The position numbers and the translations under genes are program-made. Positions 1 through 64,000 of a DNA stretch of 64,000 nt are shown in pieces. The notes beneath the pieces are model-generated. The model was not told the origin of the DNA. It saw only the letters and a program-made list of their open reading frames with translations, and ran no database searches. The stretch is from Halomonas sp. 1513 (GTDB taxonomy: Bacteria; Pseudomonadota; Gammaproteobacteria; Pseudomonadales; Halomonadaceae): NCBI GenBank assembly GCA_001971685.1, contig CP019326.1, forward strand, positions 1,302,001 to 1,366,000. The letters run 5' to 3'. How positions within the stretch are numbered: the stretch's first letter is position 1; every line of letters starts with the position of its first letter.

Positions 1-933
1 ATGGCCGGCGCCGACCGCGTCGAGGGCACGCTGTTCGGCAACGGCGAGCGCACCGGCAACGTGGATATCGTGACCCTGGCCATGAACCTGTATACCCAGG
101 GCGTGCACCCGGGCCTCGATTTCTCCAACATCACACCGATCATGCGCGAGGTGGAGTACTGCAACCAGCTGCCGGTCCACCCGCGCCACCCCTACGTCGG
201 CGACCTGGTATTCACCGCCTTCTCCGGCTCCCACCAGGACGCTATCAAGAAGGGCATGTCCGAGCGCCGCAACCACCCCGAGGCGGTGTGGGACGTGCCT
301 TACCTGCCCATCGACCCGCTCGACGTGGGCCGCAGCTACGAGGCGGTGATCCGCGTCAACAGCCAGTCGGGCAAGGGCGGGGTCTCCTACCTGCTCGAGG
401 AGGAGCACGGCATCGAGCTGCCGCGCCGGCTCTCCATCGAGTTCAGCCACGTGGTACAGGACGTCGCCGAGCGCACCGGCAAGGAGATCACCTCGCAGAT
501 GATCTTCCAGGCCTTCTCTGACGAGTACCTCGATCAGACCTCGCCGCTGGCGCTGATCAACCATCGTCTCTCCTCCGAGGCGGACAGCCCGAAGGTAACG
601 CTGGAAGCCGCCATCGACCAGGACGGCCAGCGCCACACCATCGCCGGTGCCGGCAACGGGCCGCTGGCGGCCTTTATCAAGGCGCTGGCCGCCCACGGCG
701 TGGATGCCGAGATCATCGACTACCACGAGCACTCCCGGGGCCAGGGCTCGGATGCCGAGGCGGTGGCCTATGTCGAGGTGCGTCTCGGCGAGGACGCAGT
801 GTTTGGCGTGGGTATCGACGAGAGCATCACCAGCGCCTCGATGAAGGCGGTGATCAGCGCCGTCAATCGCCATCGCTCGACCCAGGCGCCGGCGGCCAAC
901 GTGACGGCCGATAGCCTGGCCGAGGTGAAGTAG
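1..933 (+). CDS. leuA: 2-isopropylmalate synthase, C-terminal part (5' end outside window)
   Basis: Condenses acetyl-CoA with 2-oxoisovalerate, the first committed step of leucine synthesis in the cytoplasm. The visible 310 residues begin inside the TIM-barrel domain: the motif [12 protein letters not shown] near residues 18-29 is the conserved barrel end of LeuA. After the linker domain comes the C-terminal leucine-binding regulatory (LeuA_dimer) domain from about residue 195 to 295. Family members of the long type are about 550-570 residues, so roughly 45% of the protein lies upstream. The ATG at base 1 is an internal methionine, not the real start. The gene ends with TAG at 931-933 and is followed by a terminator shared with the convergent allophanate hydrolase gene. 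Identification is secure; feedback inhibition by leucine is family knowledge. Confidence 0.95.
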
Positions 934-967
934 CTGCACTCCAGCCACCCCGCACCCCTACGACGAC

Positions 968-993
968 AAAGGCCCCACCGAAGTGGGGCCTTT
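968..993. terminator. bidirectional intrinsic terminator between leuA and atzF
   Basis: An 11-bp perfect stem (968-978 with 983-993, AAAGGCCCCAC) closes a CGAA tetraloop. T runs follow on the plus strand, and the A run at the other end gives a T run on the minus strand. It sits between two convergent genes, so it can end both transcripts. Confidence 0.85.
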
Positions 994-1013
994 TGGTTAG
1001 CCGAATACGCCGG

Positions 1014-2825
1014 CTAGCGCTGCTGCAGCCACTTGCGCCAGCCGCCATAGGCGGTCACGTCGGTCGCTTCGCCGCTCTCATTCAGTGCCCCGGCGCTGCA
1101 GATGAAACCACTCTTCCACTCGCCGTTGGCGAGCTCCACCTGGCCCAGTCCCAGCGGCGCGGGAATCCGGGCGAGGAAACTCCCCACGCTCTCTATCGGC
1201 AGGCGCCACACCTCCACCTCGATGGCGGCGCCGCTGGCGGCGTCGCGGGTCATCGCTGGGCGCGCCGGTGGCCCGCCGGCCAGCGCATAGAGACGGTAGC
1301 GCGGGGCGCTGGTGGTCGCCTCGACCAGCACACCGCCGCGCTCGGTGAGCTGATGATTGAGCGGCAGGCCGTCGAGGTGCGCGCCGCACACTACCAGCTC
1401 CAGGGTGCCGTCCCGAGCCGGGGAGAGTGGCGGCAGTGCCGGGCGCGCCAGGCCGGTGGCGCCCAACGGCAGGTCGAGCTGGGCCTCGAGGGCGCGGCCC
1501 AGGCTGAGTAGGCGCAGGTCATCGAACGCCTGAGCGAACAGCGTCACCCCGACGGGCAGACCGCTGTCAGTGAAGCCGATCGGCACCGCCAGCGCGCTGT
1601 AGTCGAGCAGGTTCATGAAGTTGGTCCAGGTGCCCAGCCGCGAGTTGACGCCGATGGGGTCGGCGGCCACCTCGGCCTTGCTGGGGTGGGTCACGGTAGT
1701 CGGGGAGAGCATCACATCGACCTGGGCAATCAGCGCATCCGCCTGGCGCCGGTACTCGGCCAACTGGTAGCGGGCGTCGAAGGCGTCCACCGCCAGCGGC
1801 GTCGCGCCGCCCAGGGTGATCTCGCGGGTCACCGGGTGCACCGCCTCGGGGTGGCCCTCGAGCAGGTCGCGTATGGCATGGTAGCGCTCGGCCACCCAGG
1901 GCCCCTCGTAGAGCAGGCGCGCCGCGGCCAGCAGCGGGCTGCAGTCGAGTTCGACCTTCTCGCCGCCCAGCGCCTCCAGTTGGGCAATCGCGGCGTGCAT
2001 GCCGACGCTGTAGGCGGCATCGGTGTGCCACTGGCTCGCATATGGCACCCCGAAACGGAAACGCGCCGGGGCCTGGCCGTAGCCCTTACCGTGGATCGCA
2101 AAGTCGTGGCGACGCGACCACGCGCAGTGGGGATCGAAGGCCGCGGTTGCGTCGAGCACCGCCTGGGCGTCGTCGGCGGTCAGAGTGAACAGGCTGATGG
2201 TGTCGAGGGTGGCACAGGCCGGTACCACGCCGCGGGTGCTGAGCAGCCCGAGGCTCGGCTTGACGCCGAACAGGTTGTGGAAGCAGGCCGGCACCCGGCC
2301 TGAGCCGGCGGTATCGGTGCCCAGCGCAAAGCTCACCTGGCCGGCGGCGGTGGTCACCGCCGAGCCGCTGCTGGAGCCGCCGGGAATGTAGTCGGCGTCA
2401 AAGGCGTTGGCCGGCACCCCATACTCCGCCGGGGCGCGCTCGCCGACCAGGCCGGTGGCGAACTGGTCGAGGTTGGTCTTGCCCAGCGGAATCGCGCCGG
2501 CGTCGATCAGCCGCTGCACCACGAAGGCGCTCTCTGCGGGGGTATAGGCGAAGGCCGGGCAGCCGGCCGTGGTCGGCACCCCGGCCAGGTCGATATTGTC
2601 CTTGATGGCGAAGGGGATGCCGAACAGCGGCAGGCTATCCGGGGACTCCCCCTCGAGGCGCGCCAGGTAGGGCTCGAGCTGCCCGCGGTCGAGGCGGCTG
2701 ATCCAGGCGGGATCATGGCCGCGGGCGGCGGCTGCGTCGAGCAGCTGCTCGACCAGCGCGCGGGGGGTCAGCTCGCCTTGGCGATAGGCGGCATGCAGCT
2801 GGGCAATGGTAAGAGCGGTGGTCAT
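1014..2825 (-). CDS. atzF: allophanate hydrolase
   Basis: Hydrolyses allophanate to two ammonium and two CO2, the last step of the carboxylase route for urea or guanidine. The protein has 603 residues. The amidase-signature domain covers about residues 1-450, with catalytic Lys75 (in FAIKDNID), cis-Ser151 in GGSSSGSA and nucleophile Ser175 in GTDTAGS. The C-terminal domain of about 130 residues typical of AtzF follows (about 470-603). The start ATG overlaps the TGA of the upstream carboxylase gene by four bases, so the two are translationally coupled. It is the last gene of the riboswitch-headed operon. In this context its allophanate probably comes from deimination of carboxyguanidine rather than directly from urea carboxylation. 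That is inference; the hydrolase activity itself is well supported by the intact Ser-Ser-Lys triad. Confidence 0.94.
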   Translation of the reverse strand: MTTALTIAQLHAAYRQGELTPRALVEQLLDAAAARGHDPAWISRLDRGQLEPYLARLEGESPDSLPLFGIPFAIKDNIDLAGVPTTAGCPAFAYTPAESAFVVQRLIDAGAIPLGKTNLDQFATGLVGERAPAEYGVPANAFDADYIPGGSSSGSAVTTAAGQVSFALGTDTAGSGRVPACFHNLFGVKPSLGLLSTRGVVPACATLDTISLFTLTADDAQAVLDATAAFDPHCAWSRRHDFAIHGKGYGQAPARFRFGVPYASQWHTDAAYSVGMHAAIAQLEALGGEKVELDCSPLLAAARLLYEGPWVAERYHAIRDLLEGHPEAVHPVTREITLGGATPLAVDAFDARYQLAEYRRQADALIAQVDVMLSPTTVTHPSKAEVAADPIGVNSRLGTWTNFMNLLDYSALAVPIGFTDSGLPVGVTLFAQAFDDLRLLSLGRALEAQLDLPLGATGLARPALPPLSPARDGTLELVVCGAHLDGLPLNHQLTERGGVLVEATTSAPRYRLYALAGGPPARPAMTRDAASGAAIEVEVWRLPIESVGSFLARIPAPLGLGQVELANGEWKSGFICSAGALNESGEATDVTAYGGWRKWLQQR

Positions 2826-5800
2826 GCCGGCTTGTCCTCTGTGGGTTGCAGAATCACGATGGGCTGTCCCGGGGCCACCGACGCCCCCTCCTTGAGGGGC
2901 ATGCGCGTCACACGTCCCGCCTCGGTGGCGCTGATCTCGACTTCCATCTTCATCGACTCTACCAGGGCCACGGCCTGGCCGGCCTCGACCCGGTCGCCTT
3001 CGGCGACCAACAGCTTCCAGAGACTGCCGGTCACCGGGCTGTCGACGCCGACTTCATGCTCGTCGAGTTCGGCGGCGTCGGCCGCCTGCGGGGCCTGGTC
3101 TTCGAAGGTGAACTGGCCGTTGGCGCGCCATTCGGCCATCTCCGCCTGGAAGGCGGCCTCGCGGCGCTCGCGGAAGCGGGCAATGGCCGCCGCCTGGCGC
3201 TCCAGCTCGGCCTGGTAGTCGGCGAGCTTGAAGCGGGTGGTCTCGACCTCGAGGGGATAGCGGCCGTGGGGGAAGTCGCGCCGGATCTGGTCGAGCTCGT
3301 CATGGCTGACCTCGAAGAAGCTCAGCTGGTCGAAGAAGCGTAGCAGCCAGGGCTGCGCGAAATGCTCGGTGGCCCGATAGCGGTTCCACATCTGCAGGGT
3401 GCGGCCGACGAACTGGTAGCCGCCGGGCCCCTCCATGCCGTAGACGCAGAGGTAGGCGCCACCGATGCCCACCGAGTTCTCGGCGGTCCAGGTGCGCGCC
3501 GGGTTGTACTTGGTGGTAACCAGGCGCTGGCGCGGGTCCAGCGGGGTGGCCACCGGCGCGCCCAGATAGACGTCGCCGAGTCCCATGACCAGGTAGCGGG
3601 CGTCGAAGACGATATCGCGCACCTCACGCTCGCTCTCCAGGCCGTTGATGCGGCGGATGAAGTCCAGGTTGCTGGGGCACCAGGGGGCGTCCGGGCGCAC
3701 CGAGCGCTGGTACTTGTCGATGGCCTCATGGCAGGCCGGATCGTCCCAGGAGAGCGGCAGGTGCACGACCCGCGACTCGACCTCCAGGGTCTCGACGTCG
3801 CGCAGCTCGCGCTCGGCCTGGGTCAGGTGGGTGAGCAGGTCGTCGAGGGCCAGCTCGCGGGGCTCGTAGTGCACCTGCAGCGAGCGGATGCCGGGGGTGA
3901 GCTCGCGCAGCCCTGGCAGTGGGTGCTCGTCGAGCCACAGCATCCAGGCATGGACCCGAAAGCGCAGGGCGATATCCAGCTCCATGGCACCGAACTCGAT
4001 GAGCAGGAAATCGTCCCCGGCACGGCGATAGAGGATGCGCTCACCGGCCGCTTCGGCCGAAACGTCGCGCAGCAGCGGCGTGTCGCGCTGCTCGGCAAGG
4101 ACAGCGGCTGGCTGCACCGTCAAGTCCTCGAGTTCGGCCAGTTGGCGTGCCTCGAGCTCCCGCGCAGTCGCCAGGCTGACCGGCACGAAGCGCACCTTGT
4201 CGCCTGCGGCCAGCTGGCCGAGCTTCCAGCGCTCGGCGCGGACCACCGTGGCCGGGCAGACGAAGCCGCCCAGCGACGGGCCGTCCGGGCCGAGGATCAC
4301 CGGCATATCGCCGGTGAAATCGATGGTGCCGAAGGCGTAGGCGTTGTCGTGGATGTTGGAGGGGTGCAACCCCGCCTCGCCGCCGTCGGCCCGGGCCCAC
4401 TCGGGGCGCGGGCCGATCAGCCGCACCCCGGTGCGGCTGGAGTTGTAGTGGACCTCCCAGTCGTGGGCGAAGAAGGCATCGATATCGCCCTCGGTGAAGA
4501 AGTCCGGGGCGCCGTGGGGGCCGTAGAGCACGGCGATCTGCCAGGTCTGCCCCTGCTTGCCCAGGGCGGGTATCAGTTGCCGATCCAGGCACCGCGGCTG
4601 GGTGGGGGCGAGCGCAGGCAGGTCGAGCATATCGCCGCTGCGCAGGGCGCGCCCGCCGTGGCCGCCGAACTGACCCAGGGTGAAGGTACTGCGCGAGCCC
4701 AGATAGCGCGGGCAGTCGATGCCGCCGCGCACCAGCAGATAGGCGCGGGCGCCGGCGGCGGCCTTGCCGAGCTTGAGGGTGGCGCCGGCGGGGATATCGA
4801 GGACCTGCCAGAAGTCCAGCGGCTCGCCGTCGAGGGTGGCGGGCAGTTCGGCGCCGGCGAGTACCACCTGGGTGGCGCGATGAAAGCGCAGCGCGGGGCC
4901 GGTAAGGGTGATCTCCAGGCCGGCGGCCTCGGCGGGGTTGTCGAGCAGGCGGTTGCCGAGCCGGAATGACCAGTCGTCAAAGGGCCCCGAAGGGGGGACG
5001 CCCACGTCCCAGTGGCCCTGGCGGCCGGGATGATCCTGAATCGTGGTCATGGTCCCTGGGGCGAGGACTTCGATCACCGGCGGCGCCCAGTCGAGGTCGG
5101 CCAGCCAGCGGGTGTGGATCTCGGCGCGCTGGAAGCGCGGGTCGCGCAGCACATGCGAGAGCCAGCGGCGGTTGGTGGCGATACCGTAGACGCTGGCGGC
5201 ATCCAGCGCCTCGGCCAACTGCGCGCAGGCCGACGCCCGGTCCTCGGCGTGGACGATGACCTTGGCCAGCATCGGGTCGAACAGCGCCGAGACCTCGAGG
5301 CCCGCCTCGATGGCGGCGTCTACGCGCAGGCCCTCCCCGCTGGGGAAGCTCACCTCGGTGAGCAGGCCGGCGCTGGGGCGGAAATCGTGCAGCGGGTCCT
5401 CGGCGTAGAGCCGCGCCTGAACGGCGTGACCGCGGGGCGCCAGGTCGCGGCTCAGCGCCAGCAGGTCGGGCAGCTCGCCGGCGCCGAGGCGCACCATCCA
5501 CTCGACGATATCCACGCCCCATACCTCCTCGGTAACACCGTGCTCCACCTGCAGCCGGGTGTTGACCTCGAGGAAGTAGAAGGTCTGGCGCTGCGCATCG
5601 TAGATAAACTCCACGGTGCCGGCGCTGCGGTAGGCCACCGCTTCGCCGAGGCGAACGGCGGTGGCGTGGAGCTCGTGGCGCACGCTGTCGGGCAGGTCGG
5701 GGGCGGGGCACTCCTCGAGCACCTTCTGGTGGCGACGCTGGGTCGAGCAGTCGCGCTCGCCGAGGGCCACTACCCGGCCCTGGCCGTCGCCGAACAGCTG

Positions 5801-6430
5801 GACTTCCAGATGACGGGCGCGGGGGATATAGGCCTCGACGAAGACGCCGCCGTCGCCGAAGTTGCGCTCGCCGAGGCCGCGCACCGAGTCGAAGGCGCGG
5901 GCCAGCTCGTCGCCATCCTGGCATACCTGCATGCCGATCCCGCCGCCGCCGGCGGTGGACTTGAGCATCACCGGATAGCCGATGCGCTGGGCCTCGGCGA
6001 GGGCCGCCTCGGCGCCGTCGAGCAGCCCGGACCCGGGTACCAGCGGCACCTCGGCGCGCTCGGCGAGCAGGCGGGCCTCATGCTTGAGGCCGAAGCCGCG
6101 GATCTGCTCGGCCGTCGGTCCGAGGAACACCAGTCCGGCGGCCTCGCAGGCGTCGATGAAGCGGGTGTTCTCGGAGAGGAAGCCGTAGCCGGGATGCACC
6201 GCCTGGGCACCGCTGTCGCGGGCGATGGCGATCAGTTTGTCGATATCCAGGTAGGTGTCGGCGGCCGCTCCGTCGCCCAGCGAGTAGGCTTCATCGGCCT
6301 GGTAGACGTAGGGCGCGTCGCGATCGGCCTCGGCGTAGACCACTACCGAGCCGACGCCGAGCCGCTTGAGGGTGCGCAGGATGCGCGCGGCGATGGCGCC
6401 GCGATTGGCAATCAGAACCTTGCTAAACAT
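2822..6430 (-). CDS. biotin-dependent guanidine carboxylase (urea carboxylase family)
   Basis: An ATP- and biotin-dependent carboxylase of 1202 residues, the usual length for bacterial urea carboxylase. Domain order: biotin carboxylase with ATP-grasp fold (about 1-445, glycine-rich loop GGGGIGMQ and the VEHGVTEEV motif), carboxyltransferase part resembling KipA/KipI (about 460-990), and a C-terminal biotinyl domain with ESMKMEVEI, biotin on Lys1161. The start ATG at 6430 follows an AAGG ribosome site; the 3' end overlaps atzF. Family members linked to guanidine-I riboswitches and DUF1989 proteins have been shown to prefer guanidine over urea, giving carboxyguanidine. The riboswitch 4.3 kb upstream and the two DUF1989 genes place this copy in that group. 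Urea carboxylase (EC 6.3.4.6) is the alternative; sequence alone does not decide substrate preference. Confidence 0.88.
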   Translation of the reverse strand: MFSKVLIANRGAIAARILRTLKRLGVGSVVVYAEADRDAPYVYQADEAYSLGDGAAADTYLDIDKLIAIARDSGAQAVHPGYGFLSENTRFIDACEAAGLVFLGPTAEQIRGFGLKHEARLLAERAEVPLVPGSGLLDGAEAALAEAQRIGYPVMLKSTAGGGGIGMQVCQDGDELARAFDSVRGLGERNFGDGGVFVEAYIPRARHLEVQLFGDGQGRVVALGERDCSTQRRHQKVLEECPAPDLPDSVRHELHATAVRLGEAVAYRSAGTVEFIYDAQRQTFYFLEVNTRLQVEHGVTEEVWGVDIVEWMVRLGAGELPDLLALSRDLAPRGHAVQARLYAEDPLHDFRPSAGLLTEVSFPSGEGLRVDAAIEAGLEVSALFDPMLAKVIVHAEDRASACAQLAEALDAASVYGIATNRRWLSHVLRDPRFQRAEIHTRWLADLDWAPPVIEVLAPGTMTTIQDHPGRQGHWDVGVPPSGPFDDWSFRLGNRLLDNPAEAAGLEITLTGPALRFHRATQVVLAGAELPATLDGEPLDFWQVLDIPAGATLKLGKAAAGARAYLLVRGGIDCPRYLGSRSTFTLGQFGGHGGRALRSGDMLDLPALAPTQPRCLDRQLIPALGKQGQTWQIAVLYGPHGAPDFFTEGDIDAFFAHDWEVHYNSSRTGVRLIGPRPEWARADGGEAGLHPSNIHDNAYAFGTIDFTGDMPVILGPDGPSLGGFVCPATVVRAERWKLGQLAAGDKVRFVPVSLATARELEARQLAELEDLTVQPAAVLAEQRDTPLLRDVSAEAAGERILYRRAGDDFLLIEFGAMELDIALRFRVHAWMLWLDEHPLPGLRELTPGIRSLQVHYEPRELALDDLLTHLTQAERELRDVETLEVESRVVHLPLSWDDPACHEAIDKYQRSVRPDAPWCPSNLDFIRRINGLESEREVRDIVFDARYLVMGLGDVYLGAPVATPLDPRQRLVTTKYNPARTWTAENSVGIGGAYLCVYGMEGPGGYQFVGRTLQMWNRYRATEHFAQPWLLRFFDQLSFFEVSHDELDQIRRDFPHGRYPLEVETTRFKLADYQAELERQAAAIARFRERREAAFQAEMAEWRANGQFTFEDQAPQAADAAELDEHEVGVDSPVTGSLWKLLVAEGDRVEAGQAVALVESMKMEVEISATEAGRVTRMPLKEGASVAPGQPIVILQPTEDKPA

Positions 6431-6482
6431 ATTGCCTTGTCCGTCAACGGTGCGGGTCGTCCCGCGTCCGAGAAAATAGCCG

Positions 6483-6498
6483 CCGGGGTCGTCCCCGG
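6483..6498 (-). other. small hairpin in the mRNA between the DUF1989 and carboxylase genes
   Basis: A 6-bp GC stem (6483-6488 with 6493-6498) with a 4-base loop lies in the 87-base gap upstream of the carboxylase gene. There is no T run, so it is not a convincing terminator; it may affect mRNA decay or translation. Low weight. Confidence 0.35.
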
Positions 6499-6517
6499 GG
6501 TCAGCGCCAGCAGGTGC

Positions 6518-7156
6518 CTAGTCCCACACCAGCAACTCAACGGGGGTCGGGTTGTAGCCGTTGCAGGGATTGTTGAGCTGCGGGCAGTTGGAGAGCAGCA
6601 CGATCACGTCCATCTCGGCGACCATCTCCACGTACTTGCCGGGGGCCGAGATGCCGTCCTCGAAGGTCAGTCCGCCCTCGGCGGTCACCGGCACGTTCAT
6701 GAAGAAGTTGATGTTGTGGGTGATGTCGCGCTTGGTCAGGCCGTACGCCGGATGGTCGGCGATGGCCTGCATCCAGTTGTCGCGACACGAGTGCATGTGT
6801 CGCTTCTCGAGGTCGTAGCGCACGGTATTGCTCTCGCTGGCGCAGGCGCCGCCCAGGGTGTCGTGGCGGCCACAGGTGTCGGCGGTGATGGTCAGCATCG
6901 GCCGGCCTTCGCTGGAGAGCAGCGTCGAGCCGGCGCTGAGATAGACCGCGCCCTGCTCGCGCAGCGTGTCCATGGCGCTGTAGCGCTCGCTGGTGTCATG
7001 CGCGTTGTAGAACAGGGTATCGGCGGCTTGATTACCCTCCAGATCGAGGATGCGCAGGGTCTGGCCGGCCTTCAGGGTGCCGATGTAGTGATCGCCGGCG
7101 TCCACCGTGATGCGACTCACGGCGTTGTCGGGGCGTAGGGTGCTTACGATGATCAT
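6518..7156 (-). CDS. DUF1989 protein, carboxyguanidine deiminase subunit (urea carboxylase-associated protein 2 type)
   Basis: A DUF1989 protein of 212 residues. Such proteins occur in pairs beside urea/guanidine carboxylases and are known as urea carboxylase-associated proteins; in guanidine-using bacteria the pair forms a carboxyguanidine deiminase that yields allophanate and ammonia. Conserved features include [11 protein letters not shown] (about residues 40-50), the Cys- and His-containing stretches around [10 protein letters not shown] and KRHMHSC, and NINFFMN. A GGGAGG ribosome site directly abuts an ATG at 7165 but stands nine bases before the ATG at 7156, so I use the second (first residues MIIVSTLRP). 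The gene follows the other DUF1989 gene by 15 bases. The operon assignment is firm; the enzymatic role is taken from the family. Confidence 0.88.
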
Positions 7157-7171
7157 GCGGTGCATCCTCCC

Positions 7172-7909
7172 TCAGAGGCCCAGATGGTAGAGGCGGTTGT
7201 TCTCGAAGCCGCGGGCGTTCTCGGGCCGCGAGCGGTAGCAGGCGTCGTTTGCGTCCGGCGGCGCTGCGACGCCCAGGCGGATATCCACGCCGCGCCGCGG
7301 GTAGTCGGGGTTGGGGTCAAGCGGATGGGGGCAGGTGTGCAGCAGCACCAGGGTGTCCATCTCGAAGCGCAGCGTGACGCTGTCGCCGGCCTGGCAGTGG
7401 TCCGGCACGTAGCGCAGCTGGCCGTTGGCGTCGCTCTCCACCCGCGAGAAGAGGTTGAGGTTGGCGGCCAGGTCGCGGCGGCCCAGCCCGTACTTGGCCA
7501 GCTCCACCAGAAAGGCGTCGTGGCCGCTGCGGGTCCAGTCGTTGTGGGCCTGCTGGTAGCTCACCGGCTGCCAGCCCTTGGCGACCAGATGGTGGCGCAT
7601 CAGGTTGCCGCCGACGCTGTCGTGCCAGCCCAGGTCGTCGTGGGTGATCGAGGCGAAGATGCGCCCCATGTCGGAGTAGAGGCAGTGGCCCTGGGTCAGC
7701 TTGAAGGTGTGCTGGCACTTCAGGGTGTCGGGCAGGTTGAGACGCTCGAGCAGATTCTCGGGGTTGTAGCAGAGCAGGCCGACATTGGCATTTGCCGCGC
7801 TGGCGCTAAGCGTCAGGGTGGTGCCGCGACGCAGGCGCAGCGACCAATGGTGGCCGCCGGGCAAGTGGGTGGTATAGAGCGCGTCGCCGTGTTCAGCGGT
7901 GCGTGTCAT
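7172..7909 (-). CDS. DUF1989 protein, carboxyguanidine deiminase subunit (urea carboxylase-associated protein 1 type)
   Basis: The second DUF1989 protein, 245 residues, a diverged paralogue of its downstream neighbour. Shared family marks include the CYNPENLLERLN region, GRIFASITHDDLGWHDSVGGN and the NLNLFSRV segment, together with conserved His and Cys residues likely to bind metal. The start ATG overlaps the stop of the ABC ATPase gene (ATGA), giving tight coupling. Having two non-identical DUF1989 genes between a transporter and a biotin carboxylase is the diagnostic arrangement of guanidine catabolic operons. Expected role: with its partner, removal of the imino nitrogen of carboxyguanidine. 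The older reading would be an accessory protein of urea carboxylase. Confidence 0.88.
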   Translation of the reverse strand: MTRTAEHGDALYTTHLPGGHHWSLRLRRGTTLTLSASAANANVGLLCYNPENLLERLNLPDTLKCQHTFKLTQGHCLYSDMGRIFASITHDDLGWHDSVGGNLMRHHLVAKGWQPVSYQQAHNDWTRSGHDAFLVELAKYGLGRRDLAANLNLFSRVESDANGQLRYVPDHCQAGDSVTLRFEMDTLVLLHTCPHPLDPNPDYPRRGVDIRLGVAAPPDANDACYRSRPENARGFENNRLYHLGL

Positions 7910-8700
7910 AGCAGCGTCTCCTGGGTCAGGGTCTTGAGGCCGCGCTCGGAGAGGCGGGCCGACAGGTCCGCCGGCGGCTGGCGCTCGCCGATCGGCAGGT
8001 CATAGGTGATGGTGGCGCCGAACGCCTCCGGGGCCTGGGGATCGTGGCGCAGCTTGTCGAACACCCACAGCCGGGTGCCCAGCGCGAAGGCCTCCTTGAG
8101 GTCGTGGGTGATCATGAAGATGGTCAACTGCTGCTCCTTCCACAGCGTCAGGATCAGCTCATGCATATCCTGGCGAATGCCCGGATCCAGCGCGCCGAAC
8201 GGCTCATCGAGCAGCAGGATGCGCGGACGCATCATCAGCGCCTGGGCAATGGCCAGGCGCTGCTGCATGCCGCCGGAGAGCTCGTGGGGGTACTTGCCGA
8301 GGGCATTGGCCAGGCCGACCTCCTCGATGCGCGCCATGGCCTTGTCCCGGGCCTGGCGCCGAGCGGCACCGAAACTCTTGCCCAGCCAGCGTGACTGGTT
8401 GAGCTCCTCGGCGATCATCACGTTGCCGAGCACGGTCAGGTGGGGAAACACCGAGTACTTCTGGAACACCACGCCGCGGTCCGGGCCCGGCTCTTCGGGG
8501 ATCGGTCGCTCGTCGAGGGTGAGCGACCCGCGGGAGATGCGTTCGGTGCCCAGCAGCATCTTGAGGAAGGTGGTCTTGCCACACCCCGAGGCCCCCACCA
8601 GGGTGACGAATTCGCCGGCCTCGACGCGGAAATCGAGGCGCTCGAGCACGACGTGGTCGCCGTAGTGCTTCTCCAGGCGCTTGGCTTCGAGCAGGCTCAT
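7906..8700 (-). CDS. ABC transporter ATP-binding protein (guanidine uptake)
   Basis: The ATPase of an NitT/TauT-type importer, 264 residues. Walker A GASGCGKTT is at 36-44, the Q-loop follows, the ABC signature LSGGMQQR is at 141-148 and Walker B ILLLDEP at 161-167. An open frame extends further upstream, but the ATG at 8700 (MSLLEAKRLEKHYG) is the real start: it overlaps the TGA of the permease gene and matches the family N-terminus. It powers the inner-membrane permease encoded just upstream. Guanidine (or urea) as substrate is inferred from operon content. Confidence 0.92.
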   Translation of the reverse strand: MSLLEAKRLEKHYGDHVVLERLDFRVEAGEFVTLVGASGCGKTTFLKMLLGTERISRGSLTLDERPIPEEPGPDRGVVFQKYSVFPHLTVLGNVMIAEELNQSRWLGKSFGAARRQARDKAMARIEEVGLANALGKYPHELSGGMQQRLAIAQALMMRPRILLLDEPFGALDPGIRQDMHELILTLWKEQQLTIFMITHDLKEAFALGTRLWVFDKLRHDPQAPEAFGATITYDLPIGERQPPADLSARLSERGLKTLTQETLL

Positions 8701-9524
8701 GGGTTGTCTCCCTCTTCGGCGTGGTACCAGGGGAAGGCGAGTCGCGAGGTCCGCGCCAGCAGCTGGTCGAGCAGGAAGGCCAGCAGGGTGATCCAGGCCA
8801 CGTAGGGCAGGATCACGTCCATCGACAGGTAGCGGCGCACCAGGAAGATGCGATAGCCCAGGCCCTCCTGGGCGGCGATGGCCTCGGCGGCGATCAGGAA
8901 CAGCCAAGCCGTGCCCAGCGCCAGCCGGGTGGCGTTGAGCAGTCGCGGCGTCAGCTGTGGCAGGAGGACCCGAACCAGCACCTGCCAGGAGTTTCCGCCC
9001 AGGGTCTGGGCCTTGATCAGCTGTTCGTCCGGCAGGCGCAGGGCGTGGCCCTGGAGGTCGCGAATCAGGAAGGGCGTCACCCCGATCACGATCAGCGCGA
9101 TCTTGGCGGCCTCCCCGGTGCCGAAGGCGATGAACAGGATCGGCAGGATGGCCATGGGGGGAATCAGCGAGATCACCGTCACCAGCGGCGAGAACTTGGC
9201 GCGGACCAGCGGCAGGCCGCCGTTGATGAGCCCCACGCTGAGGCCGATCAGCGCACTGATGGCGACTCCGATCAGCAGCCGCTCGAGGCTGGCGAAGGTA
9301 TCCGCCCAGAGAACGATCTGGCCGGTACGCTGATTCTCTTCGCTGGCCATGGTGTAGAAGGTGTTGGCCATGGTCGCCGGGGCCGGCAGCAGCCGATCAT
9401 TGGGATTATCGGCGAGCCGCGCATTGGAGAGGCTCAGGTAGACCATCGCCACGACCAGGAAGGGCAGCAGGCCCAGCAGCCAGCGTCCGCCGCGGGAGGG
9501 AGTGAGATTGATCAGGCGTTTCAT
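8697..9524 (-). CDS. ABC transporter permease (guanidine uptake)
   Basis: An inner-membrane permease of 275 residues in the binding-protein-dependent family related to SsuC/TauC/NrtB. About six hydrophobic segments are visible, starting with WLLGLLPFLVVAMVYL. The cytoplasmic coupling motif is present around LPQLTPRLLNATRLALGTAW. The ATG at 9524 follows a GGAG box by five bases. It sits between the binding protein gene (62-base gap containing a stable hairpin) and the ATPase gene (4-base overlap). Substrate is inferred from the riboswitch and catabolic genes. Confidence 0.92.
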   Translation of the reverse strand: MKRLINLTPSRGGRWLLGLLPFLVVAMVYLSLSNARLADNPNDRLLPAPATMANTFYTMASEENQRTGQIVLWADTFASLERLLIGVAISALIGLSVGLINGGLPLVRAKFSPLVTVISLIPPMAILPILFIAFGTGEAAKIALIVIGVTPFLIRDLQGHALRLPDEQLIKAQTLGGNSWQVLVRVLLPQLTPRLLNATRLALGTAWLFLIAAEAIAAQEGLGYRIFLVRRYLSMDVILPYVAWITLLAFLLDQLLARTSRLAFPWYHAEEGDNP

Positions 9525-9552
9525 GAAGGCTCCACGTCAGGTGAGGGGGTAA

Positions 9553-9572
9553 GCGCGTTGGTGGCAACGCGC
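9553..9572 (-). other. intercistronic hairpin between binding protein and permease genes
   Basis: A perfect 8-bp stem (9553-9560 with 9565-9572, GCGCGTTG arm) closes a 4-base loop in the 62-base gap after the binding protein stop codon. There is no long T run. Such hairpins often protect the upstream message so the periplasmic binding protein is made in excess of the membrane parts; that role here is inference. Confidence 0.6.
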
Positions 9573-9586
9573 TCCTGACGGCTGGC

Positions 9587-10675
9587 TTATTGTTGTGCGT
9601 CGATATAGGCCTGGGTGAAGCTCGGGTCGAAGCGCAGCTTGATGTTGCCCTCGTCGCCGAACACGCCCTGCGGGGTCTCGATACCCACCACGCCGGGATC
9701 GGGCGCCATGTCGCCGAGCAGGCCGTGTTCGAAGCTGAACTCCGCGACCCGCTGCATGGTCTCGAGCAGGTCGTCACTCTCGATCAGCGCGAGGGCCTCG
9801 GCAGGGTCGGTATAGAGGTAGGTGGCGTCGAGCTGGGCGCGATAGCCCTCCAGGTCGGTGCCGGCGGCCTCGGCCATCTGCGACAGCGCCTCTTCATCCT
9901 CGTCGGCCATCAGTGCCATGGTCTCGTACCAGGCGCCCACCAGGGCGTGGCCGAGTTCAGGGTAGTCGGCCAGGGTCTGGGTATTGACCACCATCAGGTC
10001 GAGGATCTCGCCGGGAATCTCGCTCGAGTCGAAGGCCAGGGTGCTGCCTTCCAGATCCGTCACGGTGGAGAGCTGCGGGTTCCAGGTCACCACCGCATCG
10101 ATACTGTCGCGGCTGGCGAACAGTCCGGCGATATCGGCGTCGCCGGTATTGACGGTGGAGACGTCGCGCTCGCTCATGCCTACGCTGTCGAGGGCGCGGG
10201 CCAGGAGGTAGTGGGAGACGCTGAACTGCACCAGGTTGACGTCACGCCCGGCGATGTCTTCGAGGCTCTCGGCATTCTTCAGCACCACGCCGTCGTTGCC
10301 ATCGGAGTAGTCGCCGACGATCAGCGCGGTGGAGTCGACGCCGCTGGCAGCGGGGATGGTCAGCGCGTCCATGTTGGTCATGGCGCAGCCGTCGACGTTA
10401 CCGGAGGTGAACTGGTTGATCGACTCGACGTAGTCATTGACCTGAACGACATCGATCTCGATACCGTACTCCTCGGCCCAGCGATCGACGATGCCGGCTT
10501 CGTCGGCATAGCCCCAGGGCATCCAGCCGGCATAGATCGACCAGCAGACGCTGAACTGGTCGCGCTCTTGAGCCTGAAGCGGGGCGGCGGTCAGTGCGGA
10601 TACCATCAGCGCGGTGGTGATGGCGGCGGCGAGGGGGAGTCGCTTGGCGGTGAAGGGACGCAGTGGCTGAGACAT
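9587..10675 (-). CDS. periplasmic substrate-binding protein of the guanidine ABC importer
   Basis: A 362-residue binding protein of the NMT1/SsuA/TauA group. An N-terminal Sec signal peptide runs to about residue 35, ending in APLQA before QERDQ. The mature part opens with FSVCWSIYAGWMPWGYADEAG, typical of urea/guanidine/nitrate-type binding proteins. A TTG start further upstream is possible in frame, but the ATG at 10675 is preferred because GGAGG lies five bases before it and the protein then starts directly with a signal peptide. It is the first gene after the guanidine-I riboswitch, with about 60 bases of leader between them. Confidence 0.92.
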   Translation of the reverse strand: MSQPLRPFTAKRLPLAAAITTALMVSALTAAPLQAQERDQFSVCWSIYAGWMPWGYADEAGIVDRWAEEYGIEIDVVQVNDYVESINQFTSGNVDGCAMTNMDALTIPAASGVDSTALIVGDYSDGNDGVVLKNAESLEDIAGRDVNLVQFSVSHYLLARALDSVGMSERDVSTVNTGDADIAGLFASRDSIDAVVTWNPQLSTVTDLEGSTLAFDSSEIPGEILDLMVVNTQTLADYPELGHALVGAWYETMALMADEDEEALSQMAEAAGTDLEGYRAQLDATYLYTDPAEALALIESDDLLETMQRVAEFSFEHGLLGDMAPDPGVVGIETPQGVFGDEGNIKLRFDPSFTQAYIDAQQ

Positions 10676-10734
10676 GGTGGCCTCCAATGGGCTCGAGAAA
10701 ATGTCGGGGGCATCGGCGCATCCAGCTGCACCTT

Positions 10735-10880
10735 ATCCTCCCGGGCTTTTCTCCCGCCGTGTAACCTTGCGCCTCGAGATAAAGTGCCCCTGCGGGCATC
10801 TCCTCTGTTGCGCCGGGTCGACGGCTCTCGGACCAGTCATCGCATCGGGGTGAGTGATGATGCGATCGGAACCCTAGCCG
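10735..10880 (-). promoter_or_regulatory. guanidine-I riboswitch (ykkC class)
   Basis: Read on the minus strand, the conserved blocks of the ykkC/guanidine-I aptamer occur in order with correct spacing: CTAGGGTTCCG (10877 to 10867), ACTGGTCCGAGAG (10837 to 10825), ACACGGCGGGA (10762 to 10752), then GCCCGGGAGGAT (10746 to 10735). Between the first two blocks lies the expected first hairpin (CGATCGCATCATC and its partner). This class binds free guanidinium and turns on genes for its export or breakdown. It stands directly ahead of the importer, DUF1989, carboxylase and allophanate hydrolase genes, which form one minus-strand operon. I do not see a T-rich intrinsic terminator between the aptamer and the first ATG, so control may be at translation initiation or through Rho. 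Confidence 0.96.
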
Positions 10881-11119
10881 TCCATTGGAACCTGAATTGT
10901 CTGGCAGCCGATGATGCGCTGCCGATACCCCGTATCTCTCTGTTCAAGGCAAGATGGATGCCCGTTAGGGGGTTCTTGTTGCCTAAACAGCAGCTTGGGT
11001 GTGTCTGGTCGCCCGTGCCGTCGGGCCGTGGTGGGTGTGAGTGTTTGTTGCTGGTGCAACAACCGCCGTGCGAGCACTGATGTGGTGCATGGCGTGAGAA
11101 TTGCCCTGATGCAGAACCG
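10881..11119. promoter_or_regulatory. intergenic region upstream of the riboswitch, with a palindrome
   Basis: These 239 bases, between the riboswitch and the end of epmB, must hold the promoter of the guanidine operon. The clearest feature is a perfect inverted repeat TTGTTGC-TGGT-GCAACAA (11045-11051 with 11056-11062). It could be an operator for a nitrogen or local regulator, or an RNA hairpin. I found no convincing sigma-54 or strong sigma-70 boxes. No gene is visible. Confidence 0.45.
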
Positions 11120-12160
11120 CTATAGCGGCGTCTTGCTTGCCTCGCCGGGTATCTCGCGCACCAGGCGCGGCATCAGAAAGCCCGGCAGGGCCTTGCGCAG
11201 CTCCGCGACCAGCGCGCGGGCATCAACGTCGGACACGTCGAAGTGCGCCGCCCCCGCCACCGGGTCGAGCACGTGGAGGTAGTAGGGCAGCACGCCGGCT
11301 TCGAACAGCCGCTCGGAGAGCGCCGCCAGGGCATCGGCGCTGTCGTTGACGCCGCGCAGCAGCACGCTCTGGTTGAGCAGGGTGACGCCGGCGCGCGTCA
11401 GCCGCGCGCAGGCTGCCACCACTGCGTCGTCGATCTCGTTGGCGTGGTTGATATGCAGCACCACCACCTTCTGCAGCCGCGTGGCGGCCAGCCAGTCGAT
11501 CAGGGTCGCGTCGATGCGTTCGGGGATCACCACCGGCAGGCGGGTGTGGATGCGCAGCCGCCTGAGATGGGGGATCGCCTCGAGTTCGCCCACCAGCCAG
11601 GCGAGCTGGCGGTCGCTGGCGGCCAGCGGGTCGCCGCCGGAGAGGATCGCCTCGTGAATGCTGCTGTCGTCGCGCAGGTAGTCGAGGCTCTCCTGCCACT
11701 GCGCCCGCGAGGGGGCGTTGGCGTCGTAGGGGAAGTGGCGCCGAAAACAGTAGCGGCAGTTGATGGCGCAGGTCGGGCTGGCGATCAGCAGCACCCGGCC
11801 GGCGTACTTGTGGATCAGCCCGCGACGCGGGGTATGCGCCGCCTCGGCCAGCGGGTCGTTGACGAACCCCGCGGGGGTCTCGGCTTCGGCGGCCAGCGGC
11901 AGGATCTGGCGCAGCAGCGGGTCGTGGGGATCGCCGGGGACGATGCGGGCCAGATACGCCTCGGGCACGCACACCTCGAACAGCGCATGTCCGGTCGCGG
12001 CGCCGGGTAGCCAGGCGTGGTCGAGCCCCAGCCGCCGGCAGAGTGCCTCAGGGCTACGGATCGCCTGGGACAGCTGGCGCTGCCAGCGGGCCTGGTCGTG
12101 GGCGTCTGAGGCCAGCAGCGGGGTTGCGGTCTGCACTTTGGCGGGGCTTCGGGTTATCAT
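11120..12160 (-). CDS. epmB: EF-P (R)-beta-lysine 2,3-aminomutase (radical SAM)
   Basis: Converts L-lysine to (R)-beta-lysine, the donor used by EpmA to modify EF-P. A radical SAM protein of about 346 residues with the cluster motif C-AIN-C-RY-C at residues 131, 135 and 138, plus the downstream SGGDPL and HTR motifs of lysine aminomutases (PLP and SAM binding). An in-frame GTG at 12169 is possible; I prefer the ATG at 12160 because its N-terminus ([11 protein letters not shown]) matches the length of the E. coli protein. It is divergent from efp across about 110 bases, and epmA follows efp, so the whole modification set sits together. Post-modification hydroxylation (EpmC) is not encoded here. 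Confidence 0.93.
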
Positions 12161-12268
12161 GCGGCACACTCAACATGGCAAGGCGGTGGGCGAGGCTCGT
12201 CGTCGACATTTTCTCTGCGCGTGAGCCGGGCCACCGGTTTACGGCGTCAGCATCATCAGCGAGGCATC

Positions 12269-12835
12269 ATGGCGAACTATTCTACCAACGAATTCAAGGG
12301 CGGTCTGAAGGTCATGCTCGACGGCGACCCCTGCTCGATTGTGGAGAACGAATTCGTCAAGCCGGGCAAGGGCCAGGCCTTCAGTCGTGTCAAACTCCGC
12401 AACCTGATGACCGGCCGGGTCTGGGAGCGCACCTTCAAGTCCGGCGAATCGCTGGAAGGTGCCGACGTCCTCGAGCTGGAGATGGAGTACCTCTACTCAG
12501 ACGGCGAGATGTGGTACTTCATGATGACCGATGGCTCCTTCGAGCAGTATGCCGCGGAGAAACGCGCCCTGGGCGACACCGAGAAGTGGCTCAAGGAGCA
12601 GGTGGCCTACACCATCACCCTGTGGGACGACAAGGTGATCAACGTCAACCCGCCCAACTTCATCGAGCTGGAAGTCGTCGAGACCGACCCCGGCCTCAAG
12701 GGCGACACCGCCCAGGGCGGCTCCAAGCCGGCCACACTTTCGTCGGGTGCCGTGGTGCGCGTGCCGCTGTTTATCAACCAGGGCGAAGTACTCAAGATCG
12801 ATACCCGCTCCGGCGAGTACGTTTCTAGGGCCTGA
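12269..12835 (+). CDS. efp: elongation factor P
   Basis: Relieves ribosome stalling at polyproline stretches. It is 188 residues, the same length as the E. coli protein. The tip loop [11 protein letters not shown] carries Lys34, the residue that receives beta-lysine in the EpmA/EpmB type of EF-P. Open frame extends upstream to 12221, but MANYSTNEF at 12269 is the universal family start. Flanking epmB and epmA confirm the modification type. A hairpin follows the stop codon before epmA. Confidence 0.97.
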
Positions 12836-12861
12836 CAAGCCGCGGTTTCGTACTTTCCCCA

Positions 12862-12903
12862 CGAAGGCCATGCTGTTTCTCGGCGTGGCCTTCGCCGTTT
12901 CTT
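12862..12903 (+). terminator. hairpin between efp and epmA, weak terminator or attenuator
   Basis: Arms 12862-12872 and 12884-12894 (CGAAGGCCATG with CGTGGCCTTCG) pair over 11 positions with one G-T wobble, followed by a short broken T tract (CCGTTTCTT). It lies in the 80-base gap after efp. It could let efp be expressed well above epmA, with readthrough supplying the enzyme. The T tract is poor, so full termination is uncertain. Confidence 0.5.
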
Positions 12904-12915
12904 GAGGACATCGTT

Positions 12916-13890
12916 ATGGCGACCGACTGGCGACCAACGGCGGAGATTACGACGCTGCGCGAGCGCGCCCGGCTGATCGGCGCGCTACGGGCGTTCTTCG
13001 CCGAGCGCGATGTGCTCGAGGTGGAGACCCCGGCGCTGGGCCACGGCGGCAGCAGCGACGTGCACCTGGCCTCGCTGTCGACCCAGGCGACCACTCCGGA
13101 CGGCCGCGAGAGGCTGTGGCTGCAGACCTCGCCGGAATTCCATATGAAGCGGCTGCTGGCCGCAGGCTCAGGGCCTATCTTTCAGCTGGCGCGCAGCTTC
13201 CGCGACGGCGAGGTGGGGCGGCGCCACAATATCGAATTCACCATGCTCGAGTGGTACCGCCCGGGTTTCTCGCTGGGCGAGCTGATCCGCGAGTGCGATG
13301 CCCTGATCCGCCACCTGCTGCCCCAGGACCCCGGACCGCTGCGCCAGCGCCGCTATCGTGAGCTGTTTCGCGAGGCACTCGAGATTGACCCGTTTAGCGT
13401 GGCGCTGGATGAACTGCAGCGGCTAGCCTCCAAGCATGGCGGGTTGGATATGGCCGGTAGCCCCCGCGACGACTGCCTCGATCTGCTGATGAGCCTGGTG
13501 ATCGAGCCGAGCCTGGGCGTCGATGGCGTCGACGTGGTGGTCGACTATCCGGCTAGCCAGGCGGCACTTGCGCGGCGACACCGCGACCCTGAGGACGGCG
13601 AGTGGGTGGCGGCACGCTTCGAGATCTATCTGGCCGGGCTGGAGCTCGCCAACGGCTACGACGAACTCACCGACACCGCTGAGCAGCGCGCCCGCTTTAA
13701 CGCCGACAATGCCCAGCGCCGCGCGCTGGGACGCCCCGAGGTCGATATCGACGAGCGGCTGTTGGCGGCGCTGGCGGCGGGCATGCCGCCGGCCTGTGGC
13801 GTGGCGCTGGGTCTCGATCGGCTGCTGCAGCTGGCGCTGGGCAAGCAGAGCGTGGCGGAGGTCATGGCCTTTGCCACTTCACGATGTTAA
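12916..13890 (+). CDS. epmA: EF-P--(R)-beta-lysine ligase
   Basis: Attaches (R)-beta-lysine to Lys34 of EF-P using ATP. The protein is 324 residues and resembles the catalytic core of class II lysyl-tRNA synthetase without the anticodon-binding domain. Motif 2 is seen in RSFRDGEVGRRHNIEFTMLE (about residues 95-114). Motif 3 is seen near the C-terminus in GVALGLDRLLQL. The ATG at 12916 follows a GAGG box. It lies 80 bases downstream of efp on the same strand. Missing tRNA-binding domain and genomic context separate it from lysS. Confidence 0.95.
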   Translation: MATDWRPTAEITTLRERARLIGALRAFFAERDVLEVETPALGHGGSSDVHLASLSTQATTPDGRERLWLQTSPEFHMKRLLAAGSGPIFQLARSFRDGEVGRRHNIEFTMLEWYRPGFSLGELIRECDALIRHLLPQDPGPLRQRRYRELFREALEIDPFSVALDELQRLASKHGGLDMAGSPRDDCLDLLMSLVIEPSLGVDGVDVVVDYPASQAALARRHRDPEDGEWVAARFEIYLAGLELANGYDELTDTAEQRARFNADNAQRRALGRPEVDIDERLLAALAAGMPPACGVALGLDRLLQLALGKQSVAEVMAFATSRC

Positions 13891-13942
13891 AGCGGTAGTT
13901 AAGCGTTAAGCGACTTTCACCGCTCGGGGCTGATCCGTCGAC

Positions 13943-14038
13943 AGGCCTACACGGGGGCGCTGTGAACCCTTCCCTGGGCGCTACTTCTTCCTTCCCTGGA
14001 AGAAGACCCCCGTTTCGACCTATCCCCGGCGCCCTTCG
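13943..14038 (+). repeat. dispersed intergenic repeat, copy A
   Basis: A stretch of about 95 bases between epmA and psd is closely similar to the reverse complement of 24254-24350. Shared cores include GGGCGCTGT, CCCTGGGCGCTACTT and CCTTCCCTGGAA. The centre is a perfect 8-bp hairpin, CTTCTTCC (13984-13991) with GGAAGAAG (13998-14005), loop TTCCCT. In copy B one base pair of this stem is changed on both sides (CTTTTTCC with GGAAAAAG). Such a family of short structured repeats is typical of REP-like elements. The frame through it encoding a NPSLGATSSFPG-like peptide is not a gene. Confidence 0.8.
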
Positions 14039-14884
14039 CTATGGGGTGGTAAGCGCGCCCAGCGACTGCCCCATGCGCACCGTATCTCCAAACGCGAGGG
14101 CGTCCTCATCGAAGGGCATCTCCTCCGCGAAGCACATCACCACCGTGGAGCCGAGCTTGAAGCGGCCCATCTCGGCGCCGCGCTCGAGGGTGATGGGAGC
14201 GTCGAAGCGGATCGACTGCACCTCGTTGCCCAGCGGCGTGACCTGGCCGGCCCACACCGTCTCGATGCCGGCGACGATCATCGCCCCCACCAGCACCATG
14301 GCCATGGGACCGCGCTCGGTATCGAAGATGCATACCAGCCGCTCGTTGCGGGCGAACAGCGCCGGCACGTGGTCGGCGGTGGCCTGGTTGACGGAAAAGA
14401 TCCGCCCCGGCACGTAGATCATCTCGCGCAGGGTGCCGGTCAGCGGCATGTGCACGCGGTGGTAGTCGCGGGGGGAGAGGTAGACGGTGGCGAAGCTGCC
14501 CTGGCGGAAGGGCTCGGCGCGCTGCATGTCGCCCCCCAGCAGGCTGGTGACCGAATAGGCCTGGCCCTTGGCCTGCACCAGGGTACCGTGGCGGGTCACG
14601 CCGAACTGCGACAGGGTACCGTCGGCGGGGCACAGCAGCCCTTCACTGAGCGGGCGGGCGTCGGCCTTGAGGGCGCGGGTAAAAAAGGCGTTGAAGCAGG
14701 CGTAGGCGGTGGGGTCAGGCTCGGCGGCCTGGCTCATGTCGACCTTGAAGCGACGGATAAAGGCCTTGATCAGCAGGTTCTTGAGCCAGCCGATGCGCGT
14801 CTCGGCGAGCTTGCCCACCAGTCGCGAGATCAGGTGGTGGGGCAGCGGGTACTGGATCAGGGCGAACAGCTTGGCTAGGGACAC
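14039..14884 (-). CDS. psd: phosphatidylserine decarboxylase proenzyme
   Basis: Makes phosphatidylethanolamine from phosphatidylserine at the inner membrane. The 281-residue proenzyme has the self-cleavage motif LGST at 245-248; Ser247 becomes the pyruvoyl group of the alpha chain. Asp88 (in CPADGT) and His145 (in YHRVHMP) supply the rest of the processing triad. The start is a GTG at 14884, chosen because [15 protein letters not shown] aligns with the family N-terminus. The rhodanese gene lies 78 bases upstream on the same strand. Confidence 0.96.
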
Positions 14885-14962
14885 GTGGAGATGGCTCTCT
14901 TAAAGGCTTCGGAGTAGAGGTGGTGGTATCGATCTTGACGCTGGGAGATAGCCGCTTCCCGC

Positions 14963-15793
14963 TCACTTCTCTATCGGCGTATCGTCGCGGTTGCCCCACT
15001 CCTTCCAGGAGCCGGCGTAGGCGCGTATCTTCTCGAAGCCCAGCGCCTTGCCCACCAGCCAGGTCAGGCCGCTGCGATGGTGGCCCTGACAGTGAGTGAT
15101 CACTTCCTTGTCGGGGGTCAGGCCCAGCGCCTCGAGTTCGGTGATCAGCTCGGCGTAGTCGCGGATGCGCAGGCCGCGCTCGGCGTCCATGGCGCGAGTC
15201 CACTCCATGTTCACCGCGCCGGGGATATGGCCGAGGTGTTTGTTGTGGCCCTTCTCACCGGCGTACTCCTCGGGGGAGCGGGCGTCCCATACCGCGAACT
15301 GGCGATCACCGATGCGCTCCTTGATTCCCTCGACGTCGATATTGACCTCGGGGTTGAGGATCTCCGCCTGGTAGTCGCTGGGCGTCGGCTCGCTGGCCTG
15401 CTGCGATACTTCGAGCCCCTCCTGGCGCCAGGCGTGGATGCCGCCGTTGAGGTAGGAGTAGCGGGTATGGCCGATCAGCTCCAGGGTCCACAGCAGGCGC
15501 CCGGCCCAGCCGCCGCCCTCGTCGTCGTAGGCCACCACGTGGCTGTCGCGGGTCAGCCCCAGCGACGCGAACAGCGCTGAGAGCGCCGCGACGTCGGGCA
15601 CATCGTTGGGCACCTCGCCGCTGCCGCGCACCAGCCGGCGGTGGTCGAGGAACAGCGCGCCGGGCACGTGACCCTCGGCGTAGCTTTCGGCCTTGAGCGG
15701 TACGTCGATGATCAGCAACTCAGGGGCCTCGAGGTGCTCGGCCAGCTGGTCCGGCTCGACGATCAACGGCAGGAGGTTGGCTTCAGAGCTCAT
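14963..15793 (-). CDS. thiosulfate sulfurtransferase (two-domain rhodanese)
   Basis: A tandem rhodanese of 276 residues: an inactive N-terminal domain (about 10-130) and a catalytic C-terminal domain (about 150-270). The active loop is CQGHHRS with Cys235, the layout of RhdA-type thiosulfate:cyanide sulfurtransferases rather than the CG-loop of 3-mercaptopyruvate enzymes. No signal peptide, so cytoplasmic. AAGGAG six bases before the ATG at 15793 decides the start. It probably shares a transcript with psd. The physiological sulfur acceptor is unknown. Confidence 0.92.
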   Translation of the reverse strand: MSSEANLLPLIVEPDQLAEHLEAPELLIIDVPLKAESYAEGHVPGALFLDHRRLVRGSGEVPNDVPDVAALSALFASLGLTRDSHVVAYDDEGGGWAGRLLWTLELIGHTRYSYLNGGIHAWRQEGLEVSQQASEPTPSDYQAEILNPEVNIDVEGIKERIGDRQFAVWDARSPEEYAGEKGHNKHLGHIPGAVNMEWTRAMDAERGLRIRDYAELITELEALGLTPDKEVITHCQGHHRSGLTWLVGKALGFEKIRAYAGSWKEWGNRDDTPIEK

Positions 15794-15865
15794 GGGTGAC
15801 TCCTTGCGGTCTGCAATGACGTTGGGGCGATGATGGCATACTCCCACCGCGCGCGGCGAGCGGCC

Positions 15866-16894
15866 TCAGTCGCCGTCCGCCTCCAGCGAGGCGAGGATAC
15901 GACGATAGCTGGCAAACCGCTGCGGATGGATGTCGCCGCGGGCGACGGCGGCCAGCAGCGCGCAGCCGGGCTCCTCGCGGTGGCGACAGTCGCGAAAGCG
16001 GCAGCGACCGAGATAGTCGCGGAACTCGATGAAGCCCTCGGCGACCTGCTCGGCGTCGAGGTGAATGAGGCCGAACTCACGGATGCCCGGCGAGTCGATC
16101 AGCTCGCCGCCGGCGGGTAGGTGGTAGAGCATCGCCGTGGTGGTGGTGTGAGTGCCCTTGCGCGAGTCCTCGGAGAGCGCGCCGATGCGCAGCGCATGAT
16201 CGGGCAGCAGGCAGTCGATCAGCGACGACTTGCCGACCCCGCTCTGGCCGACGAACACCGAGGTGCGGCCGGTCAGGCGCTGGTGCAGGGCGTCGAGCCC
16301 GCCCTCGCGCTTGGCGCTGGCCAGCACCACCGGGTAGCCCAGCGCCTCGTAGCGGCCCAGCAGGTCGCGCAGCTCGCCACCCTGCTCCGGCAGCAGGTCG
16401 ACCTTGTTGAGCACCAGGGCCGGGGCGATGCCGGTGGCCTCGGCGGCGATCAGGTAGCGGTCGATCAGGTTGGCATGGGGCTCGGGTTCGGCGGCGAACA
16501 CGATCAGGATCTGGTCGAGATTGGCCGCCACTGGCTTGAGCTGGCCGCGGGCGTCGGGGCGCTCGAGGACGCTGTCGCGCTCGCCGCGGGCCACCACCAC
16601 GCCGCTGCCGTCGTTGGCCTGGCGCCATATCACGCGGTCGCCGGTGACCAGCCCATCCATGTTGGCGCGCATATGGCAGCGGTGGCGGTGACGCTCGCCG
16701 CTGTCATCGACGGCCTCGACGTCGAGGCTGCGGCCGAAGTGGGCGGTCACTCTGCCCGGCTGTTCGGGGCCGAATTCGCCGGCCTCGAGGCGTTCGCCAT
16801 CGCGGGCGTCGACGCGCTCGGCGCGCTTGGCGCGTTCGGCCTGGATCTTCTCGATGCGCCAGCGCTGCTGGCGGGTCAGCTTACGTTTGCTCAT
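15866..16894 (-). CDS. rsgA: ribosome small subunit-dependent GTPase A
   Basis: A late 30S maturation factor, 342 residues. Order: basic N-terminal extension, OB fold, circularly permuted GTPase with NKVD at 163-166 preceding the P-loop GQSGVGKS at 216-223, then a zinc-binding C-terminus with the pattern C...C.H..(6)C in [14 protein letters not shown]. The frame stays open far upstream, but [12 protein letters not shown] at 16894 is the family start and has AAGG five bases before it. It is divergent from orn across 54 bases that contain a perfect palindrome, the usual rsgA/orn arrangement of gammaproteobacteria. Confidence 0.96.
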
Positions 16895-16909
16895 GACGGC
16901 CTTGTGACG

Positions 16910-16931
16910 GGTACAATGAGAGCATTGTACC
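16910..16931. promoter_or_regulatory. perfect palindrome with opposed TACAAT boxes between rsgA and orn
   Basis: GGTACAATG (16910-16918) and CATTGTACC (16923-16931) form a perfect 9-bp inverted repeat around AGAG. Each arm contains TACAAT, a good -10 box, one reading toward orn and one toward rsgA. The -35 regions are weak. It may act as a shared symmetric promoter core or as an operator for both genes. Confidence 0.6.
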
Positions 16932-16948
16932 TCAAGGAGAGACCCCTG

Positions 16949-17518
16949 ATGGCGGATGATCAAGGCCAGGCCCCCCGCGACGACCTGCTGGTGTGGATCG
17001 ACCTGGAGATGACCGGGCTCGACCCGGCCCGTGAACGTATCATCGAAGTGGCGACGCTGATCACCAACAACCACCTCGAGGTCATCGCCGAAGGCCCGGT
17101 GATCGCGGTGCACCAGAACGCCAGCCTGCTGGAGGGCATGGACGCCTGGAACCAGAAGACCCACGGCGAGTCGGGGCTGGTCAAGCGGGTCCAGGAGAGC
17201 CGGATCGGCACCGACGAGGCCCAGCGTCAGACGCTCGAGTTCCTGCACCGCTACGTCAAGCCCGGCAGTTCGCCGATGTGTGGCAACAGCGTGCATCAGG
17301 ATCGACGCTTCCTGGAGCGCGAGATGCCCGAGCTGCTGGCCTTCTTCCACTACCGCAATCTCGACGTCTCGACCCTCAAGGAGCTGGCCAAGCGCTGGCA
17401 CCCGCAGGCGACCCAGGGCTTCGAGAAGCGCAACGTGCACCTGGCGATGGACGATATCAAGGAGTCGATCGCCGAACTCGCCCACTACCGCGAGACCTTT
17501 ATCAAGCTGCCGCAGTGA
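16949..17518 (+). CDS. orn: oligoribonuclease
   Basis: A 3'-5' exoribonuclease that finishes RNA decay by cleaving di- to pentanucleotides; it also removes pGpG, the breakdown product of c-di-GMP. Of the DEDDh active site, [10 protein letters not shown] (Asp18, Glu20) is visible near the N-terminus. It has 189 residues against 181 in E. coli. The AAGGAGA box seven bases before the ATG at 16949 decides the start (MADDQGQAP), although the frame is open upstream. A link to the c-di-GMP-controlled exopolysaccharide operon later in the window is possible but not shown. Confidence 0.96.
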
Positions 17519-17543
17519 GCGCAGCTCTTTTGTAGGCATCCTC

Positions 17544-18647
17544 TCAGCTGCTGGCGATCAGCGCGGCCTGCTTGTCGCGCTGCTCGGCCAGCGCCCAGCG
17601 CACGTGCTCGCGGACCAGGTCTGAAGGGTAGGCGAGCCGCGCGCGCAGCGCGGCGCGCACCGCCTCGCTGGGCGGGGCGTTGCCCAGGCCCACCGCCAGG
17701 TTGCGTAGCCAGCGCGGGTAGCCGATGCGGCGGATCGCGCTGCCCTCGGTCCTGCTCAGGAACTCCTCTTCGCTCCAGCCGAACAGTTGCACCAGCGAGG
17801 CGCGGTCGAGGTCGTGGCGCGGCGCGAAGTCGGCCTCGGGGCTGAGCCGCGTAAAGCGCGTGAAGGGGCATACCAGTTGGCAGTCGTCGCAGCCGTAGAC
17901 TCGGTTGCCCATGGCGCGGCGATACTGCTCGGGGATCGCGCCGTGCAGCTCGATGGTCAGGTAGGAGATGCAGCGCCGCGAGTCGACCACTTTGTCGTCG
18001 ACGATGGCGCCGGTGGGGCAGGCCACCTGGCAGGCGTCGCACTTGCCGCAGTGCTCGCTGGTGAAGGGTTCGTCCACTGGCAGCGGCAGGTCGGTATAGA
18101 GTTCGCCGAGGAAGAACAGCGAGCCGGCCTGGGGGTTGAGCAGCATCGAGTTCTTGCCGAACCAGCCGAGCCCCGCCTTCTGCGCCAGGGCACGCTCCAT
18201 CACCGGCGCCGAGTCGACGAATGCGCGGTAGCCGAAGGCACCGACGCGCTGCTCGATCTGCTCGGCGAGCTGCGCCAGGCGCTTGCGGATCAGCTTATGG
18301 TAGTCGCGGCCCAGGGCGTAGCGCGAGACATAGGCGATCTGCGGTTGTCCCAACGTCTTGGTGGTCTCCACCTCCGGCGGCAGATAGTCCATGCGTACGC
18401 TGATCACCCGCAGGGTGCCGGGCACCAGCTCGGCGGGGCGGGTGCGCTTGGTGCCGTGCTTGGCCATGAAGCCCATCTCGCCGTGGTGGCCTTCCGCCAA
18501 CCAGCGCTCGAGATAGCGTTCGTGGTTTTCCAGATCGGTATCGGTGATGCCGACCTGCTGAAAGCCCAGCTCACGGCCCCAGGTCTTGATCTTAGCGGCC
18601 AGCGCATGCAGCTCGCTGGCGGTGAGCGCGGTAGATGTCTCGGACAT
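17544..18647 (-). CDS. queG: epoxyqueuosine reductase
   Basis: The last step of queuosine tRNA modification, a cobalamin- and iron-sulfur-dependent reductase of 367 residues. Two 4Fe-4S sites are visible: CGKCDACQVACP and the second set with GCDDCQLVCP. HEAT-like C-terminal residues follow. The ATG at 18647 is chosen because MSETSTALTASELHALAAKIKTWG aligns with E. coli QueG; the ribosome site is poor. It is divergent from nnr across 88 bases, and convergent with orn over 25 bases. Confidence 0.95.
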   Translation of the reverse strand: MSETSTALTASELHALAAKIKTWGRELGFQQVGITDTDLENHERYLERWLAEGHHGEMGFMAKHGTKRTRPAELVPGTLRVISVRMDYLPPEVETTKTLGQPQIAYVSRYALGRDYHKLIRKRLAQLAEQIEQRVGAFGYRAFVDSAPVMERALAQKAGLGWFGKNSMLLNPQAGSLFFLGELYTDLPLPVDEPFTSEHCGKCDACQVACPTGAIVDDKVVDSRRCISYLTIELHGAIPEQYRRAMGNRVYGCDDCQLVCPFTRFTRLSPEADFAPRHDLDRASLVQLFGWSEEEFLSRTEGSAIRRIGYPRWLRNLAVGLGNAPPSEAVRAALRARLAYPSDLVREHVRWALAEQRDKQAALIASS

Positions 18648-18735
18648 GATGGAAAGACGATGAAGGCTGAGTGGATGGGCGCAAGGGCGCATCACCTTAT
18701 ACTAGTATCAACAACACGTCATTGAGGAGCAGTCC

Positions 18736-20259
18736 ATGCAGCAGGCCCTGCGCCCCCTGTTCCGCGCCGAGCAGGTGCGCGAACTAGACCGCCGCACCAT
18801 CGCAGCGGGCATCGACGGCTTTAGCCTGATGCAGCAGGCCGCCAGCGCCGCCTTCGACGCCCTGCGCCAGCGCTGGCCGCAGGCGCGCCGGTTGAGCGTG
18901 CTGTGCGGCGCCGGCAATAACGCCGGCGACGGCTACGTGCTGGCGGCGCTGGCAGTGTGCGACGGTTTCGACGTGCAGCTGATCGCCCTGCGCGATCCCG
19001 AAAGCCTCGACGGCGACGCTGGCCGCGCCGTGGCCATGGCCCGCCGCGTCGGCCTTAAGCCGCAAGCCTGGTCTGCCGATATGCGCATTACCGGCGAGGT
19101 GGTGGTGGATGCGCTGCTGGGCACAGGCCTCAGCGGTGAGGTGCGTGAGCCCTTCGCCGCGGCCATCGCGGCCATCAACGCCAGCGAGCGGCCGGTGCTG
19201 GCCGTGGATATCCCCTCGGGGCTCTCGGCCGACAGCGGCGCGATGCTCGGCTGCGCGGTGGAGGCGACCCTGACCACCACCTTCATCGCCGACAAGCTGG
19301 GCCTGCATACCGGCGCCGCGGTGGCCCACGTCGGCGAGCATCGCCTGCTGACGCTGGGGGTGGACGCAGCGCGGCACGGCGACCTTGCCGCTGCGGCCTG
19401 GCTGCTGGATGACGCACCGGATCCGCTGCTGGCGCCAAGGCGCCGCGATAGCCACAAGGGCGATCACGGCCACCTGCTGGTGCTCGGCGGGGCGCCGGGG
19501 TTCGGCGGTGCGGCGCTGCTGGCCAGCGAGGCGGCGGCGCGGCTGGGGGCCGGCCGGGTCAGCCTGGCCACCGCGCCGGAGCATGTCACGGCGAGCCTCG
19601 TTCGCTGCCCCGAAGTGATGGTGCACGGCCTGCGCGGCCCCGCCGACCTGGCATCGCTGCTCGACGGCGCCGATGCGATAGCGGTGGGGCCGGGGCTCGG
19701 GCAGGGTGCCTGGGGGCAGGGCATGTGGCAGGCGGCGCTGGCGGCGGGCAAGCCGCTGGTGGTCGACGCCGATGCCCTCAACCTGCTGGCCGGGATGGCA
19801 TCGCCACCCCGGCGGGATGACTGGATACTCACGCCGCACCCCGGCGAGGCGGCGGGGTTGCTAGGCTGCTCGAGTCGCGAGGTACAGCACGACCGGCCTG
19901 GCGCAGTGGCCGCACTGGCCAGGCGCTACGGCGGCCAGTGGCTGCTCAAGGGTGCCGGCACTCTGGTCGGCAATGAGGCGGACCTGGCGGTGTGCCCGTT
20001 CGGCAATCCCGGCATGGCCAGCGGCGGCATGGGCGATGCGCTGAGCGGGATACTTGGCGCCCTGGTCGCGCAGTTCGGACGCGCCGGCGGCGCTGGACTG
20101 GGTGAGCTTGCCCGCTGTGCGGCGGTGCTCCACGCCCGGGCCGCCGATCTGGCTGCGGCAGACGCCGGCGAGCGTGGTCTGCTGGCCGGCGATCTGGCAT
20201 CCTATGCGCGACGATTGGCTAACCCGCGGACGAGCGATGTACGTGATACTGCCCGATGA
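18736..20259 (+). CDS. nnr: bifunctional NAD(P)HX epimerase / dehydratase
   Basis: Repairs hydrated NADH and NADPH. It has 507 residues with two domains: a YjeF_N epimerase (about 1-210, GAGNNAGDGYVLA) and an ADP/ATP-dependent dehydratase of the ribokinase fold (about 225-500). Dehydratase marks include GGAPGFGGAALL, ILTPHPGE and GMASGGMGDALSG. The start ATG at 18736 follows GAGGAG. The 3' end overlaps tsaE by 23 bases, as in many gammaproteobacteria. Confidence 0.96.
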   Translation: MQQALRPLFRAEQVRELDRRTIAAGIDGFSLMQQAASAAFDALRQRWPQARRLSVLCGAGNNAGDGYVLAALAVCDGFDVQLIALRDPESLDGDAGRAVAMARRVGLKPQAWSADMRITGEVVVDALLGTGLSGEVREPFAAAIAAINASERPVLAVDIPSGLSADSGAMLGCAVEATLTTTFIADKLGLHTGAAVAHVGEHRLLTLGVDAARHGDLAAAAWLLDDAPDPLLAPRRRDSHKGDHGHLLVLGGAPGFGGAALLASEAAARLGAGRVSLATAPEHVTASLVRCPEVMVHGLRGPADLASLLDGADAIAVGPGLGQGAWGQGMWQAALAAGKPLVVDADALNLLAGMASPPRRDDWILTPHPGEAAGLLGCSSREVQHDRPGAVAALARRYGGQWLLKGAGTLVGNEADLAVCPFGNPGMASGGMGDALSGILGALVAQFGRAGGAGLGELARCAAVLHARAADLAAADAGERGLLAGDLASYARRLANPRTSDVRDTAR

Positions 20260-20719
20260 AGATGCTCAGGTCGCCTTCGGCGCGGCGCTGGGGCGTGCGC
20301 TGGCGGGGCGCGGCCGGGTACACCTGGAGGGTGAGCTGGGGGCGGGCAAGACCACCCTGACCCGAGGTATCCTGCGCGCCTACGGTTATCAGGGGGCGGT
20401 CAAGAGCCCCACCTACACCCTGGTCGAGCCCTATCGCCTCGGCGAGATGCAAGTGAATCATTTCGACCTCTACCGTCTCGGTGACCCGGAGGAGCTCGAA
20501 TTCATCGGTGCCCGCGACCTGCTCGATGACGACAGCCTGAGTCTGGTGGAGTGGCCGAGTCGCGGCGTTGGCTGGCTGCCCGCGCCGGATCTGGCGCTCG
20601 AGTTCAGGGTGCTGGACACCGGCCGCGGGGTGAGGCTCGAGGCGCATAGTGCCCATGGTGAGGCAGTGCTGGCGCGGCTTGAAAGTGCCCGCTGGCTGGC
20701 GGATAGTCCGCCTGAATGA
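20237..20719 (+). CDS. tsaE: tRNA threonylcarbamoyladenosine biosynthesis ATPase
   Basis: The P-loop ATPase partner of TsaB/TsaD in t6A37 synthesis, 160 residues. The Walker A is GELGAGKTTL near residue 33; SPTYTLVEPY and the FDLYRLGDPEE segment are family hallmarks. The start ATG at 20237 lies inside the end of nnr (23-base overlap), giving MYVILPDEDA; longer frames upstream are nnr shadow. The stop overlaps the amiB start by four bases (ATGA), so nnr-tsaE-amiB are coupled. Confidence 0.96.
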   Translation: MYVILPDEDAQVAFGAALGRALAGRGRVHLEGELGAGKTTLTRGILRAYGYQGAVKSPTYTLVEPYRLGEMQVNHFDLYRLGDPEELEFIGARDLLDDDSLSLVEWPSRGVGWLPAPDLALEFRVLDTGRGVRLEAHSAHGEAVLARLESARWLADSPPE

Positions 20720-22275
20720 AAGTGAACAGCGTTTTCCAGGATCCAAGCCGAGACCCGTCGATGAGTCCGAGTGACATCCGCACGACCCCGTGGCCAGGGA
20801 ACCAGGCCGCCGCTGCTTCGCCCCGTGTGGCAGGGGCGAGGGTGGCGTTGATGCTGCTGTTCGCGGTGTGCCTCGCCCTGCTGCTGGCACCGACCAGCCA
20901 GGCCGCCGACATCGACAATGTTCGGCTATGGGCGGCCCCGGACCACTCGCGCCTGGTGTTCGACCTGTCCGATCCCGCCGAGGCGTCGGTGTTCACCCTC
21001 GATAATCCCGACCGGCTGGTGATCGATCTCGATAATAGCCGTATGCAGGCGGATACCTCGCGTCTCGATCTCGAGGGCAGCGCGATCAGCTCGCTGCGCA
21101 CCGGGGTTCGCGACGGCAGTGGGTTGCGGGTGGTGCTCGACCTGGAAAGGCAGGTCGAACCGCGCCACTTCACGCTGCCGCCCAATGACCAGTACGGCCA
21201 TCGCCTGGTGGTCGACCTCGAGTATCCCGGCGAGAGTGCGGTGGAGAACCCCATCGACCCCATCGAGGCGATGATCCGTGAGCAGGAGATCGCCGCCGGG
21301 CGCGCCAGCCTGGATAGCAGCGGGGCGCCGGAGGTGGAGGCCGAGGCCGCCGCTGCCCTGCAGCAGGCGCAGCCGCACCCGCGTCGCGACATCATCATCG
21401 CCATCGACCCCGGTCATGGCGGCGAAGACCCCGGCGCCATCGGCCCGGGCGGCACGCGCGAGAAAGACGTGGTGATGGATATCAGCCGACGGCTGCAGTC
21501 GCTGGTCGACGGCACCGAGGGCTTCCGCGCGGTGATGATCCGCGATGGCGACTACTATGTCGGCCTGCGCCAGCGCACCCAGATCGCCCGTGAGCAGAAG
21601 GCCGACTTCTTCGTCTCGATTCACGCCGATGCCTTTACCAGCGCGCGGCCCCAGGGCAGTTCGGTATATGCGCTGTCGCAGCGCGGCGCCACCTCCGAGA
21701 CCGCCCAATGGCTGGCCGAGAGCGAGAACCGTGCCGACCTGATCGGCGGCGTCGACGGCAACCTCTCGCTGCGCGACAAGGACGAAGTGCTGCGCGGCGT
21801 GCTGCTCGACCTGACCATGACCGCCACGCTCAACGACTCGCTGTCGATCGGTGGCCAGGTGCTCGATCAGCTGGGGCAGGTCAATCGCCTGCACAAGTCG
21901 CGGGTCGAGCAGGCCGGCTTTCGGGTGCTGACGTCGCCTGACATCCCCTCGTTGCTGATCGAAACCGGCTTCATCTCCAACCCTGACGAAGAGCGCCGGC
22001 TCAACGATCCCGGCCATCAGCGCAAGCTCGCCGAGGCGATCATGGGCGGCCTCAAGGAGCACTTCCAGCGCAACCCGCCGCCGGCCAGCCTGCTGGCCTG
22101 GCAGCGCGACCAGGGCCGCGGCGGCGGCAGCAACGAGTACCGCATTCAGCCCGGCGATACGCTCTCGGAGATCGCCTCGCGCCATCAGGTGTCGCTGAGC
22201 CAGCTCAAGCAGGCCAACAACATCAACGGCGACGTGATCCGGGTCGGGCAGGTACTGCAGATCCCGCGCTCCTGA
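20716..22275 (+). CDS. amiB: N-acetylmuramoyl-L-alanine amidase
   Basis: A periplasmic septum-splitting amidase of 519 residues. An N-terminal hydrophobic export segment ([16 protein letters not shown], about 38-53) is followed by an AMIN domain (about 60-170), an Amidase_3 zinc domain with [19 protein letters not shown] and IETGFISN (about 225-445), and one C-terminal LysM ([16 protein letters not shown], about 475-518). The ATG at 20716 overlaps the tsaE stop; an internal ATG at 20761 would also give an export signal but lacks a ribosome site. AmiC is the alternative name; the LysM and the position next to mutL favour AmiB. Confidence 0.93.
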
Positions 22276-22292
22276 ACCGCTTGCGAGGTGAC

Positions 22293-24227
22293 ATGACAGA
22301 GCCGCGCCGTATTCACATACTCAATCCGCGCCTGGCCAACCAGATCGCTGCCGGAGAAGTGGTCGAGCGTCCCGCCTCGGTGGTCAAGGAGCTGATCGAG
22401 AACGCCATCGACGCCGGCAGCGGCCGTATCGAGGTCGAGCTCGAGAGCGGTGGCACCAAGCTGATCCGCGTGCGCGACGACGGCAGTGGCATCGCCGAGC
22501 ACGACCTGCCGCTGGCGCTGTCGCGCCACGCCACCAGCAAGATCGACAGTCTCGAGGATCTCGAGGGGGTGGCCAGCCTCGGTTTTCGCGGTGAAGCGCT
22601 GGCCTCGATCAGCTCGGTATCGCGGCTGGAGTTGACCTCCAATGCGGAACAGGACCCCCAGGCCGGCTGGCGCGTGGTCGCCGAAGGTCGCGAGATGCAG
22701 CCGCGGGTGACCCCGGCGCCGCACCCCCGCGGCACCAGCGTCGGGGTTCGTGACCTGTTCTTCAATACCCCGGCGCGACGCAAGTTTCTGCGCACCGAGA
22801 AGACCGAGTTCGGCCACGTCGAGGAGGCCTTCCGGCGCCTGGCGCTGTCGCGCTACGACATCGGCTGGACCCTGCGCCACAACCACAAGACCGTGCACCA
22901 GCTGCGCCCAGTGGGCGACGCCGCAGCGCGGGAGCGACGCATCGCCGCGCTGCTCGGCAGCAAATTCATCGACAACGCCCTGCACCTCGACCTCGAGAGC
23001 GGCGGCCTGCGGCTGTGGGGCTGGGTAGGGTTGCCGACCCATGCCCGCGCCCAGGCCGACCAGCAGTACTTCTTCGTCAACGGTCGGGTGGTGCGCGACC
23101 GGCTGGTGGCCCACGCCATTCGCCAGGCCTACCGCGACGTGCTGTTCCACGGCCGCCACCCGGTGTTCGTGCTGTATCTCGAGCTCGATCCCAGCGTGGT
23201 CGACGTCAACGTGCACCCCACCAAGCACGAAGTGCGCTTCCGCGACGGCCGCCTGGTCCACGACTTCCTGTTCTCCAGCCTGCACCGCGCGCTGGGCGAA
23301 GCGCGGCCCAACGACAGCGGCGATGGTGCTGAAGAGCCGCAGCAGCAGGCGGCAACCGAGAGCAGCGCAGCGGCCTGGCAGCAGCAGCCCATGGCGCTGC
23401 GCCAGGGCGTTGCCGAGTCGCGGCCCGGTGCCGACCGCGTGCGCCAGTTCATGGCCGGCTATCGGGCGCTGCATCCCGAGCACGAGGAGAGCCTGCTGAC
23501 CCCCCAGCCGGCGCCGCCGGGCGGGGGCGCCGCGCAGACCGCACTGGCCGAGCGGCGCGAGACGCCGGTTGCAGGGACAAGTGAACTGCCTGGGGCGCGG
23601 ATGACATCCGCACCCTCGCTGGGCGAGGACGACCCCACCCAGGCGCCGCCGCTGGGCTACGCCATCGCCCAGTTGCACGGCGTGTATATCCTCTCCCAGT
23701 CGCAGCGCGGCCTGGTGATGGTCGACATGCATGCCGCCCACGAGCGCATCGTCTACGAGCGTATGAAGACCCAGGTCCACGGCGGGGCGCTCGACGCCCA
23801 GCCGCTGCTGGTGCCGGTTTCGCTGGCGGCGAGCCCCGCCGAGGTGGCCACCGCCGAGGCCGAGCGCGAGGCCTTCACCCGGCTCGGCGTCGAGCTCGAC
23901 GTGGCGGGGCCCGAGACGCTGCTGGTGCGCCAGGTGCCGGCGCTGCTGGGTGACGCCGACGTCGAGCCGCTGGTGCGCGACATGCTCGCCGACCTGGAGC
24001 GCTACGGCCGCTCGGACCGCCTCGAAGCGCGCATCAACGAGCTGCTCTCGACCATGGCCTGCCACGGCAGCGTGCGCGCCAACCGCAAGCTCAGCGTGGC
24101 CGAGATGAACGCCCTGTTGCGCGACATGGAACGCACCGAGCGCAGCGGCCAGTGCAACCACGGCCGCCCGACCTGGACCGAGATGAGCATGCACGATCTC
24201 GACAAGCTGTTCCTGCGCGGTCAATAA
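22293..24227 (+). CDS. mutL: DNA mismatch repair protein MutL
   Basis: The mismatch-repair mediator between MutS and MutH/UvrD, 644 residues. The GHKL ATPase domain shows [28 protein letters not shown] and the [13 protein letters not shown] lid. A low-complexity linker spans about 340-445. The C-terminal dimerisation domain includes MHAAHERI and ends in HGRPTW. No endonuclease DQHA-E motif is seen, so it resembles the MutH-dependent type. GAGGTG just before the ATG at 22293 decides the start over a TTG at 22281. Confidence 0.96.
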
Positions 24228-24253
24228 CCACTTTAATGCTGGCTACCAGCCTT

Positions 24254-24350
24254 GCGAGGAGCCCTGGGGGCAGGGTGTAGCGAGGGTCTTTTTCCAGGGA
24301 AGGAAAAAGTAGCGCCCAGGGACGGGTTTACAGCGCCCTCGCGCAAGCCT
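24254..24350 (-). repeat. dispersed intergenic repeat, copy B (inverted relative to copy A)
   Basis: On the minus strand this matches 13943-14038 with about 75-80% identity by eye. The central stem is CTTTTTCC with GGAAAAAG (24288-24295 with 24302-24309 on the plus strand). Compared with copy A, one C-G pair is replaced by T-A on both arms, so the stem is kept by paired change. It fills most of the mutL-miaA gap. Confidence 0.8.
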
Positions 24351-24401
24351 ACCCCCAGGTCAGCTCCTCTACGCCAAGCCGAGAGAAAGACCGACAAGCC
24401 C

Positions 24402-25340
24402 ATGCCCGATACGCGCCCCCCCGCCATCCTCCTGGTGGGCCCCACCGCCGCCGGCAAGACCGATCTGGCCATCGCCCTCCACGAGCGCCTCGGCTGCGAG
24501 CTCATCAGCGTCGACTCGGCGATGGTCTACCGCGGCATGGACATCGGCACCGCCAAGCCCTCCGCCGAGGAGCTGGCTCGCGCCCCGCATCGCCTGATCG
24601 ATATCCGCGACCCGGCCGAGCCCTATTCGGCAGCGGAGTTTCGCGACGATGCCCTTCGCGAGATGCGACAAATTAGCGCAGCCGGCGCCATGCCGCTGCT
24701 GGTCGGCGGCACCATGATGTACTACAAGCGGCTGCTGGCCGGGGTCGCCGAGCTACCCGCCGCGGACCCCGAGGTGCGCGCCGCGCTGGCGCGGCAGGCC
24801 GATGAGCAGGGGCTCGGCGCGCTGCACGACGAGCTGGCGCGGGTCGACCCGGCCGCGGCACGGCGCATTCATCGCAACGATCCCCAGCGGCTGATGCGCG
24901 CGCTCGAGGTGTTTCGTCTCAGCGGGCGCACACTCACCGAGCACTGGCAGTCGCAGCCCACGGAAACCTTCCCCTGGCGTACGCTGTCGATAGGACTGGC
25001 ACCGTTCGAGCGCGATGTGCTGCATCAGCGGATCGAGGCGCGTTTCGACGCCATGCTGGCCGCCGGTTTTGTCGATGAAGTAGACCTGTTGCGCCAGCGG
25101 GGCGACCTGCACCCGGGGCTGCCGTCGATCAAGAGCGTCGGCTACCGGCAGGCCTGGGAAGCGCTGGAGGCGGGACATGATGATGACTGGCTGCGTCACA
25201 AGGGCGTGGTCGCCACGCGCCAGTTGGCCAAGCGCCAGCTGACCTGGATGCGCAGCTGGGAGGGGCTCGAGTGGGTCGATAGCCTGGCCCCGGATTGTCT
25301 GGATCGTGTCCTGAAACTCGTGCGCCGCCTAGGCAGTTAG
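24402..25340 (+). CDS. miaA: tRNA dimethylallyltransferase
   Basis: Adds the dimethylallyl group to A37 of tRNAs reading UNN codons. It is 312 residues with P-loop [11 protein letters not shown] at the N-terminus, the [16 protein letters not shown] motif, and the conserved GGTMMYYK and SIKSVGYRQ segments. The frame is open upstream through the repeat element; [14 protein letters not shown] at 24402 is the family start. It leads the miaA-hfq-hflX-hflK-hflC set. Confidence 0.96.
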
Positions 25341-25462
25341 CGTAAGATACGTGTTTCGATTGGCTGCCTTCTTGGCACCGTTGATGAACCATGCGCCGGC
25401 CGTGTCACCGCCGGTGTCATAGAAAAACGACATCACTCAAAGAGACAGTTAGGGAGAGCAAA

Positions 25463-25708
25463 ATGTCCAAAGGGCAGTCCCTCCAAGACCCGTACCTGAA
25501 CATTCTGCGCAAGGAGCGCATTCCGGTATCGATTTTCTTGGTCAATGGCATCAAGCTGCAGGGCCAGATCGAATCTTTCGATCAGTTCGTGATTCTGCTG
25601 CGCAATACCGTTAGCCAGATGGTTTACAAGCACGCTATCTCGACGGTGGTACCGTCGCGTAACGTGCGTCTGCCGGCCCAGGATCCTGCGGCGGCACAAG
25701 AGAGTTGA
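25463..25708 (+). CDS. hfq: RNA-binding protein Hfq
   Basis: The hexameric Sm-like RNA chaperone for small RNA regulation, 81 residues. Sm1 and Sm2 cores are intact: [34 protein letters not shown] and the [12 protein letters not shown] end. The start ATG at 25463 follows AGGGAG. It is 122 bases after miaA and 14 bases before hflX. The acidic C-terminal tail is short, as in Pseudomonas. Confidence 0.98.
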
Positions 25709-25722
25709 TCGCGAGGTAGTGA

Positions 25723-27039
25723 TTGTTTTTTGAACGTCCCGACGCCGGTGAAACGGCGATACTCGTCCATATCGATTTCCAGGACGAACAGGAGCGCGAA
25801 GATTCCGGCGAGTTTCTGGAACTGGTGCGCTCCGCCGGCGCCGAACCGGCTACCCTGCTGACGGGTAGCCGGCATCGGCCCGATTCTCGAACCTTCATCG
25901 GCAGCGGCAAGCTCGACGAGCTGAAGGCGCTGATGCCGATTCATCAAGCCGAGCTGGTGATCTTCAACCACTCGCTGAGCCCCTCCCAGGAACGCAACCT
26001 GGAGCGGACGCTCAAGTGCCGGGTGCTCGACCGCACCGGCCTGATTCTGGATATCTTCGCCCAACGGGCGCGGACCCACGAGGGTAAGCTGCAGGTCGAA
26101 CTGGCCCAGCTCGAGTACATGTCGACGCGCCTGGTGCGCGGCTGGACTCACCTCGAGCGTCAGAAGGGCGGTATCGGCCTGCGCGGCCCGGGTGAAACCC
26201 AGCTCGAGACCGACCGCCGCCTGCTGCGCGGGCGCATCAAGTCGATTCACAAGCGCCTCGACAAGGTGCGCAGCCAGCGCGAGCAGAATCGTCGCGCCCG
26301 GGCACGCGCCGAGATTCCCAGCGTGTCGCTGGTGGGTTATACCAATGCCGGCAAGTCGACGCTGTTCAACGCCGTGACCGAGGCTTCGGTGTACGCCGCG
26401 GATCAGCTGTTCGCGACCCTCGACCCGACCCTGCGACGTCTCGAGGTACAAGACGTTGGTCCAGTGGTACTGGCCGATACGGTGGGGTTTATTCGTCACC
26501 TGCCGCACAAACTGGTCGAGGCGTTTCGTGCCACCTTGCAGGAGGCCGCCGAGGCCAGCCTGCTGGTCCACGTGATCGACGCCGCCGACCCCGACCGCGA
26601 TCTCAACGTCGAGCAGGTGCAGCGGGTCTTGCAGGAGATCGGTGCCGATGAGGTACCCTGCCTGCTGGTGATGAACAAGATCGATCTGCTCGACAGCGCG
26701 CCGCGCATCGAGCGCGACGGCGAGGGGCGTCCCGAGGCGGTGTGGCTGTCGGCGCAGCAGGGCCTGGGGCTCGAGCTGCTGGCCGAGGCGCTCTCCGAGT
26801 GCCTGGCCGACGACGTCATCGACATCGCCCTGACGCTGACGCCGGCGCAGGGTAAGCTGCGTGCCGGGCTGCATGAGCTCGGAGCAGTGCGTGACGAGCA
26901 GTTCGACGAGGGTGGCTGTAGCCAGCTCGAGGTGCGCCTGCCGCGCCGCGACTTCCTGCAGCTGATGGCGCGCCTGGGTGAGCGTGCCGACGATTACCTG
27001 CCCGTTGAAGAGCGCAGCCGTCCGGTCTGGGAGGCCTGA
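25723..27039 (+). CDS. hflX: ribosome-associated GTPase HflX
   Basis: A heat-inducible ribosome-splitting and rescue GTPase of 438 residues. The N-terminal HflX domain shows TFIGSGKLDEL and FNHSLSPSQERNLE; the glycine-rich GIGLRGPGETQLETDRR follows; then the G domain with GYTNAGKST, DTVGFI and NKID. The start is TTG at 25723, with GCGAGGT upstream; reading MFFERPDAGE it lines up with the E. coli start, and no in-frame ATG or GTG is better. The rare start may hold expression down relative to hfq. Confidence 0.95.
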   Translation: MFFERPDAGETAILVHIDFQDEQEREDSGEFLELVRSAGAEPATLLTGSRHRPDSRTFIGSGKLDELKALMPIHQAELVIFNHSLSPSQERNLERTLKCRVLDRTGLILDIFAQRARTHEGKLQVELAQLEYMSTRLVRGWTHLERQKGGIGLRGPGETQLETDRRLLRGRIKSIHKRLDKVRSQREQNRRARARAEIPSVSLVGYTNAGKSTLFNAVTEASVYAADQLFATLDPTLRRLEVQDVGPVVLADTVGFIRHLPHKLVEAFRATLQEAAEASLLVHVIDAADPDRDLNVEQVQRVLQEIGADEVPCLLVMNKIDLLDSAPRIERDGEGRPEAVWLSAQQGLGLELLAEALSECLADDVIDIALTLTPAQGKLRAGLHELGAVRDEQFDEGGCSQLEVRLPRRDFLQLMARLGERADDYLPVEERSRPVWEA

Positions 27040-27110
27040 CGGCTGACGCTTCGGCGGGCCAACGCGTCGCCGTGCCGACGCACGCGATAGCGCAACCGAT
27101 GCTGTTGCCG

Positions 27111-27135
27111 TACCGGACGGCGGTGATGTCCGGTA
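27111..27135 (+). other. hairpin in the hflX-hflK gap
   Basis: Perfect 8-bp arms TACCGGAC (27111-27118) and GTCCGGTA (27128-27135) around nine bases, within the 131-base gap. No T run follows. It may be a processing or stability element separating hflX from hflKC. Confidence 0.45.
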
Positions 27136-27170
27136 TCGCATGAGTGATCAACGCATAGTGGAGACGACGT

Positions 27171-28409
27171 ATGGCTTGGAATGAGCCTGGTGGTGGCAAC
27201 CAGCACGACCCTTGGAGCGGCGGTGGCCGACGCGGTGGCGGCGGTAACGGCGGCGGTGGGGGTGGTGGCGGCAATAATCAGGGGCCGCCCGACCTCGATG
27301 AGGCGCTGAAGAAATTTCAGGACAAGCTCAATGGCATGCTCGGCGGTGGCCGCGGCAAGCGCGGCGGCGACGGCGGCGGCAATAAGGGGGGCGGCAAGCC
27401 GCGCAATACCTTTGCGCTACCCGGGCTGCTGGTGGTGGTGGCGCTGGCGATCTGGGCGGCCACCGGGTTCTACCTGGTCGACCAGTCGGAGCGCGGCGTG
27501 GTGCTGCGTTTCGGTGAGTACCAGGAAGTGGTCACGCCGGGTCTGCACTGGAACCCGCCGCTGATCGACGACGTGCGCATGGTCAACGTGACCCGCGTGC
27601 GTTCGCTGACCCAGACCCAGTCGATGCTGACCCGCGACGAGAACATCGTCGAGGTCGAGATCTCCGCGCAGTACCAGGTCGCCAGTCCGCGTGACTTCGT
27701 ACTCAATGTGCGTAATCCGGAGCTGTCGATCGAGAACGCCCTGGACTCCGCCCTGCGCCACGTGGTCGGCGGCACCGACATGATCGATATCCTGACCTCG
27801 GGTCGTGAGATCCTCGGTAGCTCTGTCGCCAGCCGTCTGCAGTCCTACCTGGACAGCTACGGTACCGGTATTCGCCTGCAGACCATCAACATCGAGTCGA
27901 CCTCGGCGCCGCAGCCGGTCATCGACGCCTTCGATGACGTGATCCGCGCCCGTGAGGATCGTCAGCGGACGATCAACGAGGGCATGGCCTACGCCAACGC
28001 GATCATCCCGGCCGCCCAGGGTCAGGCCCAGCGCCTGATCGAGCAGGGCCAGGGCTATCGTGAATCGGTAGTGGCCGAAGCCCAGGGTCAGGCCAACCGC
28101 TTCAACTCGCTGCTGACTGAGTACCAGACCTCGCCGCAGATCATGCGCGAGCGCCTCTACCTGGATGCCATCAGCGAAGTGTTCGGCAAGACCAACAAGG
28201 TGCTGATCGATGTCAGCGACAGCAGCCCGCTGATGTACCTGCCCCTCGACCAGTTGCGCTCCGGCAGCAGCGGCCAGGGCGGGCAGCGCTCCAGCGAGTC
28301 GAGTAGCGATGATATCGACCCGCAGGTGATCGAGCGCCTCCGCCAGCAACAGAGCGGCAGCGGTAGCGGTAGCAGCAACAGTGGTATCCGTCGGGAGGGC
28401 CGCCAATGA
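27171..28409 (+). CDS. hflK: FtsH protease regulator HflK
   Basis: The SPFH-domain partner of HflC around the FtsH protease in the inner membrane. It has 412 residues: a glycine-rich cytoplasmic N-terminus (about 1-78), one transmembrane segment (ALPGLLVVVALAIWAATGFYL minus its edge, about 83-102), then the SPFH/band-7 domain and coiled coil, and a Ser/Gly-rich tail. It ends by a four-base overlap with hflC, so the two subunits are coupled. Confidence 0.96.
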   Translation: MAWNEPGGGNQHDPWSGGGRRGGGGNGGGGGGGGNNQGPPDLDEALKKFQDKLNGMLGGGRGKRGGDGGGNKGGGKPRNTFALPGLLVVVALAIWAATGFYLVDQSERGVVLRFGEYQEVVTPGLHWNPPLIDDVRMVNVTRVRSLTQTQSMLTRDENIVEVEISAQYQVASPRDFVLNVRNPELSIENALDSALRHVVGGTDMIDILTSGREILGSSVASRLQSYLDSYGTGIRLQTINIESTSAPQPVIDAFDDVIRAREDRQRTINEGMAYANAIIPAAQGQAQRLIEQGQGYRESVVAEAQGQANRFNSLLTEYQTSPQIMRERLYLDAISEVFGKTNKVLIDVSDSSPLMYLPLDQLRSGSSGQGGQRSSESSSDDIDPQVIERLRQQQSGSGSGSSNSGIRREGRQ

Positions 28410-29296
28410 TTAACAACAAGTCATTGCTCATCGTGGGTGGCCTGGCGGCCGCCGCCTGGCTGGCCAGCAACAGCCTCTACGTGGTCGACGAGACCGAGCG
28501 CGCGGTCAAGCTGCGCTTCGGTGAGGTCATCGAAGAGAACATCCAGCCGGGGCTGCACGTCAAGATCCCCATCACCCAGACGGTGCGCAAGTTCGACACC
28601 CGGGTGCTGACGCTGGATACCGATACCAGCCGCTACCTGACCCTCGAACAGAAGGCGGTGATCGTCGACTCCTACGTCAAGTGGCAGGTGGTCAATCCGA
28701 CCCGCTACTACGAGGCGACCTCCGGTGACGAGATGCAGGCGGTACGCCTGATCCAGCCGCGAGTCGACGAGAGCCTGCGTAACGAGTTCGGTCGCCTGGA
28801 CCTTCAGGAGATCATCGCCGAGCGGCGTGACGACCTGATGATCGGGCCGGCCGAGGAGCTCGACTCGCTGATGCGCGAGGAACTGGGGGTGTCGATTCGC
28901 GATATCCGCATCAAGCGTATCGACCTGCCCGAAGACGTCTCGGCGGCGGTCTTCGACCGCATGCGCTCCGAGCGTGAGCGCGAGGCCCGCGAATGGCGTG
29001 CCCAGGGTCAGGAGGAGGCCGAGCGGATCCGCGCCAACGCCGACCGTCGGCGCCAGGTGCTGCTGGCCCAGGCCACCGAGCGCGCCGAGACGCTGCGCGG
29101 TGAGGGTGATGCCGAAGCCGCCGCGATCTTCTCCGGCGCCTACGAGCAGGATATGGAGTTCTTCACCTTCTATCGCAGTCTCAACGCCTACCGCGAGAGC
29201 TTCGAAGGCGACGGCAACATGCTGGTGCTGGAGCCGACCAGCGACTTCTTCCGCTACCTCAACAGCGCCAACCCGATGGGCGTCGACGAGGAGTGA
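28406..29296 (+). CDS. hflC: FtsH protease regulator HflC
   Basis: The second subunit of the HflKC cage, 296 residues. An N-terminal anchor (about residues 5-22, LLIVGGLAAAAWLASN) is followed by the SPFH domain (ETERAVKLRFGEV, PGLHVKIP) and a charged coiled coil rich in Arg/Glu (about 185-240). The start overlaps hflK (ATGA). It is followed by a GC palindrome and an intrinsic terminator. Confidence 0.96.
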   Translation: MINNKSLLIVGGLAAAAWLASNSLYVVDETERAVKLRFGEVIEENIQPGLHVKIPITQTVRKFDTRVLTLDTDTSRYLTLEQKAVIVDSYVKWQVVNPTRYYEATSGDEMQAVRLIQPRVDESLRNEFGRLDLQEIIAERRDDLMIGPAEELDSLMREELGVSIRDIRIKRIDLPEDVSAAVFDRMRSEREREAREWRAQGQEEAERIRANADRRRQVLLAQATERAETLRGEGDAEAAAIFSGAYEQDMEFFTFYRSLNAYRESFEGDGNMLVLEPTSDFFRYLNSANPMGVDEE

Positions 29297-29303
29297 GCGG
29301 CCG

Positions 29304-29370
29304 GGCCCCGGGGTTCACCCCGGGGCCAAACGTGGTAGAATCCGCAAACCGGGCGTGGCCCGGTTTTTTT
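29304..29370 (+). terminator. GC palindrome plus intrinsic terminator after hflC
   Basis: First a perfect 10-bp palindrome GGCCCCGGGG with TTCA loop (29304-29327), no T run. Then AAACCGGGC (29346-29354) pairing with GCCCGGTTT (29358-29366), loop GTG, followed by seven T (29364-29370): a classic intrinsic terminator. Between them, TGGTAGAAT (29332-29340) looks like an extended -10 box, so a short terminated leader for hisZ is an alternative reading. Confidence 0.8.
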
Positions 29371-29395
29371 GTGCATTCGTGGCAGGACAGGACAC

Positions 29396-30577
29396 ATGAC
29401 CATCGCTGACCGCTGGCTGCTTCCCGACGGCATGGACGAAGTGCTGCCGCCGCAGGCGGCCCGCATGGAGGAGCTGCGCCGTGCGCTGCTCGACCTCTAT
29501 TACCGCTGGGGGTATGACCAGGTAATGCCGCCGCCGGTGGAGTTTCTCGACTCGCTGCTGACCGGCACCGGCACCGACCTCGACCTGCAGACCTTCAAGC
29601 TCACCGACCAGCTCACCGGGCGGATGATGGGCGTCAGCGCCGACGTCACCCCCCAGGTGGCGCGCATGGACGCTCACTCGCTGCGCCGCCAGGGGCCGGT
29701 GCGGCTGTGCTACTGCACCAACGTGCTGCGCGCCAAGGCCGACCAGCATCAGGGCGGGCGCAGCCCGGTGCAGGTCGGCGTCGAGCTGTTCGGTCACGCC
29801 GGCCAGGAGGCCGACCTGGAGATCCTGCGTCTGGCACTGTCGAGCCTGGCGGTGGCCGGCGCCGATGAAATTCACCTGGCACTCGGCCATATCGGCATCT
29901 ACCGTAGTCTGGTGCAGGCCGCTGAACTCGATGCCACCCAGGAGCGAGCGCTGTATGAGGCGCTGGATCTCAAGTCGCCGGGGGACCTCGCGGCGCGGGT
30001 CGCGGAGTGCGTCAGCGACCCGACCCTGGCCGAGATGTTCCTGGCGCTGGCCGAGCTGCACGGCGGCGACGAGGTGCTCGAGGCGGCGCGCGGCGCCTTC
30101 GCCGAGGCGCCGGCCGCGGTCAATGCGGCCCTCGACCAGCTGCTGGCGCTGAGCGCCGGGGTGCGCGCCGAGTATCCCGAGGTCGAGCTCTATTTCGATC
30201 TCGCCGAGCTGCGCGGCTATCAGTACCACACCGGCATGATGTTCGCCGCCTATGTGCCGGGCTACGGCCAGGCGCTGGCCAAGGGCGGGCGCTATGACGA
30301 TACCGGGCGCGCCTTCGGGCGCGCCCGGCCGGCCACCGGGTTCTCCATGGACCTCAAGCTGCTGGCCTCGCTGGCACTGCAGCCGCCGGCCTGCAACGGC
30401 ATCTGGGTGGCGGCCGACGCGGCCGAGCAGCAGGCGGCCACCATCGCCGCACTGCGCGACGCCGGCGAACGGGTGGTGGTGGCCTTGCCGGGGCAGCGCA
30501 CCGGCCCCGAGGCGCATCGCTGCAACCGCCAGCTGACCCGCAGCGGCGACGACTGGCAGGTGTCCCCCCTGGACTGA
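29396..30577 (+). CDS. hisZ: ATP phosphoribosyltransferase regulatory subunit
   Basis: A histidyl-tRNA synthetase-like protein that allows the short-form HisG to work in histidine synthesis. It is 393 residues, with the HisRS core (MDEVLPPQAARMEELRRALLDLY at the N-terminus, broken here by family variation, and SVDVTPQVARMDAHSLR-like motif 2). There is no anticodon-binding domain, and the class II active-site residues needed for aminoacylation are diverged. The ATG at 29396 gives MTIADRWLLPDG, the usual start. hisZ next to purA is common in Pseudomonas and Halomonas; hisG is elsewhere. Confidence 0.94.
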   Translation: MTIADRWLLPDGMDEVLPPQAARMEELRRALLDLYYRWGYDQVMPPPVEFLDSLLTGTGTDLDLQTFKLTDQLTGRMMGVSADVTPQVARMDAHSLRRQGPVRLCYCTNVLRAKADQHQGGRSPVQVGVELFGHAGQEADLEILRLALSSLAVAGADEIHLALGHIGIYRSLVQAAELDATQERALYEALDLKSPGDLAARVAECVSDPTLAEMFLALAELHGGDEVLEAARGAFAEAPAAVNAALDQLLALSAGVRAEYPEVELYFDLAELRGYQYHTGMMFAAYVPGYGQALAKGGRYDDTGRAFGRARPATGFSMDLKLLASLALQPPACNGIWVAADAAEQQAATIAALRDAGERVVVALPGQRTGPEAHRCNRQLTRSGDDWQVSPLD

Positions 30578-31921
<1,344 letters not shown>

Positions 31922-31950
31922 TATTGCCAGTGCCGAGTGCGCGCGACACG

Positions 31951-31980
31951 CAAAGCGCCGCCCCCAGGGGCGGCGCTTTG
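31951..31980. terminator. bidirectional terminator between purA and the exopolysaccharide operon
   Basis: A 14-bp perfect inverted repeat (31951-31964 with 31967-31980, outer bases CAAAGCGCCGCC) lies between the convergent purA and Sel1-repeat genes. The A/T ends give short T runs on both strands. Confidence 0.8.
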
Positions 31981-31999
31981 CGTTGTGGCGGCGCGATGC

Positions 32000-34534
32000 T
32001 TACTGGATCGCCGCCGACAGGTCGCGGCTGCCGATGACGTCTCGTGCACTATCTTCGGTGAGCAGCTGGCGCAGGGTCTGGGAGGCCAGTTGGCTATCGC
32101 CTTCGATCACACCCTCGAGCCAGATCAGCGCCTGCTCGTTGTTGGCGCCCTCCAGGCCGTTGGCCGCCAGGTAGGCTTCGGCCAGCGCCAGGCGCGCACT
32201 TTCATGGCCCTGCTCGGCGGCGGCCAGCAGCAGGTCGCTGCCGCGCTCGGCGTCGTAGGCCAGCACCTCGCCGCGCAGGTACTCGCGGCCCAGCACCGCC
32301 TGGGCGCCGGGGTGGCCGTCGTCCACCGCGTCCTGCAGGTAGTCGAGGCCGCGCTGGGTGTCCTGGGGCAGGCCCTCGTCGCCGTGCAGGTAGGCCTGGC
32401 CGAGGTGCAGGCGCGCGCCGCTATGGCCGGCGTCGGCCGCTTGCGTGAGCAGCTGCATGCCGCGCTCTGGGTCGTCGCCGGAGTCGATCAGCAGTTCGCC
32501 CAGGTCGGCCTGGGCACCGCCGTGGCCGCCGGCCACGGCGCGCTCCAGGTAGTCGCGGGCAGCGGCTTCGTCGCCGGCCTCGAGCTGCAGGCGGCCGAGG
32601 CTCGCCGAGGCACCGGGATGACCGGCGCGGTCGGCGCGCTGCAGCCAGGCGCGGGCCTGGTCGGCGTTGGCCGCCACCCCTTGGCCCTCGAGGTAGGCGC
32701 GGCCGAGATCGGCCATGGCCCCGGGGTGGCCCTCTTCGGCGGCGCTGACCAGCGCTTCGATATCCCCCGCGGCACCCAGGTCGCGCTGGGTGTACATCAG
32801 CGCATCGCCGGCCGATTCGTGGCCGGCATCCTCGGCCTGGCGCAGCCAGTAGGCGGAGCGCTGCAGGTCGCGCTCGACGCCGTCGCCATGGCGATAGGCG
32901 CGGCCCATCACCAGCATGGCGTAATCGTCACCCTGGCGAGCGGCGTCCTCGAGCAGGTCGATGCCCCACTCGGGCTGCAGCTCGCCCTCGATCCCTTCCA
33001 GGTACGCCTCGCCGAGCACTGCCATGGCGGTGGTGTCGCCGGCCTCGATGGCCTCGCGCAGCAGGCGCTCGCCGCGCGACGGGTGATAGTCGAGAGTCTC
33101 GCCCTCCAGGTAGGCCTCGCCGAGCAGCCGCTTGGCGCTGGCCTGGCCCTGGCGTGCCGCCTCGCGCAGCAGTGTCTCGGCCTGGCGCGGGTTGCCGGCC
33201 ACGCCGCGCCCCTCGAGATAGACCTCGCCGAGCTGCATGGTGGCGTAGGGGTGGCCGAGTTCGTGGCCGCGCTGCAGGTAGTCGACGGCCTGCAGCGGCT
33301 GCGAGGGCAGGTGCTCGTCGCTGAGGTAGAGCTCGCCGAGCAGCGCCAGGGCGAAGCCGTCGTCCTGGTCGGCTGCCTGCTCGAGCAGGGCTACGGCCTG
33401 CTGGGGGTCACCGGCGACGCCGTTGCCGTCGAGGTAGGCGCGGGCCAGGCTGACCGCGGCATCGGCCGAGCCGCGCTCGGCGGCGCGTTCGAGCCAGGCG
33501 ATGCCCTGGCCGTCGTGGGCCGAACGCTGCAGCAGGTGGTCGCCGAGCAGCGCCATGGCGTCGACATCGCCGTGGCCGGCGGCGGTCTCCAGCAGGCTGA
33601 TGGCCTGGGCCTCGTCGCCGCTCTCGAGCAGCAGGCGCGCGGCCTGGGTCTGGGCGCCGGGCTCGCCGGACTCCGCCGCCGCCAGCAGCCAGTCGAGGCG
33701 CTGCTGCGGGTCGCCCTCGAGCAGACCATCGTCCCCATGCAGGCGAGCCAAACGCTGCATGGCGCCGGTATCGCCGGCTTCTGCCTCAGCCTGGAGCCCG
33801 GCGGCGGCCTGCTCGGCGTACTGCCGGGAGCGCTCGGGGTCGTCGACCAGCCAGCCGTCGGCGCGATAGGCCTCGGCCAGGGCCAGCTGGGCGCGCTCAT
33901 CGCCACGTTCGGCGGCGCGCTGATAGAGGCGCCGGGCCAGCCGGGGGTCGGCCTGGACGCCGTCGCCGCCCTCGACCATCAGTTCCGCCAGGGTGATCTC
34001 GGCGTCGCGCTCGACCTCTTCGTCGATAGCCTGCCACAGCAAGTAGTAGGCCAGGGCGTCGTTGCGCGCCACGCCGTCACCCTCGAGATAGAGCTTGGCC
34101 AGGTTGAGCGAGGCGTGGCCGCGGGAGGAGGACGGCAGCTCCAGCGCCTCGGCGTAGTGGCGCGCGGCCTCGGCGGTGTCACGCTCGACCCCGAGGCCGT
34201 TCTCGTACATCCGCCCCATGTGGTAGGACGCCGGCGGGAAGCCGAGGTTGATCATCTGGCGCAGCTGATCCTGGGCGCGGGCGTAGTCGCCCTCCTCGAT
34301 GAGCTGCTGGGCGTAGTTGATGCGGCTCCAGTCGTCGCCGCTCATGTCGGCCTCGACGTTACCCTCGAACCAGTGGCTGTACTGTGCGGGCAGGGCGGTG
34401 GCGTGGTTTTCCCCCGGCGGCGTGCCGCCTGAACTGGCGCACCCGGCTAGGCTGACCAGCAGGACCAGGCCGGCACAGGCGGACAGCTGCTGCCGTGAGG
34501 TGACGAAGCGGCGTGAGTCGTGTGGTCGTAGCAT
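32000..34534 (-). CDS. very long Sel1-repeat lipoprotein, AlgK-like
   Basis: An 844-residue protein. A lipobox LAGC puts the lipidated cysteine at residue 32; the +2 residue is Ala, so outer-membrane sorting is expected. From about residue 85 to the end it is a solenoid of roughly twenty Sel1/TPR-like repeats of about 36 residues, with recurring units like GDGVERD, AAERGDERAQLALAEAY and GHPGAMADLGRAYLEGQGV. AlgK, the alginate lipoprotein that binds AlgX and the AlgE porin, has the same plan but about 475 residues and nine to ten repeats. As the last gene of the ugd-alg8-alg44 operon, it is probably the periplasmic scaffold of the export complex. The doubled length and absence of AlgE nearby are unusual. 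A general Sel1 lipoprotein without export role is the alternative. Confidence 0.85.
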   Translation of the reverse strand: MLRPHDSRRFVTSRQQLSACAGLVLLVSLAGCASSGGTPPGENHATALPAQYSHWFEGNVEADMSGDDWSRINYAQQLIEEGDYARAQDQLRQMINLGFPPASYHMGRMYENGLGVERDTAEAARHYAEALELPSSSRGHASLNLAKLYLEGDGVARNDALAYYLLWQAIDEEVERDAEITLAELMVEGGDGVQADPRLARRLYQRAAERGDERAQLALAEAYRADGWLVDDPERSRQYAEQAAAGLQAEAEAGDTGAMQRLARLHGDDGLLEGDPQQRLDWLLAAAESGEPGAQTQAARLLLESGDEAQAISLLETAAGHGDVDAMALLGDHLLQRSAHDGQGIAWLERAAERGSADAAVSLARAYLDGNGVAGDPQQAVALLEQAADQDDGFALALLGELYLSDEHLPSQPLQAVDYLQRGHELGHPYATMQLGEVYLEGRGVAGNPRQAETLLREAARQGQASAKRLLGEAYLEGETLDYHPSRGERLLREAIEAGDTTAMAVLGEAYLEGIEGELQPEWGIDLLEDAARQGDDYAMLVMGRAYRHGDGVERDLQRSAYWLRQAEDAGHESAGDALMYTQRDLGAAGDIEALVSAAEEGHPGAMADLGRAYLEGQGVAANADQARAWLQRADRAGHPGASASLGRLQLEAGDEAAARDYLERAVAGGHGGAQADLGELLIDSGDDPERGMQLLTQAADAGHSGARLHLGQAYLHGDEGLPQDTQRGLDYLQDAVDDGHPGAQAVLGREYLRGEVLAYDAERGSDLLLAAAEQGHESARLALAEAYLAANGLEGANNEQALIWLEGVIEGDSQLASQTLRQLLTEDSARDVIGSRDLSAAIQ

Positions 34535-34568
34535 GGTGGATTCCTTCCCGTGTGAGGTTGGGCGACGC

Positions 34569-35825
34569 TCAGCGTGCCGCCAGGCCGTCGAAACCTTGGG
34601 TGGCCGGGGCGTCGTCGTCGATGATGACCTGCTGCTGCGTCTCGGGTGGCATGACGTAGAGCGTCATGTAGCCACCGGCGCTGCGGTTGTAGAGTGGACG
34701 CAGGTGCGGCAGGAAGTCGGCGATGCGCGGATCGTCGAAGCGGGTCTGGTAGAGCTCCATCCAGACGAAGTACTGCGGGTCCTGGAGGAAGCCGGTGTAC
34801 TGCTCGAGGGGCACGTCCTCGCCGAGGTTGGTCGGGTCGTCAATGGCACGCATGGCGAAATCGACCGCGTCGTGGATGTCGCGACCGTCGATTTCGAGGG
34901 CATGGATGTCGTACCCCTGGCGAGCGACCACCTCCATGATCGGAATCAGGTAGAGCAGGGCGTAGTTCTGGTAGTGGGTGGCGCGACGGCCACGGGCCAC
35001 TTCCAGCGGCAGGGCGCCCTCTTCGGTGAGGTCATGGAGCGCCGAGTAGACGGCGCTGACGCCGACCTGGAACAGCTCGTCGTCCTCCAGCAGCACGCCG
35101 ACCATCGCCGCGTAGAGCGCCCGGCGGTAGAAGTGGTTATTGCAGCAGCTGTTGCCCTCCTCGCCGGGGATGCTGATATGCCGGTCACTGAGGCGCTTGA
35201 GCCACTCTTCGACGTCCGCCTGCTCCTGCTCGCGTCCTTCGACGTGGGGACGTACCACCGAGTAGGCCATGGCCGCGGCGAAGATCATCGACTCGGTGGC
35301 GAACCACGCCTGGGGCTCCATCGATTCGTAGTGGAACTCCATCAGCGCATCGTTGACCGCCCAGCGTTCGAGGAAGCGCACCAGGCAGTCGGCGTAGTAG
35401 TCGTCTCCAGTGGCGACGAAGCTGCCGGCCAGCTGCGACACGCTGTCTTCGAACTGGAACAGCGGCTCCGAGGCGAGCTGCCACTCCTCGGGGTTGGGGT
35501 AGTAGCCCGGTACTCGTAGTCGGGTGGTGATCGGCGGAATGCTCAGCAGCTGCTGGCAACTGGTGCCGGTGGCGAGTTCGTCGAGCTCTTGCAGCAGCAT
35601 GGCGTTATGGGTGTCGTCGAGTAGTGCCATGCGCGCCTCGACGTCGAAATAGCCGGCGTCGCGATCGGTGACGGTGTAGTCGGAGAGATCCAGGGCCTCG
35701 CGCTCGGCAGTGGTCAATGCATGGGCGCTCGATGCCACGACCAGCAGCGCGGCGCCAGCCAGCCCGGCGAGTGCCGAACGTCGAGCGGGGAGCGATAGGG
35801 CGAGAGTCGACAGCATCGGCATCAT
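34569..35825 (-). CDS. AlgL-like polysaccharide lyase (PL5 type)
   Basis: An exported protein of 418 residues; signal peptide to about residue 36 (LLVVASSAHA, then LTTAER). The (alpha/alpha) toroid fold of PL5 alginate lyases is suggested by repeated helical segments. The catalytic quartet is conserved: Asn230-His231 in CCNNHFYRR, and Arg281 with Tyr288 in RATHYQNYA, the same seven-residue spacing as in family PL5. In alginate producers AlgL clears polymer that strays into the periplasm. Here it may do so for a GlcA polymer. Three ATGs stand near an AGGAG box (35825, 35822, 35816), so the exact start is open; the first overlaps the preceding stop. Family is well supported; substrate is not known. 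Confidence 0.85.
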   Translation of the reverse strand: MMPMLSTLALSLPARRSALAGLAGAALLVVASSAHALTTAEREALDLSDYTVTDRDAGYFDVEARMALLDDTHNAMLLQELDELATGTSCQQLLSIPPITTRLRVPGYYPNPEEWQLASEPLFQFEDSVSQLAGSFVATGDDYYADCLVRFLERWAVNDALMEFHYESMEPQAWFATESMIFAAAMAYSVVRPHVEGREQEQADVEEWLKRLSDRHISIPGEEGNSCCNNHFYRRALYAAMVGVLLEDDELFQVGVSAVYSALHDLTEEGALPLEVARGRRATHYQNYALLYLIPIMEVVARQGYDIHALEIDGRDIHDAVDFAMRAIDDPTNLGEDVPLEQYTGFLQDPQYFVWMELYQTRFDDPRIADFLPHLRPLYNRSAGGYMTLYVMPPETQQQVIIDDDAPATQGFDGLAAR

Positions 35826-36718
35826 GCTCCTGGCACATACAGGCGGAAGTCACCGAAGTCGGCGTGCTGGTCGCGGGGCGTGCGCCAACCCTCGCCGTGG
35901 CCGCCGAAGAAGCTCGAGAACATCACTCCCTCGATGCCAACCCGTTCGCTGGTGCGATAGACGATGCCGTGCTGCTCGAGCACCGGCTCGCCGTCGATCC
36001 ACACCCGGGCGACGCCGTCGTCGCGGTCGGGGTGATTGAGCACCACCTCCTGCTCGACGGTGACCCAGCGGTCGGTGGGGAAGTGCCACAGGCCGCGGCC
36101 CACCGAGGCGCCGTGATCCTCGTCCTGATTGACCACGTACTCATAGAGCTCGCCCTGGCCCTGCTCGCGCCACATGAAGCGCATCGAGAAGCCGTTGTCA
36201 CCGTCGGCGGCCTCGCCACCGCTGGGTCCGTCGCCGCCGTAGAGCCCCGGCAGCTTGCCGCCGCGCACGAAGTCGAAGTCCTCGGCGAAGCGCACCTGAT
36301 AGCGCAGGCAGGCGCGGTCGGCGTCGGCGAGGCCGGCGTCTTGGGTATAGAAGCCGGCGCCGCCCTGGCCGCGACCGTTGCCGTCATCGCCGGGGGAGGA
36401 GGTGCCGGCCGGGTAGTGCACGCGCAGCACCGGCTGGTCGAGACCGCTTTCGCCCGGGGCCAGCACCTCGACGTTGTGCTCGGTGCCCCAGTCGCGCTGG
36501 GTATCGAAGCCGCGGCGTACCGCTTGCTTGGGGGTGGTGGCATCGCTGTCCGGGCGGTGGTGGGCGACCTCGCTGTAGCGCGCCGAGCAGCCCTGCGAAG
36601 TCGGAATACTCAAGGCGTCATCGACGTCGTCGGCGGCCAGCGGCAGTGTCGCCATCAGCGCAGTGGCGGCCAGCGCAGCGCCGATGGGCCATGGACGGGG
36701 GGCAAACATCGCCATCAT
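35822..36718 (-). CDS. secreted polysaccharide lyase-like protein (PL14-type jelly roll)
   Basis: A 298-residue exported protein. The signal peptide lies in the first 27 residues (PIGAALAATALMATLPLA). The mature domain has the beta-jelly-roll motifs of PL14-like lyases: CLRYQVRFAEDFDFVRGGKL minus edges, the KLPGLYGG turn, GFSMRFMWR and a Tyr/His-bearing strand before the WVTVEQEVVLN segment. PL14 members cut alginate or beta-1,4-glucuronan. AGGAGAG five bases upstream decides the ATG at 36718; the open frame continues further upstream. The start overlaps the alg44-like stop by one base (TGATG). Assignment to PL14 is by remembered motif resemblance, so a general carbohydrate-active jelly roll is the fallback. 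Confidence 0.68.
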   Translation of the reverse strand: MMAMFAPRPWPIGAALAATALMATLPLAADDVDDALSIPTSQGCSARYSEVAHHRPDSDATTPKQAVRRGFDTQRDWGTEHNVEVLAPGESGLDQPVLRVHYPAGTSSPGDDGNGRGQGGAGFYTQDAGLADADRACLRYQVRFAEDFDFVRGGKLPGLYGGDGPSGGEAADGDNGFSMRFMWREQGQGELYEYVVNQDEDHGASVGRGLWHFPTDRWVTVEQEVVLNHPDRDDGVARVWIDGEPVLEQHGIVYRTSERVGIEGVMFSSFFGGHGEGWRTPRDQHADFGDFRLYVPGA

Positions 36719-38307
36719 CAACTCTCCTGGGCTTGCTCGGGGGTATCGTCTGCGTCGCCTTGCGCCGCCTGATAGAGGCGCTCGACGAACTGCGCCACGG
36801 CGCGACCGCCCTGCCAGACCCACTCGGCGCCAGCGGCCAATACCGGCTGCTCGGTGAAGCGCACGTCGACCGGCTGGCCCACGGCATCCGCCGGCAGGTC
36901 GGTCTCGGGCACCAGCAGCACGCTGGCCACGTTCTGCTGCTGACGCACCCAGTCCGGGAAGCCGGCGCGCGGCTGGCGCTCGACGTCCAGCGCCACGCTG
37001 CGGACCTGGGCGCGAATCGGTTCCGAGGCGTGGGGCAGGGCGACGTAGGCAACCTGTTCGGGTTCGATGCGCGCGATATCGCTCATGTGCACCAGCGCCT
37101 CGACCATCACGTCGTCCTCGCCGGTGCGAATCAGCGTCATGATGCGTTCGCTCTCGTTGATGTAGGTGCCGTCGGCGCTGGATAGCGCCCAGGCCACCAG
37201 GCAGTCGCAGGGGCTTGAGATCTCGTTCATCGACATGCGTGACTGCAGCGCGCTGATCCGCGAGCTCTCGTAGTCGCGAGTGGTCTCGAACTGCTCGACC
37301 CGCGCCTGGGCGATCTCCGGCGAGGCGGTCTCGTAGTTGACGGTGTCGCCGCTGGCCGGCTGGGTCGAGTTGACCAGACTGACCTGTTGGGCGTTGGGGT
37401 CGTCGAGGCTGGCCTGGAGGTTGTCGATCAGCTGCGAGTTGTAGCGGTGCGAGGCCTGGGCCAGTATCAGGTCGGACTCGAGGTCGCTGTTGTTGACGCC
37501 GGTCAGGTACTCGTCGCGTTCGACGCGGTCACCGGCCTCCCACTGGTGCTCGCGGAGGATCCCCGCCCCGGGGGCGCGGATGTCGATGCGCGGCGCGGTG
37601 ACTGCAGCGAAGCTCGGCTCGATGAGCATGAAGTTGCGGTAGGCGGTGGCGGCCGCGGCGATCACCAGTACCCCGGCGGCGGCAAACAGCAGCGCGTAGC
37701 GGCCCCATGGTTTGGGTGGCCGCCCCGGCGGGGTCGGGCCGCTGGTCTGCTGGCGCTTACGCGGGGTCTGCGGGTCCTCCTCGCTGACCAGCCGCTCGAT
37801 GCTGGCATGCCGGCCGCTAAGGTGGGCGCGCACCACCTGGCGCAGCAGCTCGAGGTGGGGCGGGTCGATGGCGACGATCTGGAACGCCAGCTTATGGTCG
37901 CCGTGCTCCCCGAACGGATGGCAGCGCAGGCAGCGCGCCTGTAGCGGAATGATCAACTCGGCGCCGCCGGCTTCGACCAGCAGGCTGGCGTCGACCAGGC
38001 TGTCGATGGCCAGGGTAGTGTCGGCATGAGCGGCGAAACCACCCAGCGACAGGTCCAGCCCGCCCAGACGGCGTCCATCGGCCAGCTCGACCTGGAACGG
38101 CGGTGAGATGCGCACGTGCTGACGCTCGTCGCGGCGCTCGTGGCGCAGCGATGCGTCGGCACGGGTCGCCTCGCGGTAAGCACGCGGCTCGCTCATATGG
38201 CCGTTGCGCTCGCCATCGCGTGCGCTTGGGCCATCGTCCAGGTAGCGACGTCGAGCGCCGAGGGTGGGTTCACTTCGATCGTGGTGACCGGGAGATCGTG
38301 GGTCCAT
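36718..38307 (-). CDS. Alg44-like c-di-GMP-binding polysaccharide synthesis protein (PilZ + HlyD-like)
   Basis: A 529-residue protein with the Alg44 plan: an N-terminal PilZ domain (about 55-165) with RQHVR at 62-66 and DLSLGG at 85-90, the two c-di-GMP-binding motifs; one transmembrane segment (about 204-222); and a periplasmic HlyD/membrane-fusion-like part (about 235-500). Alg44 binds c-di-GMP and activates the Alg8 polymerase. The AAGGAG nine bases before the ATG at 38307 supports the longer start over MSEPRAYR at 38196. It follows the alg8-like gene by 37 bases. Both PilZ motifs being intact suggests the polymer is under c-di-GMP control. Confidence 0.9.
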   Translation of the reverse strand: MDPRSPGHHDRSEPTLGARRRYLDDGPSARDGERNGHMSEPRAYREATRADASLRHERRDERQHVRISPPFQVELADGRRLGGLDLSLGGFAAHADTTLAIDSLVDASLLVEAGGAELIIPLQARCLRCHPFGEHGDHKLAFQIVAIDPPHLELLRQVVRAHLSGRHASIERLVSEEDPQTPRKRQQTSGPTPPGRPPKPWGRYALLFAAAGVLVIAAAATAYRNFMLIEPSFAAVTAPRIDIRAPGAGILREHQWEAGDRVERDEYLTGVNNSDLESDLILAQASHRYNSQLIDNLQASLDDPNAQQVSLVNSTQPASGDTVNYETASPEIAQARVEQFETTRDYESSRISALQSRMSMNEISSPCDCLVAWALSSADGTYINESERIMTLIRTGEDDVMVEALVHMSDIARIEPEQVAYVALPHASEPIRAQVRSVALDVERQPRAGFPDWVRQQQNVASVLLVPETDLPADAVGQPVDVRFTEQPVLAAGAEWVWQGGRAVAQFVERLYQAAQGDADDTPEQAQES

Positions 38308-38344
38308 GTGACAGACTCCTTGAAAGCGCGAATCGGGGCGGACG

Positions 38345-39916
38345 TCAGCGGCCGTTGAGGCCGCCGCCGTCCTGGAAGATGTTCAGCGACACGGCATCCG
38401 GCGGGGCCAGCACGCCGGTGGCCAGCACCAGCACGAACAGCAGGCTGGCCAGGTAGACGCCGTGCATGAAGTGACCCATGTGGCGCTGGCGGCGTGCCGC
38501 GCGCAGGCTCGTCGGCTCGCCGGCGGAGATGCCCTGGCGCGACCACTTCTGACGATTGAAGCGGAAGCTAACGTAGGTCTTGAGCAGGGCGCCGCCGATC
38601 TGGTTGTAGTAGAGCAGTGGCACCCACAGCAGGCTGAAGCGCCCGCGCTGCCAGGCCAGGATCAGCGCGGCGATACTGCGCGTGAACAGGATCCACAGCA
38701 GGTAGGCGAAGATGAACGACGGGCGCACGAAGGCGGTCACCAGGATCGCCACCGTCGGTCCCACTAGCGTGGTCCACATCGACAAGCGCTGATCGACCAG
38801 GCTCCACCAGGTGAACAGCCCCATCGGCCGTGGCCCCAGGGCGATGGCGCGATTGCTGGTACGCAGCATGTTGCCGTACCAGCGGCGCATCAGGTCGAGG
38901 GTCGAGGCGAAGAAGCGCCGCCGGTCGGGGAGCTCCTCGAACCCCGAGACGTAGACGTCGGGCAGGTAGCGCATCTTCCAGCGGCGCTGCAGCAGCCAGT
39001 ACCAGGTCGACTTGTCGTCGCCTGACAGGAACTTGAAGTTGCCGAAGCGCCAGTGCTCGACGTGGTCGTGCTCGACCAGCTCGATGAAGCTCGGCAGGGT
39101 CGCCAGCTCGGCACGAAACACGCTGTAGCGGCCGGTCAGTACCAGTAGGCGCTGTGACAGCGACATCGAACTCATCACCAGATGGCGCTGGGCGTAGCGC
39201 AGGTCGTACCACTCCTTGGTGGCGTCGCCGCCGGTGACGATGGCGTTGTTGTTGGTGGTCAGGGCGCCGAGATCATCCTGCAGCGCAAAGAACGGCAGCG
39301 AGCGAGACAGGGTGCCGGGCTCGAGGCGGATGTCGCCGTCCATCGATACCAGCAGGGCGTCCGGCGCCGGCATGCAGCGCGAGATGGCGCGCAGCACTTC
39401 GGCCATCGCCGAGCGCTTGCCATCGCCCTTCTGGAACATGTAGCGCACCTCGACGTTGGCCGGCCAACCGTGCTCGTCGAGCACATGGTCGATCACATCG
39501 ACATCGCTGCGATCGGAGATCGCGGCAAAGATGACAGTGGGTACGCCATAGTCGCGGACCTCGCCAATCAGCGCATCGTAGACCGCGAAGTTGACCTCCG
39601 GCTCGATGCGGTAGGAGGTGCACAGCACGTACAGCTCGCTGGGCTTGGCCGCGGTCCCTATGGCATCCGCTTCGGCGCGCAGCCGGGGAAAGACCTGGCG
39701 GTTGTACCACACCGAGCGCAGTGCCTGGACGAGCCACCAGGAGTAGCGCCAGATACCGATGGCACCGATCACGAAGAAGAAGCTCTGCGACTCCGGCGAG
39801 AAGATGTCGCGCGGCAGTTCGCTGATCAGCACCACCAGCAGCGTCAATCCGAACAGCAGCACGGTGACCTCCGTCGCCCAGCTGGCGACGGAGGGTTTGG
39901 GACGTTTCGCTTGCAT
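38345..39916 (-). CDS. Alg8-like processive glycosyltransferase (GT2)
   Basis: An inner-membrane polymerase of 523 residues. Two N-terminal membrane helices (about 17-33 and 45-65) precede a cytoplasmic GT2 domain with the DGD metal motif at 193-195, GDD at 299-301 and Q-RR-W at 310-313, the marks of processive synthases. At least three further membrane segments follow (for example WTTLVGPTVAILVTAFV). Layout and length fit Alg8 (494 residues in Pseudomonas) better than cellulose synthase BcsA, since PilZ is in a separate protein. GGAG six bases before the ATG at 39916 sets the start. The neighbour upstream is ugd (8-base gap), so UDP-glucuronate is the likely donor instead of GDP-mannuronate. 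That is inference. Confidence 0.9.
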   Translation of the reverse strand: MQAKRPKPSVASWATEVTVLLFGLTLLVVLISELPRDIFSPESQSFFFVIGAIGIWRYSWWLVQALRSVWYNRQVFPRLRAEADAIGTAAKPSELYVLCTSYRIEPEVNFAVYDALIGEVRDYGVPTVIFAAISDRSDVDVIDHVLDEHGWPANVEVRYMFQKGDGKRSAMAEVLRAISRCMPAPDALLVSMDGDIRLEPGTLSRSLPFFALQDDLGALTTNNNAIVTGGDATKEWYDLRYAQRHLVMSSMSLSQRLLVLTGRYSVFRAELATLPSFIELVEHDHVEHWRFGNFKFLSGDDKSTWYWLLQRRWKMRYLPDVYVSGFEELPDRRRFFASTLDLMRRWYGNMLRTSNRAIALGPRPMGLFTWWSLVDQRLSMWTTLVGPTVAILVTAFVRPSFIFAYLLWILFTRSIAALILAWQRGRFSLLWVPLLYYNQIGGALLKTYVSFRFNRQKWSRQGISAGEPTSLRAARRQRHMGHFMHGVYLASLLFVLVLATGVLAPPDAVSLNIFQDGGGLNGR

Positions 39917-39924
39917 GCCGACTC

Positions 39925-41271
39925 CTAGGCCAGGGCGGCCTGCAGTGAGTCGCCGCGCCCGATGGCGTAGTAGTCGAGGCCGGCCTGCTTGACGCTGGCC
40001 GGCTCGAACAGGTTGCGGCCATCGATGACGATGGGGCTGGCCAGCGTCTGCTTGAGCATGGCGAAGTCGATGCTGCGAAAGGCCTTCCACTCGGTGCAGA
40101 TGACCAGCGCGTCGGCGCCCTCCAGCGCTTCGTCGCGACGCTGGCACAGCGCCAGATCATCACGCTCGCCGTAGAGGCGCCGGCACTCGTCCTGGGCCTC
40201 GGGATCGTAGGCCTGCACTCGCGCTCCGGCGGCCCACAGCGACGCCATCAGCGCGCGGCTCGGGGCTTCGCGCATATCGTCGGTGTTGGGCTTGAAGGCC
40301 AGCCCCCACAGGGCGATGGTCTTGCCCGCCAGGTCGCCGTTAAAGGCGCGTTCCAGCTTAGCGAACAGCTGGTCTTTTTGGCGCAGGTTGATCGACTCCA
40401 CCGCTTCGAGCAGCTGCGGCGGGTGGCCGACTTCATGGGCGGTGCGCGCCAGTGCCTGGACGTCCTTGGGGAAGCACGAGCCGCCGTAGCCGCAGCCGGG
40501 ATAGATGAAGTGGTGGCCGATGCGTGGATCGCTGCCGATGCCGTGACGCACGTGCTCGATGTCGGCCCCCAGCTTCTCGGCCAGGTTGGCGATCTCGTTG
40601 ATGAAGCTGATCTTGGTGGCCAGCATCGCGTTGGCGGCGTACTTGGTCAGCTCGGCGCTGCGTACGTCCATGAAGATCAGCTTGTCATGCAGACGGCTGT
40701 AGGGCGCGTAGCATTCGCGCATGGCCTGGCGCACGCGGTCGCTGTCGGTGCCGACGACGATCCGCGCGCCGCGCGAGAAGTCCTCGATGGCCGCCCCCTC
40801 CTTGAGAAACTCCGGATTGGAGCAGACATCGAAGGCCAGCGTGGCGCCACGTTCGGCGAGGGTCTCGGCCACACAGGCGCTGACCTTCTCGGCGGTGCCT
40901 ACCGGGACCGTCGACTTGTCGACGATGACCTTGTACTCGCGCATATGGGTGGCGATGGTGCGGGCCACCTGCAGCACGTACTGCAGGTCGGCGCTGCCGT
41001 CCTCGTCGGGGGGCGTGCCGACGGCGATGAACTGCAGCATTCCGAACTCTACCGCCCGGGCGGCGTCGGTGGTGAAGCGCAGTCGGCCGGCATCCAGATT
41101 ATGACGGATGATGGTCTCCAGGCCCGGCTCGTGAATCGGCACCTGGCCGTCATTGAGGGCGGCGATCTTGTCGCTGTCGATGTCGACGCAGATGACGTCG
41201 TGGCCAACATCGGCCAGGCAGGCGCCGGTGACCAGGCCCACGTAGCCTGAGCCAAAGATGGTAATCCGCAT
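39925..41271 (-). CDS. ugd: UDP-glucose 6-dehydrogenase
   Basis: Oxidises UDP-glucose to UDP-glucuronate with two NAD. It has 448 residues: N-terminal Rossmann domain ([18 protein letters not shown] at 7-24), central helix, and the catalytic Cys266 in [10 protein letters not shown], with the C-terminal UDP-binding domain ([15 protein letters not shown]). The sequence follows Ugd rather than AlgD: AlgD proteins open GLGYVGAVCAGCLS. It is first in the operon; AAGGAGCG precedes the ATG. The enzyme may also serve other cell-surface glycans, but its tight linkage to the alg8-like gene points to a dedicated role here. Confidence 0.93.
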
Positions 41272-41751
41272 GAGTGACGCTCCTTGCTTGTCGGCTCTTC
41301 CATGGCGTGCGTGCTGTGAGCGGAAGATAGCGTGATAAAACCCTCTGGCCGGCCGCTTGCCCTCTCATCCATGGGGCATTCACGGCCGGCGAGATTCCAG
41401 TGAACACCCCCACGGGTTGCGCAAATCGTGCCAGGTGATTTTTTATCCGTTTAATAACAGCAATTTATTAGATTTTTTGCGTGCACATGTCGGCGCTGCT
41501 GCTTGCCGATCAGCGCCTGCTGTGTCGGTGCTCGGCAACGCCTTGTCGCCTATGGAAAAAAATATGACATGAAATCAATCGGTTAAGAATGTCTCTTCGG
41601 GGGGACACCGGGCTGTCGTCACGATGTGCCGCGCGGCGGGAGGCGGCGGATACGAGGTAGAGTCTAAATGTGAATAATTAGCATTATTGGTGGAAACGGT
41701 TGCGATCATGCCGACATCCTGCCGTCGAAGGTAAGGAAATGTGCAGGGTGC
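41272..41751. promoter_or_regulatory. AT-rich divergent intergenic region between ugd and the suf operon
   Basis: About 480 bases without a gene. It includes the most AT-rich patch of the window (about 41438-41485, TTTTTTATCC and AATTTATTAGA), a candidate sigma-54 promoter toward ugd (41417-41434), and further AT-rich segments near 41660-41690 (GAATAATTAGCATTATT). The patch is a likely site for bending proteins or activators such as AlgR/AmrZ-type regulators, though no specific site can be named. Confidence 0.55.
41417..41434 (-). promoter_or_regulatory. ugd: candidate sigma-54 promoter for the exopolysaccharide operon
   Basis: On the minus strand CTGGCACG (41434-41427) matches the -24 element fully. 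The GC of the -12 element is at 41420-41419, exactly 12 bases after the GG, but the preceding TT is replaced by GC. Transcription would start near 41407, leaving a leader of about 136 bases. Alginate algD promoters also use RpoN in some conditions. One mismatched element keeps this tentative. Confidence 0.35.
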
Positions 41752-41785
41752 TTCACATCGGAGTTATACAGGACTAAAATGGTCC
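41752..41785 (+). promoter_or_regulatory. suf promoter with IscR/SufR-type operator
   Basis: TTCACA (41752-41757), 17 bases, then TAAAAT (41775-41780) form a good sigma-70 promoter. Overlapping the -10 is GGACTAAAATGGTCC (41771-41785), which fits the core of the IscR type-1 site (GACTRWWWYAGTC) with one mismatch and is an imperfect palindrome. The first downstream gene is an Rrf2 regulator with three cysteines, so cluster-dependent autorepression is expected. Confidence 0.75.
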
Positions 41786-41830
41786 CCAATCCGAGCCGCC
41801 CACTGGCCACGACCCTCGAGGATGTGCCGC

Positions 41831-42298
41831 ATGCTCAAGCTCTCACGCATGACCGACTATGCCGCCGTGGTGATGGCGCACATTGCGCGCCACCCGCAGC
41901 AGCCGCATGCAGCGACCGAGCTGGCCGACGCCGTCCACCTGCCGCACCCGACGGTGAGCAAGACCCTCAAGTCGCTGGTGCGTGCCGGATTGCTGGTCTC
42001 CCAGCGCGGGGCCCAGGGCGGTTACCGGCTGGCGCGAGAGGCCAGCGAGATCACCGCCAGCGATATCATCGCGGCCATCGAAGGCCCGGTGGCGATGACC
42101 GAATGCAGTCATGCCGACGGCGACTGCGATCTGGTCGCCACCTGCGGGGTCGCCGACAACTGGCAGCGCGTGTCGCTCGCCGTGCGCACCCTGCTCGACA
42201 GCGTGACCCTGGCGCACCTGGCTCAGGCCACGCCGATCAAGCTGCCGGTGCAGCTGCCGATTCAGACCGTAACGCTGGCCGCTGGCGCCAGCCGCTAA
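41831..42298 (+). CDS. Rrf2-family SUF system regulator
   Basis: A 155-residue winged-helix repressor of the Rrf2 family, close to IscR and to the SUF-associated type found in gammaproteobacteria with a suf operon. The DNA-binding helix-turn-helix is at about 24-60 (LADAVHLPHPTVSKTLKSLV) and Cys92, Cys99 and Cys105 are placed to hold a 2Fe-2S cluster. GAGG eight bases upstream favours the ATG at 41831 (MLKLSRMTDY) over 41822. It leads sufBCDS-sufT and probably represses its own promoter when clusters are abundant. Confidence 0.92.
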   Translation: MLKLSRMTDYAAVVMAHIARHPQQPHAATELADAVHLPHPTVSKTLKSLVRAGLLVSQRGAQGGYRLAREASEITASDIIAAIEGPVAMTECSHADGDCDLVATCGVADNWQRVSLAVRTLLDSVTLAHLAQATPIKLPVQLPIQTVTLAAGASR

Positions 42299-42358
42299 TC
42301 CTACAAATGTTCATGTTGAGCTAGCTGCTCGACGGCAACGCCCGGGAGGGGATTGAAC

Positions 42359-43801
<1,443 letters not shown>

Positions 43802-43845
43802 GCGCTATTGCGCTCGGTCTTCGCGTAGAACATTTATTTTCGGGT

Positions 43846-43867
43846 CGCCTAGAGGATTTCTTAGGCG
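43846..43867 (+). other. hairpin in the sufB-sufC gap
   Basis: CGCCTA (43846-43851) pairs with TAGGCG (43862-43867) around ten bases inside the 96-base gap, with AT-rich flanks. There is no T run; it may tune the ratio of SufB to SufC. Weak support. Confidence 0.35.
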
Positions 43868-43897
43868 GCTTGCCAGAATCGGAAAAGGGTAATTGCA

Positions 43898-44650
43898 ATG
43901 CTCGAAGTCAAGGATCTGCACGTTGCGGTGGAAGGCCAGGCCATCCTCAAGGGCCTCAACCTGACCATCAAGGCCGGTGAAGTCCACGCCATCATGGGCC
44001 CCAACGGGGCCGGCAAGTCGACGCTGTCGGCAGTGATCGCCGGCAAGGACGGCTACGAGGTCACCCAGGGCTCGATCACTTTCGAAGGCAAGGATGTGCT
44101 CGAGATGGAAGTCGAAGAGCGCGCCCAGGCGGGCCTGCTGCTGGGTTTCCAGTACCCGGTGGAGATTCCCGGGGTCAAGAACATCTATCTGCTCAAGGCG
44201 GCTCTCAATGCCCAGCGCACCGCGCGCGGCCAGGAAGAGGTGCCGGCTCCGGAGTTCATGAAGCTGGTCAAGGACAAGCTCGGTGAAATGAAGATGGACG
44301 CCAGCTTCCTGCAGCGCGCAGTCAACGAGGGCTTCTCCGGCGGTGAGAAGAAGCGCAACGAGATCCTGCAGATGCTGGTGCTGCAGCCCAAGCTGGCGAT
44401 GCTCGACGAGATCGATTCGGGTCTCGACATCGACGCCATGAAGGTCGTCGCCGACGGCGTCAACAGCCTGCGCGCCGAAGATCGCGGCATCCTGCTGGTG
44501 ACCCACTATCAGCGCCTGCTCGACTATATCGTGCCGGATCAGGTGCATGTGCTGGTCGACGGTCGCATCGCCAAGACTGGCGACGCCGAGCTTGCCAAGC
44601 AGCTCGAATCCCGCGGCTACGACTGGGTGGTCGAGGAGACGGCGGCATGA
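43898..44650 (+). CDS. sufC: Fe-S cluster assembly ATPase SufC
   Basis: The ABC-type ATPase of the SufBCD complex, 250 residues, soluble. Walker A GPNGAGKST (about 34-42), signature FSGGEKKRNEIL, Walker B LAMLDEIDSGLD and the H-loop in LLVTHYQRLL. ATP hydrolysis drives opening of SufB/SufD for cluster building. It overlaps sufD by four bases. Confidence 0.97.
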   Translation: MLEVKDLHVAVEGQAILKGLNLTIKAGEVHAIMGPNGAGKSTLSAVIAGKDGYEVTQGSITFEGKDVLEMEVEERAQAGLLLGFQYPVEIPGVKNIYLLKAALNAQRTARGQEEVPAPEFMKLVKDKLGEMKMDASFLQRAVNEGFSGGEKKRNEILQMLVLQPKLAMLDEIDSGLDIDAMKVVADGVNSLRAEDRGILLVTHYQRLLDYIVPDQVHVLVDGRIAKTGDAELAKQLESRGYDWVVEETAA

Positions 44651-45999
44651 GCGAACAGAACTTTCTCGACAGCCTCGCCCGGCGCCAGGCCAAGCGCCAC
44701 CAGCAGGGCCCCGAGCCGACCTGGATTGCCGCACGGCGCCAGGCCGGGGCGGCGCGCTTCGAGGCACTGGGGTTCCCCACGCGCCGCGACGAGGCGTGGA
44801 AATACACCGACGTGCGCGCCATCGCCAACGGCGAATTCTCCCTGGCGGAGGACGCCGACTTCTCGCAGACCGTCGCTGCCACCCTGACACTGCCCATAGA
44901 CGCCTATCGGCTGACCTTCGTCGACGGCGTCTATGCCCCGGCGCTGTCGCAGCTCGAAGGCCTGCCCCAGGGCGTGCAGCTGGTGCCGCTGTCACAGGCG
45001 CTGGCCGACAATCACGAAGCCGTCGGCGGGCCGCTGGGCCGCTTGACCGGCGTCGAGTTCTCGCCGTTTTCGGCGCTCAATACCGCCTTCATGGAGGAGG
45101 GCGCGGTGCTGCGCCTGGCGCCGGGCAGCGTGGTCGACAAGCCGCTGGTGGTGCAGTTCCTGTCGCGTCACGGCAAGGCCCCGGTGATGAGCCATCCGCG
45201 CCTGCTGGTCGAGGCCGGTGCGCGCAGCCAGGCAACGCTGATCGAGCATCACATCGGTGAAGAGGGCGCCACTAACTTCACCAATCTGGTCGCCGAGCTG
45301 ATCCTCGAGCGCGGCGCCATCCTCGATCACTACAAGCTGCAGGAAGCGCCGCTGGGCGACCTGCACGTGGCCAGCATCCACGCCGAGCAGGCCCGCGACA
45401 GCCGCTACACCTCGTATAACCTGAACCTGGGTGGCGGCCTGGTGCGCAACGACCTGATTAGCGATCTCAACGGTCAGGGGGCGGTGGCCAATTTCTACGG
45501 GCTGTTCTACGGCCAGGGCCGCCAGCACATCGACAACCATACCGTGGCCAATCACAACGCCCCGCTGACCTTCTCCAACGAGAACTACAAGGGCATTCTC
45601 GACGATCGTGCCCGCGGCGTGTTCAACGGCCGGGTGGTGGTCAAGCGCGACAGCCAGAAGATCGAGGGCTTCCAGAGCAACGCTAATCTGCTGCTCTCGG
45701 ATCGCGCCGAGATCGACGCCAAGCCCGAGCTCGAGATCTATGCCGACGACGTCAAGTGCTCCCACGGCACTACCACCGGCCAGCTCGACGAAGAGGCGAT
45801 CTATGCGCTGCGCGCCCGCGGCATCGACCTGCAGACCGCCCGCGGCCTGCTGACCCTGGCCTTCGCCGGCGAGGTGCTCGAGCAGGTCAATCTCGACGCC
45901 ATCGCCGAGCGCGTCGAACTGGCGGTGGCCGGCAAGCTGCCGGAACGTTTCAATCTGGCCGGGCTGGTCGAGGCGGCGGCAGCGCTCGACGAGCAATGA
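44647..45999 (+). CDS. sufD: Fe-S cluster assembly protein SufD
   Basis: The paralogue of SufB in the SufBC2D scaffold, involved in iron entry. It has 450 residues. The beta-helical core and the C-terminal motif DDVKCSHGTTTGQLDEEAIY with the conserved His are clear. The start overlaps sufC (ATGA). sufS follows after 25 bases. Confidence 0.96.
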   Translation: MSEQNFLDSLARRQAKRHQQGPEPTWIAARRQAGAARFEALGFPTRRDEAWKYTDVRAIANGEFSLAEDADFSQTVAATLTLPIDAYRLTFVDGVYAPALSQLEGLPQGVQLVPLSQALADNHEAVGGPLGRLTGVEFSPFSALNTAFMEEGAVLRLAPGSVVDKPLVVQFLSRHGKAPVMSHPRLLVEAGARSQATLIEHHIGEEGATNFTNLVAELILERGAILDHYKLQEAPLGDLHVASIHAEQARDSRYTSYNLNLGGGLVRNDLISDLNGQGAVANFYGLFYGQGRQHIDNHTVANHNAPLTFSNENYKGILDDRARGVFNGRVVVKRDSQKIEGFQSNANLLLSDRAEIDAKPELEIYADDVKCSHGTTTGQLDEEAIYALRARGIDLQTARGLLTLAFAGEVLEQVNLDAIAERVELAVAGKLPERFNLAGLVEAAAALDEQ

Positions 46000-46024
46000 G
46001 CGGCGCAGCCCGCAGGAGTATGTC

Positions 46025-47284
46025 ATGACCGATCTTGCCACCCAGCCCCGGCTCGCCACACCGCCGCTCGACGTCGCCGCGCTGCGCGAGGAGTTTCCGA
46101 TCCTCGCCCGCGAGGTGCACGGCAAGCCGCTGGTGTATCTGGACAACGCCGCCACCAGCCAGACCCCGCGGCGGGTGATCGCGGCGTTCGATGACTATTT
46201 CGGGCGCTACAACGCCAATATCCATCGCGGGCTGCACACCCTGGCCGACGAGGCCACGGCGGCCTTCGAGGGCACCCGTGAGACGGTGCGCGGTTTCCTC
46301 AACGCCGGCGACAGTCGCGAGATCATCTTTACCCGCGGCACCACCGAGGCGATCAACCTGGTTGCCAACGCCTGGGGCCGCGCCAACCTGCGTCCCGGCG
46401 ACGAGGTGCTGGTGTCGCGCCTCGAGCATCACTCCAATATCGTGCCCTGGCAGCTGCTGGCCAGCCAGTTGGGCATCGTGATCAAGGTGATTCCGGTCGA
46501 CGCCCGCGGGGTGCTCGATCTCGACGCCTATCGCGGCCTGTTCAGCGAGCGCACCCGGCTGGTCGCGGTCAATCACGTCTCCAACGCCTTCGGCACCGTC
46601 AATCCGGTGCGTGAGATGGCATCGATTGCCCACGCCCACGACGCGCTGATCCTGGTCGACGGTGCCCAGGCCGCGCCGCATCAGGCGGTGGACGTGCGCG
46701 ATATCGACGCCGACTTCTACGCCTTCTCCGGGCACAAGGTCTACGGGCCCACCGGGGTCGGCGTGCTCTACGGCAAGGCGGCGCTGCTCGAGGCGATGCC
46801 GCCGTGGCAGGGCGGCGGCGAGATGATCCAGACGGTGTCGTTCGAGTCACCGACCACCTTTGCGGCGATTCCCCACAAGTTCGAGGCCGGCACGCCGGCG
46901 ATCGCCGAGGTCATCGCCCTGGGTGAGGCGCTGCGCTGGATCGAAGGGGTTGGCGTCGAGGCCATCGGCGCCTGGGAAGCCGAGCTGCTCGAGGCCGCCA
47001 CGGCGCGCGTGCTGCGCATCGACGGCCTGCGCCTCCTGGGCACCGCACCGCACAAGGCCAGCGTGCTGTCGTTCGTGGTCGACGGGGCGCATGCCCAGGA
47101 CATCGGCCTGCTGATCGACCAGCTCGGCGTGGCGATTCGCACCGGGCACCACTGTGCCCAGCCGCTGCTGGCGCAGTTCGGTGTCGATGCCACCTGCCGT
47201 GCCTCGTTTGCAGCCTACAACACCCTCGAGGAAGTCGAGATCTTCGCTGCCGCCCTGGAGCGGGTCATCGGCATGGTGAGATAA
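46025..47284 (+). CDS. sufS: cysteine desulfurase SufS
   Basis: A PLP enzyme that takes sulfur from cysteine for the SUF scaffold. It is 419 residues. PLP-binding Lys238 is in FSGHKVYGP, and the persulfide Cys377 in RTGHHCAQP, the class II (SufS) layout. A start ATG at 46025 follows GCAGGAGTAT. No sufE or sufU lies in the operon, so the sulfur carrier must be encoded elsewhere. Confidence 0.96.
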   Translation: MTDLATQPRLATPPLDVAALREEFPILAREVHGKPLVYLDNAATSQTPRRVIAAFDDYFGRYNANIHRGLHTLADEATAAFEGTRETVRGFLNAGDSREIIFTRGTTEAINLVANAWGRANLRPGDEVLVSRLEHHSNIVPWQLLASQLGIVIKVIPVDARGVLDLDAYRGLFSERTRLVAVNHVSNAFGTVNPVREMASIAHAHDALILVDGAQAAPHQAVDVRDIDADFYAFSGHKVYGPTGVGVLYGKAALLEAMPPWQGGGEMIQTVSFESPTTFAAIPHKFEAGTPAIAEVIALGEALRWIEGVGVEAIGAWEAELLEAATARVLRIDGLRLLGTAPHKASVLSFVVDGAHAQDIGLLIDQLGVAIRTGHHCAQPLLAQFGVDATCRASFAAYNTLEEVEIFAAALERVIGMVR

Positions 47285-47292
47285 GGAGTCGA

Positions 47293-47865
47293 ATGAGCGA
47301 TATCGAGCAGATTGCCAGCCTCCAGAAGGGCCAGAGCCTGCCGCTGCAGCGTGACGTGGAGGTGATTTCGATCCCCTTCGGCAAGACCATCACCCTGCCC
47401 GAGGACAGCATCGTCTCGGTGATGCAGGCCAAGGGCAGCAGCATCAGCGTGGCCTTCGAGGGGCGCCTCTACCTCGTCGAGGGGGCCAATCTCGACGCCC
47501 TGGGACTGGAGGCGCTGCCGCGCCCGACCTTGCACGAAAATGCCAGTGACGAGGAGATCGAGCAGTTCGTATGGGACCAACTGCGCACCTGCTTCGACCC
47601 CGAAATCCCGGTGGATATCGTCGAGCTGGGGCTGGTCTACGGCTGTCGTATCGAGCGTCTGCTGAGCGGCGAGCGCATCGTCACCATCCGCATGACGCTG
47701 ACCGCGCCGGGCTGCGGCATGGGCGACGTGATCGCCGCTGACGCGCGTAACAAGATCCTCGGCGCGCCGCAGATCAGTCAGGTGCATACCGAGATCGTCT
47801 TCGATCCACCCTGGAGCCGTGAGATGATGAGCGACGAGGCCAAGCTGGAGCTGGGCATGTTCTGA
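47293..47865 (+). CDS. sufT: SUF-associated Fe-S assembly protein SufT
   Basis: A 190-residue protein with the DUF59/MIP18 domain in its second half (FDPEIPVDIVELGLVYGC, TLTAPGCGMGDVI minus ends, FDPPWSREMMSDEAK) and a SufT-specific N-terminal domain. SufT is an auxiliary maturation factor needed under high Fe-S demand. It begins nine bases after sufS, so it is in the operon. GGAG precedes the ATG. Confidence 0.92.
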   Translation: MSDIEQIASLQKGQSLPLQRDVEVISIPFGKTITLPEDSIVSVMQAKGSSISVAFEGRLYLVEGANLDALGLEALPRPTLHENASDEEIEQFVWDQLRTCFDPEIPVDIVELGLVYGCRIERLLSGERIVTIRMTLTAPGCGMGDVIAADARNKILGAPQISQVHTEIVFDPPWSREMMSDEAKLELGMF

Positions 47866-47935
47866 ACCGGCGCCCCGACGCCAGCCGCGGCTCGCCGCGT
47901 TTGCGGGGCATGCCTGTGGTCAACCGGGGAGCCCG

Positions 47936-48610
47936 ATGCCGATATCGCTATGGAAGCCGTTCAAGGCCGTGCTGATGGCGCTGGGGGCGTTGCTGCTGGT
48001 GCTGGTGCTGCTGTTCGTCGGCGCCAACGCCTGGGTGCTGGCCAAGACCCATTCGCGCATCGAGCACGACCTGCCGATGTGCAGCGCGCAGCCGGTGGCG
48101 ATCGTCTTCGGCACCTCCCACTGGACCCGCGCCGGGTCGCGCAACCCCCACTTCGAGGCGCGCATGAGTGCCGCCTCGCGACTCATCCGCATGCGCCGCG
48201 TGCAGCATCTACTGCTCTCCGGCGACAATCGCACGCGTTTCTACAACGAGCCGGTGACCATGTGGCGCGACCTGCGCGCTCGCCAGGTGCGTGACGTCGA
48301 CATGACCCTCGACTACGCCGGCTTCAGTACCTTCGATACCCTGTCCCGGGCGCGTGATGTGTTCGGCGTCGAGCGCGTGCTGCTGGTCACCCAGTCGTGG
48401 CATCTGCCACGCGCGCTGTTCATCGCCGACGCGCTGGGGCTGGACGCCACCGGCTGTGCGGCCCCGGCGCAGCCGGTGGCAGGGGTATGGCGATTGCAAT
48501 TGCGCGAATGGGTGGCGCGGGTGGCGACCCTGGGCGATCTCTATGTGTGGGAGCGGCGGCCCTATTTTCTGGGGCCGCTGGAGCCGCTGGAGATCGCGCC
48601 TCGGGCGTAG
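47936..48610 (+). CDS. SanA/YdcF-family (DUF218) membrane-anchored protein
   Basis: A 224-residue protein with one N-terminal membrane segment (about 10-32, VLMALGALLLVLVLLFVGANA minus edge) and a periplasmic DUF218 domain. Motifs: VAIVFGTSHWTRAGS, HLLLSGDN, FSTFDTLSRA and TQSWHLPRALFIA. SanA is linked to envelope permeability and vancomycin exclusion in E. coli. It lies 70 bases after sufT on the same strand with no clear terminator in between, but a functional link to SUF is unlikely. Confidence 0.85.
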   Translation: MPISLWKPFKAVLMALGALLLVLVLLFVGANAWVLAKTHSRIEHDLPMCSAQPVAIVFGTSHWTRAGSRNPHFEARMSAASRLIRMRRVQHLLLSGDNRTRFYNEPVTMWRDLRARQVRDVDMTLDYAGFSTFDTLSRARDVFGVERVLLVTQSWHLPRALFIADALGLDATGCAAPAQPVAGVWRLQLREWVARVATLGDLYVWERRPYFLGPLEPLEIAPRA

Positions 48611-48623
48611 GGCCAGGGGTCGC

Positions 48624-49064
48624 TTAGCGCCGCTGTTTCTGGATGCGGTACAGCTCGCGAATCAAGGTGCGGCAGTTCTTCCAGCAGCGCTCGATGACCG
48701 GCTCGATGGCGTCCGGCAGGGGGTGGGTATGCACCGTGGCCAGCGCCTGCATCAGCACGCGCTCCTGTTCCAGCAGCTCGCCGATCAGCACCTGGCTGTC
48801 GTTGCCGACGAAGCTCTTGAGGCGACTCCACAGCCACATGTAATCGTCGCGCTCGACGTCGGCGTCGCGGGGTAGCAGGCGCAGATGTTTCTTGGCCAGC
48901 GCCTGTAGCTCATGCATGGCGACGTCGCGCTCGTCATAGTGAGGTTTCAGCGTTTCGCGCAGGGAAGGTCGCAGGCGTTCGAGATTGTCCTGAAAATAAT
49001 CGAGACTGTCGGCCAGCGCTTCCAGCAGGCTATCCATCGCCACCTGGCGATTGTCGAGAAACAT
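48624..49064 (-). CDS. conserved hypothetical helical protein
   Basis: A 146-residue soluble protein that I do not recognise. It is predicted all-helical, with charged heptad-like stretches (DSLLEALADSLDYFQDNLERL and MHELQALAKKHLRLL) and no signal or membrane segment. The gene has an excellent GGAGGAGGTGA ribosome site and codon use like its neighbours, so it is real. It is convergent with the sanA-like gene (13-base gap), with 124 bases to rimK. No function proposed. Confidence 0.75.
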   Translation of the reverse strand: MFLDNRQVAMDSLLEALADSLDYFQDNLERLRPSLRETLKPHYDERDVAMHELQALAKKHLRLLPRDADVERDDYMWLWSRLKSFVGNDSQVLIGELLEQERVLMQALATVHTHPLPDAIEPVIERCWKNCRTLIRELYRIQKQRR

Positions 49065-49188
49065 GAGCGGTCACCTCCTCCGGTGACCCAAATTGTGCGG
49101 GCGGAAACAGTGTTTTGCTAGCCCCGCTGCGAATAATTTTCGTGTTTGCACACTTTTATCCGTTATTCGGGGCTTAGCTTGCCTGTGG

Positions 49189-50097
49189 TCAGCCCTTGGG
49201 CTTAGGAGGCGCCTTGAGTGAGGGGGCGGCGTGCTTCTCGATATGTTCGATGATCAGGCCGGCGATGTCCTTGCCGGTGGCCGTCTCGATACCCTGAAGA
49301 CCGGGGGAGGAGTTGACCTCCATGATCACCGGGCCATGGTTCGAACGCAGCAGGTCGACCCCGGCGACGCGCAAGCCCATGGCCTTGGCGGCGCGGATCG
49401 CCGTGGAGCGCTCTTCCGGGGTGATACGGATCACGCTGGCGCTGCCGCCGCGGTGCAGGTTGGAGCGGAACTCGCCCTCGGCGGCCTGGCGCTTCATCGA
49501 CGCCACCACCTTGTCGCCGATCACGAAGCAGCGGATGTCGGCGCCCTTGGCCTCCTTGATGTACTCCTGGACCATGATATTGGCCTTCATGCCCATGAAG
49601 GCCTGGATAACGCTCTCGGCGGCCTGGTTGGTCTCGGCCAGCACCACGCCGATGCCCTGGGTGCCCTCGAGCAGCTTTATCACCAGTGGCGCGCCCTTGA
49701 CCATGGTGATCAGGTCGGGGATGTCATCCGGCGAATGGGCGAAGCCGGTGATCGGCAGGCCCAGCCCCTTGCGCGACAGCAGTTGCAGCGAGCGCAGTTT
49801 GTCGCGGGAGCGGGTGATCGACACCGAATCGTTGAGCACGTAGGTGCCCATCATCTCGAACTGGCGCAGCACCGCGCAGCCGTAGAAGGTCACCGAGGCG
49901 CCGATGCGGGGAATCACCGCGTCGAATGGTTCGAGTTCCTGTCCCTTGAGGTGGATCGAGGGGTGGTGGGAGGCGATGCTCATGTAGCAGCGCAGGGTGT
50001 CGACCACGCGCACACCGTGGCCGCGGGTCTCGGCGGCTTCGATCAGCCGGCGCGTCGAGTACAGGTTGCGGTTACGCGACAACAGGGCGATATGCAT
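49189..50097 (-). CDS. rimK: ribosomal protein S6--L-glutamate ligase
   Basis: An ATP-grasp ligase that adds glutamates to the C-terminus of ribosomal protein S6. It has 302 residues (300 in E. coli). Key segments: the ATP-grasp lysine region [35 protein letters not shown] and [15 protein letters not shown] with the metal ligands. GGAG six bases before the ATG at 50097 is better than the start at 50109. It is downstream of rimB on the same strand (74-base gap). Confidence 0.94.
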
Positions 50098-50171
50098 GGC
50101 TAACTCCATTGGACTCGGTCTGAAAACTGGCTGTGCTTAGCCATACTGCATTAGGTGTCGTCACGGCTGAC

Positions 50172-50609
50172 TCAGGGCTCCCCGTGCAGGAAGGTCTCGC
50201 CGGGCGCAATCAGCAAGCGGCGCATGGCGCGCCGGCCGAGCAGCATCGGGTGGCGCAGGTTGCTGCGGTCGGCCAGGGTCAGCTCGGTGTTGAAGCTCAG
50301 CGTGCCTAGCTCGAGGCGCGTGCGGATCACATAGCGCCATTCGGCATGGCCGTTGGAGCTGGTCACCCGGCGTCGATCATGCAGGTGCATCTTGAACGGG
50401 TGAGCCGGGCTGCTCGGCCCCCCGGCGCGAGTGACGAAGCTGACCCAGACGTGGCCGTGCTCCTCGAAGGACTCGATGTCCTCGGCGTGCAGCGACGAGG
50501 TGCGCGCGCCGGTATCGGCCTTGGCACACAGGCTCAGACCCAGCTCGGGCAGGGTGACCATCTCGCGGCGGCCGATGACTGCCTGGGCGTGGTAAGGCAA
50601 CGATTTCAT
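50172..50609 (-). CDS. rimB: RimK-associated aspartic/zinc protease
   Basis: A retropepsin-like protein of 145 residues with KADTGARTSSLHA (Asp-Thr-Gly-Ala) as the catalytic loop. In Pseudomonas RimB removes glutamate tails added by RimK, and is often labelled ATP-dependent zinc protease. AGGAG seven bases before the ATG at 50609 decides the start against longer frames. It precedes rimK and follows the DUF3549 gene by 14 bases, so the three genes probably share a transcript. The third member in Pseudomonas (RimA, c-di-GMP phosphodiesterase) is not present here. Confidence 0.88.
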   Translation of the reverse strand: MKSLPYHAQAVIGRREMVTLPELGLSLCAKADTGARTSSLHAEDIESFEEHGHVWVSFVTRAGGPSSPAHPFKMHLHDRRRVTSSNGHAEWRYVIRTRLELGTLSFNTELTLADRSNLRHPMLLGRRAMRRLLIAPGETFLHGEP

Positions 50610-50623
50610 GCAAGGCTCCTCGC

Positions 50624-51655
50624 TCAGCGCTGAGCTGTCAGGCCGCTCAGGCGCTGGCCGATGGCCGAGCCGGGATCGGCTTGGCGCAGGGTCATCAGTA
50701 CCGGCAGTCGCAGCCGGGGGATCAGGGCCAGGTCGCGGGCCAGGGCGCTGAATTCGGCCTGGGGATGTTCGGCCAGGCGGGTCAGAAAGCGCGGCAGGCG
50801 CTCGCCGTCCTCGAGGTGCTCCCAGCCGCGGGCGGCCATCGCCGCCAGCAGGTCGGGCCCGCACGCCGCCGGGTCGTCGAGCAGTTCGCCGTACCAGGCC
50901 GCGGCCACCGTGTGGCTGGCCCCCACCGCCCGCACGCAGGCGCACAGCGTCTCTAGGTCGCCCTGCTCGGCGGCTTGCTCGCCGCGCCGGCGTAGCGCCG
51001 CCGCCAGGACCGCCGTTAGTGCCAGGTGCTCGAGGCAGTAGCATAGCGGGTGCAGCACCTCACGGGGTAGGGCGTCGAGGCGTGTGGCGATGCGCTCGGC
51101 CTGGGCCGCATCGTGGCGTACCGCCACGTCGGCCAGGCCCTGCAGGCCCAGCGCCTGCCAGTCGTGCTCGCGCTCGCCAGTCAGGTACTCCTCGGCCAAC
51201 TCGTGGTGCGCGCTGGCGGGGGCCTCGAGGTCGGCGCTGGCGCGGGCGTGGAGCATGGCCTGCAGCGGCAGCGTCGGCGTGAAGGCCAGCGGATTGTCCT
51301 TCATCAGGTTATCGATGCCGCCCGCCTGGGCCGACGTCTCGAGTCGTTCGGCGCTGCGGCCCAGGGTCTCCAGCAGGCGCTGAATAAAGGCGTCGCGGGG
51401 GGCCGCGCTGAGCTGGCCCTGCTCATCGAGTGGCAGGGCCAGGAACCAGATCATCGGTTCCTGGTCGGGATGCAGGCGAAATACGCAGGCCAGGCGCGCC
51501 TCGCCCTGCCAGGGGGCAGGCCAGGGCTGGTCACGCTTTTCGAACGTCGCCAGGGTCTCGGGCGCACAGGGCTCGACGCGACGGCCCATGTGATAGAGCC
51601 GCACCTCGGCGCCGCTACGGTCGAAGAAGTCGCTTAGTGTGGCAATCGGCTGCAT
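50624..51655 (-). CDS. DUF3549 family protein
   Basis: A 343-residue soluble protein matching the DUF3549 family of gammaproteobacteria (opening MQPIATLSDFFDRSGAEVR). It is rich in helices, with Ala/Leu-rich repeats from about 180 to 330 that resemble HEAT-like stacking (YCLEHLALTAVLAAALRRRGEQ region). No catalytic motif is visible. The frame extends upstream, but the ATG at 51655 gives the family N-terminus. It lies ahead of rimB and rimK in the same orientation; a role in the same process is only suggested by position. Confidence 0.8.
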   Translation of the reverse strand: MQPIATLSDFFDRSGAEVRLYHMGRRVEPCAPETLATFEKRDQPWPAPWQGEARLACVFRLHPDQEPMIWFLALPLDEQGQLSAAPRDAFIQRLLETLGRSAERLETSAQAGGIDNLMKDNPLAFTPTLPLQAMLHARASADLEAPASAHHELAEEYLTGEREHDWQALGLQGLADVAVRHDAAQAERIATRLDALPREVLHPLCYCLEHLALTAVLAAALRRRGEQAAEQGDLETLCACVRAVGASHTVAAAWYGELLDDPAACGPDLLAAMAARGWEHLEDGERLPRFLTRLAEHPQAEFSALARDLALIPRLRLPVLMTLRQADPGSAIGQRLSGLTAQR

Positions 51656-51818
51656 GGCACTTTTCCTGAGTCGAGCCGCGCACTGTACCGCGAGGCCGGG
51701 CCGCTTGTCAGTAGCCGCTGAGCGGAGAGAGGCAGGGCGCTGCGTGCAGTGTTGGTCATAAAATAACCAATATCCGCCGTGGCCGATGAGGCCTGCGGCT
51801 GCGAGAGTTGTCACAAGG

Positions 51819-51827
51819 TTATCCACA
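51819..51827 (+). promoter_or_regulatory. perfect DnaA-box match before yqcC
   Basis: TTATCCACA at 51819-51827 is an exact DnaA box. It stands alone in the 267-base gap, so it is not an origin. It could be a DnaA-regulated promoter or chance. Confidence 0.4.
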
Positions 51828-51844
51828 GTCTCTTGCAGTGAATC

Positions 51845-51860
51845 TGTGAATTCCCTCACA
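51845..51860 (+). promoter_or_regulatory. perfect CRP/Vfr-like palindrome before yqcC
   Basis: TGTGA (51845-51849), six bases, TCACA (51856-51860): an exact match to the CRP consensus half-sites, extended by a flanking C/G pair. It lies about 63 bases upstream of the yqcC start and could control yqcC and the cyclotransferase gene, or the minus-strand DUF3549-rimB-rimK group. Confidence 0.55.
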
Positions 51861-51922
51861 GCATCGGGGTGGCCAGGCCAGGATCGGCGCGGGATAATGG
51901 CGGTATGTCCAAGGGAGAACTC

Positions 51923-52255
51923 ATGAATCCGCATCAACAACTCGACCAGGCGCTGCGCGAACTGGAAGCCACCCTCAAGGCGGCCGACCTGTGGCGGGTC
52001 GAGCAGCCCTCGGCCCAGGCGCTGGCCAGCCAGCAGCCGTTCTGCGTCGACAGCATGGAACTGCCGCAGTGGCTGCGCTACGTGTGCGTCGCCAGACTCG
52101 ATGCGCTGGTCGATGCCCGGGCGCCGCTTCCGGCCAGCTGCAGCGTGGCACCCGCCGCCGAGGTCTACCTGCGCCAGGCCCAGGTCCCGGCGCATCACCT
52201 GCTGCTGGTGGTCAAGGCAATCGAGCGCGTCGACCTCGTGGTCACGGAGAACTGA
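51923..52255 (+). CDS. yqcC: YqcC family protein (DUF446)
   Basis: A small soluble protein of 110 residues (109 in E. coli YqcC). Family features: LRELEATLKAADLWR, ALASQQPFCVDSMELPQWLRYV minus ends. Function is unknown. An upstream ATG at 51905 exists, but GGGAG six bases before the ATG at 51923 decides the start (MNPHQQLDQAL). It precedes the cyclotransferase gene by two bases, so the two are co-transcribed. Confidence 0.9.
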   Translation: MNPHQQLDQALRELEATLKAADLWRVEQPSAQALASQQPFCVDSMELPQWLRYVCVARLDALVDARAPLPASCSVAPAAEVYLRQAQVPAHHLLLVVKAIERVDLVVTEN

Positions 52256-52257
52256 GC

Positions 52258-52758
52258 ATGGCCTACTACTTTGCCTACGGTAGCAACATGAACCCGGCAC
52301 GGGTCGAAGCGCGCATCGGCAGCACCCGGCGGGCGCTGCCGGGCACTCTGGCGGATCACGCGCTGCGCTTTGACAAGGCCTCGCGGATTCCGGGCATTGC
52401 CCATGCCAATGTCGCCAGCCAGCCCGGCGCGCGGGTCGAGGGCGCGCTGTTCGAGCTCATGTCGCCACAGCAGATCGAGCTGATGGACCCCTTCGAGGGC
52501 GTACCCCACGACTACCAGCGCCAGTGCCGCGAGATCGTCACCCACCAGGGCGTGGTCGAGGCCTGGGTGTATATCGCCGTGCCCGAGCGGGTCCGCGCTG
52601 CGCTCAAGCCGGCTCGCGAGTACCTGGCTCACCTGCTCGCCGGAGAGGCCTTCCTGAGCGCCGACTACCACGCCCGCCTGCGCGAGGTGGAGGCGGTGGA
52701 GGGGCTGGATGCCGCGACCCTGGCGGTGCTGGGGCTGCACGCCTCGACCCAGGGCTGA
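52258..52758 (+). CDS. gamma-glutamylcyclotransferase family protein
   Basis: A 166-residue protein of the GGCT/AIG2-like fold with the signature YGSNMNP at 7-13 and the likely catalytic Glu80 in DPFEGVPHDYQR. Family enzymes release 5-oxoproline from gamma-glutamyl amines or peptides. The exact substrate is not clear. It starts two bases after the yqcC stop and is followed by a strong terminator. Confidence 0.85.
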   Translation: MAYYFAYGSNMNPARVEARIGSTRRALPGTLADHALRFDKASRIPGIAHANVASQPGARVEGALFELMSPQQIELMDPFEGVPHDYQRQCREIVTHQGVVEAWVYIAVPERVRAALKPAREYLAHLLAGEAFLSADYHARLREVEAVEGLDAATLAVLGLHASTQG

Positions 52759-52809
52759 TGCCGGGTGCGGCGCGGTCCACTGATGCCGCTTTCACCGTGC
52801 ACACACAAA

Positions 52810-52835
52810 GACGCCGGGGCCATGGCCCCGGCGTC
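52810..52835. terminator. bidirectional terminator between the cyclotransferase and OmpW genes
   Basis: A perfect 26-base palindrome: arm GACGCCGGGGCC (52810-52821) with its complement at 52824-52835. AAA precedes on one side, so it ends the minus-strand OmpW transcript with TTT. Convergent gene position supports termination in both directions. Confidence 0.75.
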
Positions 52836-52867
52836 GCGCTTCAGCGGCTCGCAGTCGCGAGGGCCGA

Positions 52868-53488
52868 TCAGAAGCGGAAGGTCACGCCACCGCCGATGGT
52901 CAGCGGATCGACCTTGGCGGTGCCAATTTGCTCACCGCCGGATTCGATATCGCCTTCGACGTCGGCATAGTTGGCGAAGCCGTTGAGCATCACGTTGTCG
53001 GTCACGGCGAGATCGATGCCTACCTGGCCAACTGCACCGTAGGAACGACGGACGTTCAAGTCAGGCACTGCCGCTACATTTTCGCTAGAGAAGCGAGTGT
53101 AGTTGAGGCCGGCGCCAACGTAGGGCTGCACGCGCGAGTCGAGGCCGCCCAGCGGGTAGTAGTTGACCATCAGGTTGATCGGCATACGATCCACGGTGCC
53201 AATGCCGTCGCCACCTAGGCTGAGATCGTGTTCGAACTGTTCGGTACCCGAGAGTTCGACGCCGATGTTGTCGTGAAACAGGTAGCCGAGGCCGTAGGAG
53301 AAGCCGCGCTCTGCGCTGCTGATGCCCAGGTCTTGACCCAAGGCATCACCGTTGTCGGAGCGGGTGTCGGTCTTGGCGACGCCGCCGCGTACGAAGAAGT
53401 CACCGGCGCTGTAGGCCAGGGCGGACTGCGCAGCGAACAGGCTGCAACCGGCGATGGCGGCGGCAGTGATCAATTTGGTCGTTTTCAT
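52868..53488 (-). CDS. ompW: OmpW family outer membrane protein
   Basis: A 206-residue eight-stranded beta-barrel. The signal peptide runs to about residue 25 (AAQSALA, then YSAGDFF). Alternating strands such as GVELSGTEQFEHDL and INLMVNYYPLG, and the terminal ...GVTFRF ending in Phe, mark an outer membrane barrel. OmpW proteins form narrow hydrophobic channels and often respond to osmotic stress. GGAG precedes the ATG at 53488. The upstream region has two TATACT boxes and an operator-like palindrome. Confidence 0.88.
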   Translation of the reverse strand: MKTTKLITAAAIAGCSLFAAQSALAYSAGDFFVRGGVAKTDTRSDNGDALGQDLGISSAERGFSYGLGYLFHDNIGVELSGTEQFEHDLSLGGDGIGTVDRMPINLMVNYYPLGGLDSRVQPYVGAGLNYTRFSSENVAAVPDLNVRRSYGAVGQVGIDLAVTDNVMLNGFANYADVEGDIESGGEQIGTAKVDPLTIGGGVTFRF

Positions 53489-53712
53489 GGGAGTTCTCCT
53501 TGAAGCCTTGCTTCGTCACATCAATGCCTTGCCAGTTGGCAACGGCGTTCCAAACCGTGTCAGGCAACCTAGTATAAGAAACGCTGTTTCCTAAGTCTGG
53601 TTGAAAAAAGCAATGAGCGCAATAGGGCCGATAAAAACTGGGTATGACGCCTTGCTCAGATGAGTATAGCGGAATCGAAGCTTTACACAAACCAGTCTGC
53701 GTAATGTTTATG
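53489..53712 (-). promoter_or_regulatory. ompW: ompW upstream region with two promoter candidates and a palindrome
   Basis: On the minus strand, TTTGTG-17-TATACT (about 53691 to 53663) is a fair sigma-70 promoter about 175 bases before ompW. A second TATACT (53576-53571) lies nearer. Just upstream of it is the perfect inverted repeat GAAAC-GCT-GTTTC (53578-53590), placed inside the promoter spacer, where a repressor would block RNA polymerase. Confidence 0.5.
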
Positions 53713-53782
53713 TACAATAAATGCTGTGCTACATCAGGTCGCGGCAGGAGCCGCCGAGAGACCTCGCCGTGACGGCTTTTTT
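53713..53782 (+). ncRNA. candidate short terminated RNA or attenuated leader
   Basis: TACAAT (53713-53718) could serve as a -10 box. Downstream, AGGTC (53736-53740) pairs with GACCT (53760-53764), enclosing the stem GCGGC-AGGA-GCCGC (53741-53754). Then GCCG-TGA-CGGC (53766-53776) is followed by six T (53777-53782). Together they outline an RNA of about 55-60 bases ending in a small intrinsic terminator, 40 bases before the next small gene. The -35 is weak and the last stem only 4 bp, so it remains a candidate. Confidence 0.4.
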
Positions 53783-53822
53783 CATCTTAACTGAAAGAGC
53801 AATGAACCGCTGGGAGAATCGC

Positions 53823-54128
53823 ATGCCGAGTTTCGCGACACGCCTTGCCGGACTGCCCCAGGCACCGCTGGTGGCGATGGCGCTATCGACGCTGCTGGCG
53901 CTGTGGCTACTGTGGCGACCTGAGCTACTCAGCGCGCTGGCGATGGTCTGGCGACTACCGCTGATCGTGCTGGGCGCCTGGGCGCTGGGGGCAGGGTTCA
54001 GCCTGGGGGCGGGGCTGGTGCCCGAACAGGGCCGCCTGCGCCGCTGGCTAGGGCCGCCGCTGTGCTGGTGGCTGCTGGGCGCCTTCTCGCTGGTGGTCGT
54101 GGCAAGGGCGCTGTGGGGCGGCGGCTGA
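53823..54128 (+). CDS. small hydrophobic membrane protein, unknown
   Basis: About 101 residues from the ATG at 53823 (GGGAG seven bases upstream; MPSFATRLAGLPQ). An ATG at 53802 is also possible. Three hydrophobic segments are visible: LVAMALSTLLALWLLW, LPLIVLGAWALGAGFSLGAG and WWLLGAFSLVVVARAL, so it is an inner-membrane protein. I do not recognise the family. It is convergent with a putP-like gene and shares a strong terminator with it. A possible terminated RNA lies just upstream. Confidence 0.7.
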   Translation: MPSFATRLAGLPQAPLVAMALSTLLALWLLWRPELLSALAMVWRLPLIVLGAWALGAGFSLGAGLVPEQGRLRRWLGPPLCWWLLGAFSLVVVARALWGGG

Positions 54129-54158
54129 GCTGCCGCTTCGGCGGGCATCAGCCACAGC

Positions 54159-54188
54159 GCAAGGAGCCGCCTAGCGGCGGCTCCTTGC
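54159..54188. terminator. bidirectional terminator between small membrane protein and symporter genes
   Basis: A 13-bp perfect stem GCAAGGAGCCGCC (54159-54171) with 54176-54188, loop TAGC. It lies between convergent genes and ends the proline operon on the minus strand. T runs are short. Confidence 0.8.
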
Positions 54189-54204
54189 GTTCAGGGTGTG
54201 ACGA

Positions 54205-55683
54205 TTAGCCGCGCTCGAGGGCGTCGAACTCGGCGGTCACGCTGGCTGCCGGTTCATCGGTCGCCAGGCTGACGGCGACGATGGCGAGATAGGCGAACAA
54301 CACCCCGGGCACGATTTCGTAGAGGTCGAACAGGCCGCCGGAGAGCTCGGCCCAGACCACTACGGTGACGCCGCCGACGACGATCCCGGCCAGCGCGCCC
54401 CACTGGTTCATGCGCCGCCAGAACAGCGACATGATCAGCGCCGGGCCGAAAGCGGCACCGAAGCCGGCCCAGGCGTAGGAGACCAGGTCGAGCACGGTGG
54501 CATCGGGGTTGAGGGCCAGCAGGTAGGCGATCACCGCGATGCCGATCACCGCGAAGCGCCCGACCCATACCAGCTCCGACTGCGAGGCATCCTTGCGGAA
54601 CAGCGCCTTGTAGAAGTCGTCGGTGAGCGCCGAGGAAGAGACCAGCAGCTGGGAGTCGGCGGTGGACATTACCGCGGCCAGGATGGCGGCGAGCAGGATG
54701 CCGGCGATCACCGGATGGAAGATCAGGTTGACCATGACCATGAACACTGTCTCGCCGTCGCCGAGCTCGCGGGAGACGAAACCCACCCCGAGCAGCCCCA
54801 CGGCCACCGCGGCCACCAGGCACAGCGCCGACCAGCTGACGGCGATGCGGCGTGCGGCGGGGATGTCGTCTTCGCTACGAATCGCCGCGAAGCGCGCCAG
54901 GATGTGCGGCTGGCCGAAGTAGCCCAGGCCCCAGGCCAGCGAGCTGATGATGCCCATGGCGGTCAGCGCCTCGCCGGTGGAGGCGTCGCGGAACCAGGAC
55001 AGCATGTGCTCGCTCTCGGCGGCCAGAGCCGCGCCGGCGCCGCTGGCGCCGCCGAGGTCGGTGAAGGCGATGATCGGCACGATGGCCAGGGCCGCCGCCA
55101 TCATCAGACCCTGAATCAGGTCGGTCCACGACACCGCCAGGAAGCCGCCGAAGAAGGTGTAGAAGATGATCGCCAGGGTGCCCACCGTCACCGCGATGGT
55201 GTAGTCGAAGCCGAATACCGTCTCGAACAGGCGGCCGCCGGCGACCAGCCCGGAGCTGGTGTAGAACAGGAAGAACGCCAGAATGAAGATCGCCGAGATC
55301 ACCCGCAGTAGCTGGGTATTGTCGTTGAAGCGGTTGGCGAAGAAGTCCGGCAGCGTCAGCGAGTCGCTGGCGCGGAAGCTATAGATGCGCAGGCGACGCG
55401 CGACGATCAGCCAGTTGAGCCAGGTACCGATCAGCAGGCCGATGGCGATCCAGCTGGCCGAGATGCCGCTCACATAGGCCGCGCCGGGCAGGCCCAGCAG
55501 CAACCAGCCGGACATGTCCGAGGCGCCGGCGGAGATCGCCGAGGTCCAGGGACCCAGTGAGCGCCCGCCGAGAATATAGTCGGAGAGGTTGGTGGTGCGC
55601 CGGTAGGCGACGATACCGATGCCGAGCATGACCAGCAGATAGACGCCAAACGTCAGACCGATGGTGATGTTGTTTTGTACCAC
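54205..55683 (-). CDS. putP: sodium/proline symporter
   Basis: A 492-residue SSS-family transporter with about 13 membrane segments, closest in pattern to PutP: NLSDYILGGRSLGPWTSAISAGASDMSGW minus edges, and the sodium-site region LAAVMSTADSQLLVSSSALTDD. It takes up proline with sodium, useful both as nutrient and as osmoprotectant in a halophile. The start is GTG at 55683 with GAGG eight bases upstream. It follows proC by 48 bases and is the last gene of the proline group. Confidence 0.92.
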   Translation of the reverse strand: MVQNNITIGLTFGVYLLVMLGIGIVAYRRTTNLSDYILGGRSLGPWTSAISAGASDMSGWLLLGLPGAAYVSGISASWIAIGLLIGTWLNWLIVARRLRIYSFRASDSLTLPDFFANRFNDNTQLLRVISAIFILAFFLFYTSSGLVAGGRLFETVFGFDYTIAVTVGTLAIIFYTFFGGFLAVSWTDLIQGLMMAAALAIVPIIAFTDLGGASGAGAALAAESEHMLSWFRDASTGEALTAMGIISSLAWGLGYFGQPHILARFAAIRSEDDIPAARRIAVSWSALCLVAAVAVGLLGVGFVSRELGDGETVFMVMVNLIFHPVIAGILLAAILAAVMSTADSQLLVSSSALTDDFYKALFRKDASQSELVWVGRFAVIGIAVIAYLLALNPDATVLDLVSYAWAGFGAAFGPALIMSLFWRRMNQWGALAGIVVGGVTVVVWAELSGGLFDLYEIVPGVLFAYLAIVAVSLATDEPAASVTAEFDALERG

Positions 55684-55731
55684 TGGGTTGTCCTCTTGGG
55701 CGAATGGCGCGCCGCAGCGCGCCGTGAATGC

Positions 55732-56556
55732 TTACTTGCCGAAATCCTTGGCCATCTCCTGGGCGCGAGCGGCACAGGCCCGCATGGCACCCTCGACGGT
55801 GTGGCGCAGTTCGGCGTCCTCGAAATGCTGGATGGCGCGCTCGGTGGCACCCTGGGGCGACATCACGTTGCGTTTGAGCTGGGCCGGCTCATGCTCGCTC
55901 TTGAGGGCCATGCTGGCTGCACCAAAGCCGGTCTGCAGGGCCAGGCGGCGGGCCGTTTCGCGGGGCAGACCGAGCTTGACGCCGGCCTCTTCCATGGCCT
56001 CGAAGAACAGGAAGAAGTAGGCCGGACCGCTGCCCGACACCGCGGTGACGGCATTGAGCAGGGCTTCCTCGTCGACCCACTCCACCAGCCCCACTGCGCT
56101 CAGCAGTTCCCCGGCCAGCTCGCGCTGCGTGGCGTCGACCCGCGGGTTGGCATACAGCCCCGAGGCGCCGGCGCCGACCAGCGACGGGGTGTTGGGCATG
56201 CAGCGAATCACCGCCAGCTCGCCGCCCAGCCAGCCCTCTAGGGTATCGGCCTCGAGGCCGGCGGCGACCGATACGATCAGCGGCTTGCGCTCTTGCACCG
56301 CCTCGCGCAGTGGTTCGCAGACCTGGCGCATGATCTGGGGCTTGACCGCCAGCACCACCACGTCGGCTTCGCTGACGGCGCTGGCGTTGTCGGTGTGGGT
56401 GCGGATGCCGTAGCGCTCGTGCAGCGGCGCCAGCAGCGTCTCGTCGGGAGAGGTGGCGATGATCGACTCGGCGGGATAGCCGCCCTCGATCATGCCGCCG
56501 AAGATCGCGCTGGCCATGTTGCCGGCGCCGATGAAGGCGATGGTCTTGTGCGTCAT
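55732..56556 (-). CDS. proC: pyrroline-5-carboxylate reductase
   Basis: Reduces P5C to proline with NAD(P)H. It is 274 residues: N-terminal Rossmann motif FIGAGNMASAIFGGM, RCMPNTPSLVGAGASGLY, and the proline-site region TAVSGSGPAYFF. AGAGGAG before the ATG at 56556. It sits between two symporter genes and downstream of putA, an unusual place for the biosynthetic enzyme. It could form a proline-P5C cycle with PutA or serve ornithine breakdown. Confidence 0.95.
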   Translation of the reverse strand: MTHKTIAFIGAGNMASAIFGGMIEGGYPAESIIATSPDETLLAPLHERYGIRTHTDNASAVSEADVVVLAVKPQIMRQVCEPLREAVQERKPLIVSVAAGLEADTLEGWLGGELAVIRCMPNTPSLVGAGASGLYANPRVDATQRELAGELLSAVGLVEWVDEEALLNAVTAVSGSGPAYFFLFFEAMEEAGVKLGLPRETARRLALQTGFGAASMALKSEHEPAQLKRNVMSPQGATERAIQHFEDAELRHTVEGAMRACAARAQEMAKDFGK

Positions 56557-56622
56557 TATTGTGCTCCTCTGACAGGGGGGCGTGTCACCGCCAGGCGCCG
56601 CATGCCGCGGCGCCCTTGTGGG

Positions 56623-58128
56623 TCAGCGTTCAGTGATGGTCTGCTCGCCGGTGTCGCGGTAGGTCAACTGGCTGACCACCACGGCGACCAGCGCCGAGAT
56701 CAGGAACCCGGGCACCGCGGCATTGGTGATGCCGAACAGGATGGTGGCGAACAGGTTGTTGATGTCGGGCAGGAAGGCGTAGGTCCAGGCCGGCTGTTGA
56801 GAGCCCATCAGCACCGCGATCAGGCCGGCCAGCATGCCCCACAGGCTGCCCTGGCGGGTCAGCTTCTTCCAGTACAGGGTCATCAGCAGCACCGGGCCGA
56901 AGCAGGCGCCGAGGCCGCCCCAGGCGAACAGTACCAGCCAGAACACGAAGGTCTCGGCGGAGAACGCTAGCACCACGGCGAGCAGCATGATCGTGGCGGT
57001 GGCCAGGCGGCTGTAGGCGACCAGGCGAGTCTGCGAGATCTCTTCGCCACGATGGATCAGCTTGTCGTAGATATCGCGGACCAGGGCACTGGCGCCGACC
57101 AGCAGCTGGCTGTCGGCAGACGACATGATGGCTGCCAGTATCGCCACCAGCAGCACGCCCATCAGCAGCGGGCTGAGCAGCTCCTGGCCAAGGCTGGTGA
57201 AGATCGCCTCGTGGTTGCCGTCGGGCAGCATGTCGATCTCCGGGAAGTAGACCCGACCGATGATGCCGATCATCACCGCACCCCAGCCCATGATCACGTT
57301 CCACAGCGACGAGATCAGTGCTGCCTGGCGCATCTCGCTGACGTTCTTCAGCGACATGTAGCGTACCAGGATATGCGGGTTGCCGGGGCTGCCGAAGCCG
57401 ATCCCCAGCAGGCCGAGAATCGCCCCGGCGGAGAAGGCGAAGGGGTCGACGAAGCCGGCGCCCTGGGCCTGCATGGCGTCGAGGATCGGGCCGAAGCCAC
57501 CCAGGTTGATGATGGCGATGATCGGCAGAATCACCAGCGACGCGAACATGAAGCCGGCCTGCAGCACGTCGGTCTTGCTGACCGCGTGGAAGCCGCCGAT
57601 CATCACGTAGAACAGCAGGATGACAGCCGTCAGCCACATGCCGCCGCTCTGCGACAGCCCCATGGTGCTGGAGAAGGCAGTGCCACCTGCCACCACCTGG
57701 CTGCCGACGTAGGCGATCATGAAGAACACCACGATCAGGGAGCTGACCACGCGCAGCGCCTTGCTGCCGCCGGGGAAGCGTGACTCGAGCAGGTCGGGGA
57801 TGGTCAGGCTGCCGGTGGCTTGGCTGTATTCACGGAAGCGCCGGGCGACGAAGAAGAACATCACGATCTCGGCGGTGATATAGCCAGCGATGGCCCAGAT
57901 GGCCTGGAAGCCGGACATGAACGCCATGCCGGTGACGCCGAGAATCAGCCAGCCGCTGCGCCCTGAGCTGACAGCACTCAAGGCCACGGTCCACTTGTTG
58001 AGATTGCGTCCGGCGAGGAAGAAGTCCTCGAGGCCGCCGGCGCTCTTCTTGGAGCTGGCCAGACCGATGATGACCAGGAAAACCAGATAGGCGCCAAATA
58101 CGATGAGAGTAACGGGTTCCGCCGTCAT
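56623..58128 (-). CDS. SSS-family sodium:solute symporter, PutP paralogue
   Basis: A 501-residue transporter with about 13 membrane segments. Shares SSS marks with the other copy: DFFLAGRNLNKWTVALSAVSSGRSGW minus ends, and AAIMSSADSQLLVGASALVRD. It diverges clearly from the first PutP (for example GQEL and FGSPGNPHILVRY regions), so its substrate may differ: proline or another amino acid or compatible solute. It follows the 36-residue membrane protein by 49 bases and precedes proC by 66. Confidence 0.88.
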   Translation of the reverse strand: MTAEPVTLIVFGAYLVFLVIIGLASSKKSAGGLEDFFLAGRNLNKWTVALSAVSSGRSGWLILGVTGMAFMSGFQAIWAIAGYITAEIVMFFFVARRFREYSQATGSLTIPDLLESRFPGGSKALRVVSSLIVVFFMIAYVGSQVVAGGTAFSSTMGLSQSGGMWLTAVILLFYVMIGGFHAVSKTDVLQAGFMFASLVILPIIAIINLGGFGPILDAMQAQGAGFVDPFAFSAGAILGLLGIGFGSPGNPHILVRYMSLKNVSEMRQAALISSLWNVIMGWGAVMIGIIGRVYFPEIDMLPDGNHEAIFTSLGQELLSPLLMGVLLVAILAAIMSSADSQLLVGASALVRDIYDKLIHRGEEISQTRLVAYSRLATATIMLLAVVLAFSAETFVFWLVLFAWGGLGACFGPVLLMTLYWKKLTRQGSLWGMLAGLIAVLMGSQQPAWTYAFLPDINNLFATILFGITNAAVPGFLISALVAVVVSQLTYRDTGEQTITER

Positions 58129-58177
58129 GTCAGTTTCCTTGAATTACCTAGGTTGTTGTTCGGGAAGAGGGCGGGCA

Positions 58178-58288
58178 TCACGCGTTACGCTGTCGGTCGC
58201 GCTTGCCCTGGATGACGTAGCAGGCGATCGATGCGGCGATCAGCAGGCCGGGGAGACCGATCAGTCCGAAGAAGATGCCGGGGGTCAT
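58178..58288 (-). CDS. 36-residue membrane protein, possible symporter accessory subunit
   Basis: A short gene missed by length filters. GGAG stands seven bases before the ATG at 58288 and the stop is TGA at 58180-58178. The peptide opens MTPGIFFGLIGLPGLL, forms a single membrane helix to about residue 26, and ends in a basic tail (GKRDRQRNA). It lies between putA (80 bases) and the SSS symporter gene (49 bases), all on the minus strand. Small one-helix proteins encoded beside SSS or NSS transporters, such as MetS with MetP, are needed for transport. The same role here is inference from position and form. Confidence 0.7.
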   Translation of the reverse strand: MTPGIFFGLIGLPGLLIAASIACYVIQGKRDRQRNA

Positions 58289-58368
58289 GGGTGACTCCTG
58301 TTGGTATTGTGAAATGTCATGTGCGTCGTGCGGCGCTGCCCCGAGCCGGAGCCCGGGGCAATGCGTTG

Positions 58369-61300
58369 CTACTCGTCGCCGAGTGCCAGCAGTGACGCGT
58401 TGCCGCCCAGGGCGGCGGTATTCACCGTGACGGTCTTCTCGGTGGCGAAACGCAGCAGGTAGTGCGGGCCGCCCGCCTTGGGACCGGTGCCGGAGAGGCC
58501 CTGGCCGCCAAAGGGTTGCACACCGACGACGGCGCCGATGATATTGCGGTTGATGTACACATTGCCAACCCGAATTTTCTCCGCGATGGCGTTGGCGAAG
58601 GATTCGTTGCGGCTATGCACGCCAAAGGTCAGGCCGTAGCCGCGGCCGTTGATCGACTCGATCACGCCGTCCAACTCGCTGGCCTTGTAGCGCACCACGT
58701 GCAGGATCGGCCCGAACTGCTCGCGCTCCAGCGCCTCGATGCCGTCGATCTGGAAGGCCATTGGCGCCACGAAGGTGCCCTCGGTGGTGTGCGCGGGATC
58801 CAGCCGGGTCTCGGCGAGCAGGCGCTTCTCGGCCTTGAGTTTATCGATATGCGCATTTAGGCCTTTGCGGGCATCCTCGTCGATTACCGGGCCGACGTCG
58901 GTGCCCAGGTCGCGCGGGTCGCCGACGCGCAGCTCGTCCATGGCGCCGTCGAGGATCTCAAGCACCCTGTCGGCGACATCGTCCTGCAGGTAGAGCACAC
59001 GCAGCGCCGAGCAGCGCTGGCCGGCGCTCTGGAAGGCCGACTGGATCACATCGGCGACCACCTGCTCGGGCAGCGCGGTGGAGTCGACGATCATGGCATT
59101 CATGCCGCCAGTCTCGGCGATCAGGGTCGGCAGCGGGGCGCCCTCGCGGGCGGCCAGGGCGCGATTGATGATCTGCGCGGTATCGGTGCCGCCGGTGAAT
59201 ACCACCCCGGTGATGCGCGGGTCGCCGCTGAGCACGCTGCCCACAGTGGGGCCGTCGCCGGGCAGCAGCTGCACCACGTCGCGGGGCATGCCGGCCTCGT
59301 ACAGCAGTTCGATGACGCGGTGGGCGACGATCGAGGTCTGCTCGGCGGGCTTGGCCAGGACGGTGTTGCCGGCCACCGCGGCGGCCACCACCTGGCCGCA
59401 GAAGATCGCCACCGGGAAGTTCCACGGACTGATGGCGGCGAACACGCCCTTGCCGCCCAGCTGGAGGTGGTTGGATTCGCCGGTGGGGCCGGGCAGCGCG
59501 GTGGGCTCGGCAAACAGTTCCTCGGCGCGCATCGCATAGTAGCGGCAGAAATCCACCGCCTCCTTGATCTCGTCGACGCCGTCGGTGAGCAGCTTGCCGC
59601 CCTCCCGCGAGCACAGCGTCATCAGCTCGGCCATATGGGTTTCCATCAGGTCGCCGAGGCGGCGAATGATCGCGGCGCGCTCGGCCACCGGGGTGGCGTC
59701 CCAGCGCGGGAAGGCCGTCCAGGCCGCATCCACCGCGCGGGCGGCCTGCTCGGCGCTGGTCCACTGCACGCTGCCGACGGCCTGGCGACGATCGTAGGGG
59801 GCATTCACCGCATGGGTGTTGGCCGCATCGTCGGCGACGTCGAATGCCAGCAGCGGCTTGACGTGGTGCTGGCGGTCCATGAAGCCGGCCATCTGATCCA
59901 TGAGTGGCTGATACTGACTGCGAATGTTCAAGTTCACTCCCTGCGAGTTCTTGCGACCGGCGCCGAAGATATCCCGCGGCAGCACGATCCTGGGGTTGGC
60001 ATAGCGCGAGTACTGCTTGAGGGTCTCTGCCGGGTGCACGCACAGCGACTCCACCGGCACCTTGGGGTCGACCAGCTGGTGCACGAACGACGAATTGGCG
60101 CCGTTCTCCAGCAGCCGTCGTACCAGGTAGGGCAAGAGGTCCTTGTGGGCGCCTACCGGGGCATAGATACGGCAGTAGGTGCCTTTGGGGGCACGCGCCA
60201 GAGCGGCGTCATACAGGGCCTCGCCCATGCCGTGAAGGCGCTGGAATTCGAACGCGCGGTTGACGTCGTTGGCCTGCTCGAGAATCGCACTGATGGTGTG
60301 GGCATTGTGGGTGGCGAACTGCGGGAAGATCCGCCCACGGGTGTTGTCGGAGAGCAGGAACTGCGCGCACACCAGGTAGGCGACATCGGTAGATGCCTTG
60401 CGGGTGTAGACCGGGTAGCCGTCGACGCCGAGCTGCTGGGACTCCTTGATCTCGCTGTCCCAGTAGGCACCCTTGACCAGCCGAATGGGGATCTCGTCGC
60501 CCTGCCGGTCGGCCAGCCGGTTGAGGTAGTGGAGGGTGGGCAGGGCGCGCTTCGAGTAGGCCTGAACCACCAGGCCGAAGTGACCCCAGCCGCGGCAGGT
60601 GTCGCTCTCGAGCACGGCGCGGAATACTTCCAGCGACAGCTCCAGGCGGTCGACCTCTTCGGCATCGATGGTGATCGCCACGTCGCGCTCCCGGGCCATG
60701 GCGGCGAGCTCGCGGACGCTGCCGACCAGCTCCTCGAGGACCTGCTCGCGGCGCCCGAATTCATAGCGCGGATGCAGCGCCGAGAGCTTGATCGAGATCG
60801 AGGGGGCCGGTGTCTTGGCCGGTAGCGCCTTGCTGGTCTTGCCGACCTGTTGGATGGCGCGGGCGTAGTCGTCGAAGTACTTGGCGGCATCGCGACGCGT
60901 GCGCGCGGCCTCGCCGAGCATATCGTAAGAGTAGGTGTAACCCTTGTCGAACAGCGGCTTGGAGCGCTTGAGCGCCTCGTCGATATCACGCCCCAGGACG
61001 AACTGCTTGCCCATGATCTTCATCGCCTGATACATGGCGCTGCGGATCACCGGTTCGCCCATGCGATTGACCAGCTTGTTGATGAAGTTGGCCGGCTTGC
61101 CGTCGCGGGGGTGATCGAGATTGATCACGCGACCGGTCATCAGCAGGCCCCAGGTCGAGGCATTGACGAACCACGACTCACTCTGGCCGAGGTGCGACTT
61201 CCAGTCGGCGGGCCCCAGCTTGTCCTCGATCAGTGCGTCGGCAGTGGCCTTGTCGGGAATGCGCAGCATCGCCTCGGCCAGGCACATCAGCATCAGCCCC

Positions 61301-61560
61301 TCATGGGTGTCGAGGCTGTACTGCTGGAGCAGTTCGTCGATGGAGTCGACGGCGGTGTCCATCTCGCGCACTTCACGCACCAGCTCGGCGGTCTTGGCGG
61401 CAATCCGCTGGAAGTCGTCCTTGTCGGCGCTGAGACGCTGGACCAGCTCGTCGACGAAGGCATCCTCATCGACGATGTAGTGCTCGCTGATGCGAGCGAA
61501 AAGCGCCTCGAGATCCTGCTGCCAGGTAGCGGCATCCAGCATATTGTTGGCATTGAGCAT
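58369..61560 (-). CDS. putA: bifunctional proline dehydrogenase / P5C dehydrogenase
   Basis: Oxidises proline to glutamate in two steps. It has 1063 residues: an FAD-dependent proline dehydrogenase barrel (about 80-500; TIDAEEVDRLELSLEVF, RLVKGAYWDSEIK) and an NAD-dependent aldehyde dehydrogenase domain (about 565-1045) with Glu816 (AETGGMN) and Cys850 (SAGQRCSALRV). It lacks the N-terminal ribbon-helix-helix DNA-binding domain of trifunctional E. coli PutA (1320 residues), so it cannot repress its own gene. The AraC-type gene 200 bases upstream probably takes that role. GGGAG precedes the ATG at 61560. Confidence 0.96.
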   Translation of the reverse strand: MLNANNMLDAATWQQDLEALFARISEHYIVDEDAFVDELVQRLSADKDDFQRIAAKTAELVREVREMDTAVDSIDELLQQYSLDTHEGLMLMCLAEAMLRIPDKATADALIEDKLGPADWKSHLGQSESWFVNASTWGLLMTGRVINLDHPRDGKPANFINKLVNRMGEPVIRSAMYQAMKIMGKQFVLGRDIDEALKRSKPLFDKGYTYSYDMLGEAARTRRDAAKYFDDYARAIQQVGKTSKALPAKTPAPSISIKLSALHPRYEFGRREQVLEELVGSVRELAAMARERDVAITIDAEEVDRLELSLEVFRAVLESDTCRGWGHFGLVVQAYSKRALPTLHYLNRLADRQGDEIPIRLVKGAYWDSEIKESQQLGVDGYPVYTRKASTDVAYLVCAQFLLSDNTRGRIFPQFATHNAHTISAILEQANDVNRAFEFQRLHGMGEALYDAALARAPKGTYCRIYAPVGAHKDLLPYLVRRLLENGANSSFVHQLVDPKVPVESLCVHPAETLKQYSRYANPRIVLPRDIFGAGRKNSQGVNLNIRSQYQPLMDQMAGFMDRQHHVKPLLAFDVADDAANTHAVNAPYDRRQAVGSVQWTSAEQAARAVDAAWTAFPRWDATPVAERAAIIRRLGDLMETHMAELMTLCSREGGKLLTDGVDEIKEAVDFCRYYAMRAEELFAEPTALPGPTGESNHLQLGGKGVFAAISPWNFPVAIFCGQVVAAAVAGNTVLAKPAEQTSIVAHRVIELLYEAGMPRDVVQLLPGDGPTVGSVLSGDPRITGVVFTGGTDTAQIINRALAAREGAPLPTLIAETGGMNAMIVDSTALPEQVVADVIQSAFQSAGQRCSALRVLYLQDDVADRVLEILDGAMDELRVGDPRDLGTDVGPVIDEDARKGLNAHIDKLKAEKRLLAETRLDPAHTTEGTFVAPMAFQIDGIEALEREQFGPILHVVRYKASELDGVIESINGRGYGLTFGVHSRNESFANAIAEKIRVGNVYINRNIIGAVVGVQPFGGQGLSGTGPKAGGPHYLLRFATEKTVTVNTAALGGNASLLALGDE

Positions 61561-61760
61561 GACGAACTCCCGCGGTTGACGGTCGGGCAGGGCCTGGCAA
61601 CGACAAGACCAGGCGCACGACGCCGCCTGTCTCGACCAGGGATGTACCCCGACGTGATCGGTGATGCCCAGAATGTAGGGTGGGAGAGGGTCAAGCGTCT
61701 TGCCAATTTCCCGGCAGGATTTGTCAAAAACGGGGAAGCTTGGCGTCAGCGGGAAGGGGT

Positions 61761-62579
61761 TTAGACGTTAGTCGTATAGCTGTCGCCGTGGATCACGTCG
61801 GCGCTGCCGCGCTGACGCAGCTTGCTGGGGGGGTGACCGAAGGTGCGGCGGAAAGCGTGGGACAGGGCGCTCTGATTGGCGAAGCCGGTGCGCTCGGCGA
61901 TATGCGATAGCGGCAGCCGGGTCGAGGTGAGCAGCTGTCGAGCGGCCCCAAGCCGCTGGCGAAGCAAGTACTGGTAAGGCGTGAGGCCGGTCTGCTCGCG
62001 GAAGCAGGCACTAAAGTGGGCTTCACTGAGGCAGGCCTCGGCAGCCAGATCGGCGACGGTAATGCGCTCGCTGAGATTGTGCTGGATAAAGCGGTCGATC
62101 AGTTGCACGTCGAGGCGCTGTGGTTGGCGCCGGCTGGGTAGCTCGGGGTGCAGGCGGGCGTGGAGGCAGCCTAGCAGTGTCGCCGCGAGCAGGTCACCCT
62201 GTGGGCTGCCCTGGGGCTGCTGGCGCTGGTAGGGCTGGGTGAGCTCCTGGGTGAGAAACCTCAAGTACTGGCGCAGCGGTTCGTCGAGGGCGAAAAAGCG
62301 TGGCGCATCGAACAGTCGCATCAGCTCGCGATGGGGGCCGCTCAGTGACGGGGCGTCCAGCGGCAGGTCGAGAATCAGCTGCCGATTGTGGCCGATGCCC
62401 TCGTAGTAGTGGACATGGTTGGCCGGCACGATGCAGCCCGAGAGGGCGGCGATAGAGCCGCCCATCCCTTCGATCTCGAATTCGGCATGGCCCGAGAGGC
62501 CGATCACCATCTGGTGATAGTCGTGGGCGTGATGCTTGATGGTGTTGTCGAGGGGCATCAAGCGAATGACACTGGGCAT
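61761..62579 (-). CDS. AraC-family regulator, likely of proline utilisation
   Basis: A 272-residue activator. N-terminal cupin-like ligand domain (HHAHDYHQMVIGLSGHAEFEIE minus ends, about 20-120) and a C-terminal pair of helix-turn-helix motifs (about 170-265; ITVADLAAEACLSEAHFSACF minus ends, LPLSHIAERTGFANQSALSHAFRR minus ends). A perfect GGAGGTGA ribosome site before the ATG at 62579 decides the start. It lies just upstream of putA in the same direction, matching PruR of Pseudomonas, which activates putA in response to proline. Identity as PruR is inferred from position and domains. Confidence 0.85.
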   Translation of the reverse strand: MPSVIRLMPLDNTIKHHAHDYHQMVIGLSGHAEFEIEGMGGSIAALSGCIVPANHVHYYEGIGHNRQLILDLPLDAPSLSGPHRELMRLFDAPRFFALDEPLRQYLRFLTQELTQPYQRQQPQGSPQGDLLAATLLGCLHARLHPELPSRRQPQRLDVQLIDRFIQHNLSERITVADLAAEACLSEAHFSACFREQTGLTPYQYLLRQRLGAARQLLTSTRLPLSHIAERTGFANQSALSHAFRRTFGHPPSKLRQRGSADVIHGDSYTTNV

Positions 62580-62654
62580 GGCGTCACCTCCGCGTGGGGG
62601 ACTGCGCATCAGGCGTAACACATTGTACCTGGCCAGGGAGGCCTTGCCACGCGC

Positions 62655-63029
62655 TCAAGCGTCGAAGTGCTGTTTGTCGCGCAGCGCGATATGCGAGGCC
62701 AGGTGCTCACGCAGTGCGGCAAGTTCCTCGCAGCCAGCCTTGGACAGCAGTGGTTGGCCCCGGGCGGCCTGCCAGGGGCGGCCATGCTCGTCCATCAATC
62801 GCTGGGCACGGCGGCGGACGCTTTCGAGATGGTCGTCGTGGCGCACCGGGTAGCCCACCACCACGTTCCACTCGGTTTCACTGGCCTTGCCTTCCAGGGT
62901 CTTGTCGAAGATATCCAGCAGATGCTGGGGCTCGGTGCGGTAGCGCGGCGTACGCGACAGCAGCAGGATGCCGATCATGCTGCCGAAGACCAGCGTGCAG
63001 ACACCGAGAACGAGCAAGTAGAGGGCCAT
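62655..63029 (-). CDS. membrane-anchored hypothetical protein
   Basis: A 124-residue protein with one N-terminal membrane helix (LYLLVLGVCTLVFGSMIGIL, residues 3-22) and a soluble C-terminal part of charged helices (ESVRRRAQRLMDEHGRPWQAA, minus ends, and ELAALREHLASHIALRD). I do not recognise the family. It lies 75 bases upstream of the AraC gene, same strand; 185 bases separate it from katG. Possibly a small inner-membrane protein of general function. Confidence 0.65.
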   Translation of the reverse strand: MALYLLVLGVCTLVFGSMIGILLLSRTPRYRTEPQHLLDIFDKTLEGKASETEWNVVVGYPVRHDDHLESVRRRAQRLMDEHGRPWQAARGQPLLSKAGCEELAALREHLASHIALRDKQHFDA

Positions 63030-63170
63030 GATCAGGACGGCTCCATGCTGTTGCCTGCCTTAGATGGCGATGGCACGAATGGGGCAGGTTGGGGCAACGG
63101 CCCCACGCTACCGAGCGCATGGTGCCATTCTACATGCTTCGTCTGCGGGGCTGTAGGTTGCGCAGAAACA

Positions 63171-63196
63171 CGAGCGCCCCCAGGTGGGGGCGCTCG
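63171..63196 (-). terminator. intrinsic terminator after katG
   Basis: An 11-bp perfect stem CGAGCGCCCCC (63171-63181) with 63186-63196, loop AGGT. On the minus strand it is followed by TGTTTCTG. It lies 18 bases after the katG stop. Confidence 0.75.
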
Positions 63197-63214
63197 GGCT
63201 GGCAGCGAAGATGA

Positions 63215-64000
<786 letters not shown>

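Follow-up and report, generated by a model that had tools for sequence, protein, structure and literature searches.

The Pseudomonas alginate operon, arranged algD-8-44-K-E-G-X-L-I-J-F-A (PMC13296017), is among the closest known relatives of the locus analysed here. Both have a GT2 polymerase with a PilZ/HlyD partner, a PL5 lyase, a Sel1/TPR lipoprotein and a leading nucleotide-sugar dehydrogenase; by contrast, the present operon has Ugd in place of AlgD, carries an extra PL14 lyase and is devoid of AlgE, G, X, I, J and F. Hyaluronan synthase, which is linked to the UDP-glucose dehydrogenase HasB, makes a GlcA-containing mixed polymer (PMC4443731). Its GlcNAc/GlcA chain is unlike the glucuronan proposed below. 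The has operon is not known to carry Alg44 or lyases, and the type 3 pneumococcal synthase also makes a mixed polymer with GlcA. Sinorhizobium meliloti M5N1CS, a source of bacterial glucuronan, produces a polymer for which a glucuronan lyase study reportedly exists; we know of no Alg8/Alg44-type synthase operon for it. Our search of the open-access literature found no description of the present operon as a glucuronan system, though one may still exist in print; the consulted portions of PMC13296017 treat Ectopseudomonas alginate operons and name Halomonas merely as a genus, and those of PMC4586455 treat Halomonas levan, plus a reference on oxidised xanthan.

The window, i.e., the whole stretch of 64,000 nucleotides from Halomonas sp. 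1513, contains a six-gene minus-strand operon at 32000-41271 in the order ugd, alg8, alg44, PL14, PL5, Sel1 lipoprotein (Table 1). An earlier note on this DNA had placed all six genes correctly, and the short gaps and overlaps that it described measure 8, 37, -1, -4 and 34 bases in operon order, a range of -4 to 37. Domains were assigned by Pfam/NCBIfam scans. The ATG at 39916 was preferred as the alg8 start to a longer GTG ORF reaching 40147, and the ATG at 36718 as the PL14 start to a GTG at 36823; a GGAG/AGGA-type ribosome site, read by eye, precedes all six starts, and a hydrophobic segment, also seen by eye, lies at the PL5 N-terminus. A scan of 31850-42400 returned no sigma-70 promoter for the operon on the minus strand, and the consensus terminator scan of the same interval listed two other terminators and not the GC hairpin at 31922-31999. 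The hairpin folds at -52 kcal/mol over 78 bases, a value taken without a shuffled control, and is a putative terminator.

Table 1. Features of the operon region, with positions counted along the window.
Feature	Position	Strand	Size and place	Domains and motifs
ugd	39925-41271	-	448 aa, heads operon	UDP-glucose 6-dehydrogenase; UDPG_MGDP_dh domains
alg8-like membrane GT2 polymerase	38345-39916	-	523 aa	Glyco_tranf_2_3, 97 bits
alg44-like	36718-38307	-	529 aa	HlyD_3, 32 bits; PilZ motif; hydrophobic stretch (by eye)
PL14 lyase	35822-36718	-	298 aa	Polysacc_lyase_14 PF21294, 210 bits; N-terminal hydrophobic segment (by eye)
PL5 lyase (AlgL/A1-III/Smlt1473 family)	34569-35825	-	418 aa	Alginate_lyase PF05426, 127 bits
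Long Sel1/TPR lipoprotein	32000-34534	-	844 aa	Sel1, 195 bits; lipobox LAGC
Strong GC hairpin	31922-31999		between 3' ends of operon and purA	

The leading gene had been read as ugd rather than algD from its motifs and Cys266, and this reading is correct: the best solved relative of its product is the UDP-glucose dehydrogenase 2y0e (601 bits), with the GDP-mannose dehydrogenase 1mfz scoring far lower (208 bits), TIGR03026 matches at 469 bits, and the catalytic GGSC(266)FPKDV is present. To judge by its sequence, the enzyme would produce UDP-glucuronate. The genome, a single 4.13 Mb Halomonadaceae contig, encodes five NDP-sugar dehydrogenases, none of them an AlgD-like GDP-mannose dehydrogenase, and the GDP-mannuronate pathway that the earlier note named as a potential refutation was thus not found. 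AlgA had been called absent, which holds for the operon; it does not hold for the genome, where an AlgA/ManC-type GMP_PMI gene (673 bits) lies at 1.06 Mb. Since the operon carries its own Ugd and the genome search found no mannuronate-making enzyme, the operon probably makes a glucuronic acid polymer.

AlgE, AlgX and AlgG, which the earlier note had called absent, gave no match either. The genome has no match to the AlgE outer-membrane porin model PF13372 (the same search was positive in one control genome), none to the AlgG epimerase model NF038177 (which scores the AlgG of L091 at 1030 bits) and none to the AlgX/AlgJ model PF16822, which is present in both Pseudomonas-type genomes used as positive controls and absent from all four congeners searched. 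No outer-membrane exit is encoded in the six-gene operon, and a search of the genome for BcsB had no hit. Two minus-strand ORFs considered as an AlgE-like exit, 29315-31579 and 25624-27141, were rejected because they overlap plus-strand hisZ (29369-30577) and a plus-strand ORF (25723-27039), respectively, and match no Pfam family. Elsewhere in the genome there are two Wza-type exporters, for which no link to the operon was found. The Sel1 lipoprotein fails as AlgK (110 bits against the NF038194 cut-off of 700; 29% over 93 aa) and may be a periplasmic scaffold that replaces it.

An alg8 of the Ugd-linked type occurs in 52 of 151 Halomonadaceae genomes sampled, about a third, and in 11 of 24 genera; the whole operon is also found in the Alphaproteobacteria Caenispirillum and Thalassobaculum. 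The sample of relatives was limited to the best 80 of 442. The survey of ugd/alg8/alg44 linkage that the earlier note had suggested places Ugd inside the alg8 cluster in 74 of 80 named loci. All 74 also encode Alg44, PL14 and PL5, and 73 encode the Sel1 protein, the sequence of L024 ending before it. At an E-value of 1e-5, no place in any of the 74 is best matched by Pseudomonas-type AlgD, A, G, X, I, J, F, E or K, in agreement with the earlier statement that the operon has no AlgI, AlgJ or AlgF; for AlgI and AlgF, this result concerns the loci. Of the six loci with no linked Ugd, L077 extends several kb beyond alg8 in either direction; in the other five (L041, L073, L074, L084 and L085) the contig stops on one side less than 1.5 kb from alg8. 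Forty-four further stretches comprise 28 AlgD-linked loci, none with a place best matched by PL14, 12 with neither dehydrogenase and four with Ugd; these four, three from repeat genomes (L131-L133, repeating L044, L009 and L063) and L103, in which Ugd is not adjacent, are excluded from the 74.

Ugd proteins of two lineages occupy the dehydrogenase slot, and the gene order takes two forms: the Caenispirillum Alg8 nests within the Halomonadaceae, yet the Caenispirillum Ugd groups with the Thalassobaculum one (98/90). Around 76 loci no conserved seventh gene was found. The commonest neighbours, recognised by eye from their N-termini, are purA (50), hisZ (29) and suf genes (26-27), and nine further proteins of recurrent neighbour families were scanned (ATP-grasp, M1 peptidase, DUF454, DUF520, GNAT, HSP20, CobA, Rrf2, BCCT), none of them a porin or an epimerase. 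Pfam also had no result for the C-terminal extension of four relatives.

The Alg8-like protein has the DGD, TGRxS, GDDKS and RRWxGN motifs and is 43% identical over 451 aa to Pseudomonas-type Alg8, from which it falls in a separate clade; in the Alg8 tree the Ugd-linked and AlgD-linked polymerases split with 98/93 support. Of 123 conserved positions, 16 distinguish the two groups, seven of these 16 lying inside residues 130-176. N223/E and V259/T are fixed within each group (29 and 16 rows), and N223 together with V259 provides a search handle for the Ugd-linked type. The Alg44-like protein is 21% identical over 370 aa to Pseudomonas-type Alg44. Its description as a PilZ/HlyD protein stands as regards HlyD_3 and the PilZ motif RxxxR ... 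DxSxGG, which aligns with Pseudomonas-type Alg44; the PilZ part has no Pfam match in the window protein. By homology, it would act as a c-di-GMP sensor and co-polymerase.

The operon PL5 keeps the catalytic Asn-His and Tyr. Its nearest solved relative is the alginate lyase A1-III, which also has a His at the position of Smlt1473 H221. Smlt1473, a PL5 of Stenotrophomonas maltophilia K279a, cleaves poly-beta-D-GlcA at pH 7 and accepts hyaluronan and alginate as well; its entry-site changes, R312 excepted, abolish polyGlcA activity, and activity on polyManA rises in H221F (PMC8511899). The operon lyase matches Smlt1473 at 111 bits, with the LPLExARGxRAxHY segment and His221 in common, its own His284 taking the latter position. 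At the equivalent residue, 87 of 88 PL5 rows of the Ugd-linked kind have His (one is masked), as do none of 21 AlgL rows. The operon PL5 retains this His, which in Smlt1473 favours polyglucuronate. The consulted portion of PMC8511899 describes no polymerase operon for Smlt1473.

By sequence, the operon PL14 belongs to the same family as the Aplysia lyase 5gmt (101 bits) and chlorovirus vAL-1 (24 bits); these are alginate lyases by assay and act in a degradative setting, whereas the operon PL14 stands in a biosynthetic one. The GGKLPG, SxR and YxY motifs are kept in 79-82 of 84 PL14 rows, and we take their conserved Lys, Ser/Arg and Tyr to be functional. The vAL-1 structure has GlcA bound (PMC9614988, PMC3764139), where GlcA stood in for ManA and GulA, according to PMC9614988.

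We favour, as reasonably probable, a c-di-GMP-gated synthase that polymerises UDP-glucuronate into an unepimerised, unacetylated glucuronan. The operon would then be an alginate-related, synthase-dependent polyuronate system whose donor has switched from GDP-mannuronate to UDP-glucuronate. Ugd, as its family suggests, would convert UDP-glucose into UDP-GlcA; the Alg8-like GT2, given its homology and conserved motifs, would polymerise GlcA and extrude the product across the membrane by a channel of its own, gated via c-di-GMP by the Alg44-like PilZ domain on similar grounds. The linkage would most likely be beta-1,4. Periplasmic trimming or clearance of the polymer may fall to the PL5 and PL14 lyases, and the Sel1 lipoprotein would stand in for AlgK as scaffold. 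What the earlier note proposed, a GlcA homopolymer or related uronan, is supported as a product class, a GlcA-based uronan, and not in every detail.

The main rival, a minority possibility of some weight, is a mixed polymer of GlcA and a second sugar, e.g., Glc or GlcNAc. The nearest solved folds to the operon Alg8 are hyaluronan synthases (no solved Alg8 matches by sequence at E up to 1), its PL5 relative Smlt1473 cleaves hyaluronan too (PMC8511899), and L120 carries a galU-like nucleotidyltransferase upstream of its alg8. However, Pseudomonas-type Alg8, expected to be a one-sugar enzyme, likewise best matches a hyaluronan synthase fold in a control, so the fold cannot discriminate the donor, and the match was rejected as evidence. 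The activities known for PL5 and PL14 are mainly on polyuronates, and the window operon has no gene for a second precursor, although UDP-Glc and UDP-GlcNAc are general metabolites. Another uronic acid, e.g., GalA polymerised from UDP-GalA that an unlinked epimerase makes from UDP-GlcA, is improbable: more sugar-nucleotide genes exist in the genome, yet none of the six operon genes is an epimerase, nor is any recurrent neighbour family scanned or recognised around the 76 loci.

That Ugd is linked needlessly or serves another glycan, the polymerase using an unrelated donor such as UDP-Glc, gains from two other close Ugd copies in the genome (67% and 64%) and from relatives in which linked Ugd is missing. 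The linkage is nevertheless maintained in 74 named loci and was re-formed with a second Ugd lineage, and the operon carries two uronate-type lyases; this potential refutation of the earlier note is therefore quite unlikely. Least credible is an alginate (polymannuronate) operon that lost AlgD, whose step would now be carried out by Ugd with GDP-mannose as substrate or by an unrecognised enzyme encoded elsewhere. Database names of some proteins, the GMP_PMI gene for GDP-mannose and the presence of alginate lyases in PL5 and PL14, A1-III included, lend it some colour; the lack of an AlgD-like dehydrogenase and of detectable AlgE, AlgX and AlgG, the consistent Ugd linkage and the Alg8 clade split argue against it.

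Within the favoured glucuronan reading, a more speculative and rather doubtful extension is that halophiles retain such a c-di-GMP-gated glucuronan in the periplasm or envelope as a polyanion, with two dedicated lyases to turn it over and an alginate-type synthase that has no outer-membrane porin of its own. Such a polymer might be a polyuronate counterpart to osmoregulated periplasmic glucans and not an exported slime. Some database entries label the polymerase Alg8 or mannuronan synthase, and if glucuronan is made, these labels mislead. In that case, culturable type strains would open the genetics of a bacterial glucuronan to testing, and the Ugd-linked and AlgD-linked Alg8 clades would constitute a natural experiment on donor change in a processive synthase.

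The window genome is a single contig of 4.13 Mb from a member of the Halomonadaceae, and among the best 80 of 442 relatives the nearest named ones by Alg8, at 94-95% identity, are Halomonas salipaludis, Halomonas socia, Halomonas sp. ML-15 and Franzmannia pantelleriensis. The six-gene minus-strand operon is as the earlier note described it in genes, strand and gaps (8, 37, -1, -4 and 34 bases), and each of the six starts is preceded by a ribosome-binding sequence. Between the operon end and the purA end lies a hairpin predicted to be stable from its fold energy (-52 kcal/mol over 78 bases).

Positions of the operon, its flanks and variant features at related alg8 loci (L-numbers; each in the coordinates of its own stretch)
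Feature	Stretch	Position	Strand	Remark
Operon ugd, alg8, alg44, PL14, PL5, Sel1 lipoprotein	window	between purA and suf operon	minus	
hflK-hflC-hisZ-purA	window	ends at 31921	plus	purA named by comparison with its neighbours at related loci
suf operon	window	sufB from 42353	plus	other flank of the operon
Further PL5-type gene	L049, Salinicola	17575-18798		downstream of Sel1
galU-like nucleotidyltransferase gene	L120, outside the class, no linked Ugd	8560-9471		before alg8
RTX/beta-helix protein, 787 aa	L120	14239-16602		after PL5
Minimal PL14 / HlyD-type / alg8 group	L116	8483-12825	minus	
Divergent 1061-aa protein	L035	5259-8444		upstream of the Caenispirillum operon; CBM2 cellulose-binding domains (three stretches) and RTX repeats

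The first operon gene encodes a UDP-glucose dehydrogenase, with a best solved match of 601 bits vs 208 bits for AlgD and a catalytic loop of the Ugd form. The genome holds five NDP-sugar dehydrogenases: besides the operon enzyme there are two close Ugd copies (67% and 64% identical to it) and two more distant proteins (38% and 23%), and no identity to an AlgD is above 34%. A 39-row dehydrogenase tree places all five outside its 18 AlgD rows, two of the five sitting on very long branches. The earlier note had named a complete GDP-mannuronate pathway and AlgE elsewhere in the genome, with an alginate product, as what would tell against its reading; we found no AlgD-like gene, and profile searches of the genome gave no match to AlgE, AlgX or AlgG. 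The AlgX search found matches in two Pseudomonas-type genomes and none in four congeners. Because of these results GDP-mannuronate is, judged from sequence, unlikely to be made in this organism. The reported absence of AlgA holds for the operon; elsewhere the genome carries a GMP_PMI gene (673 bits).

The survey for the ugd-alg8-alg44 order proposed earlier covered 80 named loci, chosen as the best among 442 relatives, and a further set of 44 stretches. The references for comparison were the window proteins and twelve proteins from the Pseudomonas-type alginate operon of L091; ten of these twelve were scanned, and AlgK, AlgG, AlgA and AlgL each score above a specific NCBIfam cut-off, the others being named by operon place. 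Ugd is clustered with alg8 at 74 of the 80 loci, 12 to 671 bases before it in 72 and downstream of alg44 in the other two. Alg44, PL14 and PL5 accompany it at every one of the 74 and Sel1 at 73, the L024 stretch stopping short of Sel1; at none of the 74 is AlgD, A, G, X, I, J, F, E or K the best match of any place. At five of the six loci without linked Ugd a contig end lies less than 1.5 kb from alg8 on one side; the sixth, L077, has flank on both sides. The 44-stretch set comprises 28 AlgD-linked stretches, PL14 being the best match of no place in any of them, 12 with neither dehydrogenase and four with Ugd, three of which repeat genomes of the 80-locus set while in L103 Ugd is not adjacent. 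A search for Alg8 alone found relatives in 52 of 151 genomes and 11 of 24 genera of the family (all at least 998 bits). For the order the count is 25 of 293 genomes, for the class 10 of 369 and for the phylum 24 of 398; the draws partly overlap. Matches outside the family reach at most 574 bits, and the stretches fetched there are AlgD-linked or lack a linked dehydrogenase, except L103.

Ugd-linked and AlgD-linked polymerases stand apart in the 63-row Alg8 tree (support 98/93), the deep branching order of which is unsure because of several long-branch rows and 16 rows without a label. Caenispirillum and Thalassobaculum share the order alg8-alg44-ugd-PL14-PL5-Sel1. Caenispirillum Alg8 nests among those of the Halomonadaceae (75% identical) and its Ugd, only 43% identical, pairs with that of Thalassobaculum (support 98/90). 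Two Ugd lineages have thus occupied this operon at two different places, which is hard to explain unless the polymerase needs UDP-GlcA. The minimal L116 group, with no dehydrogenase match in the 20 kb examined, encodes an Alg8 with Glu at the position of window N223, like AlgD-linked Alg8. One Pseudomonas-group genome (G191) has two AlgD-linked alginate-type loci, L098 and L107, of differing gene order; the second order, algDA-alg8-alg44 ... algIJFXLG, is already described in Ectopseudomonas guguanensis G3 (PMC13296017).

The nearest solved relative of the operon PL5 is the alginate lyase A1-III (158 bits), vs 111 bits for Smlt1473 of Stenotrophomonas maltophilia, with which it has the motif LPLExARGxRAxHY in common. 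The operon PL5 retains the His and Tyr altered in A1-III entries 4f10 and 4f13; they correspond to H168 and Y222 of Smlt1473, named as catalytic together with N167 (PMC8511899). Smlt1473, termed poly-GlcA specific (PMC4765187), is described as cleaving poly-beta-D-glucuronate at pH 7, as having higher polyManA activity with H221F and as losing polyGlcA activity when entry-site residues other than R312 are changed (PMC8511899). At the H221 position His occurs in 87 of 88 PL5 rows of the operon kind (one masked; L077, L084 and L120 included, second copies counted apart) and in 0 of 21 AlgL rows; A1-III also has His there, which counts against the residue as a glucuronate mark. PL14 motifs are kept in 79-82 of 84 rows, and the PL14 lyase vAL-1 was solved with GlcA, there a stand-in ligand (PMC9614988). 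The PL14-PL5 pair is repeated downstream of Sel1 in some Billgrantia loci (L011, L018, L020 and L036).

The PilZ motif of Alg44 is kept in the 16 Halomonadaceae rows shown, the window included, and in Caenispirillum and Thalassobaculum; L077 is masked there. Since L084 and L120 do not keep it, c-di-GMP control may have been lost in some relatives. At loci L006-L083, a WxRQGIS motif can be recognised in 75 Ugd-linked Alg8 ORFs (L131-L133 repeats included), and 65 of these extend at least 138 residues past it; the stretch after the motif is 58-87 residues long in the nearest relatives of the window and in a few others. The extra part of the longer proteins matched no Pfam family in the four proteins scanned and by eye resembles the start of a beta-helix.

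UDP-GlcA would be the donor of the Alg8-like polymerase, and the polymer probably a homopolymer with beta-1,4 linkage. Glucuronan has the structure of cellulose oxidised at C6, and cellulose-binding domains occur in the divergent protein upstream of the Caenispirillum operon. Synthesis would be gated by c-di-GMP, and the lyases would clear the polymer. No conserved extra gene for outer-membrane exit was found around 76 loci. The window genome encodes two Wza-type exporters, both away from the operon, one at 1.571 Mb, less than 25 kb from two other dehydrogenases (1.576 and 1.596 Mb); the product may therefore be retained in the periplasm. We found no account of the operon as a glucuronan system in searches of an open-access library, and one may be in print elsewhere. 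Gene content, conserved linkage, the clade split and a genome in which no AlgD-like gene was found are observed; the operon is real and conserved, a variation on the Alg8/Alg44 type that most probably serves as a polyglucuronate system.
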